From a virus: a DNA stretch of 54,899 nt. Positions 1-54,899 of the stretch are shown in pieces; the first letter of the stretch is position 1, and each line of letters begins with the position of its first letter. Below the pieces are notes generated by a model. That model ran no database searches and was not told where the DNA came from. It worked only from the letters and a program-made list of their open reading frames with translations. The stretch spans positions 1-54,899 of IMG/VR virus record IMGVR_UViG_3300049737_000029, one strand, 5' to 3'. The position numbers were made by a program, and so were the translations under genes.

Positions 1-203
1 CTATTATTGGTGCTTCTTCTACAGCCGCAATCACAGGTACAACAATTACAGGTTCAAGTCTTGTAGGCCCACTTACAGGTAACGTAATAGGCAATATCAC
101 AGGTAACGTTACTGGTAATCTTACAGGAAATGTGACGGGTAATGTAACTGCAGGGTCAGGTTTATCTACATTTAACAATGTAACTGTAAACGGTACACTA
201 GAT
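1..203. repeat. Terminal overlap, left copy
   Basis: These bases are repeated at the far end of the window (54697-54899) with a single difference: A at 128 against C at 54824, which is synonymous (Gly GGA/GGC). The frame of the tail fibre gene runs unbroken through both copies. This is best read as the overlap of a circular or circularly permuted assembly, giving a unit of 54,696 bp. A packaged direct terminal repeat in the middle of a fibre gene would be unusual. Confidence 0.9.
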
Positions 204-3200
204 GTTACAGGTACAACTATTGCTAATGTTACCGATCCAACCAGTGCTCAAGATGCGGCTACAAAGAACTATGTAGATACTGCAGATGCACTAAAGCTTA
301 ACCTGTCTGGTGGAACTATGTCAGGTGCTATTGCTATGGGCGGTAGTAAAGTAACAGGTTTAGGTGCTCCAAGTGCTTCAACAGATGCCGCTACTAAGGG
401 ATATGTAGACACCGAGGTATCTGCTTTAGTTGACTCATCTCCTGATGCCCTAAACACTCTTAACGAGTTAGCTGCGGCAATCAATGACGATGCAAACTTC
501 TCAACTACTATTACTAATTCTATAGCTACTAAGTTACCCCTTGCAGGTGGAACACTAACTGGTGACATTGTAATGGGTACTAATGCTGTAACATCTACAG
601 CTAACCCTGCAACAAATGATGAGCTATCTCGTAAAGGTTATGTAGATGCACAAGATGCTACTAAGTTAAACTTATCAGGTGGCACTATGTCTGGTGCTAT
701 AGCTATGGGTACAAGTAAGATAACTGGACTAGGTGATCCTACTGCTAATCAAGATGGTGCTACTAAGAACTACGTTGACACAACTGCCTTACTAAAATCA
801 GGTGGTACTATGGCATCTGCTATAGCTATGGGTGGCAATAAGATTACTGGATTAGGTACTCCTACTGCTAATACCGATGCGGCTACAAAAACTTATGTTG
901 ATAGTATCGCAGGTTCTAATACAGCGGCGGCGGCTAGTGCTACTCAAGCGGCTACTTCAGCTACTAATGCAGCAACATCAGCTACAAACTCAGCTAACTC
1001 AGCAACAGCTGCGGCTACCAGTGCTACTAATGCCGCTAATTCTTATGATGACTTTGACGACAGATACTTAGGTGCTAAATCATCTGCCCCTTCAGTAGAC
1101 AATGACGGTGACGCTTTAATAGCAGGTGCATTGTATTTTAACACTACAAGTAACATTATGTTTGTTCGTAGTGGATCAGGTGGTTGGCAAGCGGCAGGTT
1201 CATCAGTTAATGGTACATCTGGTCGTAACACATATACAGCTACATCAGGACAGACTACATTCTCTGCAACATATGATGTAGGCTACGTAGATGTATATCT
1301 TAATGGTGTAAAACTTTTAGTTGGTACAGACGTAACAGCTACAAGTGGTTCTACTGTAGTACTAAGTGCAGGTGCTACTGCTGGTGATATTATTGACATC
1401 GTAGGTTATGGTACATTCCAACTTGCAGATCACTATAGTAAGACAGCGGCAGATGCTAGGTTCTTAGGTCTAGCTGGTGGCACTATGACAGGTGACATTA
1501 ATGGTAACGGCAATAAAGTTTTATTCGGTAACGTATATTCTCAATTATCAGACTTACCAAGTGCATCAACTTATCACGGTATGTTTGCTCATGTTCATGC
1601 AACAGGTAAAGGTTACTTCGCACATGCAGGTAACTGGATTCCATTAGCTAATGATACAGAAAAACTAAACTTATCTGGCGGTACTATGACAGGTAACTTA
1701 GACGTTGGTGGATCAGTTGAGTTTGATAGCTTATCTGGTACAGGCTCTGTGTCTATTACAAACATACTTGATGAAGATAACATGGCATCTAACAGTGCAA
1801 CAGCACTAGCCACACAACAGTCTATCAAAGCTTATACAGACACAGCTATTGCTAACCTTGTAGATAGCTCACCGGGTTCTCTTAATACACTTAATGAGTT
1901 AGCCGCAGCTTTAAACGATGATGCATCATTTAGTACTACTATAACAAACTCTATTGCTACTAAACTACCCCTAGCTGGTGGTACACTTACTGGAGGTTTA
2001 AATGTATCGTCAGGAAATGTTGGTATTGGGACGAGTTCTCCAGCGACACCATTAGCTATACATTCTGCATTGTCAGGTGGTGGTGCAATCGCTGAGTTTA
2101 GATCAACAGGAAATACAAGTGCCACTTTAGATATAAGAGCAGATGGTACTGGTGACTCACGCATATGGTTTGATTTAAACGGTGCAACCCCGTTTGCTAT
2201 AGGTGTCGATAATTCTGATGGTGACAAGTTCAAAATTAGCGGTAATGCTCAATTAGGAACTAATGACAGGCTAACAATAGATTCATCAGGCCGAGTTGGT
2301 ATTGGTTGTGCGCCTGTTCGTGTTTTAGATATTGCAACTACTACTGGTGGAACAATAATCCACCTTACAGATGATGCAACAGGACACACAGCTAACGATG
2401 GTGTAGACATTCAACAGGAAGGTACTCTATTTCAAATACTTAATAGAGAAGCTGGCGATATACGCTTTGGTACAAACAACACAGAACGTATGCGCATAGA
2501 CTCATCAGGCAACGTTGGTATTGGTACGAGTAATCCATTAGGTTATAAATTGTGGGTAGAAAACACATCTGAAGATTTACTAAAGTTACATAATTCAACA
2601 GACGGTTTAGACGCATTAATTTCATTCTCAAACCCCGGTGGTACTTTAGGTAGAATACAAGGAATAGATAATGGTGGTTTAGCGTTTGATGTAGGTAATA
2701 ATGCTGGAGGTGTTATTGGCAATGCAGTATCTATTGATAACTCAGGCCGTGTTGGTATTGGTACGAGTTCTCCTGATATGCCTTTAACCGTACAAGCTAA
2801 TAGTGGTGCAAATGCAATATCTATGCGTGGTAGAAGTGACGACTATTCAGAACTCTATGGCACTAGTAATGATGGTTCTACAAAGTATGCGTTTTTGCAA
2901 ACACATTCAGCGCAAACAAAATTATATACATTAGCTAGTACTCCACTGTTATTTGGTACAAACAGCTCAGAACGTATGCGCATCGACTCGTCAGGGCGAG
3001 TTGGTATAGCACAAGATACACCGGGAGATTTTAACACTGCTGCTGATGATTTAGTTATTGGTAATAGTGGTGGAGATTTTGGTATGACCATTAGAACTGG
3101 TACTGCTAGTAATGGTTCAATACATTTTGCTGATGGAACAACTGGAAATGCACCAAATAGAGGTATTATTACCTACGACCACTCTGATGACCATATGCAT

Positions 3201-3845
3201 TTTAGCACTTCAGCATCAGAACGTATGCGCATAGACTCAAATGGCTATGTTGTAATTGGCTCTACATTACAAGGCTCACAAAATGCTGTTACAATAGGTC
3301 AAGCAGGTTTTGTGCAAGCAAGACGAGCAAGTGGTGCGGCGGCTTTCTTTGATAGACTTACTAATGATGGCACTATTATACAACTCCGCAAAGGCGGGGC
3401 AGATGTAGGTAGTATTGCGGCTAACGGCGGTTCTATTATTGTAGGGTCTGGTAACACTGGGTTATACTTTGATGATGGTTCGGATAGGTTAATACCAGTA
3501 GACCCAGCATCAGCAAGCGGCAGGGACAATGCTGTTAATCTGGGTGGTAGTTCAGAAAGGTTCAAAGACGTATACGCTGTAAACTATTACGGCGATGGCT
3601 CTAACCTAACAGGTGTTGGTGGCAGTACAGCTTTTGGTGCTGTTGGTACTTATGGTCTTATTGGTGCTGGTGCTGGTAGTGGTAATTACACTGTTGGAGA
3701 AACAATAGCAGGTTCAAATCTACAAACAGCATATGCTGTTTATAATTTTGTATACGACACTATTACTGCGCAATCAGGAACTTGGCGTTGTATGGGTTAT
3801 GGGGGAACTGGCTACTATGGTACACTTTGGGTCAGAATATCTTAA
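1..3845 (+). CDS. Long tail fibre protein, C-terminal three-quarters (continues from 53853)
   Basis: The frame is open from base 3 and continues the gene that starts near 53853 at the other end of the window; joined, the product is about 1,562 residues. The sequence is Gly/Ser/Thr/Asn-rich and modular. It has short TGN(V/L)TGN repeats at the start, two copies of an LNTLNELAAA(I/L)NDDA module, and several (S/T)ERMRIDSSG and VGIGTSSP units typical of marine phage and cyanophage fibres. An alanine-rich coiled stretch lies near 920-1030. The C-terminal 100 residues are aromatic and Gly-rich and probably form the receptor-binding tip; I see no S74 chaperone peptidase motif. It is followed, after a GGAGG site, by a small fibre-assembly protein. 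Tail fibre is secure; the receptor is unknown. Confidence 0.85.
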   Translation, partial: IIGASSTAAITGTTITGSSLVGPLTGNVIGNITGNVTGNLTGNVTGNVTAGSGLSTFNNVTVNGTLDVTGTTIANVTDPTSAQDAATKNYVDTADALKLNLSGGTMSGAIAMGGSKVTGLGAPSASTDAATKGYVDTEVSALVDSSPDALNTLNELAAAINDDANFSTTITNSIATKLPLAGGTLTGDIVMGTNAVTSTANPATNDELSRKGYVDAQDATKLNLSGGTMSGAIAMGTSKITGLGDPTANQDGATKNYVDTTALLKSGGTMASAIAMGGNKITGLGTPTANTDAATKTYVDSIAGSNTAAAASATQAATSATNAATSATNSANSATAAATSATNAANSYDDFDDRYLGAKSSAPSVDNDGDALIAGALYFNTTSNIMFVRSGSGGWQAAGSSVNGTSGRNTYTATSGQTTFSATYDVGYVDVYLNGVKLLVGTDVTATSGSTVVLSAGATAGDIIDIVGYGTFQLADHYSKTAADARFLGLAGGTMTGDINGNGNKVLFGNVYSQLSDLPSASTYHGMFAHVHATGKGYFAHAGNWIPLANDTEKLNLSGGTMTGNLDVGGSVEFDSLSGTGSVSITNILDEDNMASNSATALATQQSIKAYTDTAIANLVDSSPGSLNTLNELAAALNDDASFSTTITNSIATKLPLAGGTLTGGLNVSSGNVGIGTSSPATPLAIHSALSGGGAIAEFRSTGNTSATLDIRADGTGDSRIWFDLNGATPFAIGVDNSDGDKFKISGNAQLGTNDRLTIDSSGRVGIGCAPVRVLDIATTTGGTIIHLTDDATGHTANDGVDIQQEGTLFQILNREAGDIRFGTNNTERMRIDSSGNVGIGTSNPLGYKLWVENTSEDLLKLHNSTDGLDALISFSNPGGTLGRIQGIDNGGLAFDVGNNAGGVIGNAVSIDNSGRVGIGTSSPDMPLTVQANSGANAISMRGRSDDYSELYGTSNDGSTKYAFLQTHSAQTKLYTLASTPLLFGTNSSERMRIDSSGRVGIAQDTPGDFNTAADDLVIGNSGGDFGMTIRTGTASNGSIHFADGTTGNAPNRGIITYDHSDDHMHFSTSASERMRIDSNGYVVIGSTLQGSQNAVTIGQAGFVQARRASGAAAFFDRLTNDGTIIQLRKGGADVGSIAANGGSIIVGSGNTGLYFDDGSDRLIPVDPASASGRDNAVNLGGSSERFKDVYAVNYYGDGSNLTGVGGSTAFGAVGTYGLIGAGAGSGNYTVGETIAGSNLQTAYAVYNFVYDTITAQSGTWRCMGYGGTGYYGTLWVRIS

Positions 3846-3866
3846 TAATAATAATAGGAGGCGTTA

Positions 3867-4286
3867 ATGCCAACAGTAACAATAACAGAAGTGCGTAACG
3901 CACAATCACTAAACGCAGAGAATACTGCATTTGAAGTAGAGATTAACCATCCAGAGTTTGATTGGATACCTTATCATTTAAACCCTGATGATACAGATAT
4001 GACTGTAGACAACAGCGTATTGCTTGGGCTTATTGGCTCAGACTATGCGGCTTATGTAGCACCTACTCAAGAAGAACTAGATGCAGGTTTAGCGGCAGGT
4101 CTTAGGGCGCAACGTGACCAGAAGTTAGTCGAAGAAGTAGACCCTATAGTAACTAACCCTCTACGTTGGGCTGAACTTACAGATGCTAAACAAGCAGAGT
4201 GGACACAGTACCGAACTGACTTGCTTAACTTACCAGCACAAGCAGGTTTCCCGAATACAGTAACATGGCCTACAAAGCCAGAATAA
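3867..4286 (+). CDS. Tail fibre assembly chaperone 1
   Basis: This 139-residue protein follows the long fibre gene with a strong AGGAGG ribosome site. The C-terminal half carries RDQKL..EVDPIVTNPLRW, then WTQYR and a closing NTVTWPTKP segment, the pattern of phage tail-fibre assembly proteins (Tfa/Phage_tail_APC type). These bind the fibre tip and help trimerisation. A paralogue with the same ending (DPIVSNALRW, NITWPTKP) lies at 6445, also directly after a fibre gene, so each fibre appears to have its own helper. The N-terminal half is not conserved between the two and probably gives fibre specificity. Confidence 0.7.
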   Translation: MPTVTITEVRNAQSLNAENTAFEVEINHPEFDWIPYHLNPDDTDMTVDNSVLLGLIGSDYAAYVAPTQEELDAGLAAGLRAQRDQKLVEEVDPIVTNPLRWAELTDAKQAEWTQYRTDLLNLPAQAGFPNTVTWPTKPE

Positions 4287-4297
4287 GGATATAAAAT

Positions 4298-6430
4298 ATG
4301 AGTAAGGCAAGAGACTTAGCAGATAGTGCACAAGAAATAAACATCTTAGATGGTAAGAGCTTCCTTGATGAGGATAATCTTGCTAGTGACTCTGCTACTG
4401 GCATTGCTAGTCAGCAGTCTATCAAAGCATATGTAGATGGTATCACTACAACTAACATCACTTCTACAGGTGCATTGAATAGTGGTAGCATAACGTCAGG
4501 CTTTGGTAACATAGACAATGGCTCATCTACTATAACAACTACAGGTGCTATCACTGGTGGTAGCTTTGTAATAGGTAGTGCTGATATTAATGAGAATGAC
4601 TTAGAGAGCATTGATGGTATTACAGCAGGTACAGTATCAGCATCTAAAGCTGTAGTAGTTAATACAAACAAAGATATAACAGGCTTCCGTAACATAACAG
4701 CTACAGGTACTATCAGTGGTTCACTTAGTGGTTCTCTATCATCTACTACTACAGCAACTACACAAGCTGAGTCTGATGATAGTACTAAAATAGCTACAAC
4801 AGCTTACGTTACAGATAAGATTACAACACTTATTGGTGGCGCACCAAGCACACTCAATGACTTGAATGAGTTAGCTGCGGCTATCAACGATGACGCTAAC
4901 TATAACTCTACACTTACAACAGCATTAGGCACTAAGCTACCAAAAGCTGGTGGCACTATGACAGGCGATGTCCTGTATAATAATAACGTCAAAGCTAAGT
5001 TCGGTGCTGGGTCTGACCTCCAGATTTATCATAATGGGTCTGATAGTTATATTCAAGATGAAGGAACTGGACGACTTAATATTAGAGGAAACGATGGCGT
5101 AAGGATACAAGCTACTGGTGGTTCTGAAAACATGGGAGTGTTTAACCAAAATGGCTCTGTTGATTTATATTATGATAACGCCAAGAAACTAGCCACAACA
5201 TCAACAGGCATACAGGTCACAGGTAATATAGCTAATGCTTCTGGCGACTTCACACTAGACGTTGCAGGAGATATTAACCTTGATGCTGATGGTTCAGCCA
5301 TCAATCTTAAAGATGGCGGTACACGCTTTGGAGCTTTATACAAAAGTAGCAATGACTTTTTAATATATTCTGCAATAAGTGATGGAGATATGAAACTTCA
5401 AGGTTTAGATGGTAGTTCTGTTATAACAGCCCTAAGACTTGATATGTCTGACGCTGGTACAGCTATATTCAATAGTAGAGTAGCAATAGCAAATGGTACG
5501 GCTAGTTTGCCTAGTTATACATTTAGCGGTGATACAAACACAGGAATGTTTAGACCAAACTCAGATAACTTAGGATTTTCTGTAGGTGGCACTCAAAGAG
5601 CATTTATTAGTGCTACTCAGTTTAATGTTAATACCAAAATTGTAGCTACAGAATTAGACATAAATGGTAATGCTGACATATCAGGAAACGTAACTGTAGC
5701 AGGTACAGTAGATGGACGTGATCTTGCGGCAGATGGTGTTAGATTAGATACAATGGCAACCAATGCTAACAACTATTCTCACCCAACAGGTAATGGTAAT
5801 AACCATATCCCTAGTGGCGGCTCTACAGACCAAATACTTAAATATGCATCTGCTGGCACTGCACAATGGGCAGACGCTAGTGGTGGCTCAAGAGTATTGT
5901 TAAGCAGGTCGGTTATGAACAACACTTCATCTTATGTTTTTACAGGAGTTGATAGCACTAAGTATGATAGTTACTATATTGAGTTTAATGGCATAGTCTG
6001 CACCCAAGACTCAAAAGATTTCTTAATGAAATTTAGTGACAACGGCGGTAGTTCTTACAAAGGCTATGGGGATGTACGAGGAACTCTCTTTTACCATAAG
6101 GGTGGCTCTCAGTTGAGCGACACTTGGAACGAAGATATGAGAATAAGTAGACAACAAGGCTTTACTACTTCAGGAAACTTTGGAGCTAATGTGAGTGGAT
6201 ATGTAATGATAATGAATGCACATGGTGGAAATACAGTAACCACCCAAGCGATGGGGTCTGCTACATATAGGGCATACAGCAATGAACAGGTAGTAACTTT
6301 GTATTCTTGCGGAACTGCTGAAGAGAGTTATTCAAGAAATATTTGGACTGATTGGAATGCATTCAAGCTACAGTTTGATAATGGTAATATGCAAAAAGGT
6401 ACAATTTCAGCTTTTGGTATACTCAAATAA
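4298..6430 (+). CDS. Second tail fibre protein
   Basis: This 710-residue modular fibre is related to the first. It shares the DEDN(L/M)AS.SAT..QQSIKAY segment near residue 24 and the LNELAAAINDDA followed by AGG(T)MTGD module near residue 190. A middle segment with DLQIYHNGSDSYI resembles fibre modules common in marine phages. The C-terminal 190 residues (after GGSRVLLSR) are non-repetitive, rich in Tyr, Phe and Asn, and are probably the receptor-binding head. An AGGA site precedes the start. It is sandwiched between two chaperone-like genes. It may form a shorter or alternative fibre on the same tail. Confidence 0.8.
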   Translation: MSKARDLADSAQEINILDGKSFLDEDNLASDSATGIASQQSIKAYVDGITTTNITSTGALNSGSITSGFGNIDNGSSTITTTGAITGGSFVIGSADINENDLESIDGITAGTVSASKAVVVNTNKDITGFRNITATGTISGSLSGSLSSTTTATTQAESDDSTKIATTAYVTDKITTLIGGAPSTLNDLNELAAAINDDANYNSTLTTALGTKLPKAGGTMTGDVLYNNNVKAKFGAGSDLQIYHNGSDSYIQDEGTGRLNIRGNDGVRIQATGGSENMGVFNQNGSVDLYYDNAKKLATTSTGIQVTGNIANASGDFTLDVAGDINLDADGSAINLKDGGTRFGALYKSSNDFLIYSAISDGDMKLQGLDGSSVITALRLDMSDAGTAIFNSRVAIANGTASLPSYTFSGDTNTGMFRPNSDNLGFSVGGTQRAFISATQFNVNTKIVATELDINGNADISGNVTVAGTVDGRDLAADGVRLDTMATNANNYSHPTGNGNNHIPSGGSTDQILKYASAGTAQWADASGGSRVLLSRSVMNNTSSYVFTGVDSTKYDSYYIEFNGIVCTQDSKDFLMKFSDNGGSSYKGYGDVRGTLFYHKGGSQLSDTWNEDMRISRQQGFTTSGNFGANVSGYVMIMNAHGGNTVTTQAMGSATYRAYSNEQVVTLYSCGTAEESYSRNIWTDWNAFKLQFDNGNMQKGTISAFGILK

Positions 6431-6444
6431 AAAAGGTAACGACG

Positions 6445-6735
6445 ATGTCAAATCACAAAATAGTAGACGGAATAACAATACAGCTTACTGAAGAAGAAGA
6501 AATCCAACTAGCGGCAGAACGGGCGGCACAAGAGGCTAAAGCTCCAGAATACGCAAGAAAAGTACGTGATGACTTACTCTTATCAGATGTAGACCCTATT
6601 GTATCTAATGCTTTACGTTGGAACGAAATGTCAGAAGATAAACGAACGGAGTGGACTAATTATCGTCAAGCTCTGTTAGATATAGAAGACTTAGATGGCT
6701 ATCCAGATAATATAACATGGCCTACTAAACCATGA
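6445..6735 (+). CDS. Tail fibre assembly chaperone 2
   Basis: This 96-residue protein has a C-terminal half that matches the chaperone at 3867 (DPIVSNALRWNEM, WTNYRQALLD, NITWPTKP), while its N-terminal half is shorter and acidic (a run of Glu around residue 16). It directly follows the second fibre gene with a weak AAAGG site. Its stop overlaps the next start as ATGA, so translation is coupled to the membrane protein that follows. It is probably the helper for the second fibre. Confidence 0.65.
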   Translation: MSNHKIVDGITIQLTEEEEIQLAAERAAQEAKAPEYARKVRDDLLLSDVDPIVSNALRWNEMSEDKRTEWTNYRQALLDIEDLDGYPDNITWPTKP

Positions 6736-6998
6736 CTGAGAGTTGGCATCTTTCTAAGTCAGTACCAGTTACGTTAATCGTAGCTATCGTACTACAAACT
6801 ATATCACTTGTATGGTATGTGTCTTCATTAGACTCTTCCGTCAAAAATAATGCTCGTGATTTAGTTCGCCAAGAAACTCGTATAAATACACTAGAGAAGA
6901 CAGTACAAATGCAAGCTGTCTCTCTAGGACGTATTGATGAAAACATTAAAGCTATTCGTAACCTAGTAGAGAGAATGGCAGAACAAGATAATAAATGA
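6732..6998 (+). CDS. Small membrane protein with coiled coil
   Basis: This 88-residue protein has one transmembrane segment near residues 11-30 (VPVTLIVAIVLQTISLVWYV) followed by a predicted coiled coil (RINTLEKTVQMQ..., LGRIDENIKAIRNLVERM). It starts within the previous stop (ATGA) and its own stop overlaps the next start in the same way, so it belongs to a translationally coupled run. This architecture occurs in phage membrane proteins near lysis or tail genes, for example spanin- or holin-like accessory proteins, but I do not recognise the family. Confidence 0.6.
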   Translation: MTESWHLSKSVPVTLIVAIVLQTISLVWYVSSLDSSVKNNARDLVRQETRINTLEKTVQMQAVSLGRIDENIKAIRNLVERMAEQDNK

Positions 6999-7549
6999 AA
7001 CTCTTACTTATACTATTTACCCTACTAATCGGTAGTATTGCACATGCCGATGATGATGTTATAAAGACTGACACTAATAGTACTATAACTTCAAATGGTT
7101 CTATGGATACTACAATCAATAGCCCACCACCATCGGCTATATCTCCACAGATAAGTGCAAGTAACTCTGACTTATGTACTGTAGGTGTAGCAGGGGCAGT
7201 ACAGACACAGATACTAGGTATCTCAGCAGGTCGTACAGTACGTGACATGAACTGTGAGAAGCTCAAGAATGCTAAGACTATGTATGACATGGGCATGAAG
7301 GTAGCCGCAGTATCAGTAATGTGTCAAGACGAAAGAGTGTTTGATGCTATGATGAATGCAGGTACACCATGCCCTAAAGATGGATTAGTTGGTGATCAAG
7401 CTAGACTAGCATGGGATATGGAAGCAGTTAAAGATGAGATCGAACGAGATCAAAACGATGTAATCAGAAAGATGTTTGATGAGAACAGTGAAACTAAGAT
7501 TGGCTTGGGTGTTATCTTTAGTACTCTTGCCTTCTTACTCCTACTCTGA
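6995..7549 (+). CDS. Exported protein with signal peptide and C-terminal membrane segment
   Basis: This 184-residue protein has a signal peptide (MKLLLILFTLLIGSIAHA, cleavage after AHA), then a Ser/Thr/Asn-rich linker. The middle domain holds four cysteines at about residues 61, 88, 110 and 126, followed by a charged helix (RLAWDMEAVKDEIERDQND). The C-terminus is hydrophobic (IGLGVIFSTLAFLLLL). It is therefore predicted to be periplasmic with a tail anchor. The last 71 nt also encode, in another frame, the signal peptide of the next gene. I do not recognise the function. Similar exported proteins sit between fibre and internal-virion genes in other marine podoviruses, as far as I recall. Confidence 0.65.
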   Translation: MKLLLILFTLLIGSIAHADDDVIKTDTNSTITSNGSMDTTINSPPPSAISPQISASNSDLCTVGVAGAVQTQILGISAGRTVRDMNCEKLKNAKTMYDMGMKVAAVSVMCQDERVFDAMMNAGTPCPKDGLVGDQARLAWDMEAVKDEIERDQNDVIRKMFDENSETKIGLGVIFSTLAFLLLL

Positions 7550-8348
7550 ACCATATACGTATGGAGCTACAGGTAATGCGGCATCAGGTGCATTAGGTTG
7601 GTCTATGGATTCTATCTTACCTAGTATCGGTGGTGTAGATATAAATGGATTACTCTATAGGTACACTACAGTAAAAGACCCAGAAGCAGATATGAAGGTA
7701 CATGTAGGCAATCACAACGCAAGTGGAGATGGTTATACATTTAGAGAGACTGATGATTGGTCTGGCGTACCCGGAAATACTATTGTTAAGTCTTTCCCTC
7801 TTTCAAATATACCAGCATCTAAATGGGGTACTGGGTTTGTTGAAGTTGAGGGTGAAGGAACTGTTAAAGATGCTGTTGTAATATACAACTACAGGTTAGA
7901 CAAATGCTATGATCCACAGTCTGACCCATCTTGTGCAGGTTATGTAAAGCCTATGCCAGTATTACCAGAGGTTATAGTCTATGATGCACTAGAAGATGAT
8001 GCAGTTGTAGATACACTAGAAGCTGAAGAGTTTCAGTATGACGAAGATGGTAAACTTATACTAGATGAAGAAGAGGAAGAAGAGGAGACACGCATAGAGA
8101 TGGGATTAACTGCCTCTGCTAATGCTCTTACACTATTCAAGGCACAAAATCAAAGCGATATAATATTAGCCTTAAACAAACAAACTAATATCAATATGTA
8201 TTACAATGCAAAGATAAACGGCGGTACACTAAACGATGCGGCTGGATTAAAAGATGGAACTATACCCGACAACAAGAAAGCTTTACGAAACAATTTAGCC
8301 CAACAAGTACTACATGAAAAAATGGTAGACATGCAGTATAACAAATGA
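7479..8348 (+). CDS. Exported acidic protein, unknown function
   Basis: The ATG at 7479 gives MRTVKLRLAWVLSLVLLPSYSYS, a good signal peptide cleaved before EPY. The product is 289 residues. The N-terminal part is Gly/Tyr/Asp-rich (YTYGATGNAASGALGW), there is one close cysteine pair (KCYDPQSDPSC), and a very acidic block (EFQYDEDGKLILDEEEEEEE) near residue 200 separates it from a helical C-terminal region. No SD is evident because the start lies inside the upstream gene, so translation is probably coupled. The function is unknown. Together with its neighbours it forms a run of secreted proteins. Confidence 0.65.
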   Translation: MRTVKLRLAWVLSLVLLPSYSYSEPYTYGATGNAASGALGWSMDSILPSIGGVDINGLLYRYTTVKDPEADMKVHVGNHNASGDGYTFRETDDWSGVPGNTIVKSFPLSNIPASKWGTGFVEVEGEGTVKDAVVIYNYRLDKCYDPQSDPSCAGYVKPMPVLPEVIVYDALEDDAVVDTLEAEEFQYDEDGKLILDEEEEEEETRIEMGLTASANALTLFKAQNQSDIILALNKQTNINMYYNAKINGGTLNDAAGLKDGTIPDNKKALRNNLAQQVLHEKMVDMQYNK

Positions 8349-8356
8349 GGAATACA

Positions 8357-8845
8357 ATGAAATATTTAACAGCACTACTATCACTTTGTGCATTACCAGC
8401 ATTTGCTACTGTAGATATTACAGGAAGCGTAGCCGCCAAGTGTGTTATTCAAGCAGATAAAGCTGGTGTATACGGCAACCCTATTGCCAGTAAGTTAAGC
8501 ACAACACCTTCAGATGGTGGTGTACTACCTGTAATTAGGTTTGATGTATCTATTGCAGACTCATATACTGCAAACATAACTCACCCTACATCCTTTAGCT
8601 CTTCACCTAACCTTACAGATACACTTGCATGGACAGGAAGTACAAGTGTAACTAAAACTTCTGTGTCAGGAATGTCAGCTTATAATGATGCAAAAGTTGT
8701 AGTGGATAGTACCACTATCTTTAACCTAACTCTTGCAGGTTCAACATGGTTCTCTACTGCATCAAGTGCAGTCTACGGTTCAGCTAAACCTTTGCCGGGA
8801 GGTACATACACTGCAGTTGTACAGGCTACTTGTATTGCTAAATAA
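8357..8845 (+). CDS. Exported pilin-like / spore-coat-U-like protein (tentative)
   Basis: The start at 8357 is preferred because GAGGA lies six bases upstream; an ATG at 8345 would add four residues. The signal peptide is MKYLTALLSLCALPAFA. The mature 145 residues form a predicted all-beta, Thr/Ser-rich protein with one cysteine near each end (AAKCVIQA and QATCIAK) and alternating beta patterns. This resembles fimbrial subunit or SCPU-type domains, whose two cysteines form a disulfide. That likeness is pattern recognition only. The next gene, which overlaps this one by 11 nt, resembles a small Ig-like periplasmic chaperone, which would fit a subunit/chaperone pair. Confidence 0.55.
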   Translation: MKYLTALLSLCALPAFATVDITGSVAAKCVIQADKAGVYGNPIASKLSTTPSDGGVLPVIRFDVSIADSYTANITHPTSFSSSPNLTDTLAWTGSTSVTKTSVSGMSAYNDAKVVVDSTTIFNLTLAGSTWFSTASSAVYGSAKPLPGGTYTAVVQATCIAK

Positions 8846-9221
8846 ACTAATCATAGCGTTTATGGGTTGGGCTACTGTTGTTTCTGCACATGAAATGACA
8901 CCAGCCTACCCAATGTTAAAACCTACGTATGTTGCAGGTGTAGTTAAAGCAGAGATGTCTTTGTTTAACTCACGGGAAGATGTAGAGTATTATCAGATAG
9001 ATTTGTTTGATTTAAACTTTACAAACCTACCATTCTCATCTAAGTATAGGATCATTAAAGTAGGTTATAAAGAACGTAAAGATTTTATTGTGTATATACG
9101 TGAGTTAGATTTAGATGAAGCTACATATATTTGTACTACATCAAAGGTAAGAAAAAAGACAGACTCAAGAACTTTGGTTGTCTCTAGGATATGCTCACGT
9201 ATTGATGGTGAGCCAGCATGA
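8835..9221 (+). CDS. Exported Ig-like, chaperone-like protein (tentative)
   Basis: The start is probably the TTG at 8835, which gives MLNKLIIAFMGWATVVSA as signal peptide before HEM; ATG 8862 would leave only a truncated leader. The mature 110 residues alternate in a beta pattern: VKAEMSLFNSREDVEYYQI, KVGYKERKDFIVYIREL, ATYICTTSKV. This resembles the N-terminal domain of PapD-like chaperones (N-S turn, a hydrophobic alternating G1-like strand, FIVYIREL). There are two cysteines. It overlaps the pilin-like gene upstream and is coupled by ATGA to the next exported protein. The assignment to the chaperone fold is inference; it might equally be a structural or superinfection-exclusion protein. 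Confidence 0.5.
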   Translation: MLNKLIIAFMGWATVVSAHEMTPAYPMLKPTYVAGVVKAEMSLFNSREDVEYYQIDLFDLNFTNLPFSSKYRIIKVGYKERKDFIVYIRELDLDEATYICTTSKVRKKTDSRTLVVSRICSRIDGEPA

Positions 9222-9634
9222 GATTAGCATTGGCATTATGTGTCGTAGCTAGTTCAGTAGTAGCTGAGAGTAACAACCTAGCTCTAACACTACCTAACCC
9301 ACCAATGAACTATCAGTCAGATAGATTTAGGGCAGGTAACTTAGACTGTAGTAATGCTGTAGGTGGTGGTGTAAACTTAGAGTTTGGTGTTACAGGTGTA
9401 GTCAACAATGTAGGTGGTACATTTAATCCATCAAGTTTTGGACACCAAAGTAAGGATGTAGGGTTATATGCCCGTGTTGTTATACCTCTTGATAAACCTA
9501 AGTCTCGTATTAATTGTGACGACTTGTATCAGGTAGAGTTAGCTCAACGTAGATTAGAGATACAACAACTACGTAATGAGCTAGAAGCATTGAAGAACCT
9601 GCAACAGACAGGTGGTATGGACTTTGAGAACTAA
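9218..9634 (+). CDS. Exported protein with C-terminal coiled coil
   Basis: This 138-residue protein starts in the stop of the previous gene (ATGA). The signal peptide is MRLALALCVVASSVVA. The mature part has a beta-rich Asn/Gly/Val region (GGGVNLEFGVTGVVNN), a VGLYARVVIPL strand, and a C-terminal coiled coil (YQVELAQRRLEIQQLRNELEALKNL) preceded by INCDDL. The domain order (beta strands with IPL, then NC, then heptads) recurs in secreted proteins of marine phages and roseobacters that I cannot name. The C-terminus overlaps the next start as TAATG. Confidence 0.6.
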   Translation: MRLALALCVVASSVVAESNNLALTLPNPPMNYQSDRFRAGNLDCSNAVGGGVNLEFGVTGVVNNVGGTFNPSSFGHQSKDVGLYARVVIPLDKPKSRINCDDLYQVELAQRRLEIQQLRNELEALKNLQQTGGMDFEN

Positions 9635-10134
9635 TGGTAGATTTAACAAACGTTGAAAGCCTAGCTGACAAAGAAGTAAAAGCTGGTGGTGTAAAACTAA
9701 CAGCAAGTTCAGTACTAGCTATAATAGCTTTCTTGTCTACAGTAGTTGGTGGTTTGTATGGTGGCTTCACTCTATACCAAAAGATAGAAGAAGTTGCAGG
9801 GTTAGACTTAGGTGCATATCAACAACAGATGGATATCATGGATGCTAAAGTGTCTGGTATATCTGAGAAGGTTGAAGAGAGTGTAGAGTACACTAGAGAT
9901 ATTAAGAATGGTCTGAAAGATGATCTGTTAAGAATAGAACAACAGACAGATCGTATTGAGGATATGGTACGTGACAATGAAGACAAGGTACGTACTATGA
10001 TAGATGATGCTGAAATAAGGTTTGAGAATCAACGAGAACGTGTAAGAGTGTCACAGTCTTCAGCAATGAAAGAGTTAGAAGATAGACTAGTAACTAAATT
10101 ACAACGTGCACTAGATAATCCACTAGCAGATTAA
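9634..10134 (+). CDS. Membrane-anchored coiled-coil protein
   Basis: This 166-residue protein has one transmembrane segment near residues 27-47 (VLAIIAFLSTVVGGLYGGF). A long charged coiled coil follows, from about residue 65 to the end, with repeated IEQQ.DRIEDMVRDNEDKV patterns. It is the last gene of the coupled run 6732-10134, so it is probably co-expressed with the exported proteins. The layout suggests a bitopic inner-membrane protein; the function is unknown. Confidence 0.6.
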   Translation: MVDLTNVESLADKEVKAGGVKLTASSVLAIIAFLSTVVGGLYGGFTLYQKIEEVAGLDLGAYQQQMDIMDAKVSGISEKVEESVEYTRDIKNGLKDDLLRIEQQTDRIEDMVRDNEDKVRTMIDDAEIRFENQRERVRVSQSSAMKELEDRLVTKLQRALDNPLAD

Positions 10135-10142
10135 GTTAATGC

Positions 10143-10171
10143 TTGACACAGATATTAAGATAGAGTATAAT
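10143..10171 (+). promoter_or_regulatory. Consensus sigma70 promoter for the internal-virion operon
   Basis: TTGACA (10143-10148) and TATAAT (10166-10171) are both perfect consensus hexamers with an optimal 17-bp spacer. They lie in the 69-bp gap before the large structural gene at 10204, so the 10.2-17.9 kb block can be read by host RNA polymerase independently of upstream genes. This is the best promoter by sequence in the window. Confidence 0.85.
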
Positions 10172-10203
10172 TTGTCACATGACAACATAAGGAAGATAGA
10201 AGA

Positions 10204-12633
10204 ATGATGCAGTTCAAAGGATTTAAACCACAGGCTATGCAACGCATTGCAGGTAACTTAGGTTATCAAGGTGATATGAGTGGCTTTAATGATTACTTAA
10301 ATCAGAACCCTGATAAAATGAGTAAGATGAATATGTATCAAAACAAAGCTATGGAAATGGCTAAGGGTGGTATAGTAAAGAAACCTAGCTATGCTGTTGG
10401 TGGTGTAACTACATCAGCTACTGGTTCTCAAATGAATCTTACACCTAACATGTTTGCAAATGAATCTTCAAAAACTGATGGTACATTAATACCACCCCGG
10501 TTACCAGAGATAAACCAAGACTTTTTTAATTCACCAGAGTATACAGACTTTAAAAATAGTAATACTGTAGGTACTCAAGATATGTACTATAGCCCTTACT
10601 TTGGTCAGATGGGTTCTGGTAGTATTGGTAAGGCACAGGATAAAGCATATGAAGCTTATCTAGCTACACAATCAGGAACGCTTGATCCACGTACAGGTCT
10701 TATGGATGCGCAAGGTAATATTGTTGGTACAACCAATACAAGCCCACAGACATATAGCTACACATATGATCAGGCTGTTAACAGGCAAATGCAACGTGAT
10801 GTTAAATCACCCGAAGAAGCTGCGGCTATTGCTGAAGCTATTGCAAGAGGTCCCGGCCCCAGTGATACTAAACCAGACATAAACGCAAATAGTATTCAAA
10901 ATACAAGTACTTCAGTAGGTGGTGTACCACAGACAGGTGCATACGAAGGTCAATCTGTATCTGAGTTAATTGCTAATAGAGCCATTGATCCATCACTAGC
11001 TTATGGTGCTACAGTACAACCTGTAGGTACGCAGATAACTAGTGATCAGATAATTGATCCTCGTAGTGGGCAAGTAACAGGTGATATATCTACTCCTGTA
11101 ACTACTGCTACTGTTGCACAAGCTGATGCTGTTACACCTACTGATGCGGCTACTATGACTGCGGCTACATCGGCAGATGAAGTAGCAAAAGCACTGGCAC
11201 AAACACAAGCGGCTACAGGTACAGTTAATCCACAAGCTATTGTAGATGCTAAGACTGCAACTGCAACTAGTGTAAGTGAGTTAGATGCGGCACAAGGTAC
11301 ATCCATATTAATGGAGAACCCAGTACAGCGTAAGATTGAAAATGGTGAACTTATAAGTGGTGTAGCAAATGCTGAAACTGCATCTAAGTTTACAGAAGAA
11401 GTGCAAGCGGCTACTGCATCACCATCTCAGAAAGCTACTGTGGCAGGGCAACTTGACACACTAATGACAAACTTTGAGGGTGGAGCTACACCAGCATGGG
11501 CTGCAGGGGCTATGAGGACTGCTACAGCGACTATGGCGGCACGTGGCTTAGGTGCTAGTAGTATGGCAGGTCAAGCCATTGTACAGGCCGCTATGGAGTC
11601 AGCATTACCTATCGCAATGGCTGATGCACAGACACAAGCATCCTTTGAAACACAGAACTTGTCAAACAGACAACAACGTGCTATGCTTGCGGCACAGCAA
11701 CGTGCAACATTTATGGGTCAAGAGTTTGATCAAGCATTTCAATCACGTGTTATGAATGCAAGTAAGATTAGTGATGTAGCTAACATGAACTTCACTGCTG
11801 AACAACAGGTTGCTTTGGAGAATAGTCGTAATGCTAACACTGTTAATATAGCTAACCTATCTAATAGACAAGCTATGGTAATGGCAGAAGCGGCGGCATT
11901 GTCTAACTTAGATATGGCTAACCTAAGTAATCGTCAACAAGCGGCTGTAATGAATGCACAAGCATTTATGCAAATGGACTTAACTAACTTGAGTAACATA
12001 CAACAAACTGAGTTGTTTAAATCACAACAACAAGTACAGTCTTTGTTTACAGATCAAGCGGCAACTAATGCGGCGGCACAGTTTAATGCATCAAGTCAAA
12101 ATCAAACTGATCAGTTCTTTGCTAACTTAGCCACACAAACATCACAGTTTAATACTGCACAAACTAATGCACAGAACCAGTTTAATGCAGGTGAGATGAA
12201 CGCACAGAATAGATTTGCGGCAGAGATGATGAATCAACGTGATCAGTTCAATGCACAAAATAGATTAGTCATTGATCAGAATAATGCACAGTGGCGTAGA
12301 CAAGTTGCTACTGCAGATACTGTAGCAATAAATCGTGCTAATGAAATCAATGCACAGAATGTACTTGACATATCTAATACTGCATACAATGATTTGTGGT
12401 CATACTACTCTGATAGTATGGAGTGGGCATGGAACAGTGCTGAGAATGAGAGACAACGTATTGTTGATCTAGCGTCAATTAAACTACAGATAGATGCTAA
12501 AGCAGATATTGCAGCACTACAAGCTGACTATAACTCTGCATCTGCATGGGGTGGTTTAGTAGCTACAATGTTTACATCACCTATCGGTGGCGATACCTTA
12601 CTTGGTAAGGGTATAGGTGCAATCTTAGGATAA
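10204..12633 (+). CDS. Large internal virion / tail structural protein, Gln/Asn-rich
   Basis: This 809-residue protein begins with the MQFKGFKPQAM..IAG and MAKGGIV segments often seen at the start of marine phage structural proteins. The N-terminal half is Thr/Ala/Gln-rich and low in complexity. The C-terminal half (about 470-730) is a long helical repeat region in which NLSNRQQ recurs at 12-25 residue steps, followed by (A/F)NAQNQF-type repeats. The end contains WSYYSDSMEWAW and a short Gly-rich hydrophobic tail. It is the first gene after the strong promoter and has a GGAAGATAGAAGA leader. It probably corresponds to an ejected core protein (the T7 gp14/15 position), but this rests on context. 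Confidence 0.6.
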   Translation: MMQFKGFKPQAMQRIAGNLGYQGDMSGFNDYLNQNPDKMSKMNMYQNKAMEMAKGGIVKKPSYAVGGVTTSATGSQMNLTPNMFANESSKTDGTLIPPRLPEINQDFFNSPEYTDFKNSNTVGTQDMYYSPYFGQMGSGSIGKAQDKAYEAYLATQSGTLDPRTGLMDAQGNIVGTTNTSPQTYSYTYDQAVNRQMQRDVKSPEEAAAIAEAIARGPGPSDTKPDINANSIQNTSTSVGGVPQTGAYEGQSVSELIANRAIDPSLAYGATVQPVGTQITSDQIIDPRSGQVTGDISTPVTTATVAQADAVTPTDAATMTAATSADEVAKALAQTQAATGTVNPQAIVDAKTATATSVSELDAAQGTSILMENPVQRKIENGELISGVANAETASKFTEEVQAATASPSQKATVAGQLDTLMTNFEGGATPAWAAGAMRTATATMAARGLGASSMAGQAIVQAAMESALPIAMADAQTQASFETQNLSNRQQRAMLAAQQRATFMGQEFDQAFQSRVMNASKISDVANMNFTAEQQVALENSRNANTVNIANLSNRQAMVMAEAAALSNLDMANLSNRQQAAVMNAQAFMQMDLTNLSNIQQTELFKSQQQVQSLFTDQAATNAAAQFNASSQNQTDQFFANLATQTSQFNTAQTNAQNQFNAGEMNAQNRFAAEMMNQRDQFNAQNRLVIDQNNAQWRRQVATADTVAINRANEINAQNVLDISNTAYNDLWSYYSDSMEWAWNSAENERQRIVDLASIKLQIDAKADIAALQADYNSASAWGGLVATMFTSPIGGDTLLGKGIGAILG

Positions 12634-12645
12634 AGGAATACAATA

Positions 12646-12861
12646 ATGAATATTAACCCAGCAGTTACAGCATATTCAAACTTAAACATTACAGATGCAG
12701 AACTTGAAGATATGCCTAAGAAATCTTCTATGGGTATGGGTCTTCTATCTCGTAAACGTGAAGCTGAACCTAAAGAAAATTTAAATGAACCAATTGATAG
12801 AGTGCGAGACTATGTAACCTCTATCCGTAAAAAGAGAAAGCAACTTACCAATGGTCGATAA
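12646..12861 (+). CDS. Small charged virion-operon protein
   Basis: This 71-residue protein follows AAAGGA. It is basic at the C-terminus (SIRKKRKQLTNGR), with an acidic, Met-rich middle (LEDMPKKSSMGMGLLSRKRE). The end overlaps the next gene by 11 nt. I do not recognise a family. Its conserved place between two structural genes suggests a minor virion or assembly role. Confidence 0.55.
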   Translation: MNINPAVTAYSNLNITDAELEDMPKKSSMGMGLLSRKREAEPKENLNEPIDRVRDYVTSIRKKRKQLTNGR

Positions 12862-13375
12862 ACCTTCTCCCTCTTTTAACTATCCTATTCCCGGACAAGG
12901 CATGACTGCTGAAGTTGGCGGTAGACCTTGGCAGAACCCACCAAAGTATAACACGGTAGAAGAAGCACTTGAGTTTTATATACCAAGACTTACATCTGAC
13001 GATGTTTACGATGCACTACTCGACAGTATGGAACTGGGTATACCACTAACAACTATGGCAGACTCAATGCAATCAACGGCGGTGATGCAGGGGTTACATA
13101 CAATAGACGTAGGTATATTAGCTATGCCTGTAATCATTGAGATGCTTGCATTTATAGGTGATGAAGCTGGTATTGAATATACATTAGGTACTGAAAAAGC
13201 TGTTGACGAAGATAAAATTAGTGAGTCTAAGATTGCAATAGCTATGAAAAAGATGCGTGAAAGATTACCTAAAGCAATAGACAATATTAAAGTTGATGAA
13301 GAACCTGATATGCCTATGGAAGATGTAGTTGATGAAGAGCCACAGCCTAGTGGTCTTATGGCAAGGAGAGTATAA
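12851..13375 (+). CDS. Conserved marine-phage structural protein
   Basis: This 174-residue protein starts with PIPGQGMTAEVGGRPWQNPP and is followed by a TVEEALEFYIPRL helix. That N-terminal signature is familiar from virion-associated proteins of many marine podoviruses and myoviruses. The middle (residues 60-110) is helical and hydrophobic, and the C-terminus is acidic and Pro-rich (EEPQPSGLM). An AGGAG near its end serves the next gene, whose ATG overlaps its stop (TAATG). Virion association is knowledge of similar proteins; the precise role is unknown. Confidence 0.6.
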   Translation: MVDKPSPSFNYPIPGQGMTAEVGGRPWQNPPKYNTVEEALEFYIPRLTSDDVYDALLDSMELGIPLTTMADSMQSTAVMQGLHTIDVGILAMPVIIEMLAFIGDEAGIEYTLGTEKAVDEDKISESKIAIAMKKMRERLPKAIDNIKVDEEPDMPMEDVVDEEPQPSGLMARRV

Positions 13376-14571
13376 TGGCATTTAACTTACAAGCATTTGG
13401 TGCTGGTTTTGCTAAAAAACTTACTGAAGATTTAGATGATGAACGAGATCGTATAAACAAGTTAGCAGATGATGAAGCTATGGTTGCCACACGTCAGAGG
13501 TTAACTAAAAATGCTGAAAGGGAAGCAGAACAAAAAATTGCAGATGAAACTGCTGGTTTACTTCAGTCTATATATGAAGACCCTGATACAGTCGCAAAAA
13601 TAATGGCTGGTGGTAAGATGAATGCTGATTTCTGGCTTACTGCTGGACAAGATGCTATAAAAAAAGGTGTTGCCCCGAACACACTTATTAACTTTCCATC
13701 CATATCAAATGAATTAAATCAAGAAGACAAAAATACCTTTACCGAAACTGTAAATATGTCTGATGGTAAGGAAGAAGCTACTCCAGTTGGTATGGGAAAA
13801 ATTAGCGAAGGTGCTGAATTAAAAGCTATAGAAACTATGAGTGATGGTACGGGTGATTCTATAGAAATGAGTGAAGGTTTCAGTATTAATAAAAAAGCAT
13901 TTGCTGCCTTATATGGTGAACCAACTAAGCTTGATGCTACTTATGGTAATAGACTTGCCAAATTATCTCAGCTTATGGCACAGAAACCCGACTCTCCTAA
14001 GATGGAAAGCTGGAAGTCTGAACAAAAAATATTATTAAAAGACTTAGCAACAATGAAAGAAGCTGAACGTGATAAAAGTGGAGATGGTGTAGATGAAGGT
14101 ACAAAAATAACTGCAGGTAATATATCTACTTTTGCCAGAGAAATACGTGCTTCTGTTGCGCCTTCTTTGGGATTAGAGTATGATAGTATTGAAGATAGGT
14201 TTAATGCAATAGATGCTAGTAGAAGGCATATGTTAGATATAGGTGAATTAGAAGTCTCTAATGAATTAATGACTCGCAATACAGCTTTTAAATCAGATGG
14301 CATGAAAGCCGTAGCTGAAGGTATATATAATAGAGCCGTTTCTAATCTAACAGACTATGGGTTTAATATAAAAAACAATGAAGCCGATAAGTTAAAAAAA
14401 CCAGAAAGTATAGAAGCATTTAAAGCTACATTAAAGGCAGGTAAGTATAATAAAGGGGATGTAATTTTTGTTAGTGGGAAAGTTATTGTATATACAGGTG
14501 TAGCAGACCGTGAAATGCGTGGCAATCCTTTCTTGGTACTCAATGAAAGAAATATTGACGAGGATTTTTAA
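13375..14571 (+). CDS. Hypothetical structural protein
   Basis: This 398-residue protein has an excellent AGGAG site. The first 90 residues are strongly helical and charged (LDDERDRINKLADDEAM, AEREAEQKIADETA), probably coiled coil. The remainder is mixed alpha/beta and ends with a small beta-rich domain (GKYNKGDVIFVSGKVIVYTG) that resembles a compact barrel. It lies between two virion genes and is probably an internal core protein. No catalytic motif is apparent. Confidence 0.55.
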   Translation: MAFNLQAFGAGFAKKLTEDLDDERDRINKLADDEAMVATRQRLTKNAEREAEQKIADETAGLLQSIYEDPDTVAKIMAGGKMNADFWLTAGQDAIKKGVAPNTLINFPSISNELNQEDKNTFTETVNMSDGKEEATPVGMGKISEGAELKAIETMSDGTGDSIEMSEGFSINKKAFAALYGEPTKLDATYGNRLAKLSQLMAQKPDSPKMESWKSEQKILLKDLATMKEAERDKSGDGVDEGTKITAGNISTFAREIRASVAPSLGLEYDSIEDRFNAIDASRRHMLDIGELEVSNELMTRNTAFKSDGMKAVAEGIYNRAVSNLTDYGFNIKNNEADKLKKPESIEAFKATLKAGKYNKGDVIFVSGKVIVYTGVADREMRGNPFLVLNERNIDEDF

Positions 14572-14577
14572 TAACAC

Positions 14578-17500
14578 ATGGATCAATCTACAATAGACTT
14601 TCTTGACTCTTTAGAAGAGAAAGAAGAAACTAACATACCTATAAATGATACTTCAATTGATGAGGTTTTAGCTGAACCTGAGCTTGACCCTGCCATTATT
14701 GAAGATGATAATCTATTACCTCCAAGAGCAGACGATCCAGCATTTACGAGTGCAGAGAAAGTTGAATATGATTATGATGAAGATAGAAGGTATAGGTTAG
14801 CTCTTAAAGATGAGAATGAACTACTAGAAAAAATAAACAGTTTTGAAACAGAAGAAGAATTAGAAGAGTTTTATGCAGAAACAAGCGCAAACTTTGCCAA
14901 AGGTGAAACAGAAGAAGGTGGTATCAGAACACCCGTAGATTGGTTAATATCACAGCTACCTACAGAGCACGTACTAAAGTTTGGTATGCACCTTAATAAG
15001 TTTGGTGCTATGACAGTAGATAACTTAGAAGGTTCACTCAATGCCTTACAGGAGTTTTCTCCTAGTACTTTTGATGTACTAGATAGTGTTATAACAGGTA
15101 AGTATAGTAACACTGAAAACCCAGAAGACTTAACCTCTTTTATTATGGATGGATTAGGTGCGGCTGGAGAGTTTGCAGAAACCTTACCTGCCCTTAATCA
15201 AGTAAGGGCTGTAGTAGATGTGGCATTATCTAGGGGTGTTGGTGGAACTGCACGTGGATTAACTAGACAAGTAGTAAACGAAAACAAAAGACTAAACAAA
15301 ATACGTAATACTAAAACAGCAGGTGGTGCTTCTTTAGCATCAAGTGAAATAGCGCAGATAGCTAGAGATAAAGCTGCAGGTATTGCCGCTAAGAATAAAG
15401 ATGTAAGCGATGCTCTTATAATAGATTTTCAAAATCAATCTGGTAAAATTATTTCTAAAACTGTTAATGGTCATTTAGTTATTGATCCACAACTCGTTCG
15501 TCAAGCTGGTAAAGAAGTCACACGTGAAATGTCAGAACTGGATGGTGGGTTAGCCCCTCGTTTATACGCAGGTAATGACTTTTTAACTGCACCAATACTA
15601 CAGGCAGGTAAACATGATGCTTTGGTAGCATCTACTTCTGATTTTAAGAAAATGTTCCCTGATGTATTTGATAATGATAGACCTCTTATAGATAATATGT
15701 TTGATCTCATTGTTAGTAAAGACTTAAAAAATAACTCGCAAGAAATGTTAGACACTTTAAATGATTACGGAATAACTTTTGAAGACTATGCTTTAAGTGT
15801 TGTTAATAGTGCATCAGAAGCTGGTACAATACTAGGTAAGTGGAGTCAGGTACTGAGAAACAAAACTAGTATACTTGGTGAAGAAGCAATTGATAAAAAC
15901 GTAGGTAATGGTAGACGTTACATCATGCGTATTGAAAACGTAAGGCGTGGTGGACTTGTTTCACAAATAGCTACTGCATCACGTAACCTCACCTCTGGTA
16001 CTATTAGATTGCCACTAGAGAGTGTTGGTAATCTTATGGATGAAGCTATATATGCAATGCAAAATGATGGTATAGCCGCAGCTGGAAGTAAACTTGTTAC
16101 AGGACAGACTTGGAAAGATAGCTTCTCTGGATTTAAATATATATTCTCAAGGCCTGATGTGGCTAAAGATTATACAGATTTAATCTTGCGTCAGCCAGAG
16201 TTGAAGGCACAGTTTAACGCCATGTTTAATAACTTAAATGAGATTCAAAAAATAACGGGTCGTGGTGAAGGTGGTGCATTAGATACTCTACTTACTGCAT
16301 CTGAAGATTTTGTTGATTTTTTAAATACACCTAACAGGTGGCAAGAACATTTGATGAGGCGTGGTGTATTCTTTAGTGAGCTACAAAGATTATCAAGGCG
16401 TGAATACGATATAGATTTAATGGAAGTATTACAACAGGGTGGACTTAAAGGTTTAATTAATAATGCATCTAACAGTGTGTCTAAAAAACCTAACGCTCCC
16501 AACTTTGTATCTTTAGTTGATGAAGCTACTAAAAAAGCATTAGATATTACATACGCAAAGCAACCAGATATAGATTTTTTTAAAGACACAACAAACTTTA
16601 TTACTCGTAACGGGCTAACAGTAATTATGCCATTCCCTAGATTTATGTTTAATAGTATGGAATTGATGGGACAATTTGGTGCTGGGGCATCTATACCTTT
16701 ATCGAAAGCTTTAATGAAAGTAGCTACAGGTGGTAAGGCTTTTAAAGGTCCACTAACAGCTAAAGATAGGCAACGCATTTCACGAAATTTACTAGGTTGG
16801 GGTGCTGTTGGTGCTGCCTATTGGTGGAGAACATCTGAAGATGCACCAGCAGATTCTGAGATGATACCAATTGGTGATAGAGAAAAAGGTGAGGGTGCTG
16901 TATTGAATACAACAGCCATATATCCAATGGCTCAATTTTTATATCTTGGTGAGCAAGCAAAGAGATGGATTGAAGGAGACTTTACTGCTAAGTGGGATAC
17001 ACGAGAGTTTGTAGAGTTGTTTACAGGCAGTAACTTTAGAACAGGCGTTGGTGATTCTTTAATAGATCAAGTAGCGGAAATAGCTGGTGGTGGAGACTTT
17101 CTTGCCAATGAAAAAGCAGGTAAAAAAGCAGGTGAACTTCTTGGTAACTTTTTAGCTACTACTGTTGTCCCCTTTGCTCAAGTTATAGATATGGAGAGAG
17201 CTGCTGGTGTACGTGGTACAGAGTTTAAGGAAGTTGCTGAAGACCCTAACTTAAATTTTTGGGGTGCTTTTGGTGATGGTGTTATGAAAAAGTTTAGGCA
17301 ACGTGGCATGTTCTTGAGTCCAGAAGAGGAAGCAGCACTACCTTCTAAAGAGTACGCTGGATTCTATGGTGGTAAAGATAGGTTATATCCAACTGCTAAG
17401 TTCCTCGGTGCTACTATAACTAATGCACCTTCTGAAGACTTTGAATATCTAGCAAGATTAGGTTTAGATTGGCGTGTACTAGGTAGTAAGTCAGGCGTGC

Positions 17501-17910
17501 CTTCTATAAAGAACTTTGAAATAGGTTTCTTAAACGACAAAGTAATACCACAAGTAGTTGAAACAGCTAAAGCTAGAGAAAAACAACTAATAGAAAAATA
17601 TTATAATGAAGCTCCTGATGTAACAAGAGAAGAGTTTACAGAGCGTGAGTATGTAATAAATAAACTGCGCTTAGAAACAAAAGAAAAAATTAATTTCTAT
17701 AAAAAGTATATGAGAGAAGCTTCTGTAACAGCAGGTACTCCATACGTCAGATCATTAAATAAATGGCGACGTGTTCCCAAAGACTTACGAATATCTACAC
17801 AAACATATTTTGTTGAATATCAAAAACGTGTACCTGACCCACTGAGTAAAGAAGACTTAGATAAACTTACTGAGTTCTCTAAAATAGTAGCAGATGTAAA
17901 CAGACCATAA
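14578..17910 (+). CDS. Very large internal virion protein
   Basis: At 1,110 residues this is the last and one of the largest genes of the structural arm, the position of the T7 gp16-like ejection protein. The N-terminus is very acidic (residues 1-110). The central region is helical, with a hydrophobic run near 730-760 (LLGWGAVGAAYWW) that could enter a membrane; another apolar segment (GLTVIMPFPRFMFNSMELM) precedes it. I see no transglycosylase catalytic motif. GAGGA lies about 12 nt before the start. The bidirectional terminator follows at once. Confidence 0.65.
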   Translation: MDQSTIDFLDSLEEKEETNIPINDTSIDEVLAEPELDPAIIEDDNLLPPRADDPAFTSAEKVEYDYDEDRRYRLALKDENELLEKINSFETEEELEEFYAETSANFAKGETEEGGIRTPVDWLISQLPTEHVLKFGMHLNKFGAMTVDNLEGSLNALQEFSPSTFDVLDSVITGKYSNTENPEDLTSFIMDGLGAAGEFAETLPALNQVRAVVDVALSRGVGGTARGLTRQVVNENKRLNKIRNTKTAGGASLASSEIAQIARDKAAGIAAKNKDVSDALIIDFQNQSGKIISKTVNGHLVIDPQLVRQAGKEVTREMSELDGGLAPRLYAGNDFLTAPILQAGKHDALVASTSDFKKMFPDVFDNDRPLIDNMFDLIVSKDLKNNSQEMLDTLNDYGITFEDYALSVVNSASEAGTILGKWSQVLRNKTSILGEEAIDKNVGNGRRYIMRIENVRRGGLVSQIATASRNLTSGTIRLPLESVGNLMDEAIYAMQNDGIAAAGSKLVTGQTWKDSFSGFKYIFSRPDVAKDYTDLILRQPELKAQFNAMFNNLNEIQKITGRGEGGALDTLLTASEDFVDFLNTPNRWQEHLMRRGVFFSELQRLSRREYDIDLMEVLQQGGLKGLINNASNSVSKKPNAPNFVSLVDEATKKALDITYAKQPDIDFFKDTTNFITRNGLTVIMPFPRFMFNSMELMGQFGAGASIPLSKALMKVATGGKAFKGPLTAKDRQRISRNLLGWGAVGAAYWWRTSEDAPADSEMIPIGDREKGEGAVLNTTAIYPMAQFLYLGEQAKRWIEGDFTAKWDTREFVELFTGSNFRTGVGDSLIDQVAEIAGGGDFLANEKAGKKAGELLGNFLATTVVPFAQVIDMERAAGVRGTEFKEVAEDPNLNFWGAFGDGVMKKFRQRGMFLSPEEEAALPSKEYAGFYGGKDRLYPTAKFLGATITNAPSEDFEYLARLGLDWRVLGSKSGVPSIKNFEIGFLNDKVIPQVVETAKAREKQLIEKYYNEAPDVTREEFTEREYVINKLRLETKEKINFYKKYMREASVTAGTPYVRSLNKWRRVPKDLRISTQTYFVEYQKRVPDPLSKEDLDKLTEFSKIVADVNRP

Positions 17911-17941
17911 GAAAAAGGGGCAATTAAGCCCCTTCTTTTTT
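17911..17941. terminator. Bidirectional rho-independent terminator between converging arms
   Basis: A GGGGC / GCCCC stem (17917-17921 and 17928-17932) with loop AATTAA is flanked by an A-run on the left and TTCTTTTTT on the right, so a U-tract follows the hairpin in both directions. It lies in the 33-bp gap between the end of the rightward structural arm and the end of the leftward metabolic arm. Confidence 0.9.
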
Positions 17942-17943
17942 GT

Positions 17944-18273
17944 CTATCGTTTGTCTCCGCTACCACCTATAGTGCCAGCTTCTTTACGTGCAGCAAGTTT
18001 GTTTATGTTATCACCTGCAACCTTACCCAATGTCAGATTAAGATCAGTAGCTAGTGCAGCACAGTACCATAGAACATCTCCTAGCTCATCAGATATTTGT
18101 TCACGCCAATCTGGTGGCCTGTTAACTGGTCCGTCACGTATTAGTTTCTTCACCTTATTTGCAATCTCACCTGCTTCACCTGCTAAACCAAGAGCAGGGT
18201 ATAGGATTTTGTACTGATCGTCATATATAGCAGTATCAGATGCGGTAGTTTGGTACACGTTAAACTCTACCAT
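17944..18273 (-). CDS. MazG-like nucleotide pyrophosphohydrolase
   Basis: The start is set at the ATG at 18273 because AAGGAG lies eight bases upstream; the frame extends 16 codons further upstream. The product is 109 residues. It shows the all-alpha NTP-PPase signature LGLAGEAGEIANKVKKLIRD followed by DELGDVLWYCAALA, giving the metal-binding Glu/Glu/Glu/Asp set (EAGE...DELGD). These enzymes hydrolyse NTPs or dNTPs to the monophosphate and pyrophosphate; phage versions may clean the dNTP pool or act on (p)ppGpp. It overlaps the RMF-like gene by 14 nt and is the last gene of the leftward arm, downstream of RNR and glutaredoxin. Confidence 0.85.
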   Translation of the reverse strand: MVEFNVYQTTASDTAIYDDQYKILYPALGLAGEAGEIANKVKKLIRDGPVNRPPDWREQISDELGDVLWYCAALATDLNLTLGKVAGDNINKLAARKEAGTIGGSGDKR

Positions 18274-18517
18274 GTTGTACTTCTCCTTCATAAATTGCTC
18301 GGCTTCTTGTTCTAAGTTCATCGGTAGTTACCCGTTTTAAATTGTCATAGAAGGCTTTACTGTACCCTCTATTCCACTCACGATACTGCATAGTATCTTC
18401 ACTGAATGGGTTCTTAGTACTACCACGTTTAAAACTACTGTACCCCATTTGATGTTGTAGCTTTAGCGGTGCGTCATACTTACCCAGACCACGTGATTCT
18501 CTTGTACGTTTAATCAT
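18260..18517 (-). CDS. RMF/CrpP-like small basic protein (tentative)
   Basis: This 85-residue basic protein holds a central pattern G..SFKRG..KNPF followed by YREWNRGYSKAFYDNL. This matches the general layout of ribosome modulation factor / CrpP-type small proteins (G..A..G....NPy ... W..Gw..A). RMF dimerises 70S ribosomes in stationary enterobacteria; phage homologues have no established role known to me. AGGATAATCCTT precedes the start. It is coupled to the MazG-like gene. Confidence in the coding call is high, in the family moderate. Confidence 0.65.
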   Translation of the reverse strand: MIKRTRESRGLGKYDAPLKLQHQMGYSSFKRGSTKNPFSEDTMQYREWNRGYSKAFYDNLKRVTTDELRTRSRAIYEGEVQHGRV

Positions 18518-18532
18518 AAGGATTATCCTATG

Positions 18533-18745
18533 TTATTCCTTCTTAGGTTCTTCAGCCTCTGGTGCAACTAACCCTTCCTTTAGTTTAGCCACCAGTGTTT
18601 CATTAGTGAACTTGAGACAGTGTATCTCGTAGTTCTTTTGTGATTGGATATTATTATTGATTGTGATCTCTTGTAAAAGATTCTTCTGAGTATCTGTAAA
18701 ATCATCTGATTCATATTCAACCTCATCTATCGTTACTTTAGCCAT
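18533..18745 (-). CDS. Small hypothetical protein
   Basis: This 70-residue protein has an excellent AGGAG site. The N-terminus MAKVTIDEVEYESDDFTD and the following LLQEI helix match a family of short phage proteins of unknown function that usually lie near nucleotide-metabolism genes. The C-terminus is acidic and Pro-rich. It begins inside the end of the glutaredoxin gene (8-nt overlap), so it is probably co-translated with it. Confidence 0.6.
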   Translation of the reverse strand: MAKVTIDEVEYESDDFTDTQKNLLQEITINNNIQSQKNYEIHCLKFTNETLVAKLKEGLVAPEAEEPKKE

Positions 18746-18977
18746 TGTGATTCTCCTTCATATAGGTTAGTAGTGATTCATAACCCCCGATGTATGAGCC
18801 ATCGGGAGCATATATTTGCGGTACAGTTTTGTACCCTGCCTTCTTTAATAAAGACAGTATCCATTTTGAACTGCCTGATTCCACATTATACTCTCTGTAA
18901 TTTTGATTGTAAAGATATATTAAATCTTTTGACATATTACAAAAGCTACAATTGTCTCTGGATATTACCACAAACAT
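18738..18977 (-). CDS. Glutaredoxin
   Basis: This 79-residue protein has the thioredoxin-fold core: VVISRDNCSFC near the N-terminus with the CSFC active site (Cys10 and Cys13), TVPQIY with the cis-proline, and GGYESLLTYM at the C-terminal helix. The start overlaps the RNR stop (TAATG), so the two are translated together. It is the likely electron donor for the neighbouring reductase and acts in the cytosol. The Ser-Phe dipeptide differs from the usual Pro-Tyr centre and should shift the redox potential. Confidence 0.9.
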   Translation of the reverse strand: MFVVISRDNCSFCNMSKDLIYLYNQNYREYNVESGSSKWILSLLKKAGYKTVPQIYAPDGSYIGGYESLLTYMKENHNG

Positions 18978-20890
18978 TATACTAAGTCAACTATCTCACA
19001 GCTATCACCACTACACGCTAGTGTCTGGCTACCTGCTGTGTTGTCTTCCTGTTCGTACTCAGATAGTTCACTCCAATCAATAGATGAAGGCATAGACCCT
19101 AGTAACTCTAGGTATGTCTTCTCTTCTACATCTTGGTAAGGTGCTTGCTGATAAGTGTGTTCATTGAATGGTAAGAATGATACACCTGACATCTCATCGA
19201 AATGTTTATACACAAATGCACCTACTTCAAACCATTCGTTATTCTTTACGTTGATAGTAACAGATGGTTTGTGTTCACACCATGATCTCTGATAGGCTAA
19301 CCACATCTCTAGCTGTTCTATAGCAGTCATGTCAGCAGTAACTGTTGCACCCTCTGGAGCTTTCATAGGGAAGCTGAACACAGTAGTCTGGTCAGGCTTC
19401 ATTACGTCTGGCTCATTAGGTATACCTTGATCCATCATGAACTGTGTCAACGGGTCTTTGTTGTCTCCACGTACAGTGCGAATATAATAGGCTGAGTGAC
19501 GAGCGTGTATGCCACTGCTAGAGTCAACCAGTTGGCTGACAGTACCGCTTGGTTTAACACAGCTGATAGCAGTACTGACAGGGATATCAAGGCGTTCAGC
19601 CCACTTAGCATTAGTAGCAACGGCGATTTGTTTGAGGTGTTCAAGAGTTTTCTCCAATCCTTTGTTAGCTTTTGTAGTCAATGGGTTATCCATGATACCT
19701 GTCATAGATACACCAAGTAATCTTTCTTCTTCTGTATTAGTTTGCCATGACTTACGTAAGTATGGGAACTTAGTGAATGATGATTGTATTGTACCTAAGA
19801 TAGTAGCTATACGTACCTTACGTTCTAAGTCTTCTGTACTATCAGTAGCTCTTACAACTACCTCTGTTAGATTGCAGAATTGATTCTTCCTCAAAATTAT
19901 CTCGCTGCATGGGTTAGTTCCGAACTCATAGTTAGGGTCACGTCTTCCATTCTTAGCTGCTTGTTTCTTAGATGCTTGTCTGTTGAAGATACCACGTTCA
20001 CCTGATCCTGACTCAACCAAAGCCATCCACTCACGCATGAAAGATAAGCTGTCAGGCTTCTCAGTGTATGACACAGAGTTGTTAGCCAAGGCACGTTGAG
20101 GATCATTGTCCCACCATGAGCCTGACTTAGCGTGTCTCATACGATCATCAGATAGATTAGATAGAGAGATCATAGCTGATCTACGTACTCCACCTACGAC
20201 TACTACCTCACCTATCTTACACATGATGTCGTGACATTCTAGTGATGATAGCTTACGTCCTTTAGCATCTTTAAATGTCTTGATAACAAAGTTAAACAGA
20301 TCAATCAAAGGCATAGGACCTGATGCTCTACCACCAAATGTCTTTAGCTTTGCACCTGCAGGTCGTACCTTAGATACATCCCATCTTGGTATCTCACCAC
20401 TATATAGTAGTGCAATCATCTGACGTAATGCTTTAGCCCAACCTTCTTTGCTATCTTTAACTACAATAGTAGTTTCACTATCATACATATGCTCTGGTAC
20501 TTCTGGTAGTTTAGTCACAGATTGACGTTCAACTGAGAACCCAACACCTGTACCACACAACAGAATAAACATAGCTTCATCAAAAGATTTAACATCGTCT
20601 ACTGCTAGGTACGAGCAATTGTAACCTGCTGTATTGTCACGTGCTAATGCTGGACCAGCAGTCATTAATGCTCGCATAGAAGGCATCACTTCTAGTCCTA
20701 GTATAGCCCGTTCAATCTCTGCTATCTGTTTAGGGTTATCACCTAATGCTGGTTGCACTAGGTTCGTCATGTATCGTCCTACTGTTTCTGACCACGTTTC
20801 TCTACGGCCTTCTTCCTCAAGCCAACGTGCATAACGTGACTTGTGTATGAAAGATTGATAGTCAGTTGGTAAATGGTTATTCATATTCAT
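18977..20890 (-). CDS. nrdJ: Monomeric class II (cobalamin-dependent) ribonucleotide reductase
   Basis: This 637-residue enzyme reduces ribonucleotides (triphosphates in this subfamily) to deoxyribonucleotides using adenosylcobalamin. Visible residues match the Lactobacillus RTPR type: Cys92 (GYNCSY) and Cys339 (QFCNLTE) as the reducing pair, Cys328 and Glu330 in NPCSE for the thiyl radical and acid/base, and a C-terminal Cys626/Cys631 pair (ACSGDSCE) that shuttles electrons. PSMRALMTAGPAL and GTGVGFSVERQ are also family signatures. At 637 residues it is shorter than the bacterial form (about 740). It needs host B12. A glutaredoxin gene overlaps its stop. Confidence 0.92.
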   Translation of the reverse strand: MNMNNHLPTDYQSFIHKSRYARWLEEEGRRETWSETVGRYMTNLVQPALGDNPKQIAEIERAILGLEVMPSMRALMTAGPALARDNTAGYNCSYLAVDDVKSFDEAMFILLCGTGVGFSVERQSVTKLPEVPEHMYDSETTIVVKDSKEGWAKALRQMIALLYSGEIPRWDVSKVRPAGAKLKTFGGRASGPMPLIDLFNFVIKTFKDAKGRKLSSLECHDIMCKIGEVVVVGGVRRSAMISLSNLSDDRMRHAKSGSWWDNDPQRALANNSVSYTEKPDSLSFMREWMALVESGSGERGIFNRQASKKQAAKNGRRDPNYEFGTNPCSEIILRKNQFCNLTEVVVRATDSTEDLERKVRIATILGTIQSSFTKFPYLRKSWQTNTEEERLLGVSMTGIMDNPLTTKANKGLEKTLEHLKQIAVATNAKWAERLDIPVSTAISCVKPSGTVSQLVDSSSGIHARHSAYYIRTVRGDNKDPLTQFMMDQGIPNEPDVMKPDQTTVFSFPMKAPEGATVTADMTAIEQLEMWLAYQRSWCEHKPSVTINVKNNEWFEVGAFVYKHFDEMSGVSFLPFNEHTYQQAPYQDVEEKTYLELLGSMPSSIDWSELSEYEQEDNTAGSQTLACSGDSCEIVDLV

Positions 20891-20891
20891 A

Positions 20892-21050
20892 CTACTCCAC
20901 TATTGTTTTGATTGATTGGATTTCCATCCCGTCAACATCATATATAAACTCTTTTAATGCGTCTTCTACTTCATCGTGTATCTTTCCATCTACAGGTACA
21001 GGATACTCATCTTCATCTAAATCAAGAGTTAGAAATATTTTTACTATCAT
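20892..21050 (-). CDS. Small acidic hypothetical protein (52 residues)
   Basis: This short gene starts at ATG 21050, after GGGGG about 10 nt upstream. The product is acidic and beta/alpha: MIVKIFLTLDLDEDEYPVP, then a HDEVEDALKEFIYD helix, then GMEIQSIKTIVE. The pattern resembles short conserved proteins upstream of nucleotide-metabolism genes in marine T7-like phages. Its stop ends one base before the RNR start, so it is in the same operon. An earlier ATG at 21055 is out of frame and stops at once. Confidence 0.65.
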   Translation of the reverse strand: MIVKIFLTLDLDEDEYPVPVDGKIHDEVEDALKEFIYDVDGMEIQSIKTIVE

Positions 21051-21063
21051 ATCATTGTCCCCC

Positions 21064-21417
21064 TTAATGAAACTTAACGTTGATTATATTTTTATCTACA
21101 CTGGTTATATCTGGTTTCTTTTTAGTTTTCTCTTCTGGTAACTCTGTTAGGATACCTTCATTCTTAGCTTCCTCTACTATCTCACTTAGTAGATCACGAA
21201 CTTCTGCGCTCTCTTCCATAGCAGGTATAGAGGCACAAATCATCTGAGTTAGGTGTGTAAGTTGGTAGTGATCATTATCATTCATTACATTATCTTCTGT
21301 AGATATAGTGCCTACCATCAACTCTCCCGTCCAGTTACCCTTCTCATCTAAAAATGGGGATAGCCTGATAATATAATCATTAGGATGGAAATCTATTAAT
21401 ACATTCTCTTCATTCAT
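21064..21417 (-). CDS. Hypothetical protein
   Basis: This 117-residue acidic protein has a good AGAGGATA site. The N-terminal part is beta-rich (DYIIRLSPFLDEKGNWTGELMVG), followed by a helical acidic segment (LTQMICASIPAMEESAEVRDLLSEIVEEA) and a basic tail. It lies between endonuclease I and RNR, and proteins with this layout occur in the same place in related phages. I assign no function. Confidence 0.6.
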   Translation of the reverse strand: MNEENVLIDFHPNDYIIRLSPFLDEKGNWTGELMVGTISTEDNVMNDNDHYQLTHLTQMICASIPAMEESAEVRDLLSEIVEEAKNEGILTELPEEKTKKKPDITSVDKNIINVKFH

Positions 21418-21424
21418 GTCTGCG

Positions 21425-21877
21425 CTATCCTCTCTTTATCTTTTTGTATGGGCAGTTAATTAAATCTGCATGTTTGTCTTTGCCTTTTTCTTTCAGCCAC
21501 TCCAATGGAATGATACGATCATGATACTGTATACCATTTTTTTCACACCATTGTCCATAGCTAGTTTTAGCACCCTTACTTATCTTAGAACGACTGTTAG
21601 TAAATACAAATCGTATGTCTAACTTAGGGTGTTGTTTCTTTATTAATAGATGTTTACGGCGATCTTCAGCTTTGAACATTCCCTTTGTCTCAATTATAAT
21701 GCCGTTCTTCAATACAAAGTCAGGGGTATAGGTGCGGTACATAAGGTCTTCCCATTCAATCTTGATCTCCTCATATTTGAATGGCATCTCATGCTCAATT
21801 AGATAGTCTCTTGTCCTGACCTCTAACCCACTCCTATACCCATGCTTCCTTGCGGCAGCGTACTGCTTTGCCTTCAT
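21425..21877 (-). CDS. T7-type endonuclease I (Holliday junction resolvase)
   Basis: This 150-residue enzyme has the same length and catalytic spacing as T7 gp3: Glu19 (RSGLEVR), Asp53 (YTPDF), Glu63 and Lys65 (IETKG), against Glu20, Asp55, Glu65 and Lys67 in T7. It cleaves branched DNA such as Holliday junctions, debranching replication intermediates before packaging and degrading host DNA. It works as a domain-swapped dimer. It sits in the replication block next to a Cas4-like exonuclease. Confidence 0.93.
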   Translation of the reverse strand: MKAKQYAAARKHGYRSGLEVRTRDYLIEHEMPFKYEEIKIEWEDLMYRTYTPDFVLKNGIIIETKGMFKAEDRRKHLLIKKQHPKLDIRFVFTNSRSKISKGAKTSYGQWCEKNGIQYHDRIIPLEWLKEKGKDKHADLINCPYKKIKRG

Positions 21878-21880
21878 GGT

Positions 21881-22735
21881 TTAGCCCTCGTTTACAGTAA
21901 TGTAACTTACTGTTGGTTTAACTCTAGCTTGTGATACCTTAGATGGTAACTCTTGTAGTTCTGGAAAGCATTCAAACCTAAAGTCACAGAACTTACAGTT
22001 AGGATTTAGAATAGTATTACCTGATGGCTTACCCCTAAACGTTTCTGGTACAGGATTAAAGCATCTCTCAAACTCATTCTTATTAACTGTGTCTACAGTG
22101 TCTTGTATCTTAGCTATCTCTGCATCCAAGTCAAGGCCATCGGCAGGTACATACTTGATGTTACCATTAGCCTTGTTGACTACCCACCAACCACCAGCTT
22201 TCTTACCAGTAGCCTTTGCATAACCTGCAAGCTGACCAATGTAACCAAATGAATCACCCTTACTGAGTGTATCATATGACTCAAACTTGTTACGATATGA
22301 CCAATCAGATGCTGACTTAACATCATCTAATGCACCATCCATAATAAGATCGTATGACCCATGTATTGTATCTTCGTTTAATTCAAGTTGAACAAAGTTA
22401 TCTTCGTCTTCATAGGCTACACCTGCTTCGGTAATGATACCTTTAAATGCAGCTTCAACTATGTCTCCGAGTAACATGTTCATCACGAAAGTTGTCGGTT
22501 TGGGCAACGCTTTCTCTGGCTTGTTCTTAGCAAACCAAAGCTGACAAGTAGGCTTACCTATGTTAGACATACGTAAACGAAACTCATCACGACTGTTGCC
22601 CCCACCGAACTGGCGGCGTACTGAATCCATTACATCCTTACCAATCTGTTGTATAGTCTCTTCAGACATACTAGATTTACCAGATGTAGCATCTTCAAGG
22701 TACTGATTTATCGCCAGTTCAGCAGGGTGGTTCAT
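21881..22735 (-). CDS. Cas4/RecB-like PD-(D/E)XK exonuclease with Fe-S cysteines
   Basis: This 284-residue protein has core motifs HGSYD (His125, Asp129), DDVKSAS (Asp138, Lys140) and the RecB-family QLAGYA (Gln168 to Tyr172). One cysteine in the N-terminal region (Cys64) and three at the C-terminus (C247, C250, C256; NCKFCDFRFEC) fit the 4Fe-4S cluster of Cas4/AddB-type nucleases. It is the probable 5'-3' exonuclease, in the place of T7 gp6, feeding recombination and host DNA breakdown. The start overlaps the stop of the SSB-like gene (TAATG). Confidence 0.85.
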   Translation of the reverse strand: MNHPAELAINQYLEDATSGKSSMSEETIQQIGKDVMDSVRRQFGGGNSRDEFRLRMSNIGKPTCQLWFAKNKPEKALPKPTTFVMNMLLGDIVEAAFKGIITEAGVAYEDEDNFVQLELNEDTIHGSYDLIMDGALDDVKSASDWSYRNKFESYDTLSKGDSFGYIGQLAGYAKATGKKAGGWWVVNKANGNIKYVPADGLDLDAEIAKIQDTVDTVNKNEFERCFNPVPETFRGKPSGNTILNPNCKFCDFRFECFPELQELPSKVSQARVKPTVSYITVNEG

Positions 22736-23628
22736 TATACGAAGTCCTCTGCGTCAATGTCCACAAAGGCTTCGACAGTATCTGTGTCTACCTCTTCATT
22801 CTTGTGCATGTTCTCATTCCATGCATTCAGAATATATGTATTGTAGTTCTCAATCCACGCAACAAAGTTAGCAAAGACTGCTTGCGACTCATTGTCCATG
22901 TCTAGTGTATTAGACAAGTCAATGTCAGTCTCTGGTACATAGAAACTGCTACCATTAGGTAGTGGTACTTCCTTAGTAGTAGATGTAATGTAATGCTGTG
23001 GTGGTAGCCTACGCATCTTAGATAACTTAGCAAACTGCTCACCTAATGTTTTGAATGCATCACGATTATCAATCTCCCAGATGAATGCGGTAGTATCTAC
23101 ATCAACAGGATTACCATCAGCATCAGTAGGATTAACCAACTCTACTGTGCCAAACAAAGCACGCACACGTTTGATTGACTTGATTAAGTCTTTCATACTG
23201 TCAGGTAGTGATGCCCAATCCTTGATGAACCCTGCAGGTTTACCACAGTTGAAGCCACCATCGTTGTCCTTCATGTCACTGTTAAGATCATTAGCCATGA
23301 CAGTCTTGACGAACTTGTTAGGTGTCTTATCACTACCCTTGACAAACTTCTTGTACATGAATCGCTGTAGGAATGGTCGGATAGATACTTGATCAGCGTA
23401 GTACGTAGGACCATCTGGTATCTCTAGTTTATATGCACCGCCGCCAATGACTTCTACGTTCTTCATCTTACCTGCAATCTCTTGCTGACCCATGATGGGT
23501 GTGTGATGAATGCGTAGACGTGCCAATGTACTAGCTGACTTGCTAGTCTTAGGTGAGTCAGCACCCATACCCATAGCTTGTGCCATCTCTGCAAAGTTGT
23601 TTGTATCTACTGTTGTTACTGTGTTCAT
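22735..23628 (-). CDS. Putative single-stranded DNA-binding protein
   Basis: This 297-residue protein lies between DNA polymerase and the nucleases, where T7 carries gp2.5. It has a beta-rich centre (VIGGGAYKLEIPDGPTYYAD, LFGTVELVNPTDADGNPVD) and a long acidic C-terminal tail (DTDTVEAFVDIDAEDFV) of the kind SSBs use to bind polymerase and helicase partners. No clear OB-fold motif can be shown by eye. It has its own promoter (23668-23696) and a strong AGGAG site, as expected for an abundant protein. SSB is therefore inference from position and tail. Confidence 0.6.
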   Translation of the reverse strand: MNTVTTVDTNNFAEMAQAMGMGADSPKTSKSASTLARLRIHHTPIMGQQEIAGKMKNVEVIGGGAYKLEIPDGPTYYADQVSIRPFLQRFMYKKFVKGSDKTPNKFVKTVMANDLNSDMKDNDGGFNCGKPAGFIKDWASLPDSMKDLIKSIKRVRALFGTVELVNPTDADGNPVDVDTTAFIWEIDNRDAFKTLGEQFAKLSKMRRLPPQHYITSTTKEVPLPNGSSFYVPETDIDLSNTLDMDNESQAVFANFVAWIENYNTYILNAWNENMHKNEEVDTDTVEAFVDIDAEDFV

Positions 23629-23667
23629 ATGTCTTATCTCCTATATATGTTTATCAGACGAAAGGTA

Positions 23668-23696
23668 GTTATATCACACTACGTCTTTTGTGTCAA
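23668..23696 (-). promoter_or_regulatory. Sigma70-like promoter for the SSB-nuclease-RNR operon
   Basis: On the minus strand TTGACA (23696-23691) and TATAAC (23673-23668) are separated by exactly 17 bp. The -10 is embedded in TGATATAACTA, the same block seen at the promoters near 39150 and 50237. It lies over the 3' end of the polymerase gene and points at the SSB-like gene. Confidence 0.75.
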
Positions 23697-25719
23697 GCCA
23701 GTTAGGGCCAATTTTTGCTTCTAATAATAATGGTATGTTAAAGTCCAGTGACCACTTCTTATTTACTATAGGTATCAACTTGTCGTTGGCTACCTGTATG
23801 ATCTTCAATACTATTTCCTCTTCATCTGGGTGTATGTCAATTACAATTGAATCGTGGACTGTGTTCACAACACAACTGTGTAACTTGTTAGCCATCAATA
23901 ACTTATCTATGTATATCAGTGAGATAGGTACGATGTCTGCTGTAGCAAACGATTGTACAGGATAATTTTTAATCTGTGTGAAATATGTCACACCCCCGAA
24001 TCGTCTACGCTGTACATCAGGAAATGCAAACTCACGCCCTGATGGAGTTGTTATCTTGCCAGTGTTCAGTGCTTCTTTGGCAAGTGCAGTATGCCACTTA
24101 GCAATACCTGCATACTTAGTAGTGAACTGTTTGTAGTACGCAGCTTCTGCTTGTGATCTACCGAAACCACTCGCCCCATATAGAGGAGCAAATGTGTGTG
24201 CCTTGGCTTCTTGACGTGACATAGGTTGACCTGCATCACTGATAACCTTAGCTGTATAGCTATGCACATCAAAGCCTGTAGTCACCTCGTCAATGGCAGT
24301 CATATCTTGTGATAAGTATGCAGCAACTCTGAACTCAAGCTGTGCGAAGTCAGCTTCCATGATCTGTCCACCTTTCCAACGTGACACAAACACCTTCTTA
24401 ACAGGGAATGTACCACCACGTGGCATGTTCTGCATGTTAGGGTCAGCACCTGATAGTCTGCCTGTACCTGTACGATGCTGTAATAAACGTACATGCAGTA
24501 GGCCATCAGGCTTGACGAAGTTAGCAATACCCTCAACAAAACTACTGAGGTAAGTCTCAACTGCAGACAACCTACGTACATTACGTAAGAATGTCTCAGC
24601 TTCTTTCATACCTCTTGATCTTGCAATACCTTCAAGGAATAATAGATTGTCCTTGCCTGTACCAAAACCATTGGCACTGATCCACTTAGCAGTAGGTGGT
24701 GTGAACTTTAGCCCAGCCACCCTACTATCAATATCAGTAAAACTATATCCTGTAGCGTCACAACTAACGCATCTATTTGGTTTAGCATATGGTGTACCAT
24801 CCTTCTTTTGTTTCCATGTTTTGCCAGTGCCATTACATGTACGGCATTGACTAGCTTTCTGTTTGAATAACTTACTACTGTACGCATTTACATTACGTTT
24901 GTATTCTGCGTCAGGCATACGATCATCAAACAATTCTTTCCAGAACTTCTTATCGTGTGGCTTACGACTATATATAACCCAAGACAATTGCTCTGGACTA
25001 TTGAGGTTAATAGGTCTGTCACCCATTAGCTCTGCAGTCTGCTGCTCAAGTGAAACTGTTAGTTGATTACGTTCTTGTTCGAACTCTTCTCTAACAGAGT
25101 TTAGTGCATTCATATCAACCTTCAAACCACGTTGGTATATACGTGCTAGGTGTACAGCTAACTGATTAGTCAGCTTGATGGTTGGCTCTAGTGTACTGCA
25201 TCCCTCGTATGATATCCGCAAACGATCATACAATTGCTGTGTAGCATGAAGGTCAGCAGACAAGTACTCTGATAACTCAGCGTGATTCATGTCACGTACT
25301 GACTTACCTGCCTTGAGCCACTCCTTCAATGAGTCTTGCTTCTGTGTCTCTAGCATGTAACGTTCTGCACATGCCTCAAGGGATAGTGGTTGCTTCTGAC
25401 CACGTTGTAATACGTACTCGCCAAGCATAGTGTCGAATACATCACCATCGTATGTAAAGCCTGACTCCCACAACCACAGTAGATCATGGGGTGCATTGTG
25501 TGCTACAAGCAGACGAGTCTTGTCCAATTTATCTTGAACAATAGCTCGTCCATTTGCAGTTGGTGTTTGCTCTGAATGATCGAATGTAATAATAGTTTCG
25601 TTATTGTTATCATCTAGCATACCCACCATAACAAGTGTGTTCTCAGGCTCGAATGGGTCAAGGTGAAGCTTACCATTTCTTTTTACTACTGTGTTCTCTA
25701 CATCTAAGGTAAGTATCAT
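23674..25719 (-). CDS. DNA polymerase, family A, with exonuclease and DnaJ-type zinc insert
   Basis: This 681-residue replicative polymerase starts with a 3'-5' exonuclease: LDVEN (Asp6, Glu8), HNAPHDL (Asp79), YLSAD (Asp156). The palm and fingers follow: motif A DFAQLEFR (Asp457), motif B R502..K506...F510...Y514, and motif C VHDS (His622, Asp623). Between them sit CRTCNGTG (292-299) and CVSCDATG (317-324), two halves of a DnaJ-like zinc site, a trait described for HMO-2011-type phages. The residue equivalent to E. coli Phe762 is Phe. The GGAG site and gene order fit a core replication role. Confidence 0.95.
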   Translation of the reverse strand: MILTLDVENTVVKRNGKLHLDPFEPENTLVMVGMLDDNNNETIITFDHSEQTPTANGRAIVQDKLDKTRLLVAHNAPHDLLWLWESGFTYDGDVFDTMLGEYVLQRGQKQPLSLEACAERYMLETQKQDSLKEWLKAGKSVRDMNHAELSEYLSADLHATQQLYDRLRISYEGCSTLEPTIKLTNQLAVHLARIYQRGLKVDMNALNSVREEFEQERNQLTVSLEQQTAELMGDRPINLNSPEQLSWVIYSRKPHDKKFWKELFDDRMPDAEYKRNVNAYSSKLFKQKASQCRTCNGTGKTWKQKKDGTPYAKPNRCVSCDATGYSFTDIDSRVAGLKFTPPTAKWISANGFGTGKDNLLFLEGIARSRGMKEAETFLRNVRRLSAVETYLSSFVEGIANFVKPDGLLHVRLLQHRTGTGRLSGADPNMQNMPRGGTFPVKKVFVSRWKGGQIMEADFAQLEFRVAAYLSQDMTAIDEVTTGFDVHSYTAKVISDAGQPMSRQEAKAHTFAPLYGASGFGRSQAEAAYYKQFTTKYAGIAKWHTALAKEALNTGKITTPSGREFAFPDVQRRRFGGVTYFTQIKNYPVQSFATADIVPISLIYIDKLLMANKLHSCVVNTVHDSIVIDIHPDEEEIVLKIIQVANDKLIPIVNKKWSLDFNIPLLLEAKIGPNWLDTKDVV

Positions 25720-25731
25720 ACCAACTCCAAT

Positions 25732-26388
25732 CTATCTATCATTCTCCTTTAATGCTTCCCATGAAACAGGAAACAAGTCAAGAAGTTTTTTACTAATCTT
25801 GTTAGCAACTACTCTTGTTTCATATTGTGTGTCATTCTTGCAACGTAAGTTACACATATCAGCAAAGGCATCTAAGCTACCAGACCAATACCACTCAGTC
25901 ATTGTACTTTGTGGTAGTACCATACGTGCTTGCTCTGGAGCTACTCCAGCTTTCAATAGATTTCTATATAATAATCGCTGCGATTCGTTTTCTTCTATTA
26001 AATCGTCAAGCAAGAACCCATTCATTGCAGGGTACTTTAGGTCTACTTCACCATCTGATCCCTGTTTTTTATCCTCACTACGTCCACGCCATACGTCATT
26101 AGGTGGGTAATACAGATCAACATCTTCATCTACATACCTTCTACTAATCTCATTCCAACGTAGGAACTTATGTTTAACTAACTGACGTGCCACAAAGATT
26201 GGTGCTTTAACGTGGAAGGATGCAAAGCAATGCCCAAAGGGTGACATGTGTTTGTGTTCCGCAAGATAGCGTATCAAATTACTATCCGCATCAAGAAACT
26301 TTGTGTGTTTCTTACCGAAGCTAACACGAGCTGCATTAACTACAGACAAGTCATTACCCATATGATCTATGTATGTTGCTTCAATCAA
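25732..26388 (-). CDS. thyX: Flavin-dependent thymidylate synthase ThyX
   Basis: Makes dTMP from dUMP using methylene-tetrahydrofolate, FAD and NADPH. The family landmarks are DHMGNDLSVVNAARVSFGK, the HMSPFGH segment that binds FAD, and the signature region KHKFLRWNEISRRY. The usual signature is RHRxxSxNExSxRY, so three positions differ (K, K and R for R, R and S) while NE.S.RY is intact. The start is probably the TTG at 26388, seven bases after GGAG; the alternative TTG at 26394 is too close. It overlaps a GIY-YIG-like gene by 8 nt. It provides thymidine for phage DNA alongside RNR. Confidence 0.9.
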   Translation of the reverse strand: MIEATYIDHMGNDLSVVNAARVSFGKKHTKFLDADSNLIRYLAEHKHMSPFGHCFASFHVKAPIFVARQLVKHKFLRWNEISRRYVDEDVDLYYPPNDVWRGRSEDKKQGSDGEVDLKYPAMNGFLLDDLIEENESQRLLYRNLLKAGVAPEQARMVLPQSTMTEWYWSGSLDAFADMCNLRCKNDTQYETRVVANKISKKLLDLFPVSWEALKENDR

Positions 26389-26911
26389 CTGCAATCTCCT
26401 TTAGTATATCAACAGCTTCTGACTCAGTTATATTAAACCACTCACCATTGTCTTGTTTACTCCAAGGTATATTCGCCTTACGTGCTGCAAGTATATGTGC
26501 TGAACGCTCAGACTCACTGCGATCTTTACAGTATACAGAGTGTACTAACCTGTAGTTACGCATAGGTGAGCTTGTTTGGTAGCTACTCAGTCTATCTTCT
26601 GCATCAATAGCCATACCTATCTTGATCCAATCAGGCCATGCGGAGTTACTAATTGCATACACATAACCTTCTTTGATTTGTTTGTAGTTGTTAAGAGAAC
26701 CAAAGGCTAGATCACCAAATGATTTGTAGTTACCTGCCTTGTGTAGAGGGTGTGACTTAGGTATATACTTACCATTGACCCACATTCTTTGTGGATTATT
26801 TGACTTATTATTTTGACCCATACAACTTTTACAATTTGTCTGATTGGATTTTCTCCATGAAGGTGGGTGGTTTTCTTCTGTTAGTTCTACATCGCATCTA
26901 CTACATCTCAT
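26381..26911 (-). CDS. T5orf172 / GIY-YIG-like nuclease with N-terminal zinc site
   Basis: This 176-residue protein has an N-terminal CSRC...CKSC pair (Cys3, Cys6, Cys27, Cys30), which should bind zinc. A T5orf172-type domain follows, from about residue 83: GYVYAISNSAWPDWIKIGMA, then RLSSYQTSSPM, YR and SERSAH. This is a GIY-YIG superfamily arrangement (GYVY...IKIG in place of GIY...YIG). The C-terminal WFNIT ending is typical. It directly precedes thyX in the transcript and overlaps it, recalling homing endonucleases associated with thymidylate synthase genes, but here the gene is freestanding and thyX is not split. Confidence 0.75.
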   Translation of the reverse strand: MRCSRCDVELTEENHPPSWRKSNQTNCKSCMGQNNKSNNPQRMWVNGKYIPKSHPLHKAGNYKSFGDLAFGSLNNYKQIKEGYVYAISNSAWPDWIKIGMAIDAEDRLSSYQTSSPMRNYRLVHSVYCKDRSESERSAHILAARKANIPWSKQDNGEWFNITESEAVDILKEIAVD

Positions 26912-27177
26912 CTATGTTTCTCCCCTAATGCCTCATTCATTCTCTTTACATACCACTCAGCTTTCTTCATGTCCTCTACACCATTACCTTTGTAACGATA
27001 CCGATGCTGATACTTGATCATGTTACCATGACAATATGCAATGAACCCATCTATTCCTAACACCTGACGTATATAATCTATACATTCAATACCATCTTGA
27101 TTGTAATGTGCAGGTCGCTCAACAGGATCAAACACATGATGCTCTTTCATTATTTCAAACTCTTTCCACTTAGCCAT
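26908..27177 (-). CDS. DUF3310 family protein
   Basis: The start is set at ATG 27177, behind CAGGAGA about 10 nt upstream; 12 further codons are open upstream. The 89-residue product shows the DUF3310 pattern: PVERPAHYNQDGIECIDYI, then FIAYCHGNMIKYQHRYRYKG and a VEDMKKAEWYV ending. The family is common next to phage replication genes and has no proven function, though it has been called a nucleotide kinase-like protein. It overlaps the next gene's start. Confidence 0.8.
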   Translation of the reverse strand: MAKWKEFEIMKEHHVFDPVERPAHYNQDGIECIDYIRQVLGIDGFIAYCHGNMIKYQHRYRYKGNGVEDMKKAEWYVKRMNEALGEKHR

Positions 27178-27382
27178 TATTATTATTAATCTCCTGTTGT
27201 TCGTCAAAGTCATTAGCCAATTCTACGAAGGCATCTGCCAATGAGTTATGTTTGTTTACTAAATCATATACATCACGTAGTATATTCTCAAGTAATGCTC
27301 TTTGTCTATTCTGTTCCCAGAGATTGAATGCAAGTATTGCAACCAACCCCAGTAATGATACATCTAACCACGTTATCAACAT
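27170..27382 (-). CDS. Small single-span membrane protein
   Basis: This 70-residue protein has an N-terminal transmembrane segment (residues 2-20, LITWLDVSLLGLVAILAFNLW), then a basic patch (RQRALLENILRDVYDLV) and an acidic end. It overlaps the helicase stop by 7 nt and the DUF3310 gene by 8 nt, so it is part of the replication operon. It could tether replication proteins to the membrane, but that is speculation. Confidence 0.5.
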   Translation of the reverse strand: MLITWLDVSLLGLVAILAFNLWEQNRQRALLENILRDVYDLVNKHNSLADAFVELANDFDEQQEINNNNG

Positions 27383-28599
27383 ACGTACCTAGCAATCTTG
27401 TACTCAAGGTCGGTGTGTACAATGCCATGCCATCCAGATAGTTTGTTCTTAACTATATTGATGTGTCGTTGATTGTCTTCTTCTTCTTGTCCTTCTACAG
27501 TTGGGTTCTTACTAATCATAATCATCAAGTCAGCTTCTGCTGCTTTACCTGTACGTGAGCCTTCCATCATAGCTTGGTTGAGTACAACCTTACCTTCTGC
27601 CTCGGCTGATAGCTGAGACATATAGAATACTGCACAGTCCTGTTGTTTAGCTATCTGCCTAGCTTGTATTGCATTAGCCTTGAGTGCTTCATCAGGACGT
27701 GAGAAACCTGCAGTGCGTGCAAACTTGTCACCCATGTCTAGTATAACTACATCAGGTTTGTATGACTTACATACTGACTCAACCCAATTCATATCACGTC
27801 CTGTTGCATCTTTGAACATGATGTTAGGTCGTATCTTAGCAAACGTAGCCATAGCATGCGCTCTATTCTTAACGATCTCATGCTTGTCCATACCAGTTGC
27901 AGCAGTAATGTATCTGTGTGCTACACGATGGTATCCTTCCTCATTACATAGCACAACTGTCTTAGCACCCTGCCACGCAAACCCATTAGGACCTGCAACA
28001 AGTGACGCATGGAAAGAAGTCTTACCAGTATTAGGTCTAGCACCTACTTCAATCAAGTGACCTGCATTGATACCTTCCACCTTACGTGTGAGTGTGGGTA
28101 TGTTGAACGTCCACTGTGACTCAAGGTCAGTCATAGCAATGATAGTATCAAGGTCAATGTCTTCCCACTCAACCTTTAGATTAGGTGTGAAGTCGTCACC
28201 ATACTGTTCAAGCATTTGACGTAAAGGTTCTAAGCTAGACTTACTACCATTGACATAATCAAAGCCAAGGTTAGCAATGTCCTCACCAATTACCTGTTGG
28301 AATAGTTTTGATAACACCTCTTGTGCTACATCACTACCCATTGGTTGTTCTTTGTTTACCTGACGAAACAATGCACTGTATGCTTGACGCTGTGCAGTTG
28401 TAAGCGTTGGGTTGTTAGACATAAACAATGCCTCAATCTCAGCAGGTGTAATACTACGCTCGTATGTATTCATGGCTGCATCAATTGCTTGCTTGATCTT
28501 GCGAACATCTTTACTAAACAATCTGTCTGGGCAACGTGCGCCCTTGTGATCATCATAGAAATCTTTGTCCATCAAGCTACGTATGAGGGATAGTTCCAT
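27376..28599 (-). CDS. DnaB-type replicative helicase (RecA fold)
   Basis: This 407-residue protein has a helical N-terminal domain (1-140), then the ATPase core with Walker A GARPNTGKTS (186-195) and Walker B VVILDMGDK near 280-288. YMSQLSAEAEGK and GSRTGKAAEADLMIMISKN, with IVKNKLSGWHG, correspond to the sensor and arginine-finger regions of DnaB/T7 gp4 helicases. It unwinds DNA at the fork. In T7 the primase is fused to the helicase; here it is the separate gene just upstream at 28605. AGGAGAAT precedes the start. Confidence 0.92.
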   Translation of the reverse strand: MELSLIRSLMDKDFYDDHKGARCPDRLFSKDVRKIKQAIDAAMNTYERSITPAEIEALFMSNNPTLTTAQRQAYSALFRQVNKEQPMGSDVAQEVLSKLFQQVIGEDIANLGFDYVNGSKSSLEPLRQMLEQYGDDFTPNLKVEWEDIDLDTIIAMTDLESQWTFNIPTLTRKVEGINAGHLIEVGARPNTGKTSFHASLVAGPNGFAWQGAKTVVLCNEEGYHRVAHRYITAATGMDKHEIVKNRAHAMATFAKIRPNIMFKDATGRDMNWVESVCKSYKPDVVILDMGDKFARTAGFSRPDEALKANAIQARQIAKQQDCAVFYMSQLSAEAEGKVVLNQAMMEGSRTGKAAEADLMIMISKNPTVEGQEEEDNQRHINIVKNKLSGWHGIVHTDLEYKIARYVC

Positions 28600-28604
28600 A
28601 TGTT

Positions 28605-29369
28605 TTATTCTCCTAGTGTTGAAAGGTTAGCCATGTCGGATGGCAGTCTATATTTAAGGTCGTCTTCTAGTCGTAGTACTTTGACATCATCAATGTAACC
28701 ACGTAAATCTTTTGCAAATTGCAGTGTCTTCGGTAATGCATCGGGGTCTAATGCAACTATTGCTGATGAGAACTGCGACAAGTACCTCTTGTGTCCATTA
28801 GATAATGACGTACCCAACACTGCAACCCCGACATATACACCACTCTCACTTACAACGGCAGCACTTACGCAGTCCTCAACAACTACAGCAGTTTTACCAC
28901 ATCCAAATGCATATGGCAAGTCACTCTTACCATATCTCTTCCACTTAGGTATACGTTTTCCAAGTGATCTGCCTGTAGCATCTACCATAACTCCATTGTG
29001 TACAACAGGGAACACCACACGATGTTCCTTCACATCATATAATAGACCTAGATGTTGTGCATCAAGACCCCACGTATCACAGAAGCCTGATATGCTTTCG
29101 TAATCTCGTACAAACCACTCAGGTTTTGAGAAACTTATAGCATGTGTCTCTTCTGCAACACGTCCTAATGACTTACGTATGTCCTCAGCAGTAAGTGTAG
29201 TACGAGTACCGCCACTAGCTGTACAACTAGCTTTGTAACAGTTCCATACAATAGAACCCATATTGTTTGTGACAGTAAATGTATTCTTAGTATTACACAT
29301 AGGACATGTCATACGCTTTGTTTCACCATTAGTAAGTGACAAATCATTTATAATACTAAGTATATTCAT
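28605..29369 (-). CDS. DNA primase with zinc finger and TOPRIM domain
   Basis: This 254-residue protein has an N-terminal zinc finger (Cys22, Cys25, Cys44, Cys49), as in T7 gp4 primase, which reads the template start site. A TOPRIM-like fold follows, with Glu165-Asp166 in AVVVED and the Asp208.Asp210 pair in VALDPD. It makes RNA primers for the polymerase. It is not fused to helicase. Its ATG overlaps the recombinase stop (TAATG). Confidence 0.88.
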   Translation of the reverse strand: MNILSIINDLSLTNGETKRMTCPMCNTKNTFTVTNNMGSIVWNCYKASCTASGGTRTTLTAEDIRKSLGRVAEETHAISFSKPEWFVRDYESISGFCDTWGLDAQHLGLLYDVKEHRVVFPVVHNGVMVDATGRSLGKRIPKWKRYGKSDLPYAFGCGKTAVVVEDCVSAAVVSESGVYVGVAVLGTSLSNGHKRYLSQFSSAIVALDPDALPKTLQFAKDLRGYIDDVKVLRLEDDLKYRLPSDMANLSTLGE

Positions 29370-30490
29370 TATGTATCACTTTCTATGTTACTCGCTGCAC
29401 TCGATTGTACACTTACATTTCTCTGTGTCAAGGCATTATTTGCAGAATCATATGTATGTTTCATATATGGTTGCACAGAAGACACATGATTGTGTCCAGT
29501 AACAGACATCACTTGTCCAATTGGTACACCTGCATCAACCATCTGTGTCACACCTGTTCTACGTAAGTCCATTAGACGTAACTCTTCTGGTAACTTAGCT
29601 AATCTCATGACACGTCTACCTACCTTAGACAAACGTTCCATTGCATATGGTTGGTACTTACCGCCCATTGGTCGTGGGTGTGGTGCTACATAATCTTGAA
29701 AGCCAAAGTCATTACGCTGTTCATTCAACATGTGGCATAGATCATCTGATATTGGTAGTGATACATCTGCCCTACGTTTACTCTGCTCTAACTCTAGTCG
29801 CTGTGTACGCAAGTCAATGTTCTCCCACTTCAGTGTACGCATGTCACCTAGACGTTGACACCATTCATATGCCATGTGCACAATCAAGCCTACATTCCTG
29901 TAGTCAAAATCGCTGTACGAATAATCAAGAAACCTGACAACATCACCATGTGACCATACAACCTTACGCTGTGGCAATGCCTTACGCTTGATGCTAGTCC
30001 AAGGATTTTGTGTGGCATGTTCCATGTCAATAGCATAGTTGTATACCCTACTTGCACATGTTGCAGCATGATTAGCGAAACTAATACCACGCTTAACCCA
30101 CTCCTCATATGCTTGCTTGGCAACCTTAGTTGTTACACTGTCATACTTCTTACCGCCCATAGTCTGATGGAGTATGGTTAGGAAGTATCTGTAATCCACC
30201 TTAGTTGTGTCTCGTAACATATTGAAATCATTAGATTGATAGTAGTAGTTAATCAAATCTGTCACCTTACTTGATGGCTTTATCTGTACCACTGTCGCTT
30301 TTTGTTCACGCCAATGGTCAATGTCTGCGTTCAACTCCTTCACAATACTACGCACTTCCTTGAGGTCAGTGCCATACTCTTGACGTGATACCACACCCTC
30401 ATCCACTAAGTTCTGCGGCGGATTAAATCTGTAAGAGATCACCCCGTGAGGTGATACTCTCTCTTGTACATATCTAGGTAGCTTAGGCAT
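29369..30490 (-). CDS. Tyrosine recombinase / integrase
   Basis: This 373-residue protein has an N-terminal arm and SAM-like domain (VTDLINYYYQ..., SRVYNYAID), then the catalytic domain. Candidate catalytic residues are Arg213 (CQRLGDMRTL), Lys238 (SKRRAD), Arg310 (MDLRRTG), His333 (TGHNH) and Tyr342 (PYMKHT). The first histidine of the usual HxLR box is Met307, an uncommon substitution. The gene is locked by TAATG overlaps between DUF932 and primase, without a flanking non-coding attP. It may integrate the phage, or resolve concatemers or dimers. Confidence 0.88.
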   Translation of the reverse strand: MPKLPRYVQERVSPHGVISYRFNPPQNLVDEGVVSRQEYGTDLKEVRSIVKELNADIDHWREQKATVVQIKPSSKVTDLINYYYQSNDFNMLRDTTKVDYRYFLTILHQTMGGKKYDSVTTKVAKQAYEEWVKRGISFANHAATCASRVYNYAIDMEHATQNPWTSIKRKALPQRKVVWSHGDVVRFLDYSYSDFDYRNVGLIVHMAYEWCQRLGDMRTLKWENIDLRTQRLELEQSKRRADVSLPISDDLCHMLNEQRNDFGFQDYVAPHPRPMGGKYQPYAMERLSKVGRRVMRLAKLPEELRLMDLRRTGVTQMVDAGVPIGQVMSVTGHNHVSSVQPYMKHTYDSANNALTQRNVSVQSSAASNIESDT

Positions 30491-31317
30491 TAAGCAACAT
30501 CCAATACACGAAACTGATTACTGCTTACCCACTTGGATACCTCTTGCTCACGTGACCACATGTTGATAGCTTGTGTATCATGTCCCGTGTTACGTAGGTT
30601 GAAACCATTACGTTCATCAGCATAACTAGCGTAGTTAGTGAAGGCAGAATACAATGCAAACTTGTTGTGTCCACGCACACTAGCCTCAGCATTATACAAG
30701 CTGAACATCTTCTCAGCCTTAGTCTTAGAGCTAATGATACTCTCAATCAAATCTTTTACATTGATGAACTTGAGGCTAGTCTCTGCCCACACTTGCATTC
30801 TCTTAGCTTGATCAAAGAAGTCAGTACGAGCACGATTTAGTTCGTAGATAAAACTATCCATAGTAAAGTTAGATGTGTTCTTCTTACGCACCTTGTCGTG
30901 ATCACCAGTAATCATGCCGTTAGTACAGAAGAAATCTATAGCACCAAAGAATACTTGGTTACTACATGATCCATCAATACCATGTAAGCTGATGATCCTA
31001 TTACCAATCTCAGTCTCAGCTTTGTCAGTTGTAATTTTAGTCTTGATGTTAGGTAGTGTCACGTCAAGCATAGCCCATGCACCATTACGTGCTGTTCTAA
31101 ACTGATTGACTGCACCATCTAATGCATCAGCACCTAGCTCTTGTGTAGCAGTGTCCATTACACCACGAAAGAAATCACCATGTGCTGCACACTGGAATGT
31201 ATTACCCACAATGCCAAGGTATTCACCTGTATCTTCATTGATAACGTACTTCTTATCGTGCATTTTTGTTGGTTCAAATGCTACTTTGAAGTCTAGGTGA
31301 TCAGGTATATAAGTCAT
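30490..31317 (-). CDS. DUF932 family protein
   Basis: The start at 31317 is chosen because GGAG lies seven bases upstream; an in-frame ATG exists at 31329. The 275-residue product carries the DUF932 pattern: YVINEDTGEYLGIVGNTF near the N-terminus, AWAMLDVTLP, GIDGSCSNQVFFGAIDFFCTNGM and ASVRGHNKFALYSAFTNYAS. DUF932 proteins are widespread in phages and plasmids, near replication genes, and their activity is not established. It is first in the operon DUF932-recombinase-primase-helicase, behind a promoter/operator region. Confidence 0.85.
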   Translation of the reverse strand: MTYIPDHLDFKVAFEPTKMHDKKYVINEDTGEYLGIVGNTFQCAAHGDFFRGVMDTATQELGADALDGAVNQFRTARNGAWAMLDVTLPNIKTKITTDKAETEIGNRIISLHGIDGSCSNQVFFGAIDFFCTNGMITGDHDKVRKKNTSNFTMDSFIYELNRARTDFFDQAKRMQVWAETSLKFINVKDLIESIISSKTKAEKMFSLYNAEASVRGHNKFALYSAFTNYASYADERNGFNLRNTGHDTQAINMWSREQEVSKWVSSNQFRVLDVA

Positions 31318-31342
31318 ATTATTCTCCATTTGTTTAAGTATG

Positions 31343-31392
31343 TGGCAACTGTGCCATGTTTGTATAGTAATGTCAATGCTTTATAATATCAA
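31343..31392 (-). promoter_or_regulatory. Promoter and operator-like palindrome upstream of DUF932
   Basis: On the minus strand TTGATA (31392-31387), a 17-bp spacer and TACTAT (31369-31364) form a reasonable sigma70 promoter. Just downstream, around +1 to +20, lies the inverted repeat TGGCA-N4-TGCCA (31343-31356), well placed to act as a repressor site. It would drive the DUF932-recombinase-primase-helicase genes. Confidence 0.55.
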
Positions 31393-31557
31393 ACTAGTTA
31401 CATAGCGAACTAACACTGAGAAGGCAAAGCCAATACCTAACATAGCAAATGCTGTGAATATTACTACGGCTATCGTCATTATAGTTGCATCACGTTTCTC
31501 TTTGCGTGCTTGTACTGTTACAGGTTTACTTCTGTAGTATGGTTTATATTGTGTCAT
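31381..31557 (-). CDS. Small membrane protein (58 residues)
   Basis: This short gene follows AAAGGAG with good spacing. The N-terminus is basic and hydrophilic (MTQYKPYYRSKPVTVQARKE); residues 25-57 form one or two apolar segments (MTIAVVIFTAFAMLGIGFAF, SVLVRYVTSLIL). Topology is probably N-in with a single long or hairpin membrane helix. The 3' end carries the -35 element of the DUF932 promoter. Function unknown. Confidence 0.6.
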   Translation of the reverse strand: MTQYKPYYRSKPVTVQARKEKRDATIMTIAVVIFTAFAMLGIGFAFSVLVRYVTSLIL

Positions 31558-31577
31558 TGTTTTATCTCCTTTGTATT

Positions 31578-31763
31578 TTATGTGTATTCAAACACTACTT
31601 CTTTTATTATAAATAAATGTCCATCAGCTCTCATGATTTCATCTGCGCTAAACAGTCTATCATCTGGGTCTTCATCAAGAGGGTGTGCTATGTATACTGC
31701 ATAACCTTCTGCATAAGCCCTTAAAGCTTTGGACATACTATATGTTTGTATTTCATCAGTCAT
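31578..31763 (-). CDS. Small hypothetical protein (61 residues)
   Basis: It is preceded by AAAGGAG eight bases upstream and starts inside the stop of the gene before it. The sequence MTDEIQTYSMSKALRAYAEG is followed by PLDEDPDDRLFSADEI and a beta-like HLFIIKEVVFEYT end. It is acidic and soluble. I do not recognise a family; it is one of the early small proteins. Confidence 0.55.
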   Translation of the reverse strand: MTDEIQTYSMSKALRAYAEGYAVYIAHPLDEDPDDRLFSADEIMRADGHLFIIKEVVFEYT

Positions 31764-31929
31764 TGTAAAACTCCTTTACATTTAGTTGTACTTCACCATC
31801 AATTGTATCATCTACAATTTCTATATCTATACGCTCACCTGTATCTTGATCATAAATACACACAAGTTCATCTGAATAGTGAGACTCTAGTGCTTGTTCA
31901 AGTTGCAATATTAGCTCTTTAATTGTCAT
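31756..31929 (-). CDS. Small acidic hypothetical protein (57 residues)
   Basis: The gene reads MTIKELILQLEQALESHYSD, then VCIYDQDTGERIDIEIVDDTIDGEVQLNV in consecutive short strands, ending KEFYND. GAAAGGG precedes the start, and the stop overlaps the next start. An N-terminal helix plus beta hairpin layout occurs in many small phage proteins. Function unknown. Confidence 0.6.
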   Translation of the reverse strand: MTIKELILQLEQALESHYSDELVCIYDQDTGERIDIEIVDDTIDGEVQLNVKEFYND

Positions 31930-31930
31930 A

Positions 31931-33034
31931 TCATAACCCTTTCAATATATGTGCTATCACGTCTACAGTCCACCCATTGCCGAGCATCTTGTAACGCTGT
32001 GTGTTTGATACACCTTCAGTGTACCCATCTGGTATTGTTTGTAAGCGTTCACATTCTAATGGTGTTAGCTTACGCCAAGACAAGTTCTCAATCAAGATAC
32101 TGTCCTTAGTTACTGTGGTTAAACAATTAGTTTTATCATCTTCTCTGACCTCAATCATCTGTTTGATAGGTATAGTTGTATCATAATCTTTACGAGTACC
32201 ATTAGCATCTAGTCTTCGACCAACCATACGCCCACCCTTCACCAATACTTTAGGCTCTAAGTTACCACCACTTGAGGCACACAGACTAGGTGCTTTACCT
32301 TCGGCTGCATACACCCTTCGTACATATCCGTGACCTTTTAGATCAGCGTCACCTACATGACACATCTGATCATCACTAAACACCAACTGTCTACGATGCT
32401 TCTCGAAATATGATTTGAGATTACCACCCTTGAAATAATTAGCATCAAGACAATGTGACTTAGTTCTGTCAGTCAAACCATCCTCAAGTATATCTTTCAA
32501 TACTATACCTTTGTCTTCTGGTTGTTGAATACCTTCGATGTTAGTCCAATAGAAACGTTTCCTATTCTGTGCAGACACTAGCGCACTGTTGATTAGGTAC
32601 TTGTTTACATTAGGCAATGCTTGCTCAGTGTGGTACGTGATATACTCCTCAAAAGCATTCGACATTCTAACATTCTCCATTAGGTACTTAGCATTAGGGT
32701 TATGCTCTAGCACATGTTGCATGATGTCTAGTACTACCCAAAACAATTGACCTCGTGGATCACGATCACCTTGCTGTTGACCTGCAACTGACCATGCCTG
32801 ACACGGGAAACCTGCTGTGACTAGATCAACTTGTGACCAATCAATATCCCATGATCTCCACTCAGTCATATCACCTACCTGTATAGTGTCAGGATAATTT
32901 TTCTGTGTAATTTTAATAGCATGTGGGTCTATCTCACTAGCTATATAAGTATCAGCACGTAAGCCTATCTTATCACCTGCTATCTGACCACCTGATAAGC
33001 CATCACATAAGGATAGTTGTGTTCTAATCTTCAT
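31931..33034 (-). CDS. C5-cytosine DNA methyltransferase
   Basis: This 367-residue enzyme transfers a methyl group from SAM to C5 of cytosine. Motif I is LSLCDGLSGGQIA, motif IV GFPCQAWSVAG (nucleophile Cys78), motif VI MENVR (Glu120), motif VIII QNRKRFYW, and the late motifs are ERLQTIPDGYTEG and RYKMLGNGW (motif IX/X region). The CDGLSGGQ opening recalls DNMT3-like phage enzymes. No restriction enzyme gene is adjacent, so it is probably a solitary protective or regulatory methylase. A strong AAAGGA site precedes it. Confidence 0.92.
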   Translation of the reverse strand: MKIRTQLSLCDGLSGGQIAGDKIGLRADTYIASEIDPHAIKITQKNYPDTIQVGDMTEWRSWDIDWSQVDLVTAGFPCQAWSVAGQQQGDRDPRGQLFWVVLDIMQHVLEHNPNAKYLMENVRMSNAFEEYITYHTEQALPNVNKYLINSALVSAQNRKRFYWTNIEGIQQPEDKGIVLKDILEDGLTDRTKSHCLDANYFKGGNLKSYFEKHRRQLVFSDDQMCHVGDADLKGHGYVRRVYAAEGKAPSLCASSGGNLEPKVLVKGGRMVGRRLDANGTRKDYDTTIPIKQMIEVREDDKTNCLTTVTKDSILIENLSWRKLTPLECERLQTIPDGYTEGVSNTQRYKMLGNGWTVDVIAHILKGL

Positions 33035-33332
33035 TGTTATATTCCTTTACAAATTGTTGTAGCTCTTCAAAGCTATCAGTACTACATAGCCATGCATGAT
33101 CATCTGACTCACCATTGTAGGTGCTTGCCAATTGAGCTATGAAACGTGTAAACATACCCCAATCTGTACCCCAAATGTTTTTTGCATCAGCCTCACGCAC
33201 ATTTGCATCATGGCTGCCCATCCATATGTGTAGACCATTTACTTGGTAGCTTGGTAGTTCATCATGATGATGGCTTGTACACTTCCATTCTTTTGGTATA
33301 TCTAAATCAACTAAGTATGTATCCCAATGCAT
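33024..33332 (-). CDS. Hypothetical protein
   Basis: This 102-residue protein follows GAAAGGA, itself just downstream of an AGTCCAA-type palindrome. It is His/Trp-rich at the start (MHWDTYLVDLDIPKEWKCTS, HHHDELP) with VNGLHIWMGSHDANV and a helical acidic end. It overlaps the methyltransferase start by 11 nt, so the two are coupled. Family unknown. Confidence 0.55.
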   Translation of the reverse strand: MHWDTYLVDLDIPKEWKCTSHHHDELPSYQVNGLHIWMGSHDANVREADAKNIWGTDWGMFTRFIAQLASTYNGESDDHAWLCSTDSFEELQQFVKEYNNED

Positions 33333-33353
33333 TTTATATTTCCTTTCATGGTT

Positions 33354-33369
33354 AGTCCAATGTTGGACT
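33354..33369. repeat. AGTCCAA-N2-TTGGACT palindrome, copy 1
   Basis: A perfect 7-bp arm palindrome with centre TG, in the gap between two minus-strand genes. It ends six bases before the GAAAGG ribosome site of the gene at 33024. It is a member of a seven-copy family confined to 33.3-37.4 kb. Confidence 0.9.
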
Positions 33370-33605
33370 TATTGAATTGATGGTGGGGTTTCACTTATGT
33401 ATCCCCATGATGAGTATACCTCATGTACTCTCTCACTACAATCGACAAACTCAACTCGTGAATCAGGTTTGCTACGCATCATCATATGAATAGCAAACTC
33501 CGAAGCTGTACGCCAATCACTGACAGAAGGATACGTATCATCTAACTTAATGATAGTATTCTCACTGTCAATGGCTAACGTGACTTCATATGCCATAACA
33601 GGCAT
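33369..33605 (-). CDS. Small hypothetical protein
   Basis: This 78-residue protein has GAGGAAGAG about six bases before the ATG. The sequence MAYEVTLAIDSENTIIKLDD starts a beta-rich domain, followed by WRTASEFAIHMMMRSKPDSRVEFVD. It is acidic and soluble with no motif I can name. The stop touches palindrome copy 1. Confidence 0.5.
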   Translation of the reverse strand: MPVMAYEVTLAIDSENTIIKLDDTYPSVSDWRTASEFAIHMMMRSKPDSRVEFVDCSERVHEVYSSWGYISETPPSIQ

Positions 33606-33608
33606 ACG

Positions 33609-33848
33609 TTACTCTTCCTCAGTTTTGAATGCAAACCTCAGTGAATACCAAGCTGACTCAATCTTACCTATGTCTGACATGTATAGATCATGCGCTTCTG
33701 TAGCCATAGAATACGTGTCACGCAAAACCTTTTGAGCTTCTTCGATAGCTTCACGCTGTTCCTTAGACATACTAGCCAATAACTTTTTATTTACCTTATA
33801 CCTAGCCATACGTTCAGCTTTCCACTGTGCTTGTGTTTTATTTGACAT
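33609..33848 (-). CDS. Small basic helical protein
   Basis: The start at 33848 is chosen for the GGAGGCG site; 14 further codons are open upstream. The product is 79 residues and mostly helical: QAQWKAERMARYKVNKKLLAS, EQREAIEEAQKVLRDTYSMA, and LRFAFKTEEE. It could be a DNA-binding or anti-host protein. Family unknown. Confidence 0.5.
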   Translation of the reverse strand: MSNKTQAQWKAERMARYKVNKKLLASMSKEQREAIEEAQKVLRDTYSMATEAHDLYMSDIGKIESAWYSLRFAFKTEEE

Positions 33849-33853
33849 TGTTA

Positions 33854-34180
33854 TTACGCCTCCAATTGTTGTTTGATATCTGCCAACCAAGTGACAAGCA
33901 TCTTTTGTTGTGTCTTCAATGTAGCACGCTTAGTAGTGTACTTGCTACCTATTAAACCTACAGATTGTAGTACTTGTACCCTATATACAATACGATTAGG
34001 GTATTCGTTTAAGTCAGATGCAATCTGTTTTATAGTAGACACTCTCCAGTTCTGTAGAATGTAATCATCAACAGATGCATAGTTGTAGGTATGAATACCT
34101 GCTCTTGACATGTGTGCTGTGTGCTTCACATATAGTTCTGGGTTAGTGTTTTTTACTAGTGGTTTTGAAATAGTAGTCAT
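33854..34180 (-). CDS. Putative HTH regulator
   Basis: This 108-residue protein contains a likely helix-turn-helix: STIKQIASDLNEYPNRIVYR followed by a VQVLQSVGLIG helix, in the position of a winged-helix or MarR-like reader, then a basic TTKRATLKTQQKML segment. It has an AAGGAG site. It is the only obvious DNA-binding candidate inside the palindrome-rich early region and might be the protein that reads those sites; this is inference. Confidence 0.5.
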   Translation of the reverse strand: MTTISKPLVKNTNPELYVKHTAHMSRAGIHTYNYASVDDYILQNWRVSTIKQIASDLNEYPNRIVYRVQVLQSVGLIGSKYTTKRATLKTQQKMLVTWLADIKQQLEA

Positions 34181-34194
34181 TTTATGTTAGCTCC

Positions 34195-34356
34195 TTATGC
34201 TATACGTTTTGGTTTATAATCTGTTATGCCTCTTTGCATATTAGTTTTAATCTTACGTGCTGTTGAACGCTCACGCTTCCAATCATCACGCTTAGGCTTC
34301 TTCTTCTTAGTAGTTAGTCCAATGTTGGACTTAGTGAACTTAATAAAGTTCTTCAT
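34195..34356 (-). CDS. Small very basic protein (53 residues), palindrome inside ORF
   Basis: The frame from ATG 34356 gives a highly basic product, MKNFIKFTKSNIGLTTKKKK, then PKRDDWKRERSTARKI and an RGITDYKPKRIA end. Codons 9-14 contain palindrome copy 2. The only good ribosome site (GGGAGG) serves an ATG 14 nt further upstream, in another frame, that encodes only ten residues (MNAVYYEELY), so translation might depend on re-initiation. A frameshift in the data is an alternative. It is moderately likely to be real. Confidence 0.45.
   Translation of the reverse strand: MKNFIKFTKSNIGLTTKKKKPKRDDWKRERSTARKIKTNMQRGITDYKPKRIA
34316..34331. repeat. AGTCCAA-N2-TTGGACT palindrome, copy 2
   Basis: A perfect copy (centre TG) of the early-region palindrome, here about 25-40 nt into a short basic ORF rather than in a gap. 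Confidence 0.85.
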
Positions 34357-34375
34357 AGTATACTGCATTCATATG

Positions 34376-34996
34376 TTACCTCCCGTATGTTATACATTCT
34401 ACATGAAATTTAGATACGACATTGCCTGTAGTAAGCTTACGATTAGCTTTGTTACCTGCAACATACTCGCACCATGTGTTCCACCAATACTTTGAACCAG
34501 AACGTTGAGTAAGTACTATGTACTCTTCAACCTTTCGACGTGCAGTCTCTGGCTTCATAGCCTTTGGTGGTGTCTTAACCAAGTTAGGATTGATACCTAG
34601 TCGCTTGACATTGTGTCCATCAATACAAGCCACATTGAAACCTAAACATTGAGCAAGGAAAGATGCCTTGACCATACCCAAGTTAGGTACTTGCATAAAT
34701 AACTCAACAACATCAGCACAAGCTTCAACACTGTTGTAACCTTTTGCATCTGCAATCTTGTACATCTCACTACGTAGGTAGTCACCATGCTTGATAAGGT
34801 ACTTGTAACCTTCATCTTTTTTGCCCCATAAGCAATTGGCTTTCACACCATCTATGCTTACTTTTTCCATGCTACCTTTTACTGTGGATAAACCTGCTTG
34901 TATCGTTAGCAATACAAACAAGCCAGTGTTTACAAATGCATCTGTACCACCCCAACGGACAAACGATTTGATTTCTCTTACATCACGACTATACAT
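34376..34996 (-). CDS. HhH-type DNA-binding / glycosylase-like protein
   Basis: The start is set at ATG 34996, overlapping the upstream stop (TAATG) with GAGGATA before it; ten more codons are open. The 206-residue product contains VPNLGMVKASFLAQCLGFNV followed by CIDGHNVKRLGI, a helix-hairpin-helix layout as in the HhH-GPD DNA glycosylase superfamily. The motif is preceded by a helical domain and followed by YWWNTWCEYV. It may bind or repair DNA. The catalytic aspartate is not certain (Asp in IDGHN is a candidate). Confidence 0.6.
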   Translation of the reverse strand: MYSRDVREIKSFVRWGGTDAFVNTGLFVLLTIQAGLSTVKGSMEKVSIDGVKANCLWGKKDEGYKYLIKHGDYLRSEMYKIADAKGYNSVEACADVVELFMQVPNLGMVKASFLAQCLGFNVACIDGHNVKRLGINPNLVKTPPKAMKPETARRKVEEYIVLTQRSGSKYWWNTWCEYVAGNKANRKLTTGNVVSKFHVECITYGR

Positions 34997-35244
34997 TACT
35001 GTGTATCCTCTGCACATTCTGGGCATACATCAATCATGCCATCAGATTCTTCTTTTATAAAAGCGCAATCACCACAATCGTTTTGATTGTCTGCAATAAA
35101 ATTATTTATCATCATGATTGAAACTATTGCTTCAACTGTATCACCTTTACCTTTAGGTGCTTCAATAAACTTTATTACGTTCTTTATCAATGCAGGTATC
35201 TGATCAACTGAATCAGGAGTGTTGAACATGTTATTCTTTTTCAT
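34996..35244 (-). CDS. Small protein with Cys pairs
   Basis: This 82-residue protein follows AAAAAGGA. A helical middle (ALIKNVIKFIEAPKGKGDTV) precedes two CxxC pairs (CGDC and CPEC) that may bind one zinc ion: NDCGDCAFIKEESDGMIDVC is the start of that unit. The mRNA leader contains palindrome copy 3 eight bases before its ribosome site. Function unknown. Confidence 0.6.
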   Translation of the reverse strand: MKKNNMFNTPDSVDQIPALIKNVIKFIEAPKGKGDTVEAIVSIMMINNFIADNQNDCGDCAFIKEESDGMIDVCPECAEDTQ

Positions 35245-35267
35245 TGTATGTAATCCTTTTTATGTGA

Positions 35268-35283
35268 AGTCCAACGTTGGACT
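35268..35283. repeat. AGTCCAACGTTGGACT palindrome, copy 3
   Basis: The only copy that is a perfect 16-bp palindrome (centre CG). It lies eight bases before the AAAGGA site of the gene at 34996, about 40 nt downstream of a promoter-like module. Confidence 0.9.
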
Positions 35284-35299
35284 AGTTCCGATGCTTAAC

Positions 35300-35352
35300 A
35301 ACAAATCAGATAACCAACCTGTTGTCAAGCACTATTTTACTACGTAGTAGTA
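35300..35352 (-). promoter_or_regulatory. Leftward promoter-like module A with TACTACGTAGTA
   Basis: Minus strand: TACTACGTAGTA (35349-35338), then AAATAG, then a TTGACA -35 (35328-35323). The -10 at 17-bp spacing (TTTGTT) is weak. The block from TACTAC to TTGAC recurs at 37345-37372 with only the same three spacer bases changed. A perfect palindrome beside a good -35 and a poor -10 is what an activator-dependent or repressed promoter looks like. Confidence 0.5.
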
Positions 35353-35355
35353 GTG

Positions 35356-35553
35356 TTATGATTTGCTGTAGGTTTTCCAACCTGAGTCACTCACAAACTC
35401 TACTACATTATTTTTGTTGTCATACACTACATCGACAACAGGTGAAGCACACTTACGCTGTAGCTCAATACGTGCTCGCAGCCGAGCTATACGATCCGCA
35501 CGACTAGGCTTTGGCATGGTGTAATGTGTGTTTGTATGCAATTTAAATTTCAT
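35356..35553 (-). CDS. Small basic protein
   Basis: This 65-residue protein has a GAAAGGA site. The N-terminal half is Arg-rich and helical (MPKPSRADRIARLRARIELQ), the second half beta-like (VVDVVYDNKNNVVEFVSDSG). ATG 35517 (PKPSRAD) is an alternative start without a good site. The basic helix suggests nucleic acid binding. It ends just upstream of promoter module A. Confidence 0.5.
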   Translation of the reverse strand: MKFKLHTNTHYTMPKPSRADRIARLRARIELQRKCASPVVDVVYDNKNNVVEFVSDSGWKTYSKS

Positions 35554-35574
35554 ATAAATCCTTTCACAATATTA

Positions 35575-35590
35575 AGTCCAACATTGGACT
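35575..35590. repeat. AGTCCAA-N2-TTGGACT palindrome, copy 4
   Basis: Perfect arms with centre CA on the plus strand. It is nine bases before the GAAAGG site of the gene at 35356 and directly after the stop of the preceding gene. Confidence 0.9.
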
Positions 35591-35593
35591 AAG

Positions 35594-35926
35594 TTAAAAA
35601 TTACCAAACTGTATGCCTTCAGCTATAAGCGTATCATCATTCTTGATATTACCATTACTCATATCTATGACATAGTGTCCATTATCCCAATCTTCTTTGT
35701 TCTTTTGTACACCTACAGACAAACCACCCTCCACATAGTTACATATGTGAGCTATTAGTCTAGCAGTAGCATAGTTAACATCAGACTTACGCATGTTAGA
35801 TGATGCACCTTTTACTAGTTCAGTCACAGTCTCAGGGCTACCTGACCAGTGTACATATATGTAGCAAGGTGTTTCTTGCCAAGAATAGTCTTGATTTATT
35901 ACTTCAAGTGTCGCTCGATTACCCAT
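35594..35926 (-). CDS. Conserved phage/plasmid protein (MGNRA type)
   Basis: The start at 35926 overlaps the upstream stop (TAATG); five more codons are open. The product is 110 residues. MGNRATLEVI, YIYVHWSGSPETV, YATARLIAHICNYVEGGLSVGV and DNGHYVIDMS match a small family common in phages and plasmids whose role is unknown. It is soluble, with an alpha/beta layout. Confidence 0.65.
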   Translation of the reverse strand: MGNRATLEVINQDYSWQETPCYIYVHWSGSPETVTELVKGASSNMRKSDVNYATARLIAHICNYVEGGLSVGVQKNKEDWDNGHYVIDMSNGNIKNDDTLIAEGIQFGNF

Positions 35927-36153
35927 TATACAATACCCCAACTTATAACTGCATCACCATTGTCTGGATTTACCCAAACATCATAGCCATACTCACGCAA
36001 TTGTGCCACATCTACAGAATTAGTTTTGTGCGATGAAACACTCAACGCATTTCTGCCTTCGCTTATAGCAAGTTCTAATACGTCTTTAAGATACTTAGTT
36101 CTTTTTTCAAACGCAATTGTTACAGCCTTATCAGCATTGATTACTTTAATCAT
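35926..36153 (-). CDS. Small hypothetical protein
   Basis: This 75-residue protein follows GAAAGGA, with palindrome copy 5 eight bases further upstream. It starts MIKVINADKAVTIAFEKRTK, then a helix DVLELAISEGRNALSVSS, then YDVWVNPDNGDAVISWGIV. The alpha/beta pattern resembles other short early phage proteins. The stop overlaps the next start. Function unknown. Confidence 0.55.
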   Translation of the reverse strand: MIKVINADKAVTIAFEKRTKYLKDVLELAISEGRNALSVSSHKTNSVDVAQLREYGYDVWVNPDNGDAVISWGIV

Positions 36154-36175
36154 TTTAATATCCTTTCAAGATATA

Positions 36176-36191
36176 AGTCCAACATTGGACT
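36176..36191. repeat. AGTCCAA-N2-TTGGACT palindrome, copy 5
   Basis: Perfect arms, centre CA on the plus strand. It overlaps the TAG stop of the gene at 36190 and lies eight bases before the GAAAGG site of the gene at 35926. Confidence 0.9.
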
Positions 36192-36384
36192 AGTTAAACA
36201 TTTCGTCCCACTCTGTGGGTGTGATACCTGTAGCAATGAACTCACGTTCTTGTGCAGATATGTTAGGCATAGCATTTTGGATAAGCTCACCCTGCCAGTA
36301 CCATGCATTAATCTGCGTTGGTGTTACATCAATATCCATTGCACTTATAGTGCCAGAATAAATTGATTTACGTTCAATTAACAT
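36190..36384 (-). CDS. Conserved small phage protein
   Basis: This 64-residue protein belongs to a very common but unnamed phage family: MLIERKSIYSGTISAMDIDV, TPTQINAWYWQGELIQNAMP, then EREFIATGITPTEWDEMF. The closing REF..TGIT..EWD box is its hallmark. It is preceded by AAAGG and starts 5 bp after the stop of the small membrane protein. Role unknown. Confidence 0.75.
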   Translation of the reverse strand: MLIERKSIYSGTISAMDIDVTPTQINAWYWQGELIQNAMPNISAQEREFIATGITPTEWDEMFN

Positions 36385-36388
36385 AACA

Positions 36389-36523
36389 TTAACCTTTCAA
36401 TAAAAATGGTAGAAATAAAGCACTACCCAAAATAAAACCCATCATTGCACCCATGACTGTGTGCTTGAATGCTTCACGTAGCTGTTCTTGACGCTTACGT
36501 TGCCTTGATGTTCTGTATGCCAT
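36389..36523 (-). CDS. Small membrane protein (44 residues)
   Basis: The gene starts at ATG 36523; an ATG five bases upstream runs only 11 codons. The basic N-terminus is MAYRTSRQRKRQEQLREAFK, followed by one apolar span (TVMGAMMGFILGSALFLPFLL). GAAAGGA lies upstream behind palindrome copy 6. A basic N-terminus and a single span suggest an inner-membrane protein, perhaps an early host-takeover factor. Confidence 0.55.
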   Translation of the reverse strand: MAYRTSRQRKRQEQLREAFKHTVMGAMMGFILGSALFLPFLLKG

Positions 36524-36545
36524 TTGACATTTCCTTTCATATGTA

Positions 36546-36561
36546 AGTCCAACATTGGACT
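36546..36561. repeat. AGTCCAA-N2-TTGGACT palindrome, copy 6
   Basis: Perfect arms, centre CA on the plus strand. It is seven bases before the GAAAGGA of the 44-residue membrane protein and just downstream of a long hairpin. Confidence 0.9.
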
Positions 36562-36566
36562 AGTTA

Positions 36567-36619
36567 ACTTATAAAGTTACACCTAGCTAGGGAGAGAGAG
36601 CCAGATGTAACCTATAAGT
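36567..36619 (-). promoter_or_regulatory. Long intergenic hairpin
   Basis: The arms ACTTATA-AA-GTTACA (36567-36581) and TGTAAC-C-TATAAGT (36606-36619) pair over 13 bp with a small internal bulge around a 24-nt purine-rich loop containing GGGAGAGAGAG. It lies just after the stop of the gene at 36629 on the leftward transcript. There is no U-tract, so an mRNA-processing or stabilising element is more likely than a terminator. Confidence 0.55.
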
Positions 36620-36628
36620 AAACTTATA

Positions 36629-37270
36629 TTATGCTACCTTTTTTTCATCTGCTAATTCTTCTGGTGTAAGCATTTCTGCTTCAAGCATAAGCATCTCTGC
36701 AATGTCCATGATGTTCACATCACTAGCCTTACATATGGCAAGCAACTCTTTAAAGATTGTCTCTTTAGTTGCAGGTTTAGCTTCGCTAGTAGCCTCAGTT
36801 GGTGTTGCACTAGCTTTGCTAGATTTACCTGTTGACGCTTTATCATCAGTAGATGATTCTTTTTTCTTATTAGCTTTCTTCATTGCACTTTGCAATGCTG
36901 TAAGTGATGTGAAACCTTTCTTGCTTTTAGCAATAAACTCACGACATTCAACTTCGTTTTCAACGAACCATAATGCCTCACTACGTCTACGTTTGTCAAC
37001 TATATGCATTTGACATTCTCTCAATCTCCAAGTTGGTATTCTACCACCTTCAAACTCTGCTTTTAGAGTTCTCATTTCATTGCCCAACCTAGTATCCAAA
37101 CCTACTACAGGTTTAGTATTCCTAGTTAGACGCTTGGAATCATGACCTACTTCTAGTAGGTATAATCTAGCTATGTCTGCACCTTCAAGTTCAAGAGTAG
37201 GTAAGACAACTTTTTGTGTATCAGTGTTAGCGTTGTTAGCGAATGTAGGGTTTGGCGTTGTTCTTGTCAT
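36629..37270 (-). CDS. First early protein of the leftward arm, unknown function
   Basis: ATG 37270 is chosen for the AAAGGAAA site; 27 more codons are open upstream. The product is 213 residues. The N-terminal domain reads LPTLELEGADIARLYLLEVG and AEFEGGRIPTWRLRECQMHI; basic and helical parts follow, then a Lys/Ser/Ala/Thr-rich linker (about 125-165) and an acidic helical end (IMDIAEMLMLEAEMLTPEEL). It is the gene nearest the control region and so is presumably the first expressed. No family is recognised; the layout would suit a host-interaction protein. Confidence 0.6.
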   Translation of the reverse strand: MTRTTPNPTFANNANTDTQKVVLPTLELEGADIARLYLLEVGHDSKRLTRNTKPVVGLDTRLGNEMRTLKAEFEGGRIPTWRLRECQMHIVDKRRRSEALWFVENEVECREFIAKSKKGFTSLTALQSAMKKANKKKESSTDDKASTGKSSKASATPTEATSEAKPATKETIFKELLAICKASDVNIMDIAEMLMLEAEMLTPEELADEKKVA

Positions 37271-37319
37271 AATAAATTTCCTTTTTGTTTGTGGCTTGTT
37301 TGCCGTTTCGATGCAATCA

Positions 37320-37372
37320 GTTAGATCAGAAAAATCCGATGGTGTCAACACCTATTTTACTACGTAGTAGTA
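37320..37372 (-). promoter_or_regulatory. Leftward promoter-like module B with TACTACGTAGTA
   Basis: Minus strand: TACTACGTAGTA (37369-37358), AAATAG, a TTGACA -35 (37348-37343), a 17-bp spacer and TCTAAC (37325-37320) as a 4/6 -10. It is the twin of the module at 35300-35352. It is placed to drive the first leftward gene at 37270. Confidence 0.6.
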
Positions 37373-37386
37373 TATGGAGCAAATTA

Positions 37387-37402
37387 AGTCCAATGTGGGA
37401 CT
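37387..37402. repeat. Degenerate AGTCCAA/TTGGACT palindrome, copy 7
   Basis: AGTCCAATGTGGGACT differs by one base (T to G) from the consensus. It sits upstream of leftward promoter module B rather than in front of a ribosome site. Confidence 0.75.
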
Positions 37403-37406
37403 TGTT

Positions 37407-37446
37407 AGGGTAAAAACGAATCACTTTTTGGAGGGTAAACGAATCA
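37407..37446. repeat. Iteron-like direct repeats
   Basis: AGGGTAAAAACGAATCA (37407-37423) and AGGGTAAACGAATCA (37432-37446) are direct repeats 25 bp apart, differing by a 2-base gap. They may bind an initiator or regulator in the control region. Confidence 0.5.
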
Positions 37447-37714
37447 GTTTGAAGCCTCGTGTGTAGCATGTGATGTGTCCACACGTATGGAGGGGTGTGT
37501 ATATGTGCTCGACATGTGACACACACGTCACTTGCTCACAGCGTACCCATGCTTGCATCATATGTGAAGGCAACTGATTGTATAACAGTTGTCATATATT
37601 CGTAAGTGATTGTTATTGTGGAATATTCCTCGTGTGTGGTGTATATGCCTACGCATTATGTGCTCACCTAGCGTATACATGTGCCTGTATGTGCGTATGC
37701 GTGTACATATGCGA

Positions 37715-37739
37715 GGGTGGGCAGGGGGCATACGGGGGG
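37715..37739 (+). other. G-quadruplex-type motif
   Basis: Four G runs (GGG, GGG, GGGGG, GGGGGG at 37715-717, 719-721, 724-728, 734-739) are separated by loops of 1, 2 and 5 nt, which satisfies the canonical G4 pattern on the plus strand. It is striking in this AT-rich, non-coding region. Confidence 0.6.
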
Positions 37740-37915
37740 TGTACGTTAGTATGCATGTACAATTACACAGATCAGAAATATGAGAGTGTTAACCACTATA
37801 CAGATATGGTGTTATATATACGTGCAGGGTATATTTGTGATCACAAAATACTATCACTATATGTTACAATATATTACAATATCATCACAGTTTGTTACCA
37901 ATGTACGATTAGGGG

Positions 37916-37943
37916 TTGACATGGGGTACAGAGTGTGTAAAAC
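37916..37943 (+). promoter_or_regulatory. Candidate rightward promoter
   Basis: TTGACA (37916-37921) with a 16-bp spacer and TAAAAC (37938-37943). It faces the rightward structural/lysis arm, which starts at 38151. It is moderate in quality. Confidence 0.5.
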
Positions 37944-37992
37944 TATGTATATAGTATATTCCGGGTAGGGTCACTATAAGTGATACACGTAC

Positions 37993-38104
37993 AGTATACA
38001 TGTACTATGATATATACTTATAATTATATAATACTTAAACTATATAAACATATAAGTATACATGTACAGTGATAAGCAATAGCAATGAGGTATGTACGTA
38101 CATA
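37993..38104. repeat. AT-rich block with direct and inverted repeats
   Basis: AGTATACATGTAC occurs at 37993-38005 and 38055-38067. Between them TATACTTATA (38013-38022) and TATAAGTATA (38051-38060) form a perfect 10-bp inverted repeat. TATGTACGTACATA (38091-38104) is a 14-bp palindrome. A very AT-rich core bounded by repeats fits a duplex-unwinding or operator site. Confidence 0.55.
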
Positions 38105-38108
38105 GAAA

Positions 38109-38124
38109 TCGCCTTCTTAGGCGA
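38109..38124 (+). promoter_or_regulatory. Small hairpin in the leader of the rightward arm
   Basis: TCGCCT-TCTT-AGGCGA forms a 6-bp stem with a four-base loop. No T-run follows, so it is not a terminator. It is 27 bases before the first gene of the rightward arm. Confidence 0.45.
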
Positions 38125-38150
38125 GGACTTTGTGCAATTAACTATTGACA

Positions 38151-38363
38151 ATGGCAAAGAAATCAGTAAAACTATATACAGACGATGTTCTTAAACAATT
38201 CTACGATCATTTACTTGATGGTAATTTAAAGAACTTACATATCCCTCACAGTGATGTATTCTATGTAAGAACTGCAGTGGAAGCCCACTATGGTCGTAAG
38301 TTTACTTTAGAACACGTAGAGTGGGCAATGAAAAAAGAAGGTTGGACAGATGGCAATACCTGA
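38151..38363 (+). CDS. Small hypothetical protein, first gene of rightward arm
   Basis: A 70-residue protein, MAKKSVKLYTDDVLKQFYDH, then LKNLHIPHSDVFYVRTAVEA and FTLEHVEWAMKKEGW. The helix-rich pattern with HVEWAMKKEGW is familiar from short proteins in marine phages. No clear SD precedes the ATG; a TTG two codons upstream is possible. It overlaps the next gene by 14 nt. Function unknown. Confidence 0.55.
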   Translation: MAKKSVKLYTDDVLKQFYDHLLDGNLKNLHIPHSDVFYVRTAVEAHYGRKFTLEHVEWAMKKEGWTDGNT

Positions 38364-38643
38364 GCGAGTCAAGAATAAAATGAAAGAGGAAGGACTCAAG
38401 GGTGTAAACAAACCTAAGAGGACACCTAGTCACCCTAAGAAGTCTCACTGTGTGATGGCTAAAGAAGGGGACACGTATAAGTTTATTCGCTTTGGACAAC
38501 AGGGTGTAAGTGGTGCAGGTAAGAATCCTAAGACTGCTAAAGACAAAGCTCGTAAGAAGAGTTACTATGCTAGACATAATGCTCAAGGTAAACCGACTAG
38601 TAAGCTAAGTGCTAAGTACTGGTCACACAAAGTTAAATGGTAA
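38350..38643 (+). CDS. Basic conserved marine-phage protein (DUF6321-like)
   Basis: A 97-residue basic protein: MAIPERVKNKMKEEGLKGVN, KPKRTPSHPKKSHCVMAKEG, IRFGQQGVSGAGKNPKTAKD and a closing KLSAKYWSHKVKW. This series of motifs defines a family widespread in marine phages and next to structural genes; its role is unknown. The high Lys content suggests DNA or RNA contact, perhaps in the virion. The family name is from memory. Confidence 0.7.
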   Translation: MAIPERVKNKMKEEGLKGVNKPKRTPSHPKKSHCVMAKEGDTYKFIRFGQQGVSGAGKNPKTAKDKARKKSYYARHNAQGKPTSKLSAKYWSHKVKW

Positions 38644-38657
38644 TAGGAAAAATATAA

Positions 38658-38750
38658 ATGTATTCTACTGGTAAATTTAAAACATGTAAGGGCTGTACTA
38701 CACCAGCTAACTGTTCTGCCACAGGTAAGTGTCAAGACGCAGGTAAGTAA
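38658..38750 (+). CDS. Tiny Cys-rich protein (30 residues)
   Basis: A 30-codon gene after TAATAGGAAA: MYSTGKFKTCKGCTTPANCS then ATGKCQDAGK. Four cysteines (residues 10, 13, 19, 25) in CxxC-x5-C-x5-C spacing can form a zinc knuckle. Its stop overlaps the next start (TAATG). Similar micro-proteins sit in this position in other phages to my recollection. Confidence 0.6.
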   Translation: MYSTGKFKTCKGCTTPANCSATGKCQDAGK

Positions 38751-39121
38751 TGGCTAATCTAAACAACGCCAAGTTTCACACACAAGGTTATCTTGTATCC
38801 GCTACTGCTGCAGATGCAAGTGCTACTGTGTTGTACACATGCCCTAATAACTTCAGTGCTATAGTACGATACCTACACTTGAGTAATAATAGTAACTCAA
38901 CTAAAAAGGTATACGTACAATTCTATCACAAAGAAGATAATGCATATCATTATATAGCTAATGGATTAAGTATGGCAGGTCACTCTGTAGATAACTTAGT
39001 TAATGGTGGTTACTTTAACTTACATGCTGGTGATAAGCTATTAGCATATGGTGAGACTACTAACACAATTGATGTAATGGTTTCATTAGAAGAATACTAT
39101 GACCCTGCTAGGAATGCATAA
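38750..39121 (+). CDS. Probable virion decoration or tail protein
   Basis: This 123-residue protein is almost entirely beta-patterned: AKFHTQGYLVSATAADASAT, VLYTCPNNFSAIVRYLHLSN, KVYVQFYHKEDNAYHYIA and NTIDVMVSLEEYYDP. It resembles small phage structural proteins of about 120 residues with a beta-sandwich fold. It is separated from the later structural block by the DUF1127 gene and the lysis cassette. It is translated by coupling to the 30-residue gene. The structural role is inferred. Confidence 0.55.
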   Translation: MANLNNAKFHTQGYLVSATAADASATVLYTCPNNFSAIVRYLHLSNNSNSTKKVYVQFYHKEDNAYHYIANGLSMAGHSVDNLVNGGYFNLHAGDKLLAYGETTNTIDVMVSLEEYYDPARNA

Positions 39122-39126
39122 CGGGG

Positions 39127-39155
39127 TTGCATTATTATCTGTATTATGATATAAC
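39127..39155 (+). promoter_or_regulatory. Sigma70-like promoter for the DUF1127 gene and lysis cassette
   Basis: TTGCAT (39127-39132), 17-bp spacer, TATAAC (39150-39155) in the shared TGATATAACTA block. It is followed by GTAAGG-N8-CCTTAC (39178-39197), a short hairpin in the leader before the DUF1127 gene. Confidence 0.65.
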
Positions 39156-39219
39156 TAAGTATGGTATAACTATCTCTGTAAGGTAAACAAGCCTTACTAA
39201 CATAACGGAGATAGTTAAA

Positions 39220-39363
39220 ATGTTTAAAAGATTATTCAAGCGCATAGAGCGTAGCAGACAAGCAAGTGCCGACTTATGGTTACTAAATAATATGTCTGAT
39301 AAAGATTTGAGAGATATAGGTATTACTCGTGGCGAAATCGAAAGCAAAGTCAAAGGTAAATGA
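39220..39363 (+). CDS. DUF1127 protein
   Basis: A 47-residue protein after CGGAG: MFKRLFKRIERSRQASADLW then LLNNMSDKDLRDIGITRGEI. The DUF1127 core (L..MSD.DL.DIGITR.EI) is unmistakable. These tiny Arg-rich proteins are abundant in alphaproteobacteria, where some act in RNA turnover or in phosphate and stress responses. A phage copy is probably host-derived. It has its own promoter, and its last 35 nt overlap the next gene in another frame. Confidence 0.85.
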   Translation: MFKRLFKRIERSRQASADLWLLNNMSDKDLRDIGITRGEIESKVKGK

Positions 39364-39514
39364 GGCAGGAAATTATACTAAGCCTACTATGCGGAAGCGT
39401 TTGTTTGAACGTATTAAACGGGGAACTAAGGGGGGCAAGGCCAATCAATGGTCCGCACGTAAAGCACAGATGCTCGCTAAAGCCTATAAAGCTGCAGGTG
39501 GGGGCTATAAATAA
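39329..39514 (+). CDS. DUF5872-like basic protein 1
   Basis: The GTG at 39329 is chosen as start because it gives the conserved N-terminus KSKVNEAGNYTKPTMRKRLF; the first ATG at 39389 would cut it. The 61 residues end GGKANQWSARKAQMLAKAYK and a Gly-rich tail, the KGGK.NQWSARKAQ.LA box of a phage family (DUF5872, from memory). It is basic and possibly DNA-associated. Its stop overlaps the next start (TAATG). Confidence 0.65.
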   Translation: MAKSKAKSKVNEAGNYTKPTMRKRLFERIKRGTKGGKANQWSARKAQMLAKAYKAAGGGYK

Positions 39515-39771
39515 TGGCCCTTTCCAAATCACAAAAGAGTCTTAATAAATGGACTCGTCAAAAGTGGGGGACTAAAAGTGGAAAACCTTCGACTCAAGGT
39601 AATAAAGCTACAGGGGAACGTTATTTACCTGCTGCAGCTCTTAAAGCGATGTCTAGTTCGCAGTACGCAGCTACTACTGCAAAAAAGCGTAAAGATACTA
39701 AAGCTGGTAAACAGTTTTCTAAACAGCCTAAAGGCGCTGCTAAAACGTCTAAGAAATATAGGAAAGTCTAA
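39514..39771 (+). CDS. Basic protein with SGKPSTQG motif
   Basis: An 85-residue Lys-rich protein: SLNKWTRQKWGTKSGKPSTQ, GNKATGERYLPAAALKAMSS, YAATTAKKRKDTKAGKQF. The series TKSGKPSTQG, GERYLP and YAATTAKKR is a strongly conserved phage block, commonly found with the preceding family. It may be a DNA-condensing or internal virion protein; unproven. Confidence 0.7.
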   Translation: MALSKSQKSLNKWTRQKWGTKSGKPSTQGNKATGERYLPAAALKAMSSSQYAATTAKKRKDTKAGKQFSKQPKGAAKTSKKYRKV

Positions 39772-39773
39772 GA

Positions 39774-40103
39774 ATGACTAGCTTTGAAGATGCAGATGTT
39801 AATGGTAGTGGTTCTATAGACAAGACTGAGTGGGATGCTTTAGCGTTAGAAGATCGTAGACGTAGACTCGATGATGAAGATGCTCAGAGAGATGCACAAA
39901 GACGTATGGCATGGTTCTGTTTAGTTGGTATGCTTGCATATCCATTCCTAGTATTGCTATGTACTATTGTAGGTGCTGATCAAGCTGCTGACATCATTGG
40001 CTCTATGGCCTCTATATATTTCTTATCTGTAGCTGGTATAGTTGGTGTATTCTTCGGAGTAACTAACATGAGCAAGAAAGAAGTGAAAGGTAACAACGGA
40101 TAA
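39774..40103 (+). CDS. Membrane protein with EF-hand-like loop
   Basis: A 109-residue protein. Residues 7-18 (DADVNGSGSIDKTE) form an EF-hand-like loop (D, N, S, S, then E at position 12). A charged helix follows (EDRRRRLDDEDAQRDAQRRM), then two apolar spans (FCLVGMLAYPFLVLLCTIVG and ASIYFLSVAGIVGVFFGVT). It precedes the holin candidate and may be a second membrane lysis factor or a Ca2+-sensing accessory. The stop overlaps the next start. Confidence 0.6.
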   Translation: MTSFEDADVNGSGSIDKTEWDALALEDRRRRLDDEDAQRDAQRRMAWFCLVGMLAYPFLVLLCTIVGADQAADIIGSMASIYFLSVAGIVGVFFGVTNMSKKEVKGNNG

Positions 40104-40459
40104 TGTTAGGACTAAACTTAATAGGTCAAGTAGCTAATCTTGCTGGTACTATGATTGAAGGCAAGACTGCTGTAAAGAAAGCAGAAGCTGAAACAAAAAT
40201 GAAGATAGCCACAGGTGAAATAGACTGGGATATCGAAGCAATGAAAGCTACGCAGAATAGCTGGAAAGATGAGTGGATTACTCTTCTATTTTCTATACCA
40301 TTAATCCTAGCCTTTTGTGGGCAATGGGGTAATGATATAGTACATGCAGGGTTTGAAGCCTTGGAAATTATGCCTGATTGGTATCAGTACTCGTTAGGTG
40401 GAATCGTGAGTGCCAGCATTGGTATGCGTGGCGTAAGTAAATTTTTTGGAAAGAAATAA
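40103..40459 (+). CDS. GTA-type holin (3TM family)
   Basis: A 118-residue protein with the pattern of the GTA holin family: an amphipathic N-terminal region, WKDEWITLLFSIPLILAFCG near residue 53, GFEALEIMPDWYQYSLGGIV and ASIGMRGVSKFFGKK. Spans at about 56-72 and 93-110 plus a short N-terminal one fit a small holin that opens the inner membrane. The GH108 endolysin follows three genes later. It is related to holins of alphaproteobacterial gene transfer agents. Confidence 0.75.
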   Translation: MLGLNLIGQVANLAGTMIEGKTAVKKAEAETKMKIATGEIDWDIEAMKATQNSWKDEWITLLFSIPLILAFCGQWGNDIVHAGFEALEIMPDWYQYSLGGIVSASIGMRGVSKFFGKK

Positions 40460-40463
40460 TATT

Positions 40464-40655
40464 ATGAAAAATACAGAACCTGCATGGTTAAAAGCTATGA
40501 AAAAAGAAGCAGACAAATTAGGTATACCTCTTAGAGAGCTTCTAACACAGAACATAAAAAAAGCACCAGCTAAAAAGAAAACACCTGCCGCTGGTAAAAA
40601 GAAAACAGTGATGGCCGCTAAAGGTGGTTACATGACTAAGAAAAAGAAGAAGTAG
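40464..40655 (+). CDS. Small Lys/Ala-rich protein
   Basis: The start is set at ATG 40464; a TTG six codons upstream is possible. The 63-residue product has a helical start (MKNTEPAWLKAMKKEADKLG, IPLRELLTQNIKK) and a Lys/Ala/Pro-rich tail ending in KKKKK. It is reminiscent of histone-tail-like or DNA-binding proteins. No clear SD is seen; coupling to the holin is likely. Confidence 0.5.
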   Translation: MKNTEPAWLKAMKKEADKLGIPLRELLTQNIKKAPAKKKTPAAGKKKTVMAAKGGYMTKKKKK

Positions 40656-40656
40656 T

Positions 40657-41142
40657 ATGGCAGCTCCATTAATATATGCGGCTGGAGCTGTAGTAGCAAA
40701 GTATATTGCACAAAAAGGTGTAGCAGCTGCGGCAAAGAAGTTTACTAAAAGAGCAGTAGCGCAGGGTCAAAAGCATATTAAAGACTTAAAAACTAAACCT
40801 ACTGCTGGGCAATCTAAAGTTGAAAAAGCTACTAGGGGACAACGTGCTTCTCGTAAGTCTCAACGTATTGGTTTTGGTGTAGGTGCGGTTACTGTTGGTG
40901 GCTCAAGTGCTCTGATAGGCAAAGGTGCTGGTATATCTAGCCAGAAAACAAAACTAAAAGAACTACGTAAAAAACTAAAAGAACAGAAGAATGCTACAAA
41001 TCGTGCTAAGGTACAAGCACAGATAGAAAAAATGGTAGCACAAGAAGCTGAATCTAAAAAATTAGGTAATACATCTACAAAACCTAAAGCTCGTCCATTG
41101 GGCATAACTTCTGCTAAACCTAAACTACGTAAAAAAAAGTAG
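40657..41142 (+). CDS. Basic coiled-coil protein in lysis block
   Basis: This 161-residue very basic protein has an Ala-rich apolar N-terminus (LIYAAGAVVAKYIAQKGVAA), a central Gly/Val/Ser-rich apolar stretch (IGFGVGAVTVGGSSALIG) and a coiled coil (KLKELRKKLKEQKNATNRAK). Two membrane-like stretches and a basic helix could suit a lysis accessory, or it could be an internal virion protein. Family unknown. Confidence 0.5.
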   Translation: MAAPLIYAAGAVVAKYIAQKGVAAAAKKFTKRAVAQGQKHIKDLKTKPTAGQSKVEKATRGQRASRKSQRIGFGVGAVTVGGSSALIGKGAGISSQKTKLKELRKKLKEQKNATNRAKVQAQIEKMVAQEAESKKLGNTSTKPKARPLGITSAKPKLRKKK

Positions 41143-41148
41143 GGTATA

Positions 41149-41661
41149 ATGAAGAGTAACTTCAATGAATGTTTAGAAATGCTACTGGAACACGAGGGTG
41201 GTTACGTCAATCATCCTAGTGACCCCGGTGGTATGACTAATCTTGGTGTAACTAAACGTGTATATGATGAATGGATTGGTCGTGAGTCTACTGAAGAAGA
41301 GATGCGTGACCTAACACCAGATGATGTTGGTCCTATCTACAAGAAGAACTATTGGGATAGAGTCAAGGGTGATCAACTTCCATCGGGAGTAGATTGGTGT
41401 GCATTTGATTGGGCTGTTAATAGTGGTAGTGGTAGACCTGCTAAAGCTATACAACGTGCAGTAGGTGCTACAGCAGATGGTGCTATTGGTCCTAAGACAC
41501 TACAACTTGTTATGGAGAAAGACCCTAAGTATATTATTGATTATGTATATACAGTAAGACAAGGGTTCTATGAAGGATTAGATACGTACAAAACATTTGG
41601 ACGTGGTTGGTCTAGGCGTAACAAAGAAACGCTTGAACAAGCATTACACATGGTGGAATAA
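41149..41661 (+). CDS. GH108-type endolysin (N-acetylmuramidase)
   Basis: A 170-residue enzyme starting after TAGGGTATA. The N-terminal domain has HEGGYVNHPSDPGGMTNLGV with Glu16 of the EGGY box as catalytic acid, then VDWCAFDWAVNSG. A PG_binding_3-like end contains AVGATADGAIGPKTLQLV. It cleaves the murein glycan backbone during lysis. There is no signal peptide, so it depends on the holin. It lies between the lysis block and terminase genes. Confidence 0.88.
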   Translation: MKSNFNECLEMLLEHEGGYVNHPSDPGGMTNLGVTKRVYDEWIGRESTEEEMRDLTPDDVGPIYKKNYWDRVKGDQLPSGVDWCAFDWAVNSGSGRPAKAIQRAVGATADGAIGPKTLQLVMEKDPKYIIDYVYTVRQGFYEGLDTYKTFGRGWSRRNKETLEQALHMVE

Positions 41662-41665
41662 TAAT

Positions 41666-42040
41666 ATGGCACGTGAGCTAACAGATAGACAAAAGAAGTT
41701 CTTAGCAGTCCTTATGGATGAAGCTGGTGGAGATATTACCAGTGCTAAGATCATTGCAGGTTATTCAGCCAATACTTCTAACACAGAAATAACTAATAGC
41801 CTCAAAGAAGAAATCATTGACGTTACTCACAGCTACTTAGCACGTAATGTACCTAAAGCGGCTATGGCTATGGTAGGTGCACTATACGATCCTACTGAGT
41901 TAGGTATACGTGATAAGATGACTGCAGCAAAAGAACTACTTGATCGTACTGGCTTAGTTAAAACTGAGAAGATGCAGGTAGAAGCTAAGGGTGGTGTCAT
42001 GTTGATGCCAGCTAAAAAAGCACAGGAAGATAATGACTAA
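41666..42040 (+). CDS. terS: Terminase small subunit
   Basis: The start at 41666 follows GGTGGA; the frame is open upstream, overlapping the endolysin. The 124-residue product has the N-terminal HTH DNA-recognition helix set (LTDRQKKFLAVLMDEAGGDI, TSAKIIAGYSAN) and a helical oligomerisation region (DKMTAAKELLDRTGLV). Its small size and place two genes before the large subunit support the call. It overlaps the next gene by 8 nt. Confidence 0.75.
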   Translation: MARELTDRQKKFLAVLMDEAGGDITSAKIIAGYSANTSNTEITNSLKEEIIDVTHSYLARNVPKAAMAMVGALYDPTELGIRDKMTAAKELLDRTGLVKTEKMQVEAKGGVMLMPAKKAQEDND

Positions 42041-42458
42041 ACCATTAGGTAAATGGAAATTACCACAACCGACAGACCTTAAAGAAAATAGTAGATGGGT
42101 AGCAATCCCACGTGTAGCAAGAACGATTCCCTTTGGCTATGAATTAGACCCAAAAGATAAAGGAATACTCTTGCCAATTAGTGCAGAACTTGATATGCTT
42201 GAGCAAGCACAGAAATACTTAAAACAGTATTCATATCGAGAAGTTGCTAACTGGTTGACTAGAAATACTGGTAGAACTATTTCTCATGTAGGTTTAAAGA
42301 AACGGTTAGATAATGAGCGACAAAGAAAAAACAAAGCTGGAAGCCTTCGCAGATGGGCAGACTATGCGAAAAAGGCAATCGCCAAAGCGGAAGAAATCGA
42401 GCGCACAAGACTCGGTGCAAAAGAAAAAGAAGACACAGAAGAAACCAGAGCCGCCTAA
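42033..42458 (+). CDS. HTH protein between terminase genes
   Basis: A 141-residue protein with YSYREVANWLTRNTGRTISH followed by VGLKKRL, a resolvase-like helix-turn-helix that could contact DNA. The N-terminal half is Pro-rich with IPFGYELDPKDK. The C-terminal third overlaps 146 nt of the terminase large gene in another frame. It may help packaging initiation or regulate the operon. The family is seen in marine phages, role unproven. Confidence 0.6.
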   Translation: MTKPLGKWKLPQPTDLKENSRWVAIPRVARTIPFGYELDPKDKGILLPISAELDMLEQAQKYLKQYSYREVANWLTRNTGRTISHVGLKKRLDNERQRKNKAGSLRRWADYAKKAIAKAEEIERTRLGAKEKEDTEETRAA

Positions 42459-43893
42459 AGTTTTAGTTGATCATGATTTAGCTAAAGTTGAAGAACAGCA
42501 TAATGTAATATTTAAACCTAATGCTGGGCCACAGACTGACTTCCTTGCCGCAGGTGAACGTGAAGTACTATATGGCGGCAGTGCTGGTGGTGGCAAATCA
42601 TATGCTATGTTAGCTGATCCACTACGTTTCATGGGACACCCATCATTCTCAGGATTGCTACTAAGACATACTACAGAAGAACTAAGAGAACTTATATTTA
42701 AGTCTCAAGAAATGTATCCTAAAATATGGCCGGGTATTAAGTGGTCAGAACGTAAGATGCAATGGACAGCACCATCAGGTGCAAGACTGTGGATGTCATA
42801 CCTAGATAAAGAGGATGATGTATTAAGATACCAAGGTTTAGCATTTAGTTGGATAGGCTTTGATGAACTTACACAGTGGCCTACACCATTTGCTTGGAAC
42901 TACATGCGCTCACGTTTACGATCTACTGCAAGTGATTTACCTGTATATATGAGGGCTACGACTAACCCCGGTGGTAGAGGCCATCATTGGGTTAAGAAGA
43001 TGTTTATTGATCCAGCACCTCATAATAAATCATTTGATGCTACTGATATTGAAACAACTGAAGTATTAAGATACCCTGCAGGTCACGAGAAAGCTGGTAA
43101 AGCTTTATTCAAACGTAAATTTATACCTGCAAGATTATCAGATAATCCATACTTAGCTGAACAAGGTGATTACGAAGCAATGCTTCTATCACTACCAGAA
43201 CAGCAAAGAAGACAATTACTAGAAGGTGATTGGGATATCAAAGAAGGTGCAGCGTTTACTGAGTTCGATAGAACTAAACACGTAATTAAACCATTCGATA
43301 TACCAAGTAACTGGGTTAAGTTTAGAGCATGTGATTATGGATATGGTAGTAAATCTGGTGTAGTATGGTTTGCGGTATCACCTAGTGAACAACTAATAGT
43401 ATATCGTGAGTTATATGTAAGTAAAGTATTAGCCGCAGATTTAGCTGATCAAGTACTTGACTTAGAAGCTGGAGATGGTAATATTAAGTATGGAGTACTT
43501 GATAGCTCACTATGGCACAAGCGTGGTGATACAGGACCTTCTCTAGCAGAGCAAATGGTTCAAAGAGGTTGCAGATGGCGACCATCAGATAGATCAAAAG
43601 GTTCACGTGTAGCAGGTAAGAATGAGATACATAGAAGGTTACAGGTAGATGAATATACCGAAGAACCACGCTTAGTATTCTTTGATACATGTACTAACAT
43701 GGTAGCTCAATTACCTGCGTTACCCATAGACAAAAGAAACCCAGAAGATATAGATACTACCTCAGAAGATCACTTGTACGATGCATTACGTTATGGTATC
43801 ATGTCAAGACCACGGTTTAGCATATTTGATTATGATCCAAATGGGCGACCATCAGGTGGTATGAATGTAGCAGATTCCACGTTTGGATATTAA
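42313..43893 (+). CDS. terL: Terminase large subunit
   Basis: A 526-residue packaging motor. Walker A is GGSAGGGKSY (88-97), Walker B IGFDELTQ (Asp184, Glu185), coupling motif TNPGG, and the C-terminal nuclease has Asp341 (CDYGYGS), an Asp in GVLDSS and one in EDHLYDALRYG. The first 45 residues are Lys/Arg-rich and overlap the upstream gene; ATG 42364 is an alternative start. ATP-driven DNA translocation and headful-type cutting are expected. Downstream lies the portal. Confidence 0.93.
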   Translation: MSDKEKTKLEAFADGQTMRKRQSPKRKKSSAQDSVQKKKKTQKKPEPPKVLVDHDLAKVEEQHNVIFKPNAGPQTDFLAAGEREVLYGGSAGGGKSYAMLADPLRFMGHPSFSGLLLRHTTEELRELIFKSQEMYPKIWPGIKWSERKMQWTAPSGARLWMSYLDKEDDVLRYQGLAFSWIGFDELTQWPTPFAWNYMRSRLRSTASDLPVYMRATTNPGGRGHHWVKKMFIDPAPHNKSFDATDIETTEVLRYPAGHEKAGKALFKRKFIPARLSDNPYLAEQGDYEAMLLSLPEQQRRQLLEGDWDIKEGAAFTEFDRTKHVIKPFDIPSNWVKFRACDYGYGSKSGVVWFAVSPSEQLIVYRELYVSKVLAADLADQVLDLEAGDGNIKYGVLDSSLWHKRGDTGPSLAEQMVQRGCRWRPSDRSKGSRVAGKNEIHRRLQVDEYTEEPRLVFFDTCTNMVAQLPALPIDKRNPEDIDTTSEDHLYDALRYGIMSRPRFSIFDYDPNGRPSGGMNVADSTFGY

Positions 43894-43903
43894 GGACAAA
43901 TAA

Positions 43904-46054
43904 ATGGCAGAAGAAAACGAAGGCTTTATCGAAGATGATGCAATTATCCTAGAGGATACTGATGACTCTACGGTTGATGATGCAGATACAGCAAAGATAA
44001 TTCCATTTATTATGGAGAAGTACAATCGTGCTGATGACTACAGACAACAAGATGAACAACGTTGGTTACAAGCATATCGTAACTATCGTGGTTTATATAG
44101 TCCTGATGTACAGTTTACTGAGGCTGAGAAGTCAAGAGTATTTATTAAAGTAACTAAAACTAAGACACTTGCTGCTTATGGTCAGATAGTAGATGTACTA
44201 TTTGCTGGGCAGAAGTTTCCGTTAACAGTTGATCCTACCGAACTACCAGAAGGTGTAGTATCTGATGTACACTTTGATCCTAAAGAACCTGAGCAATTAC
44301 GTGAGTCAGAACTAAACGAAGAAGTAAACCCATATGGTTTTGCTGGTGATGGTAAAGACTTACCTGCAGGTGCTACTGCTAAAACATTACTTGATAGTAT
44401 CGGACCACTCAAAGATAAACTAGGTGAGATTGATAATGTCCGTGAGGGTGTAGGTAAAACTCCTACATCTGTTACATTTAGCCCTGCTATGATAGCGGCT
44501 AAGATGATGCAAAAGAAAATACATGATCAGTTAGAAGAGTCTAGTGCTAGTAAACATTTACGTAGTACAGCGTTTGAGATGGCACTGTTTGGTACTGGCG
44601 TAATGAAAGGACCATTCGCAGTAGATAAAGAATACCCTAACTGGGATGAAGATGGTGAGTATTCACCAGTAATGAAAACAATCCCACAAGTATCTCACGT
44701 ATCAGTATGGAACTTCTATCCTGATCCTGATGCTACTAATATGGATGAAGCACAGTTTGTTATTGAACGTCATAAGATGTCAAGGACACAGTTACGTTCA
44801 CTTAAACGTAGACCACACTTCCGTTCATCTGTAATTGATGAAGCTATCTCACTAGGTGAAAACTATAGTAAAGAACATTGGGAAGATGATTTATCTGATT
44901 ATGCACCTGAGCATGGTATTGAACGTTTTGAAGTACTAGAGTATTGGGGCATGGTAGATGTCGAAATGCTGATAGAGCAAGGTGTAGATATACCAGATGA
45001 ATTATCTAATGTAGACGAGTTACAAGCTAATGTATGGATTTGTAATGGTAAACTACTACGCATGGTTATGAATCCATTTAAACCTGCACGCATTCCTTAC
45101 ATGGCTGTTCCATATGAGCTTAACCCTTATAGCTTCTTTGGTGTAGGTATAGCTGAGAATATGGATGATACACAAACACTAATGAATGGTTTCATGCGTA
45201 TGGCTGTTGACAATGCTGTACTATCAGGAAACTTGTTGATAGAGGTAGACGAAACTAACTTAGTACCGGGACAGGATATGTCCGTGTATCCCGGCAAAGT
45301 TTTTCGTCGCCAAGGTGGTGCACCCGGACAAAGCATTTTTGGAACTAAGTTTCCTAATGTTGCTCAGGAGAACTTGCAACTCTTTGACAAGGCACGTGTC
45401 CTTGCAGATGAGTCTACAGGATTTCCATCTTTCGCACATGGTCAGACAGGTGTGTCAGGTGTAGGTCGTACTGCTTCTGGTATTAGTATGTTAATGGGTG
45501 CTGCACAAGGTGGCATTAAGAATGTTATCAAGAATATTGATGACTATCTATTGCGTCCACTAGGTGAGAACTTATTTAGATTCAATATGCAGTTTGATTA
45601 CGACCCTAAGATCAAAGGTGACTTAGAGGTTAAGGCTCGTGGTACAGAAAGCTTAATGGCTAATGAAGTACGTAGCCAAAGATTAATGCAGTTTATGCAA
45701 ATTTCTTCTAGTCCAGCCCTTGCACCTTTTGCAAAATTTCAGTATATTATACGGGAGATTGCAAAGTCTCTTGAGTTAGACCCAGACAAGGTTACTAACA
45801 ATATGGATGAGGCGGCTATTCAAGCTGAACTCATGAAAGGTTTTCAACAACCACAACAGCCAACAGATCAGCAAGGTGCACCAGCAGGTGCTAATCCAGC
45901 AGACCCTACAGGCGCAGGTGGTGGAAACATAGGTACAGGACAAGCACCTCTACCACAAGAACAAGGATTTAGCGGAAATGCAGAAGGACAAGGAGCACCT
46001 GAGCAAGCTCAAGGCAATGGTCAGCAACCACCAGCAATGGGAACAGTTCAATAA
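43904..46054 (+). CDS. Portal protein (P22-like)
   Basis: This 716-residue acidic protein forms the dodecameric DNA channel at one capsid vertex. Length, place after terL, and patterns such as YRQQDEQRWLQAYRNYRGLY, VWNFYPDPDATNMDEAQFVI and ISMLMGAAQGGIKNVIKNID fit P22-type portals (about 725 residues). The last 90 residues are Gln/Gly/Pro-rich and flexible. The GGA site is good. The next small gene starts inside its 3' end. Confidence 0.88.
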   Translation: MAEENEGFIEDDAIILEDTDDSTVDDADTAKIIPFIMEKYNRADDYRQQDEQRWLQAYRNYRGLYSPDVQFTEAEKSRVFIKVTKTKTLAAYGQIVDVLFAGQKFPLTVDPTELPEGVVSDVHFDPKEPEQLRESELNEEVNPYGFAGDGKDLPAGATAKTLLDSIGPLKDKLGEIDNVREGVGKTPTSVTFSPAMIAAKMMQKKIHDQLEESSASKHLRSTAFEMALFGTGVMKGPFAVDKEYPNWDEDGEYSPVMKTIPQVSHVSVWNFYPDPDATNMDEAQFVIERHKMSRTQLRSLKRRPHFRSSVIDEAISLGENYSKEHWEDDLSDYAPEHGIERFEVLEYWGMVDVEMLIEQGVDIPDELSNVDELQANVWICNGKLLRMVMNPFKPARIPYMAVPYELNPYSFFGVGIAENMDDTQTLMNGFMRMAVDNAVLSGNLLIEVDETNLVPGQDMSVYPGKVFRRQGGAPGQSIFGTKFPNVAQENLQLFDKARVLADESTGFPSFAHGQTGVSGVGRTASGISMLMGAAQGGIKNVIKNIDDYLLRPLGENLFRFNMQFDYDPKIKGDLEVKARGTESLMANEVRSQRLMQFMQISSSPALAPFAKFQYIIREIAKSLELDPDKVTNNMDEAAIQAELMKGFQQPQQPTDQQGAPAGANPADPTGAGGGNIGTGQAPLPQEQGFSGNAEGQGAPEQAQGNGQQPPAMGTVQ

Positions 46055-46196
46055 TTATATAGATTCTCTAATAGCTCAACAGCACAGAACTATGGAACAA
46101 GCTGACAATGATAAGATCATATACCGAGCACAAGGTGCGATCTTTCAATTACGTAGAATAAAATTGTTACGTGACGAAGTATTAAAACACAAATAA
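46017..46196 (+). CDS. Small helical protein overlapping the portal gene
   Basis: The start at ATG 46017 (MVSNHQQWEQFNNYIDSLIA) follows AAGGC; 13 more codons are open. The 59 residues are mostly helical, ending IYRAQGAIFQLRRIKLLRDE. It overlaps the portal gene by 38 nt. Comparable short helical proteins follow the portal in many podoviruses. Function unknown; it might be a scaffold or portal-assembly helper. Confidence 0.6.
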   Translation: MVSNHQQWEQFNNYIDSLIAQQHRTMEQADNDKIIYRAQGAIFQLRRIKLLRDEVLKHK

Positions 46197-46207
46197 GGAA
46201 ACATCCC

Positions 46208-49048
46208 ATGATGGAAAAACAAATGGAACTATTCGCACGTGGTGGCTTAAAAGATGAGGGCGGTATGATTGACGAAGAATCTGGTAATGAAGTTCCTGTA
46301 GGTGGAACTCGTGAAGGTGTTCGTGATGATATCGAAGCTAACGTAAGCAACGGTGAGTTTATATTTTCAGAGGATGTTACAAGATATATTGGTTTAGATA
46401 AGCTTATGCGATTACGACAACAAGCTAAAATGGGTTTAAAGAAAATGGAAGCTATGGGTCAGATGGGCAACAGTGATGAAGCTACTATGGATGATGACTT
46501 ACCATTTGGTATGGATGATTTAATTATTGTAGCAGGTTCACCTGCCGATGATAATGATGGTGAAATTAATATGGCTGTTGGTGGTTTAGCTACAGGTACT
46601 ACAAGTGTTATGCGTACCCCTGATCCTGTTGCGGCTGTAGCAAATCAACCTGTTGTACCATTAGGCACTAGTACACGTAGACTTACACCAGAAATTACAC
46701 AACCTGTACGTACTACAGTAGACTTTAAAAAGCTTATGGGTGATGCCGCTATTGAATATAAAGAATATCGTAATGCTGCTGGTAATAATATATTAATACC
46801 ATTTATAGGTGGTAAAGCTGCTTTCCCTATTCCAGATGGGTATAGTTTATATACGGGTACTGATGCACCTGTTGGGTCTGGTACTACACCTGCTGACAGT
46901 ATAGTTGCTGATGCTAATGCCGCCACACAAGAAGTACGAAGAGACAACGATGATCGTACTAATGCTGCACTACCACCGCCAGAAGCGATTGATTGGGATA
47001 ACCTAAGCTATGAAGAGTACATGGATAAGTCGTCTACTTTAGTAGGTACAGGAAGAACTTTTGCTAAGGCGGCTATGTTGTTTATGGGGCCATTTGCCTT
47101 ATTTCCTATGGCGGCTATGGCACATCAAGATAAAAAAGCACTATTGGGTGCTACTAAACTTTTAAACTCTGGATTATTAAATGCAGAACAAATTGCCGCA
47201 CTTAAAGCTAGAACTGAGGGTATAAATGAACACGCTGGTGGTTTAGTTAATAACCTATTAGGTGATGTATTTGGTGGTGTTATTGATGCAGTAGCAGGTG
47301 CTTTAGGTAAATTACCAGAAGAAGTAGCAGAAATTAAAAAGGTTGCTGTAGAAACTGGTGTTAACGTAGACCCAACACCTATAAAACTTTTACCACAGGA
47401 TGATCCTATTAATGATCTAATGCCCGGAGAAGTTAGGGAAGTTGCACCTACATCATATAGCTCTGGTGCAATTAACATGCGTCCTGATGCTTTAGATATA
47501 TCAGCAGGTCAAGATGATCCTGTTAACGATTTAATGCCCGGAGAAGCTAGAGAGGTTGCGCCTACATCTTATAGTTCTGGAGCAATTAATATGCGTCCCG
47601 ATGCTTTAGATATAACTCCAGTAACTCCTGTAGATACCTCTACGTATACACCACCTTCTGTTACAGGTATTAATGCACCAACACCTTTTGCATTTAAAGA
47701 GTTACCTATACAAGATGATGCCAATGATTTTACAAATATAGCAAATAGAAACTTTGAACCTAAAACAATAGAAGTAATACCGGGTGAAACTATATATGAT
47801 AATAAAAAATATGTAGCACCTAAACCTGCTTCTGATTATATTGGTGCTAATAGTTTTAAAGAAGCACAGGCTAATTTAGATTTACGTACTGCGCCTATGG
47901 GAGAAGCTCAACTTGCCTATCAACAAGACGCAACACGTAGTATTGATAGTTTAATGCCACCGACTGTAGCGGAACAAACTGCTAGTGCATTTCCTGCATA
48001 TACACCACCTAGTGTTTCTGGTATAGTACCACCTAAACCAACAGGTGCTATTGCTACAACAAGACCAGATGCTTTAGATTTACCACAGACTAGTAGGCCA
48101 GATCAAGAAATGGGGCCTTTAATTTCTGAGATGCCTTTAGATATTGCAGAGACTGCTAAGTTAGATATTACAAAAACAGAACCAGAGACAGTTGAAAAAA
48201 CTGGATTGGGTGTTAAAGTAAGCAAACCTAAACAAACGTATAAAGCTGGTCAATCTAACCAAGCAACTGCATGGGAAAACTTACCCGATGTAAATTTAGA
48301 TCAAGCATATGAGTTAAGTGAAAGATATAAAGTTACAGGTGGCACTACAGTTGATAATTATGCAGTAGGTGCTGTTTCAGATGGTAGTTCTACAGGTATA
48401 CTTGCTGATGATCAAGGCTTTGCTATTAGAGCAGATAATGGCAGAAATGTATTTGTAGATGAGCAAGGTGAATATCATAGACCTACATTGGGTGAAATGA
48501 TAAAGAATGGTCGAAACTTTAAACAACGTAATGTAGGTACTTATGATAAAAATACGATTAGTGTTGCTAGTACTGATAGGGTTTCTACAGTTACCGCAGC
48601 TAGAAAAAATGAACTATCGGCAACTGCTAAAGCTAAGATAGGTACAGATGCGAGCGGTGGTGATCCTAATATGGAAGGTGCTGTGTGGTATAAAATACCT
48701 AATACCAATGCACTTGCTCGTAGATTCCCAACAGCGGCTGAAAAGAAAAAGATAAAAGCTGAACAGGATAAACAAGCTAGAATAGAAAAAACTAGAAAGG
48801 CTGTTGCTGATAAAAAAGCTGAAGATGCTAGAGTTAGAGCAGAGTCTATTAGAAAAGCTAATGAAGTTTATGCTCAACAACAAGCCGCAGCACAGTCAAG
48901 TGGTGGTGGTAGCAGTAGTAGAGATAGACGAAAGAAACAAAGACAAGCACAAGCATCAGCTACAAGATACACAAAGTCAGCAATATCCAGAAACGCTGGT
49001 AAAGATGGTAAGGTAACTAAAGATACATACAAAGGCGGTGGATTCTAA
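46208..49048 (+). CDS. Large virion protein with tandem repeat
   Basis: A 946-residue protein. The N-terminal 90 residues (LKDEGGMIDEESGNEVPVGG, then VSNGEFIFSEDVTRYIG and MRLRQQAKMGLKKMEAMGQM) match a conserved opening found in marine phage structural proteins located after portal. The middle is Pro/Thr/Ala/Asp-rich with a 38-residue tandem repeat (47396-47623). The C-terminal 100 residues are a Lys/Ala-rich coiled coil, then Ser/Arg-rich. A GGA site 10 nt upstream. It could be a head or tail appendage or a scaffold-like protein; the exact role is not evident. Confidence 0.6.
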   Translation: MMEKQMELFARGGLKDEGGMIDEESGNEVPVGGTREGVRDDIEANVSNGEFIFSEDVTRYIGLDKLMRLRQQAKMGLKKMEAMGQMGNSDEATMDDDLPFGMDDLIIVAGSPADDNDGEINMAVGGLATGTTSVMRTPDPVAAVANQPVVPLGTSTRRLTPEITQPVRTTVDFKKLMGDAAIEYKEYRNAAGNNILIPFIGGKAAFPIPDGYSLYTGTDAPVGSGTTPADSIVADANAATQEVRRDNDDRTNAALPPPEAIDWDNLSYEEYMDKSSTLVGTGRTFAKAAMLFMGPFALFPMAAMAHQDKKALLGATKLLNSGLLNAEQIAALKARTEGINEHAGGLVNNLLGDVFGGVIDAVAGALGKLPEEVAEIKKVAVETGVNVDPTPIKLLPQDDPINDLMPGEVREVAPTSYSSGAINMRPDALDISAGQDDPVNDLMPGEAREVAPTSYSSGAINMRPDALDITPVTPVDTSTYTPPSVTGINAPTPFAFKELPIQDDANDFTNIANRNFEPKTIEVIPGETIYDNKKYVAPKPASDYIGANSFKEAQANLDLRTAPMGEAQLAYQQDATRSIDSLMPPTVAEQTASAFPAYTPPSVSGIVPPKPTGAIATTRPDALDLPQTSRPDQEMGPLISEMPLDIAETAKLDITKTEPETVEKTGLGVKVSKPKQTYKAGQSNQATAWENLPDVNLDQAYELSERYKVTGGTTVDNYAVGAVSDGSSTGILADDQGFAIRADNGRNVFVDEQGEYHRPTLGEMIKNGRNFKQRNVGTYDKNTISVASTDRVSTVTAARKNELSATAKAKIGTDASGGDPNMEGAVWYKIPNTNALARRFPTAAEKKKIKAEQDKQARIEKTRKAVADKKAEDARVRAESIRKANEVYAQQQAAAQSSGGGSSSRDRRKKQRQAQASATRYTKSAISRNAGKDGKVTKDTYKGGGF
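47396..47623 (+). repeat. Two tandem 114-bp coding repeats
   Basis: Units at 47396-47509 and 47510-47623 encode near-identical 38-residue blocks (QDDP(I/V)NDLMPGE..REVAP then TSYSSGAINMRPDALDI). They differ by a few synonymous and two conservative changes. A partial third version (GAIATTRPDALDL) lies near 48045, pointing to recent duplication in a Pro-rich linker. Confidence 0.8.
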
Positions 49049-49257
49049 TGGATTTTGAAGAATATAAAAATGAAGTATCAAGTAGATTTGATGCACTACT
49101 AGATGAAGAACGAGAACAATTGGCTGACTTGTTAAGAAGTCCCATAGGAGAAATTTTAATAAGTGTATTAGGAACAGAACTGTTGGACTTAGGTACACCA
49201 GATGTTATCGAACCTACTGCACCTGTAAGGCGTGGATTAGCAGCACCCGTTATTTAA
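49048..49257 (+). CDS. Small acidic protein
   Basis: A 69-residue protein; the ATG overlaps the upstream stop (TAATG). An acidic helical start (MDFEEYKNEVSSRFDALLDE, EREQLADLLRSP) is followed by GEILISVLGTELLDLG and a short PVRRGLAAPVI end. The frame is open beyond the stop for 28 more codons across the GC-rich block that follows. Probably a minor structural or assembly protein. Confidence 0.6.
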   Translation: MDFEEYKNEVSSRFDALLDEEREQLADLLRSPIGEILISVLGTELLDLGTPDVIEPTAPVRRGLAAPVI

Positions 49258-49273
49258 AACACTGCTAAATTTG

Positions 49274-49333
49274 AACTGGCTACCCATCCCCCTACCAACA
49301 CTAGGCTACGGCGGCCCCAGTATGAAAGACTGA
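49274..49333 (+). other. GC-rich element upstream of scaffold gene
   Basis: A 43-base core (GGCTACCC ... GGCGGCCCCAG, 49278-49320) is 29/43 G+C in a genome that is otherwise clearly AT-rich. It forms the only gap between the 69-residue gene and the scaffold. It contains GGCTAC twice, and a short open frame (TTG start at 49271, 20 residues, NWLPIPLPTLGYGG inside) without a ribosome site. Not a tRNA or terminator by pattern. Role unknown. Confidence 0.5.
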
Positions 49334-49336
49334 AAT

Positions 49337-50209
49337 ATGAATGATAAAATAATGGCAGAAGAAGTAAAGCCAGAAACTAAAGTTGCGTTTGCAAATCGTA
49401 AATACTCTAATGAAGATAAGCGTAAGATGGAAGAGGAAGAACTCGAACAACTTATTGCTGAACAAAAAGGTGAAACAACAGAAGCTACAGAGGAAGTAGC
49501 TGAAGCTGAACCTATTAATGCTGAAGAAAAAAGTTTTAAGAAACGCTACGGTGATCTTAGACGACATATGCAAGACAAAGAAAAAGATTGGGATGACAAG
49601 TTTAAAACGTTACAACGTCAACTTGAAGACTCCACTAGACAAGAGATTAAGTTACCTAAGTCTGATGGAGACATTGAAGCTTGGGCAGAACAATACCCAG
49701 ATGTAGCGGCTATAGTAGAAACTATTGCGATTAAGAAAGCAAGAGAACAAGCCGCTGGATTAGAAGAACGTGTAAAAGAAATTGATGAAATGAAAGCTGA
49801 TGCAACACGCAAGAAAGCTGAAGTAGAATTAATGACTGCACATCCTGACTTCGGTGAAATCAGAGATGATGATGCGTTCCATGATTGGGTAGATGAACAA
49901 CCCAAGTGGGTACAAGACGCATTATATGAGAATGCTGATGATTCACGATCAGCTTCACGTGCAATTGATCTGTACAAAGCTGATATGGGTATTAAGAAAC
50001 AAAAACCTGCAAGCAACAACAAAGATGCTGCACGTTCAGTAAACAGTCGTAGTAATGCTACACCTGATTCAGATGATTCTAAGAATGTATTTAAAGAATC
50101 ACAAGTGAATAAGATGACAGCACAACAGTATGAAAAAGCTTCTGACGCTATTATGGAAGCCATTCGTACTGGTAAATTTATTTACGATATGTCGGGCAAT
50201 GCTCGATAA
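49337..50209 (+). CDS. Capsid scaffolding protein
   Basis: A 290-residue, highly charged helical protein just before the capsid gene. The N-terminus is acidic (KRKMEEEELEQLIAEQKGET), then KSFKKRYGDLRRHMQDKEKD and a central coiled coil, an Asp-rich HPDFGEIRDDDAFHDWVDEQ segment, and a mixed C-terminus (TAQQYEKASDAIMEAIRTGK). Length, charge and place are those of podovirus scaffolds, which template procapsid assembly and then exit. ATG 49352 is an alternative start. The ribosome site is weak. Confidence 0.82.
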   Translation: MNDKIMAEEVKPETKVAFANRKYSNEDKRKMEEEELEQLIAEQKGETTEATEEVAEAEPINAEEKSFKKRYGDLRRHMQDKEKDWDDKFKTLQRQLEDSTRQEIKLPKSDGDIEAWAEQYPDVAAIVETIAIKKAREQAAGLEERVKEIDEMKADATRKKAEVELMTAHPDFGEIRDDDAFHDWVDEQPKWVQDALYENADDSRSASRAIDLYKADMGIKKQKPASNNKDAARSVNSRSNATPDSDDSKNVFKESQVNKMTAQQYEKASDAIMEAIRTGKFIYDMSGNAR

Positions 50210-50214
50210 AGCTA

Positions 50215-50242
50215 TTGACATATAATATATTTATGATATAAC
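50215..50242 (+). promoter_or_regulatory. Sigma70-like promoter for major capsid gene
   Basis: TTGACA (50215-50220), 16-bp spacer, TATAAC (50237-50242) in the shared TGATATAACTA block. It lies six bases after the scaffold stop and starts a leader of about 210 nt before the capsid ATG, so capsid can be expressed above its neighbours. Confidence 0.75.
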
Positions 50243-50257
50243 TATATGTACAATGTA

Positions 50258-50294
50258 GTAGTGTGACCCCTAAGACACAGGTTACTCACACTAC
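50258..50294 (+). promoter_or_regulatory. Leader hairpin of capsid mRNA
   Basis: GTAGTGTGA (50258-50266) and TCACACTAC (50286-50294) form a perfect 9-bp stem around a 19-base loop. It sits about 10 nt downstream of the predicted start of transcription. A 5'-terminal hairpin commonly stabilises abundant mRNAs. Confidence 0.6.
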
Positions 50295-50325
50295 GACTAA
50301 ACCCACGCAAACAACAAAATACTTC

Positions 50326-50358
50326 TTGACAACCTAATGTCTTATGGCCCGTTATACT
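50326..50358 (+). promoter_or_regulatory. Weak second promoter candidate before capsid
   Basis: TTGACA (50326-50331) and TATACT (50353-50358) are individually good, but the 21-bp spacer is too long for standard sigma70. A diverged or activator-assisted promoter is possible. The rest of the 250-bp leader up to the capsid AAAGGAG site shows nothing else I can name. Confidence 0.3.
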
Positions 50359-50461
50359 GAAGGTAGGCCAACTTTCATAATAACGCACCCTACAAGTACT
50401 TAGCCTCTATATAAGTGAATAGTCGTTTGCATCTGTAATCTAATGCTAAAGGAGAATTAAA

Positions 50462-51532
50462 ATGGCATTTGGAAAGGCTTCGGGCTATACAAACTTACCA
50501 AACGGTAACTTCTCGCCCGTTATTTACAGCAAACAGGTGCAACTTGCATTTCGCAAATCTGCTATCTGTGAAGCTATCACTAACTCTGACTATTTCGGAG
50601 AAATCGCTCAAATGGGCGACTCAGTAAAAATCATAAAAGAGCCTGAGATTTCAGTAACTGCATATCTACGTGGTACTACTATCTCAACTCAGGATTTATC
50701 CGATAATGATTTTTCATTAACAATCGACAAAGCAAACTACTTTGCATTTAAAGTTGATGACATCGAAGAAGCACACTCACATGTAAACTTCCAAAGCTTG
50801 GCTTCGGATCGTGCAGCATATCGTTTGGCTGATCAGTATGACCAAGATGTTCTTGGTTACTTATCTGGTTACAAACAGGCTGCGTTACATGCAAATGCTG
50901 GTACAGTAAACAATGTAGTAAATGGTACTAAAGCTAACTCAGCAGCTGGTTCAGACGAACTACTTGCAGCGAACAAGCTTATCAAAGGTTCATTTGGTAA
51001 CATTACAACAACTTCTGCTGGTGATCATTCGATTCCAGTTGCAGCACGTCTGCCGGGAGCTACTGCATTACCAACAGCTACTGTTTCGCCAGCTATGTTG
51101 GTGGCACGTATGAGTCGTTTACTAGATGTTCAGAACGTAGACACACAAGGTCGTTGGATCGTAATTGACCCAGTGATGATGGAAGTCTTACGTGATGAAG
51201 ATTCACGTCTATTAAATGCTGACTTCGGTGGTGATGGCCTAAAGAATGGTCTAGTCTTGAACAACTTCCACGGTTTCCGTGTATACGTTTCAAACAACTT
51301 ACCATCAGTAGGTACTGGTGCATCTACAACAGGTGCGGCTAACCAGAACACTAACTACGGTGTTATCTGTGCTGGTCATGACTCTGCGGTTGCAACTGCG
51401 GAACAAATCAACAAAACTGAATCATACCGTGATCCAGATTCATTTGCTGACATTGTTCGTGGCATGCATTTATATGGCCGCAAGATTCTTCGTCCAGAAG
51501 CTCTTGTTACTGCTAAATATAACTTAGCATAA
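50462..51532 (+). CDS. Major capsid protein
   Basis: A 356-residue protein with an excellent AAAGGAG site, following the scaffold. The long N-terminal arm and E-loop (YSKQVQLAFRKSAICEAITN, ISVTAYLRGTTISTQDLSDN), the spine helix (LASDRAAYRLADQYDQDVLG) and P-domain strands (GRWIVIDPVMMEVLRDEDSR, GFRVYVSNNLP) fit the HK97 fold. It closes with GRKILRPEALVTAKYNLA. Its codon use appears slightly more host-like (CGT, GGT, AAC), as expected for the most abundant protein. Its own promoter and terminator surround it. Confidence 0.9.
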   Translation: MAFGKASGYTNLPNGNFSPVIYSKQVQLAFRKSAICEAITNSDYFGEIAQMGDSVKIIKEPEISVTAYLRGTTISTQDLSDNDFSLTIDKANYFAFKVDDIEEAHSHVNFQSLASDRAAYRLADQYDQDVLGYLSGYKQAALHANAGTVNNVVNGTKANSAAGSDELLAANKLIKGSFGNITTTSAGDHSIPVAARLPGATALPTATVSPAMLVARMSRLLDVQNVDTQGRWIVIDPVMMEVLRDEDSRLLNADFGGDGLKNGLVLNNFHGFRVYVSNNLPSVGTGASTTGAANQNTNYGVICAGHDSAVATAEQINKTESYRDPDSFADIVRGMHLYGRKILRPEALVTAKYNLA

Positions 51533-51547
51533 TATAAAATATTGTAG

Positions 51548-51577
51548 GTGGGCTAGGAAACTAGCCCACTTATATTT
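51548..51577 (+). terminator. Rho-independent terminator after capsid gene
   Basis: GTGGGCTAG-GAAA-CTAGCCCAC (51548-51569), a perfect 9-bp GC-rich stem with a GNRA tetraloop, followed by TTATATTT. It sits 16 bases after the capsid stop. It probably lowers readthrough to tail genes. Confidence 0.88.
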
Positions 51578-51595
51578 GTAACAGTAGGAATTAAC

Positions 51596-52306
51596 ATGGC
51601 GACATATATAAATCTAGTGAATGAGTTACTTCGTCGTCTTAACGAGGTTGAGATAAACTTAGAAGATTTCCCATCTACTAAAAATGTACAGTCACTAGCT
51701 AAAGACTCTATTAATTCCTCTATACGTGAGATACTACAAGAGGCGCAAGAGTGGCCTTTTACACTAGTAACTTACGAACAAACACTTGCAGTAGGCACAA
51801 AGACCTACGACTTCCCTTCTGACTATTCTAAAGCAGATTGGGAAACATTTTATTTAACTAATGCACAATCTGCGTACCCAACACAACTGCCTAGCATTTC
51901 GTATGAATCATATATAAGTGATAGAAGAAGTCTTGATGATGTAGCTGGTACTGATGGTTATACAAAACCTGATGTAGTATATAAAACACAAGAAGACAAG
52001 TTTGGTGTTTCACCTGTACCAGATAATACTTATGTTATAGAATACAGATACTGGAAAGTACCTGCTGATCTAGTACTAAGTACTGATGTGTGTATTATTC
52101 CCGATAGATTTAAACATGTAGTACTTGATGGTGCTATGATGTACCTAATGCACTTTAGGTCTAATGAACAATCAGCACAGTTACATGAAGCTAAATTTAG
52201 AACAGGCATTAAGTCTATGCGTAGGTTACTTGTAGATAGCAAAGACTATTTACGCTCAACTGTAATACATAGATCAGGTAACTCTCTATATAAAAGTATT
52301 ATCTAA
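51596..52306 (+). CDS. Head-tail connector (adaptor) protein
   Basis: A 236-residue protein after AGGAAT. The pattern MATYINLVNELLRRLNEVEI, SLAKDSINSSIREILQEAQE, TYEQTLAVGTKTYDFPSDYS, and IEYRYWKVPADL is typical of podovirus adaptor or tail tubular A (T7 gp11 / P22 gp4-like) proteins: a helical bundle with a beta hairpin domain. The ring sits under the portal. The gene is followed by the hub protein. Confidence 0.75.
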   Translation: MATYINLVNELLRRLNEVEINLEDFPSTKNVQSLAKDSINSSIREILQEAQEWPFTLVTYEQTLAVGTKTYDFPSDYSKADWETFYLTNAQSAYPTQLPSISYESYISDRRSLDDVAGTDGYTKPDVVYKTQEDKFGVSPVPDNTYVIEYRYWKVPADLVLSTDVCIIPDRFKHVVLDGAMMYLMHFRSNEQSAQLHEAKFRTGIKSMRRLLVDSKDYLRSTVIHRSGNSLYKSII

Positions 52307-53848
52307 ATGGCAGATAGACTAAGTACATACTTATCGGTTTGTTCTGGGGGATTGGTTACTAACATAGACCCCCTGACCCAAGCGACTAACTTATCAGGTA
52401 GTGCTATACGTATGATTAACTATGAACCTGCCTTATCTGGTGGGTATCGCCGTATTAGTGGTTATTCCAATGACTACGGCACTGTTCCCGGTACAGGTGC
52501 TGTACTTGGCCTTACAGTTAACGGTAACTTACATGACGGTATATTTGCTTGTAGAAAACCTACAACTGGTCATGACTATCTATATCGTTGGCATAACTCT
52601 AGTAGTTCTTGGGTAGCCATACCAGAAGCTGGTAATCCTAGTATGACTAATGTTACTCGGATTCGCTTTACTAGCTTTAACTGGTCAGGTGAAGTGTTAC
52701 TACTTACAGATGGTATTAATCCAGCGGCAACATATGATGGTACTACATACACACAGATTACGCATGCTAATGCTCCAAATAATCCTAAGTACTCAGAAGA
52801 GTTTAGTTCTCATGTATTTTTGTGTGGTGATTCTTCTGAACCTTACAATTTACACTTTAGTGCACCCGTAAATGCTTATGATTTTGATGCAGGTAGTGGT
52901 GCTGGAGTTATTAATGTAGGTTTTACTATAACTGCCATAAAAAAGTTTCGTAACCAACTATATATTTTTGGTGCTAATAATATAAAAAGATTAATAGGAA
53001 ACAATGTAGCTAATTTTACACTAGAGAATGTTACTTCAAATATGGGTTGCCTTGCACCCGATTCTGTGGTAGAGTTTGGTGGTGACTTACTTTTCTTAGG
53101 TCCTGATGGTATACGTCCTGTTTCTGGTACTGATAAAATTGGTGATGTTGAACTCGCTACAGTTTCTAAAGAAATACAGTCTATATTCGATAACTATTAT
53201 CTATCAGAACAAATAGAAGATGTAGCTATCGTAGTACTTAGGAAGAAGTCACAGTTTAGATTCTTCTTTAAGAACGATGCTTCTCTATCTTTAATAGGTG
53301 GTATACGTAAGAGTCAGAATAAGCAGAGTATTTTTGAGTATAGTCAGCTTACTGGTATGGAAGCAAATTGTGTAGCTAGTGGATACATAGGACAATTTGA
53401 ACATGTAATACATGGAGATGGTTCTGGTAGAGTACATAGACAAGAAAAAGGTAATAGCTTTGGTGGTAACTCTATCTTTAGTTTATATCAAACACCCTAT
53501 TACTATATGGAAGACCCAGAAATACGTAAGGTAATACATAAAGTAAACACATACCTAAAATCAGAGGGTGATACAGAAGTTTTTGTTGGTGTCTCTTATG
53601 ACTATGATGACACAGGGACAAGCAACCCTACTAACTATGAGTTTACTACAGAGGGTGCAGCTTCAATTTATGGTACAGCTATATATGGAGCAGGTGGTAT
53701 ATATGATGGTAATCCCTCACCTAAAACACTTACAAATATATCTGGATCAGGTAACTCTGTTTCCATAAGTTACGTTACGAATAATACAAATGCAAGTCAT
53801 ACTATACAGGCAGTAGCCTTGACGTATGAGACAGCCGACAGGAGATAA
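52307..53848 (+). CDS. Tail hub / nozzle-like protein
   Basis: A 513-residue protein with repeated beta-propeller-like strands: GGYRRISGYSNDYGTVPGTG, FACRKPTTGHDYLYRWHNSS, DGTTYTQITHA, KFRNQLYIFGANNIKRLIGN and FGGDLLFLGPDGIRPVSGTD. The layout (GG.RR.SGY opening, propeller strands, late beta region) matches P22 gp10 / T7 gp12-type nozzle proteins. It starts next to the connector stop and ends five bases before the fibre gene. Confidence 0.75.
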   Translation: MADRLSTYLSVCSGGLVTNIDPLTQATNLSGSAIRMINYEPALSGGYRRISGYSNDYGTVPGTGAVLGLTVNGNLHDGIFACRKPTTGHDYLYRWHNSSSSWVAIPEAGNPSMTNVTRIRFTSFNWSGEVLLLTDGINPAATYDGTTYTQITHANAPNNPKYSEEFSSHVFLCGDSSEPYNLHFSAPVNAYDFDAGSGAGVINVGFTITAIKKFRNQLYIFGANNIKRLIGNNVANFTLENVTSNMGCLAPDSVVEFGGDLLFLGPDGIRPVSGTDKIGDVELATVSKEIQSIFDNYYLSEQIEDVAIVVLRKKSQFRFFFKNDASLSLIGGIRKSQNKQSIFEYSQLTGMEANCVASGYIGQFEHVIHGDGSGRVHRQEKGNSFGGNSIFSLYQTPYYYMEDPEIRKVIHKVNTYLKSEGDTEVFVGVSYDYDDTGTSNPTNYEFTTEGAASIYGTAIYGAGGIYDGNPSPKTLTNISGSGNSVSISYVTNNTNASHTIQAVALTYETADRR

Positions 53849-53852
53849 TACT

Positions 53853-54899
53853 TTGGCAGGTTACGTAAGACAGTCTTCAGCAGACATAATACCAACAGCT
53901 ACAGTTCGTGCAGCGCCTATTAACGCCGAGTATAACAAACTCCGTGATGCATTCGCTGTATCAAGTGGACACAAGCACGATGGCTCAACAGGAGAAGGCG
54001 GTTACATTCCTCTTATCGGTGATGTTGATGCACTAAACAAAGTTGCCATAAACACTAGCACTAATCAAGTAGGTGTCTTTGTAGAGGTATCTTCAGCCGC
54101 AGTAGAACAGTTACGCTTCTCTGATGGTGCTATTATACCTGTAATAACTAATGATATAGACTTAGGTACATCTGGTTTAGAGTTTAAAGATTTATACTTA
54201 GATGGTACAGCACACATAGATACACTAGATGTAGATATTAATGGTGCAGTTGCAGGTACGTTTACTATAGGAAGTACATTAGGTGTTACTGGAACAACTA
54301 CTCTAAGCACAGCTAATATAACTACAGGTGTTATTACTTCTGTAGACATAAACTCTGGTGCTATAGATAACGTAACTATAGGTGGTACAACTGCTGGTGC
54401 TGGTTCATTTACTACACTAAGTGCTACAGGTACTTCTACTCTTGCTACTGTAGATATTAATGCAGGTTCTATTGATGGTACAACTATTGGTGCTTCATCA
54501 GCTTCACCTGCTACTGTAACAGACCTAACAGCTACAGGAACATCAACATTAACTACTGTAGACATTAATTCAGGTAATATAGACAATACAGTTATAGGTG
54601 CATCAACAGCCGTTGCTGGTAGCTTTACTACAGTCTCTACATCTGGTCAGGCTACATTAGCTACTGTAGATATAAACGGTGGTAATATTGATGGTACTAT
54701 TATTGGTGCTTCTTCTACAGCCGCAATCACAGGTACAACAATTACAGGTTCAAGTCTTGTAGGCCCACTTACAGGTAACGTAATAGGCAATATCACAGGT
54801 AACGTTACTGGTAATCTTACAGGCAATGTGACGGGTAATGTAACTGCAGGGTCAGGTTTATCTACATTTAACAATGTAACTGTAAACGGTACACTAGAT
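53853..54899 (+). CDS. Long tail fibre protein, N-terminal part (continues at window start)
   Basis: The start is TTG 53853, behind AGGAG at eight-base spacing, with no good ATG near. The first 130 residues (MAGYVRQSSADIIPTATVRA, HKHDGSTGEGGYIPLIGDVD, DLGTSGLEFKDLYLDGTAHI) are a tail-binding domain common in marine podovirus fibres (HKHDG, FKDLYLDG). Five VDIN.G.ID repeats follow, then TGN repeats. The frame runs off the end of the window and is continuous with the segment at 1-3845 when the 203-base overlap is merged; the full product is about 1,562 residues. Confidence 0.85.
   Translation, partial: MAGYVRQSSADIIPTATVRAAPINAEYNKLRDAFAVSSGHKHDGSTGEGGYIPLIGDVDALNKVAINTSTNQVGVFVEVSSAAVEQLRFSDGAIIPVITNDIDLGTSGLEFKDLYLDGTAHIDTLDVDINGAVAGTFTIGSTLGVTGTTTLSTANITTGVITSVDINSGAIDNVTIGGTTAGAGSFTTLSATGTSTLATVDINAGSIDGTTIGASSASPATVTDLTATGTSTLTTVDINSGNIDNTVIGASTAVAGSFTTVSTSGQATLATVDINGGNIDGTIIGASSTAAITGTTITGSSLVGPLTGNVIGNITGNVTGNLTGNVTGNVTAGSGLSTFNNVTVNGTLD
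54231..54710 (+). repeat. Coding repeats of 36 residues in fibre shaft
   Basis: The VDIN.G.IDGT.IGA motif begins at 54231, 54342, 54450, 54558 and 54666: one spacing of 111 nt and then three of exactly 108 nt (36 residues). Base sequence between copies has diverged although the period is exact. A triple-beta fibrous shaft is implied. Confidence 0.85.
54697..54899. repeat. Terminal overlap, right copy
   Basis: Equal to bases 1-203 with one synonymous difference (C at 54824 for A at 128). See the left copy for its meaning. Confidence 0.9.

Follow-up and report, generated by a model that had tools for sequence, protein, structure and literature searches.

The early gene block of an HMO-2011-type phage carries seven copies of a 16-bp palindrome within a window of 54,899 bases (the whole stretch of DNA analysed). 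Comparative data strongly support the assignment of these palindromes to a previously unannotated 213-amino-acid protein encoded in the same block (positions 36632–37270, minus strand), and not to the helix-turn-helix (HTH) protein at 33854. There is also strong support at the sequence level for a pairing of protein and site that includes a specificity code. Changes in one predicted helix are matched by changes in the palindrome. This suggests that these phages, which belong to an abundant oceanic group, have an undescribed gene-control system.

The reading considered fairly probable is that the phage encodes its own early regulator and that the palindromes serve this protein as operators; it would bind as a dimer, recognize base 6 through a helix code and shut off the early genes in stoperator fashion. 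The protein is probably a dimeric DNA-binding early regulator and an autorepressor with stoperator-like sites. We infer that it acts on DNA rather than RNA, dimerizes, represses rather than activates, is made early and has a role in lysogeny.

Palindromes of the early gene block

An earlier note on this DNA listed exact copies of AGTCCAANNTTGGACT at 33354, 34316, 35268, 35575, 36176 and 36546, and a copy with one mismatch at 37387. All seven coordinates are right, and the motif is confined to 33354–37402, the rest of the window having no match with up to one mismatch. Seven such matches in 54,899 bases compare with a mean of 0.01 in shuffled sequence, and none of 100 shuffles reaches seven. 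With up to three mismatches there are eight matches against a shuffled mean of 2.82 (2 of 100 shuffles reach eight), the extra place being at 13224 with three mismatches. As a duplex the 16-bp operator is AGTCCAACATTGGACT, and the site is symmetric except at outer, centre and some base-6 positions.

The copies are assigned to the minus strand. The one at 37387–37402 has a degenerate half-site (minus-strand reading AGTCCCACATTGGACT) and is found upstream of the regulator gene. It had been described as sitting at the promoter; it does lie upstream of a promoter-like stretch, but a simple promoter scan did not pick that stretch. A putative element, the palindrome TACTACGTAGTA at 37358–37369 (minus strand), is followed by this TTGACA promoter-like stretch before the regulator gene. 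TACTACGTAGTA has a second exact copy at 35338–35349; with up to two mismatches it occurs six times, which does not exceed the 4.84 expected by chance. Near 35340, too, the scan passed over a promoter-like stretch, which may be no promoter, since it also folds as a strong hairpin.

The operator at 36546–36561 is in the leader of the 36389–36523 gene, between the ribosome site and a long hairpin, which is formed in the stretch directly upstream (36562–36640, minus strand; predicted −26.9 kcal/mol). Two operators overlap the stop codon of the upstream gene, as had been noticed before: that at 36176–36191 covers the stop of 36190–36384 and precedes the ribosome site of 35926–36153, and that at 33354–33369 covers the stop of 33369–33605 and precedes the ribosome site of 33024–33332. 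Those at 35575–35590 and 35268–35283 are located before the ribosome sites of 35356–35553 and 34996–35244, respectively. The ribosome site in these leaders is GAAAGG or AAAAGG, and a spacing of 6–9 nt between palindrome and ribosome site of a minus-strand gene holds for the five copies at 36546, 36176, 35575, 35268 and 33354. The remaining operator, at 34316–34331, is inside a 57-aa basic open reading frame (34195–34368), as reported, and occupies a homologous in-gene position in CRP-345 (L124, 2131) and CRP-1 (L125, 2227).

A protein that accompanies and covaries with the palindromes

The palindromes had been left unlinked to the 36632–37270 gene, and binding by the 33854 HTH protein had been proposed. 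The idea of one protein acting at many sites stands, but the named binder does not. The HTH protein is found in eight of 30 loci searched (E 1e-4), namely six loci of the window's clade, CRP-345 and CRP-1, and is missing from palindrome loci that reach its place: it was not found in L002, L020, L031, L042, L050 and L102, palindrome carriers that extend well past that place.

The 213-amino-acid protein, by contrast with the HTH protein, is present in 17 of 20 palindrome-cluster loci. Of the other three, one (L028) continues the contig of a locus that has the regulator (L098), and two (L072 and L109) begin or end before the regulator's place. Among ten isolate loci, the regulator is present in the two that carry palindromes. 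Conversely, the core palindrome is matched at 124 of 127 loci of distinct regulator homologues, and the other three have a variant that was found blind. These loci are mostly IMG/VR fragments; proteins were counted as distinct by their last 150 residues in the main set and by their last 100 among new proteins. The core match is upstream of the regulator gene at 104 of the 127 loci and inside it at 100. The main set consists of 596 exact sites and 17 with one mismatch; the stem letters are fixed and the central dinucleotide varies.

The earlier note had allowed that the motif might occur in relatives at the chance rate only, or not be conserved. Instead, all 15 whole records with a close homologue, three of which were initially retrieved through the motif, hold four to seven core sites, integrase-gene copies included. 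None of eight whole records without a close homologue does so; HMO-2011 is counted here, with its remote homologue and variant operator, and the other seven have no match at E 10. The remote homologue, HMO-2011 gp74 (E 3.4e-18), is accompanied by its own operator, five copies of AGTCCGACAGCGGACT, one of them inverted, which were also found blind.

The regulator has no significant match in Pfam, PHROGs, NCBIfam or PDB. Pfam searches with 14 family members listed 11 families at E up to 1, the best at E 0.01, and none is of the XRE/HTH_3 type, the domain type of lambda-type repressors. Foldseek searches of PDB with the full model and with the core alone gave no match at E ≤0.001, and phage repressors are absent among the few weak PDB matches listed. 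In a second-look fold comparison (best Z 3.3 and 2.4), no known DNA-binding fold stands out, a result that is uninformative taken alone. One viral structure model did match, S4S2E1 (E 1.7e-5), which has 205 residues; gp74 of HMO-2011 has the same length. The AlphaFold2 model, in which blocks of residues 61–140 have pLDDT values of 82–94, predicts a helical core (about residues 57–139), a flexible linker and a C-terminal helical part. A longer, GTG-started frame reaches 37351.

The predicted recognition helix (codons 123–139; 36854–36904, minus strand) contains residues 124, 128 and 131, which covary with operator base 6/11. When each locus is represented by the majority of its sites, all 95 Thr124 loci that have sites show A6, and Ser124 plus Lys128 goes with G6 in 18 of 20, two being mixed. 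Ser124 plus Arg128 is a looser rule, with A or mixed sites in seven of seven loci. By individual site the agreement is 476 of 488 for Thr124 with A6 and 83 of 91 for Ser124 plus Lys128 with G6. At least one off-rule A/G site is found in ten of 115 Thr or Ser–Lys loci with sites, and in eight further sites of Thr loci base 6 or base 11 is a C or a G.

A scan of alignment columns, which omits six loci of mixed site state and three without a pattern match (of 127; two lack residue 124), ranks columns 124 and 131 best and 128 fourth. Together these are positions i, i+4 and i+7 of one helix. The third-best column, 154, coincides with the position of the in-gene site in relatives. In three control proteins the best column scores 0.20, 0.38 and 0.48, compared with 0.85, 0.74 and 0.74 for residue 124 at the same loci. 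It should be pointed out that a primase control has one column at 0.80, above residue 124 (0.67), in a set with only four G-type loci of 29. An association of residues with the outer base (purine or pyrimidine class) was set aside, as it is confounded by a deep clade split.

Shared ancestry might mimic such a pairing if the sites were selfish or duplicated leader cassettes with no dedicated binder. The leader context common to the sites, and single foreign-type operators in L180 and L267, would fit this explanation, which is disfavoured and hardly credible given the pattern of change. In a tree built without about residues 116–132 the site state switches at least 13 times, and in seven to eight of nine independent pairs the helix residue changes in the same direction, in none in the opposite one (p 0.008–0.016). 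In addition, a natural pair of proteins, 94% identical, was found blind: L330 (Ser–Lys) has five copies of ACCCCGATGTCGGGGC and L317 (Thr) has five of ACCCCAACGTTGGGGC, so that the operators differ at base 6 in five of five copies.

New proteins follow the same rule. Among 21, all 12 that could be scored at residue 124 with an operator agree. Eight were unscored: the search expression missed the helix of five (L413, L416, L417, L426 and L495), and three HMO-2011-like proteins (L351, L352 and L353) have Lys at 124. L373, also unscored, yielded five copies of another repeat (GAGACAAAGTCTC-like) at its own gene in place of the operator. L404 gave no operator either; a second contig that shares its protein end, L405, stands in for it and has six copies. 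The contigs of L373, L404 and L416 end less than 300 nt from the gene, and the downstream region is beyond the contig.

Copies also occur in the integrase gene of CRP-345 and CRP-1 (TGTCCAAGGTTGGACG). They were rejected as operators and are treated as a coding coincidence, because the same 16 letters, 6.3–6.8 kb downstream of the regulator, keep the A form even where the operators are of the G type, in loci L224 and L232.

The natural variation thus offers a candidate for the early regulator together with its operators. It also offers a putative specificity code, which links base 6 to residues 124, 128 and 131 and perhaps bases 2–3 to residue 93, and includes a near-isogenic natural pair of differing specificity. 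Immunity groups among uncultured ocean phages would be predicted from it, and the system is a compact one in which to study the joint change in specificity of a regulator and its whole operator set.

Probable operators on DNA and predicted hairpins in leaders

A dimer would place one recognition helix (residues 123–139) in each half of the 16-bp site, where base 6 would be read by residue 124 together with 128 and 131, and bases 2–3 perhaps with help of residue 93. Made early, the regulator would, as it accumulates, fill the sites in its own gene and ahead of it as well as those in small early-gene leaders. Occupied sites may then block elongation and close the early operon, as stoperators do. 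The protein could also serve as the immunity repressor of a lysogen. No regulator homologue was found in bacterial genomes, where none of 107 pattern stretches gave a relative; thus there is no prophage in support of lysogeny.

Alternatively, the protein may bind the palindrome in leaders as RNA, folded into the hairpin AGUCCA-ANNU-UGGACU, and so determine whether ribosomes reach several of the early genes. Of 381 downstream sites, 239 are intergenic and 142 are inside predicted genes; sites are inside a predicted gene in 36% of cases versus 79% of random positions. A start codon is no more than 45 nt away for 65% of 374 downstream sites, compared with 16% of random positions, and in gaps of at least 80 nt, 132 of 152 sites are 10–29 nt before the next start, a regularity that a pure DNA operator need not have. 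In 216 of 270 leader predictions, the palindrome pairs with itself. In many leaders a long hairpin is followed by the palindrome and then by a ribosome-site GGA held in a C-GGA-G mini-hairpin; such mini-hairpins, with variable stems of at least three, are present in 57 of 171 distinct site-linked leaders and eight of 655 others. In transcribed non-redundant sites with a mixed pair, G..T, which can form a G–U pair, occurs eight times and A..C not at all.

Other properties weigh against a translational operator. Upstream and in-gene sites are not adjacent to start codons in the loci looked at. The outer pair of non-redundant downstream sites is the non-pairing A..C or C..A in 127 cases and G..T or T..G in six, with pairing A..T in 65 and T..A in 17. 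A fixed stem with a varying central dinucleotide is the reverse of what is expected for a hairpin-loop reader, and the one inverted HMO-2011 site of five changes the loop from ACAG to CUGU. An action on DNA is favoured, given a 16-bp palindrome of the dimer type, upstream and in-gene sites away from starts, and outer bases that would be mostly unpaired as RNA. The translational operator keeps a smaller but appreciable probability, because most intergenic sites are 10–29 nt before a start codon. A dual reader, a member of a new regulator family which with one evolvable helix code would use the palindrome as DNA, in and ahead of its own gene, to shut early transcription and as an RNA hairpin at ribosome sites to tune translation of each small early gene, seems doubtful. 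The earlier note had left the choice between a regulon on DNA and a translational operator; the one-protein regulon now has strong support, the DNA level is favoured and the suggested binder is not supported. As a known RNA the palindrome was rejected, there being no gathering-level Rfam match in four relatives and one chance-level match in the window block.

Orientation is consistent with stoperator-like sites. Asymmetric downstream sites are in one orientation by 127 to 6, strongly with transcription. Upstream sites are less oriented: the two orientations balance over all such sites (21 to 21), with 14 to 5 among purine-class sites and 7 to 16 among those of the pyrimidine class. That the sites are elements of local promoters near the transcription start was considered and rejected, although some may still fit. 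Promoter-like sequence (score ≥10) shows no excess at upstream sites (0 of 78; shuffles 0.5%) or in-gene sites (1 of 66; 0.8%), and precedes 18 of 239 downstream sites (7.5% versus 2.4% in shuffles) at scattered distances, a modest excess that makes local promoters possible there.

The protein might also bridge or spread between distant sites and so fold or segregate phage DNA, with no part in early-gene control. Sites are spaced widely (quartiles 370, 675 and 878 bp), those of the window are close to a turn in GC skew near 37 kb, a structured element lies between upstream site and gene at 35 of 127 loci (strict pattern), and a viral ParB/Sulfiredoxin model gives a fold match, though a weak one short of significance (E 0.57). 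Yet downstream sites follow the direction of transcription and hug gene starts, and no partition family was named when the neighbouring proteins submitted were scanned with Pfam, PHROGs and PADLOC, so that bridging or partition appears quite improbable.

Comparison with known phage systems

Lambda-type operators form triplets at divergent promoters only, unlike the sites here, which are spread along one operon. Phage phiC31 is a further lead: its repressor goes with conserved inverted repeats, a large number of palindromic sites across the early region, and so resembles the present combination of palindromes and early regulator.

A close parallel is found in the stoperators of the Cluster A mycobacteriophages L5 and TipsytheTRex. 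Those are 13-bp asymmetric sites, more than 20 per genome, bound by a repressor monomer with two domains, as in the TipsytheTRex structure (PMC9283540, PMC6550527), and the L5 stoperators are orientation-dependent (PMC9283540). Common to both systems are a single repressor that has its many sites between closely spaced genes and also at promoters, sites oriented with transcription, and a consensus that changes between phages along with the repressor. The differences are that the present sites are 16-bp palindromes, number four to seven in the 15 whole records, and are nearly all in the early block. Homology to the L5-clade repressor finds no significant sequence or fold match in PDB, and a missing match proves nothing. 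In searches of passages of PMC6918029, PMC9038755 and PMC8528129, which deal with the present group of ocean phages, the terms ‘repressor’ and ‘palindrom’ do not appear.

Cluster K mycobacteriophages have SAS repeats with the 13-bp consensus GGGATAGGAGCCC, and ESAS repeats that are 17-bp imperfect repeats with a 4–13-bp spacer in the vast majority and a function called unknown (PMC3203893, PMC12699233). Both systems have inverted repeats directly before a ribosome-site-like repeat of a subset of genes, varying between phages, and the location of those repeats is close to that of the leader sites described here. In the present phages, unlike SAS/ESAS, a candidate binder is proposed and sites are also found within genes and upstream of the regulator gene. 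Nor is there a fixed 13-bp ribosome-site repeat as in SAS; the corresponding position in the 57 site-linked leaders is taken by mini-hairpins of variable stem.

The palindromes and the phage that carries them

The palindrome AGTCCAANNTTGGACT occurs six times exactly (window positions 33354, 34316, 35268, 35575, 36176 and 36546) and once with one mismatch (37387), with no other copy in the window of 54,899 bases, as an earlier note had reported. The seven matches compare with 0.01 expected. Also upheld is that five of the palindromes lie 6–9 nt upstream of ribosome sites of minus-strand genes. The helicase of the phage is 89.7% identical to its Roseobacter phage CRP-345 counterpart; for CRP-1 the identity is 77.5%, and for Puniceispirillum phage HMO-2011 it is 71.4%. 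The recognisable proteins include an integrase, a primase and a cytosine methyltransferase. From its place and the phage type, the palindrome block is presumably early. Pfam gave no match for ten proteins (nine small ones from the palindrome block, plus the regulator discussed below in its 240-aa frame), and PHROGs gave one weak match only for ten palindrome-block proteins.

A cytosine-5 methyltransferase gene (31931–33034) adjoins the block, and most sites have CG, TG or CA as their two central bases, the pattern that cytosine deamination would leave. A second palindrome, TACTACGTAGTA, is present in two exact copies (35338–35349 and 37358–37369). Both have TTGACA and similar sequence downstream on the minus strand, and a strong hairpin follows the copy at 35338.

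A protein that accompanies the palindromes

The palindromes very probably have their cognate reader in a 213-aa protein encoded at 36632–37270 on the minus strand, for which we infer binding, dimerisation, repression and a lysogenic function. An exact pattern scan of IMG/VR found at least 119 stretches, many with a single match that is perhaps due to chance and others with clusters. The regulator gene is found in 17 of 20 loci with clusters; of the other three, L028 continues the contig of L098, and L072 and L109 stop short of the gene's place. Among 10 isolate loci, it is present in CRP-345 and CRP-1, the two that carry palindromes, and profile searches yield 127 distinct homologues. The earlier note had looked to relatives for conservation of the motif, and whole records bear this out: every one of the 15 that have a close homologue (three of them originally obtained via the motif) holds 4–7 core sites, and none of eight others does; among these eight HMO-2011 is counted, though it carries a remote homologue, gp74 (E 3.4e-18). 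A blind search of the HMO-2011 early region shows five copies of AGTCCGACAGCGGACT, one inverted, around and after gp74; no further copy with up to two mismatches is present in positions 1–8300 and 30000–55282. CRP-3, of another subgroup, has no match to the regulator or the core palindrome; its integration at a tRNA-Met site is reported in the searched passages of PMC6918029.

A specificity code

Some phages have AGTCCGATGTCGGACT-like sites in place of the usual palindrome. Scored by the majority of sites per locus, regulators with T124 go with A at base 6 of the operator in 95 of 95 loci with sites, and those with S124 and K128 go with G in 18 of 20, two being mixed; the seven S124/R128 loci have A in three and are mixed in four. 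Three further loci have no pattern match and two lack residue 124. Per site, the base 6–base 11 pair is A..T in 476 of 488 sites of Thr proteins and G..C in 83 of 91 sites of Ser-Lys proteins. Off-rule sites include those of L224 and L232 with the letters of an integrase-gene copy, a single foreign-type operator among native ones in each of L180 and L267, an unswitched upstream site in L168 and L304, and eight upstream-type sites of T124 loci in which base 6 or 11 is C or G. The foreign-type operators look as if a gene cassette came from a phage of another specificity. The operator look-alike TGTCCAAGGTTGGACG lies in the integrase gene of CRP-345 (L124:7078) and CRP-1 (L125:6867); in L224 and L232 its letters recur ~6.3–6.8 kb downstream from the regulator, unswitched despite these being G-type loci.

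The alignment columns most associated with site state are 124 (0.83), 131 (0.77), 154 (0.57) and 128 (0.52). Column 154 coincides with the in-gene site of relatives, and an AlphaFold2 model places 124, 128 and 131 on one face of helix 123–139. On a tree built without about residues 116–132, site state changes at least 13 times, and 7–8 of 9 independent pairs change together, with none changing oppositely (p 0.008–0.016). The best column of three other proteins reaches at most 0.48, against 0.74–0.85 for residue 124 on the same loci; the primase gives 0.80 versus 0.67 for residue 124, with only four G-type loci of 29.

Where the pattern gave nothing, any repeated palindrome was sought. The L317 locus (T124) has ACCCCAACGTTGGGGC five times, L330 (S124, K128), whose protein is 94% identical to that of L317, has ACCCCGATGTCGGGGC five times, and L333 (T124) has four ACCCCAATGTTGGGGC-like sites. 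Among 127 homologues, residue 93 is Asp or Ser only in these three, which represent two lineages, and is Lys or Arg in 123, with one gap; residue 93 may therefore read operator bases 2–3. Two more scans added 21 new distinct proteins. Twelve of these have an operator (for one of them seen on another contig that carries an identical protein end) and can be scored, having Thr or Ser at residue 124, and all 12 agree with the code: four Thr with A, three Ser-Lys with G, two Ser-Arg mixed (a loose prediction) and three divergent Ser-Lys (SALLKA) with G. Sites of the SALLKA proteins have a three-base centre, AGTCCGA-TTG-TCGGACA; those of L381 also have TT for GT, and some copies are irregular. At the end of a divergent homologue's own gene there are five GAGACAAAGTCTC-like inverted repeats (L373:5054–5443).

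Site placement, and action as DNA or RNA

Core sites in the 127 loci lie upstream of the regulator gene in 104, inside it in 100 and downstream in 120. In most of 26 loci, ~80–330 nt separate the upstream site from the start of the gene. The in-gene site codes for SNVG in a linker, or SDVG if base 6 is G, in the relatives viewed. Positions upstream of and within the gene favour action as DNA, as do the dimer-type 16-bp palindrome, the helix-face code and the inverted HMO-2011 copy. The outer bases, often unpaired, point the same way: in non-redundant downstream sites they are A..C or C..A in 127 versus G..T or T..G in six, and in upstream sites the two kinds are equal at 21 each, with 14 to 5 in one class and 7 to 16 in the other. 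Action as RNA is favoured by nearness to start codons, as 65% of 374 downstream sites have a ribosome-site start at most 45 nt away, versus 16% of random positions, and in gaps of at least 80 nt, 132 of 152 sites are 10–29 nt before the start. Hairpin context also favours RNA, a common leader order being long hairpin, palindrome, C-GGA-G mini-hairpin and start, as do the mixed pairs in transcribed sites, which are G..T in eight and never A..C. We consider it likely that the palindrome acts as DNA.

The orientation bias of the palindromes is consistent with L5 stoperators, whose reversal reportedly abolishes repression (PMC9283540). These and the cluster K SAS/ESAS are the nearest systems known to us, and neither is matched in full. 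The searched passages of PMC6918029, PMC9038755 and PMC8528129 have no occurrence of ‘repressor’ or ‘palindrom’.

Of 171 distinct leaders linked to a site, 57 have the mini-hairpin (stem of at least 3), versus 8 of 655 others; it is absent from the window leaders. It displays the GGA of the ribosome site on changing stems (e.g. L196:7857–7961 and L031:10217–10321, minus strand). In 35 of 127 loci, by a strict pattern, the interval from the upstream site to the regulator gene holds a conserved stretch of ~110 nt, GAGTTT..ACTTC-hairpin-TGCAGT..GAAACG.CA.G.GCAG.GGAT (e.g. L149:6771–6892, L240:6728–6844 and L346:6788–6901). Four loci scanned gave no gathering-score Rfam match. Both-side changes are seen in 6 of 15 predicted pairs, and the stretch is possibly a structured leader, a small RNA or an origin.
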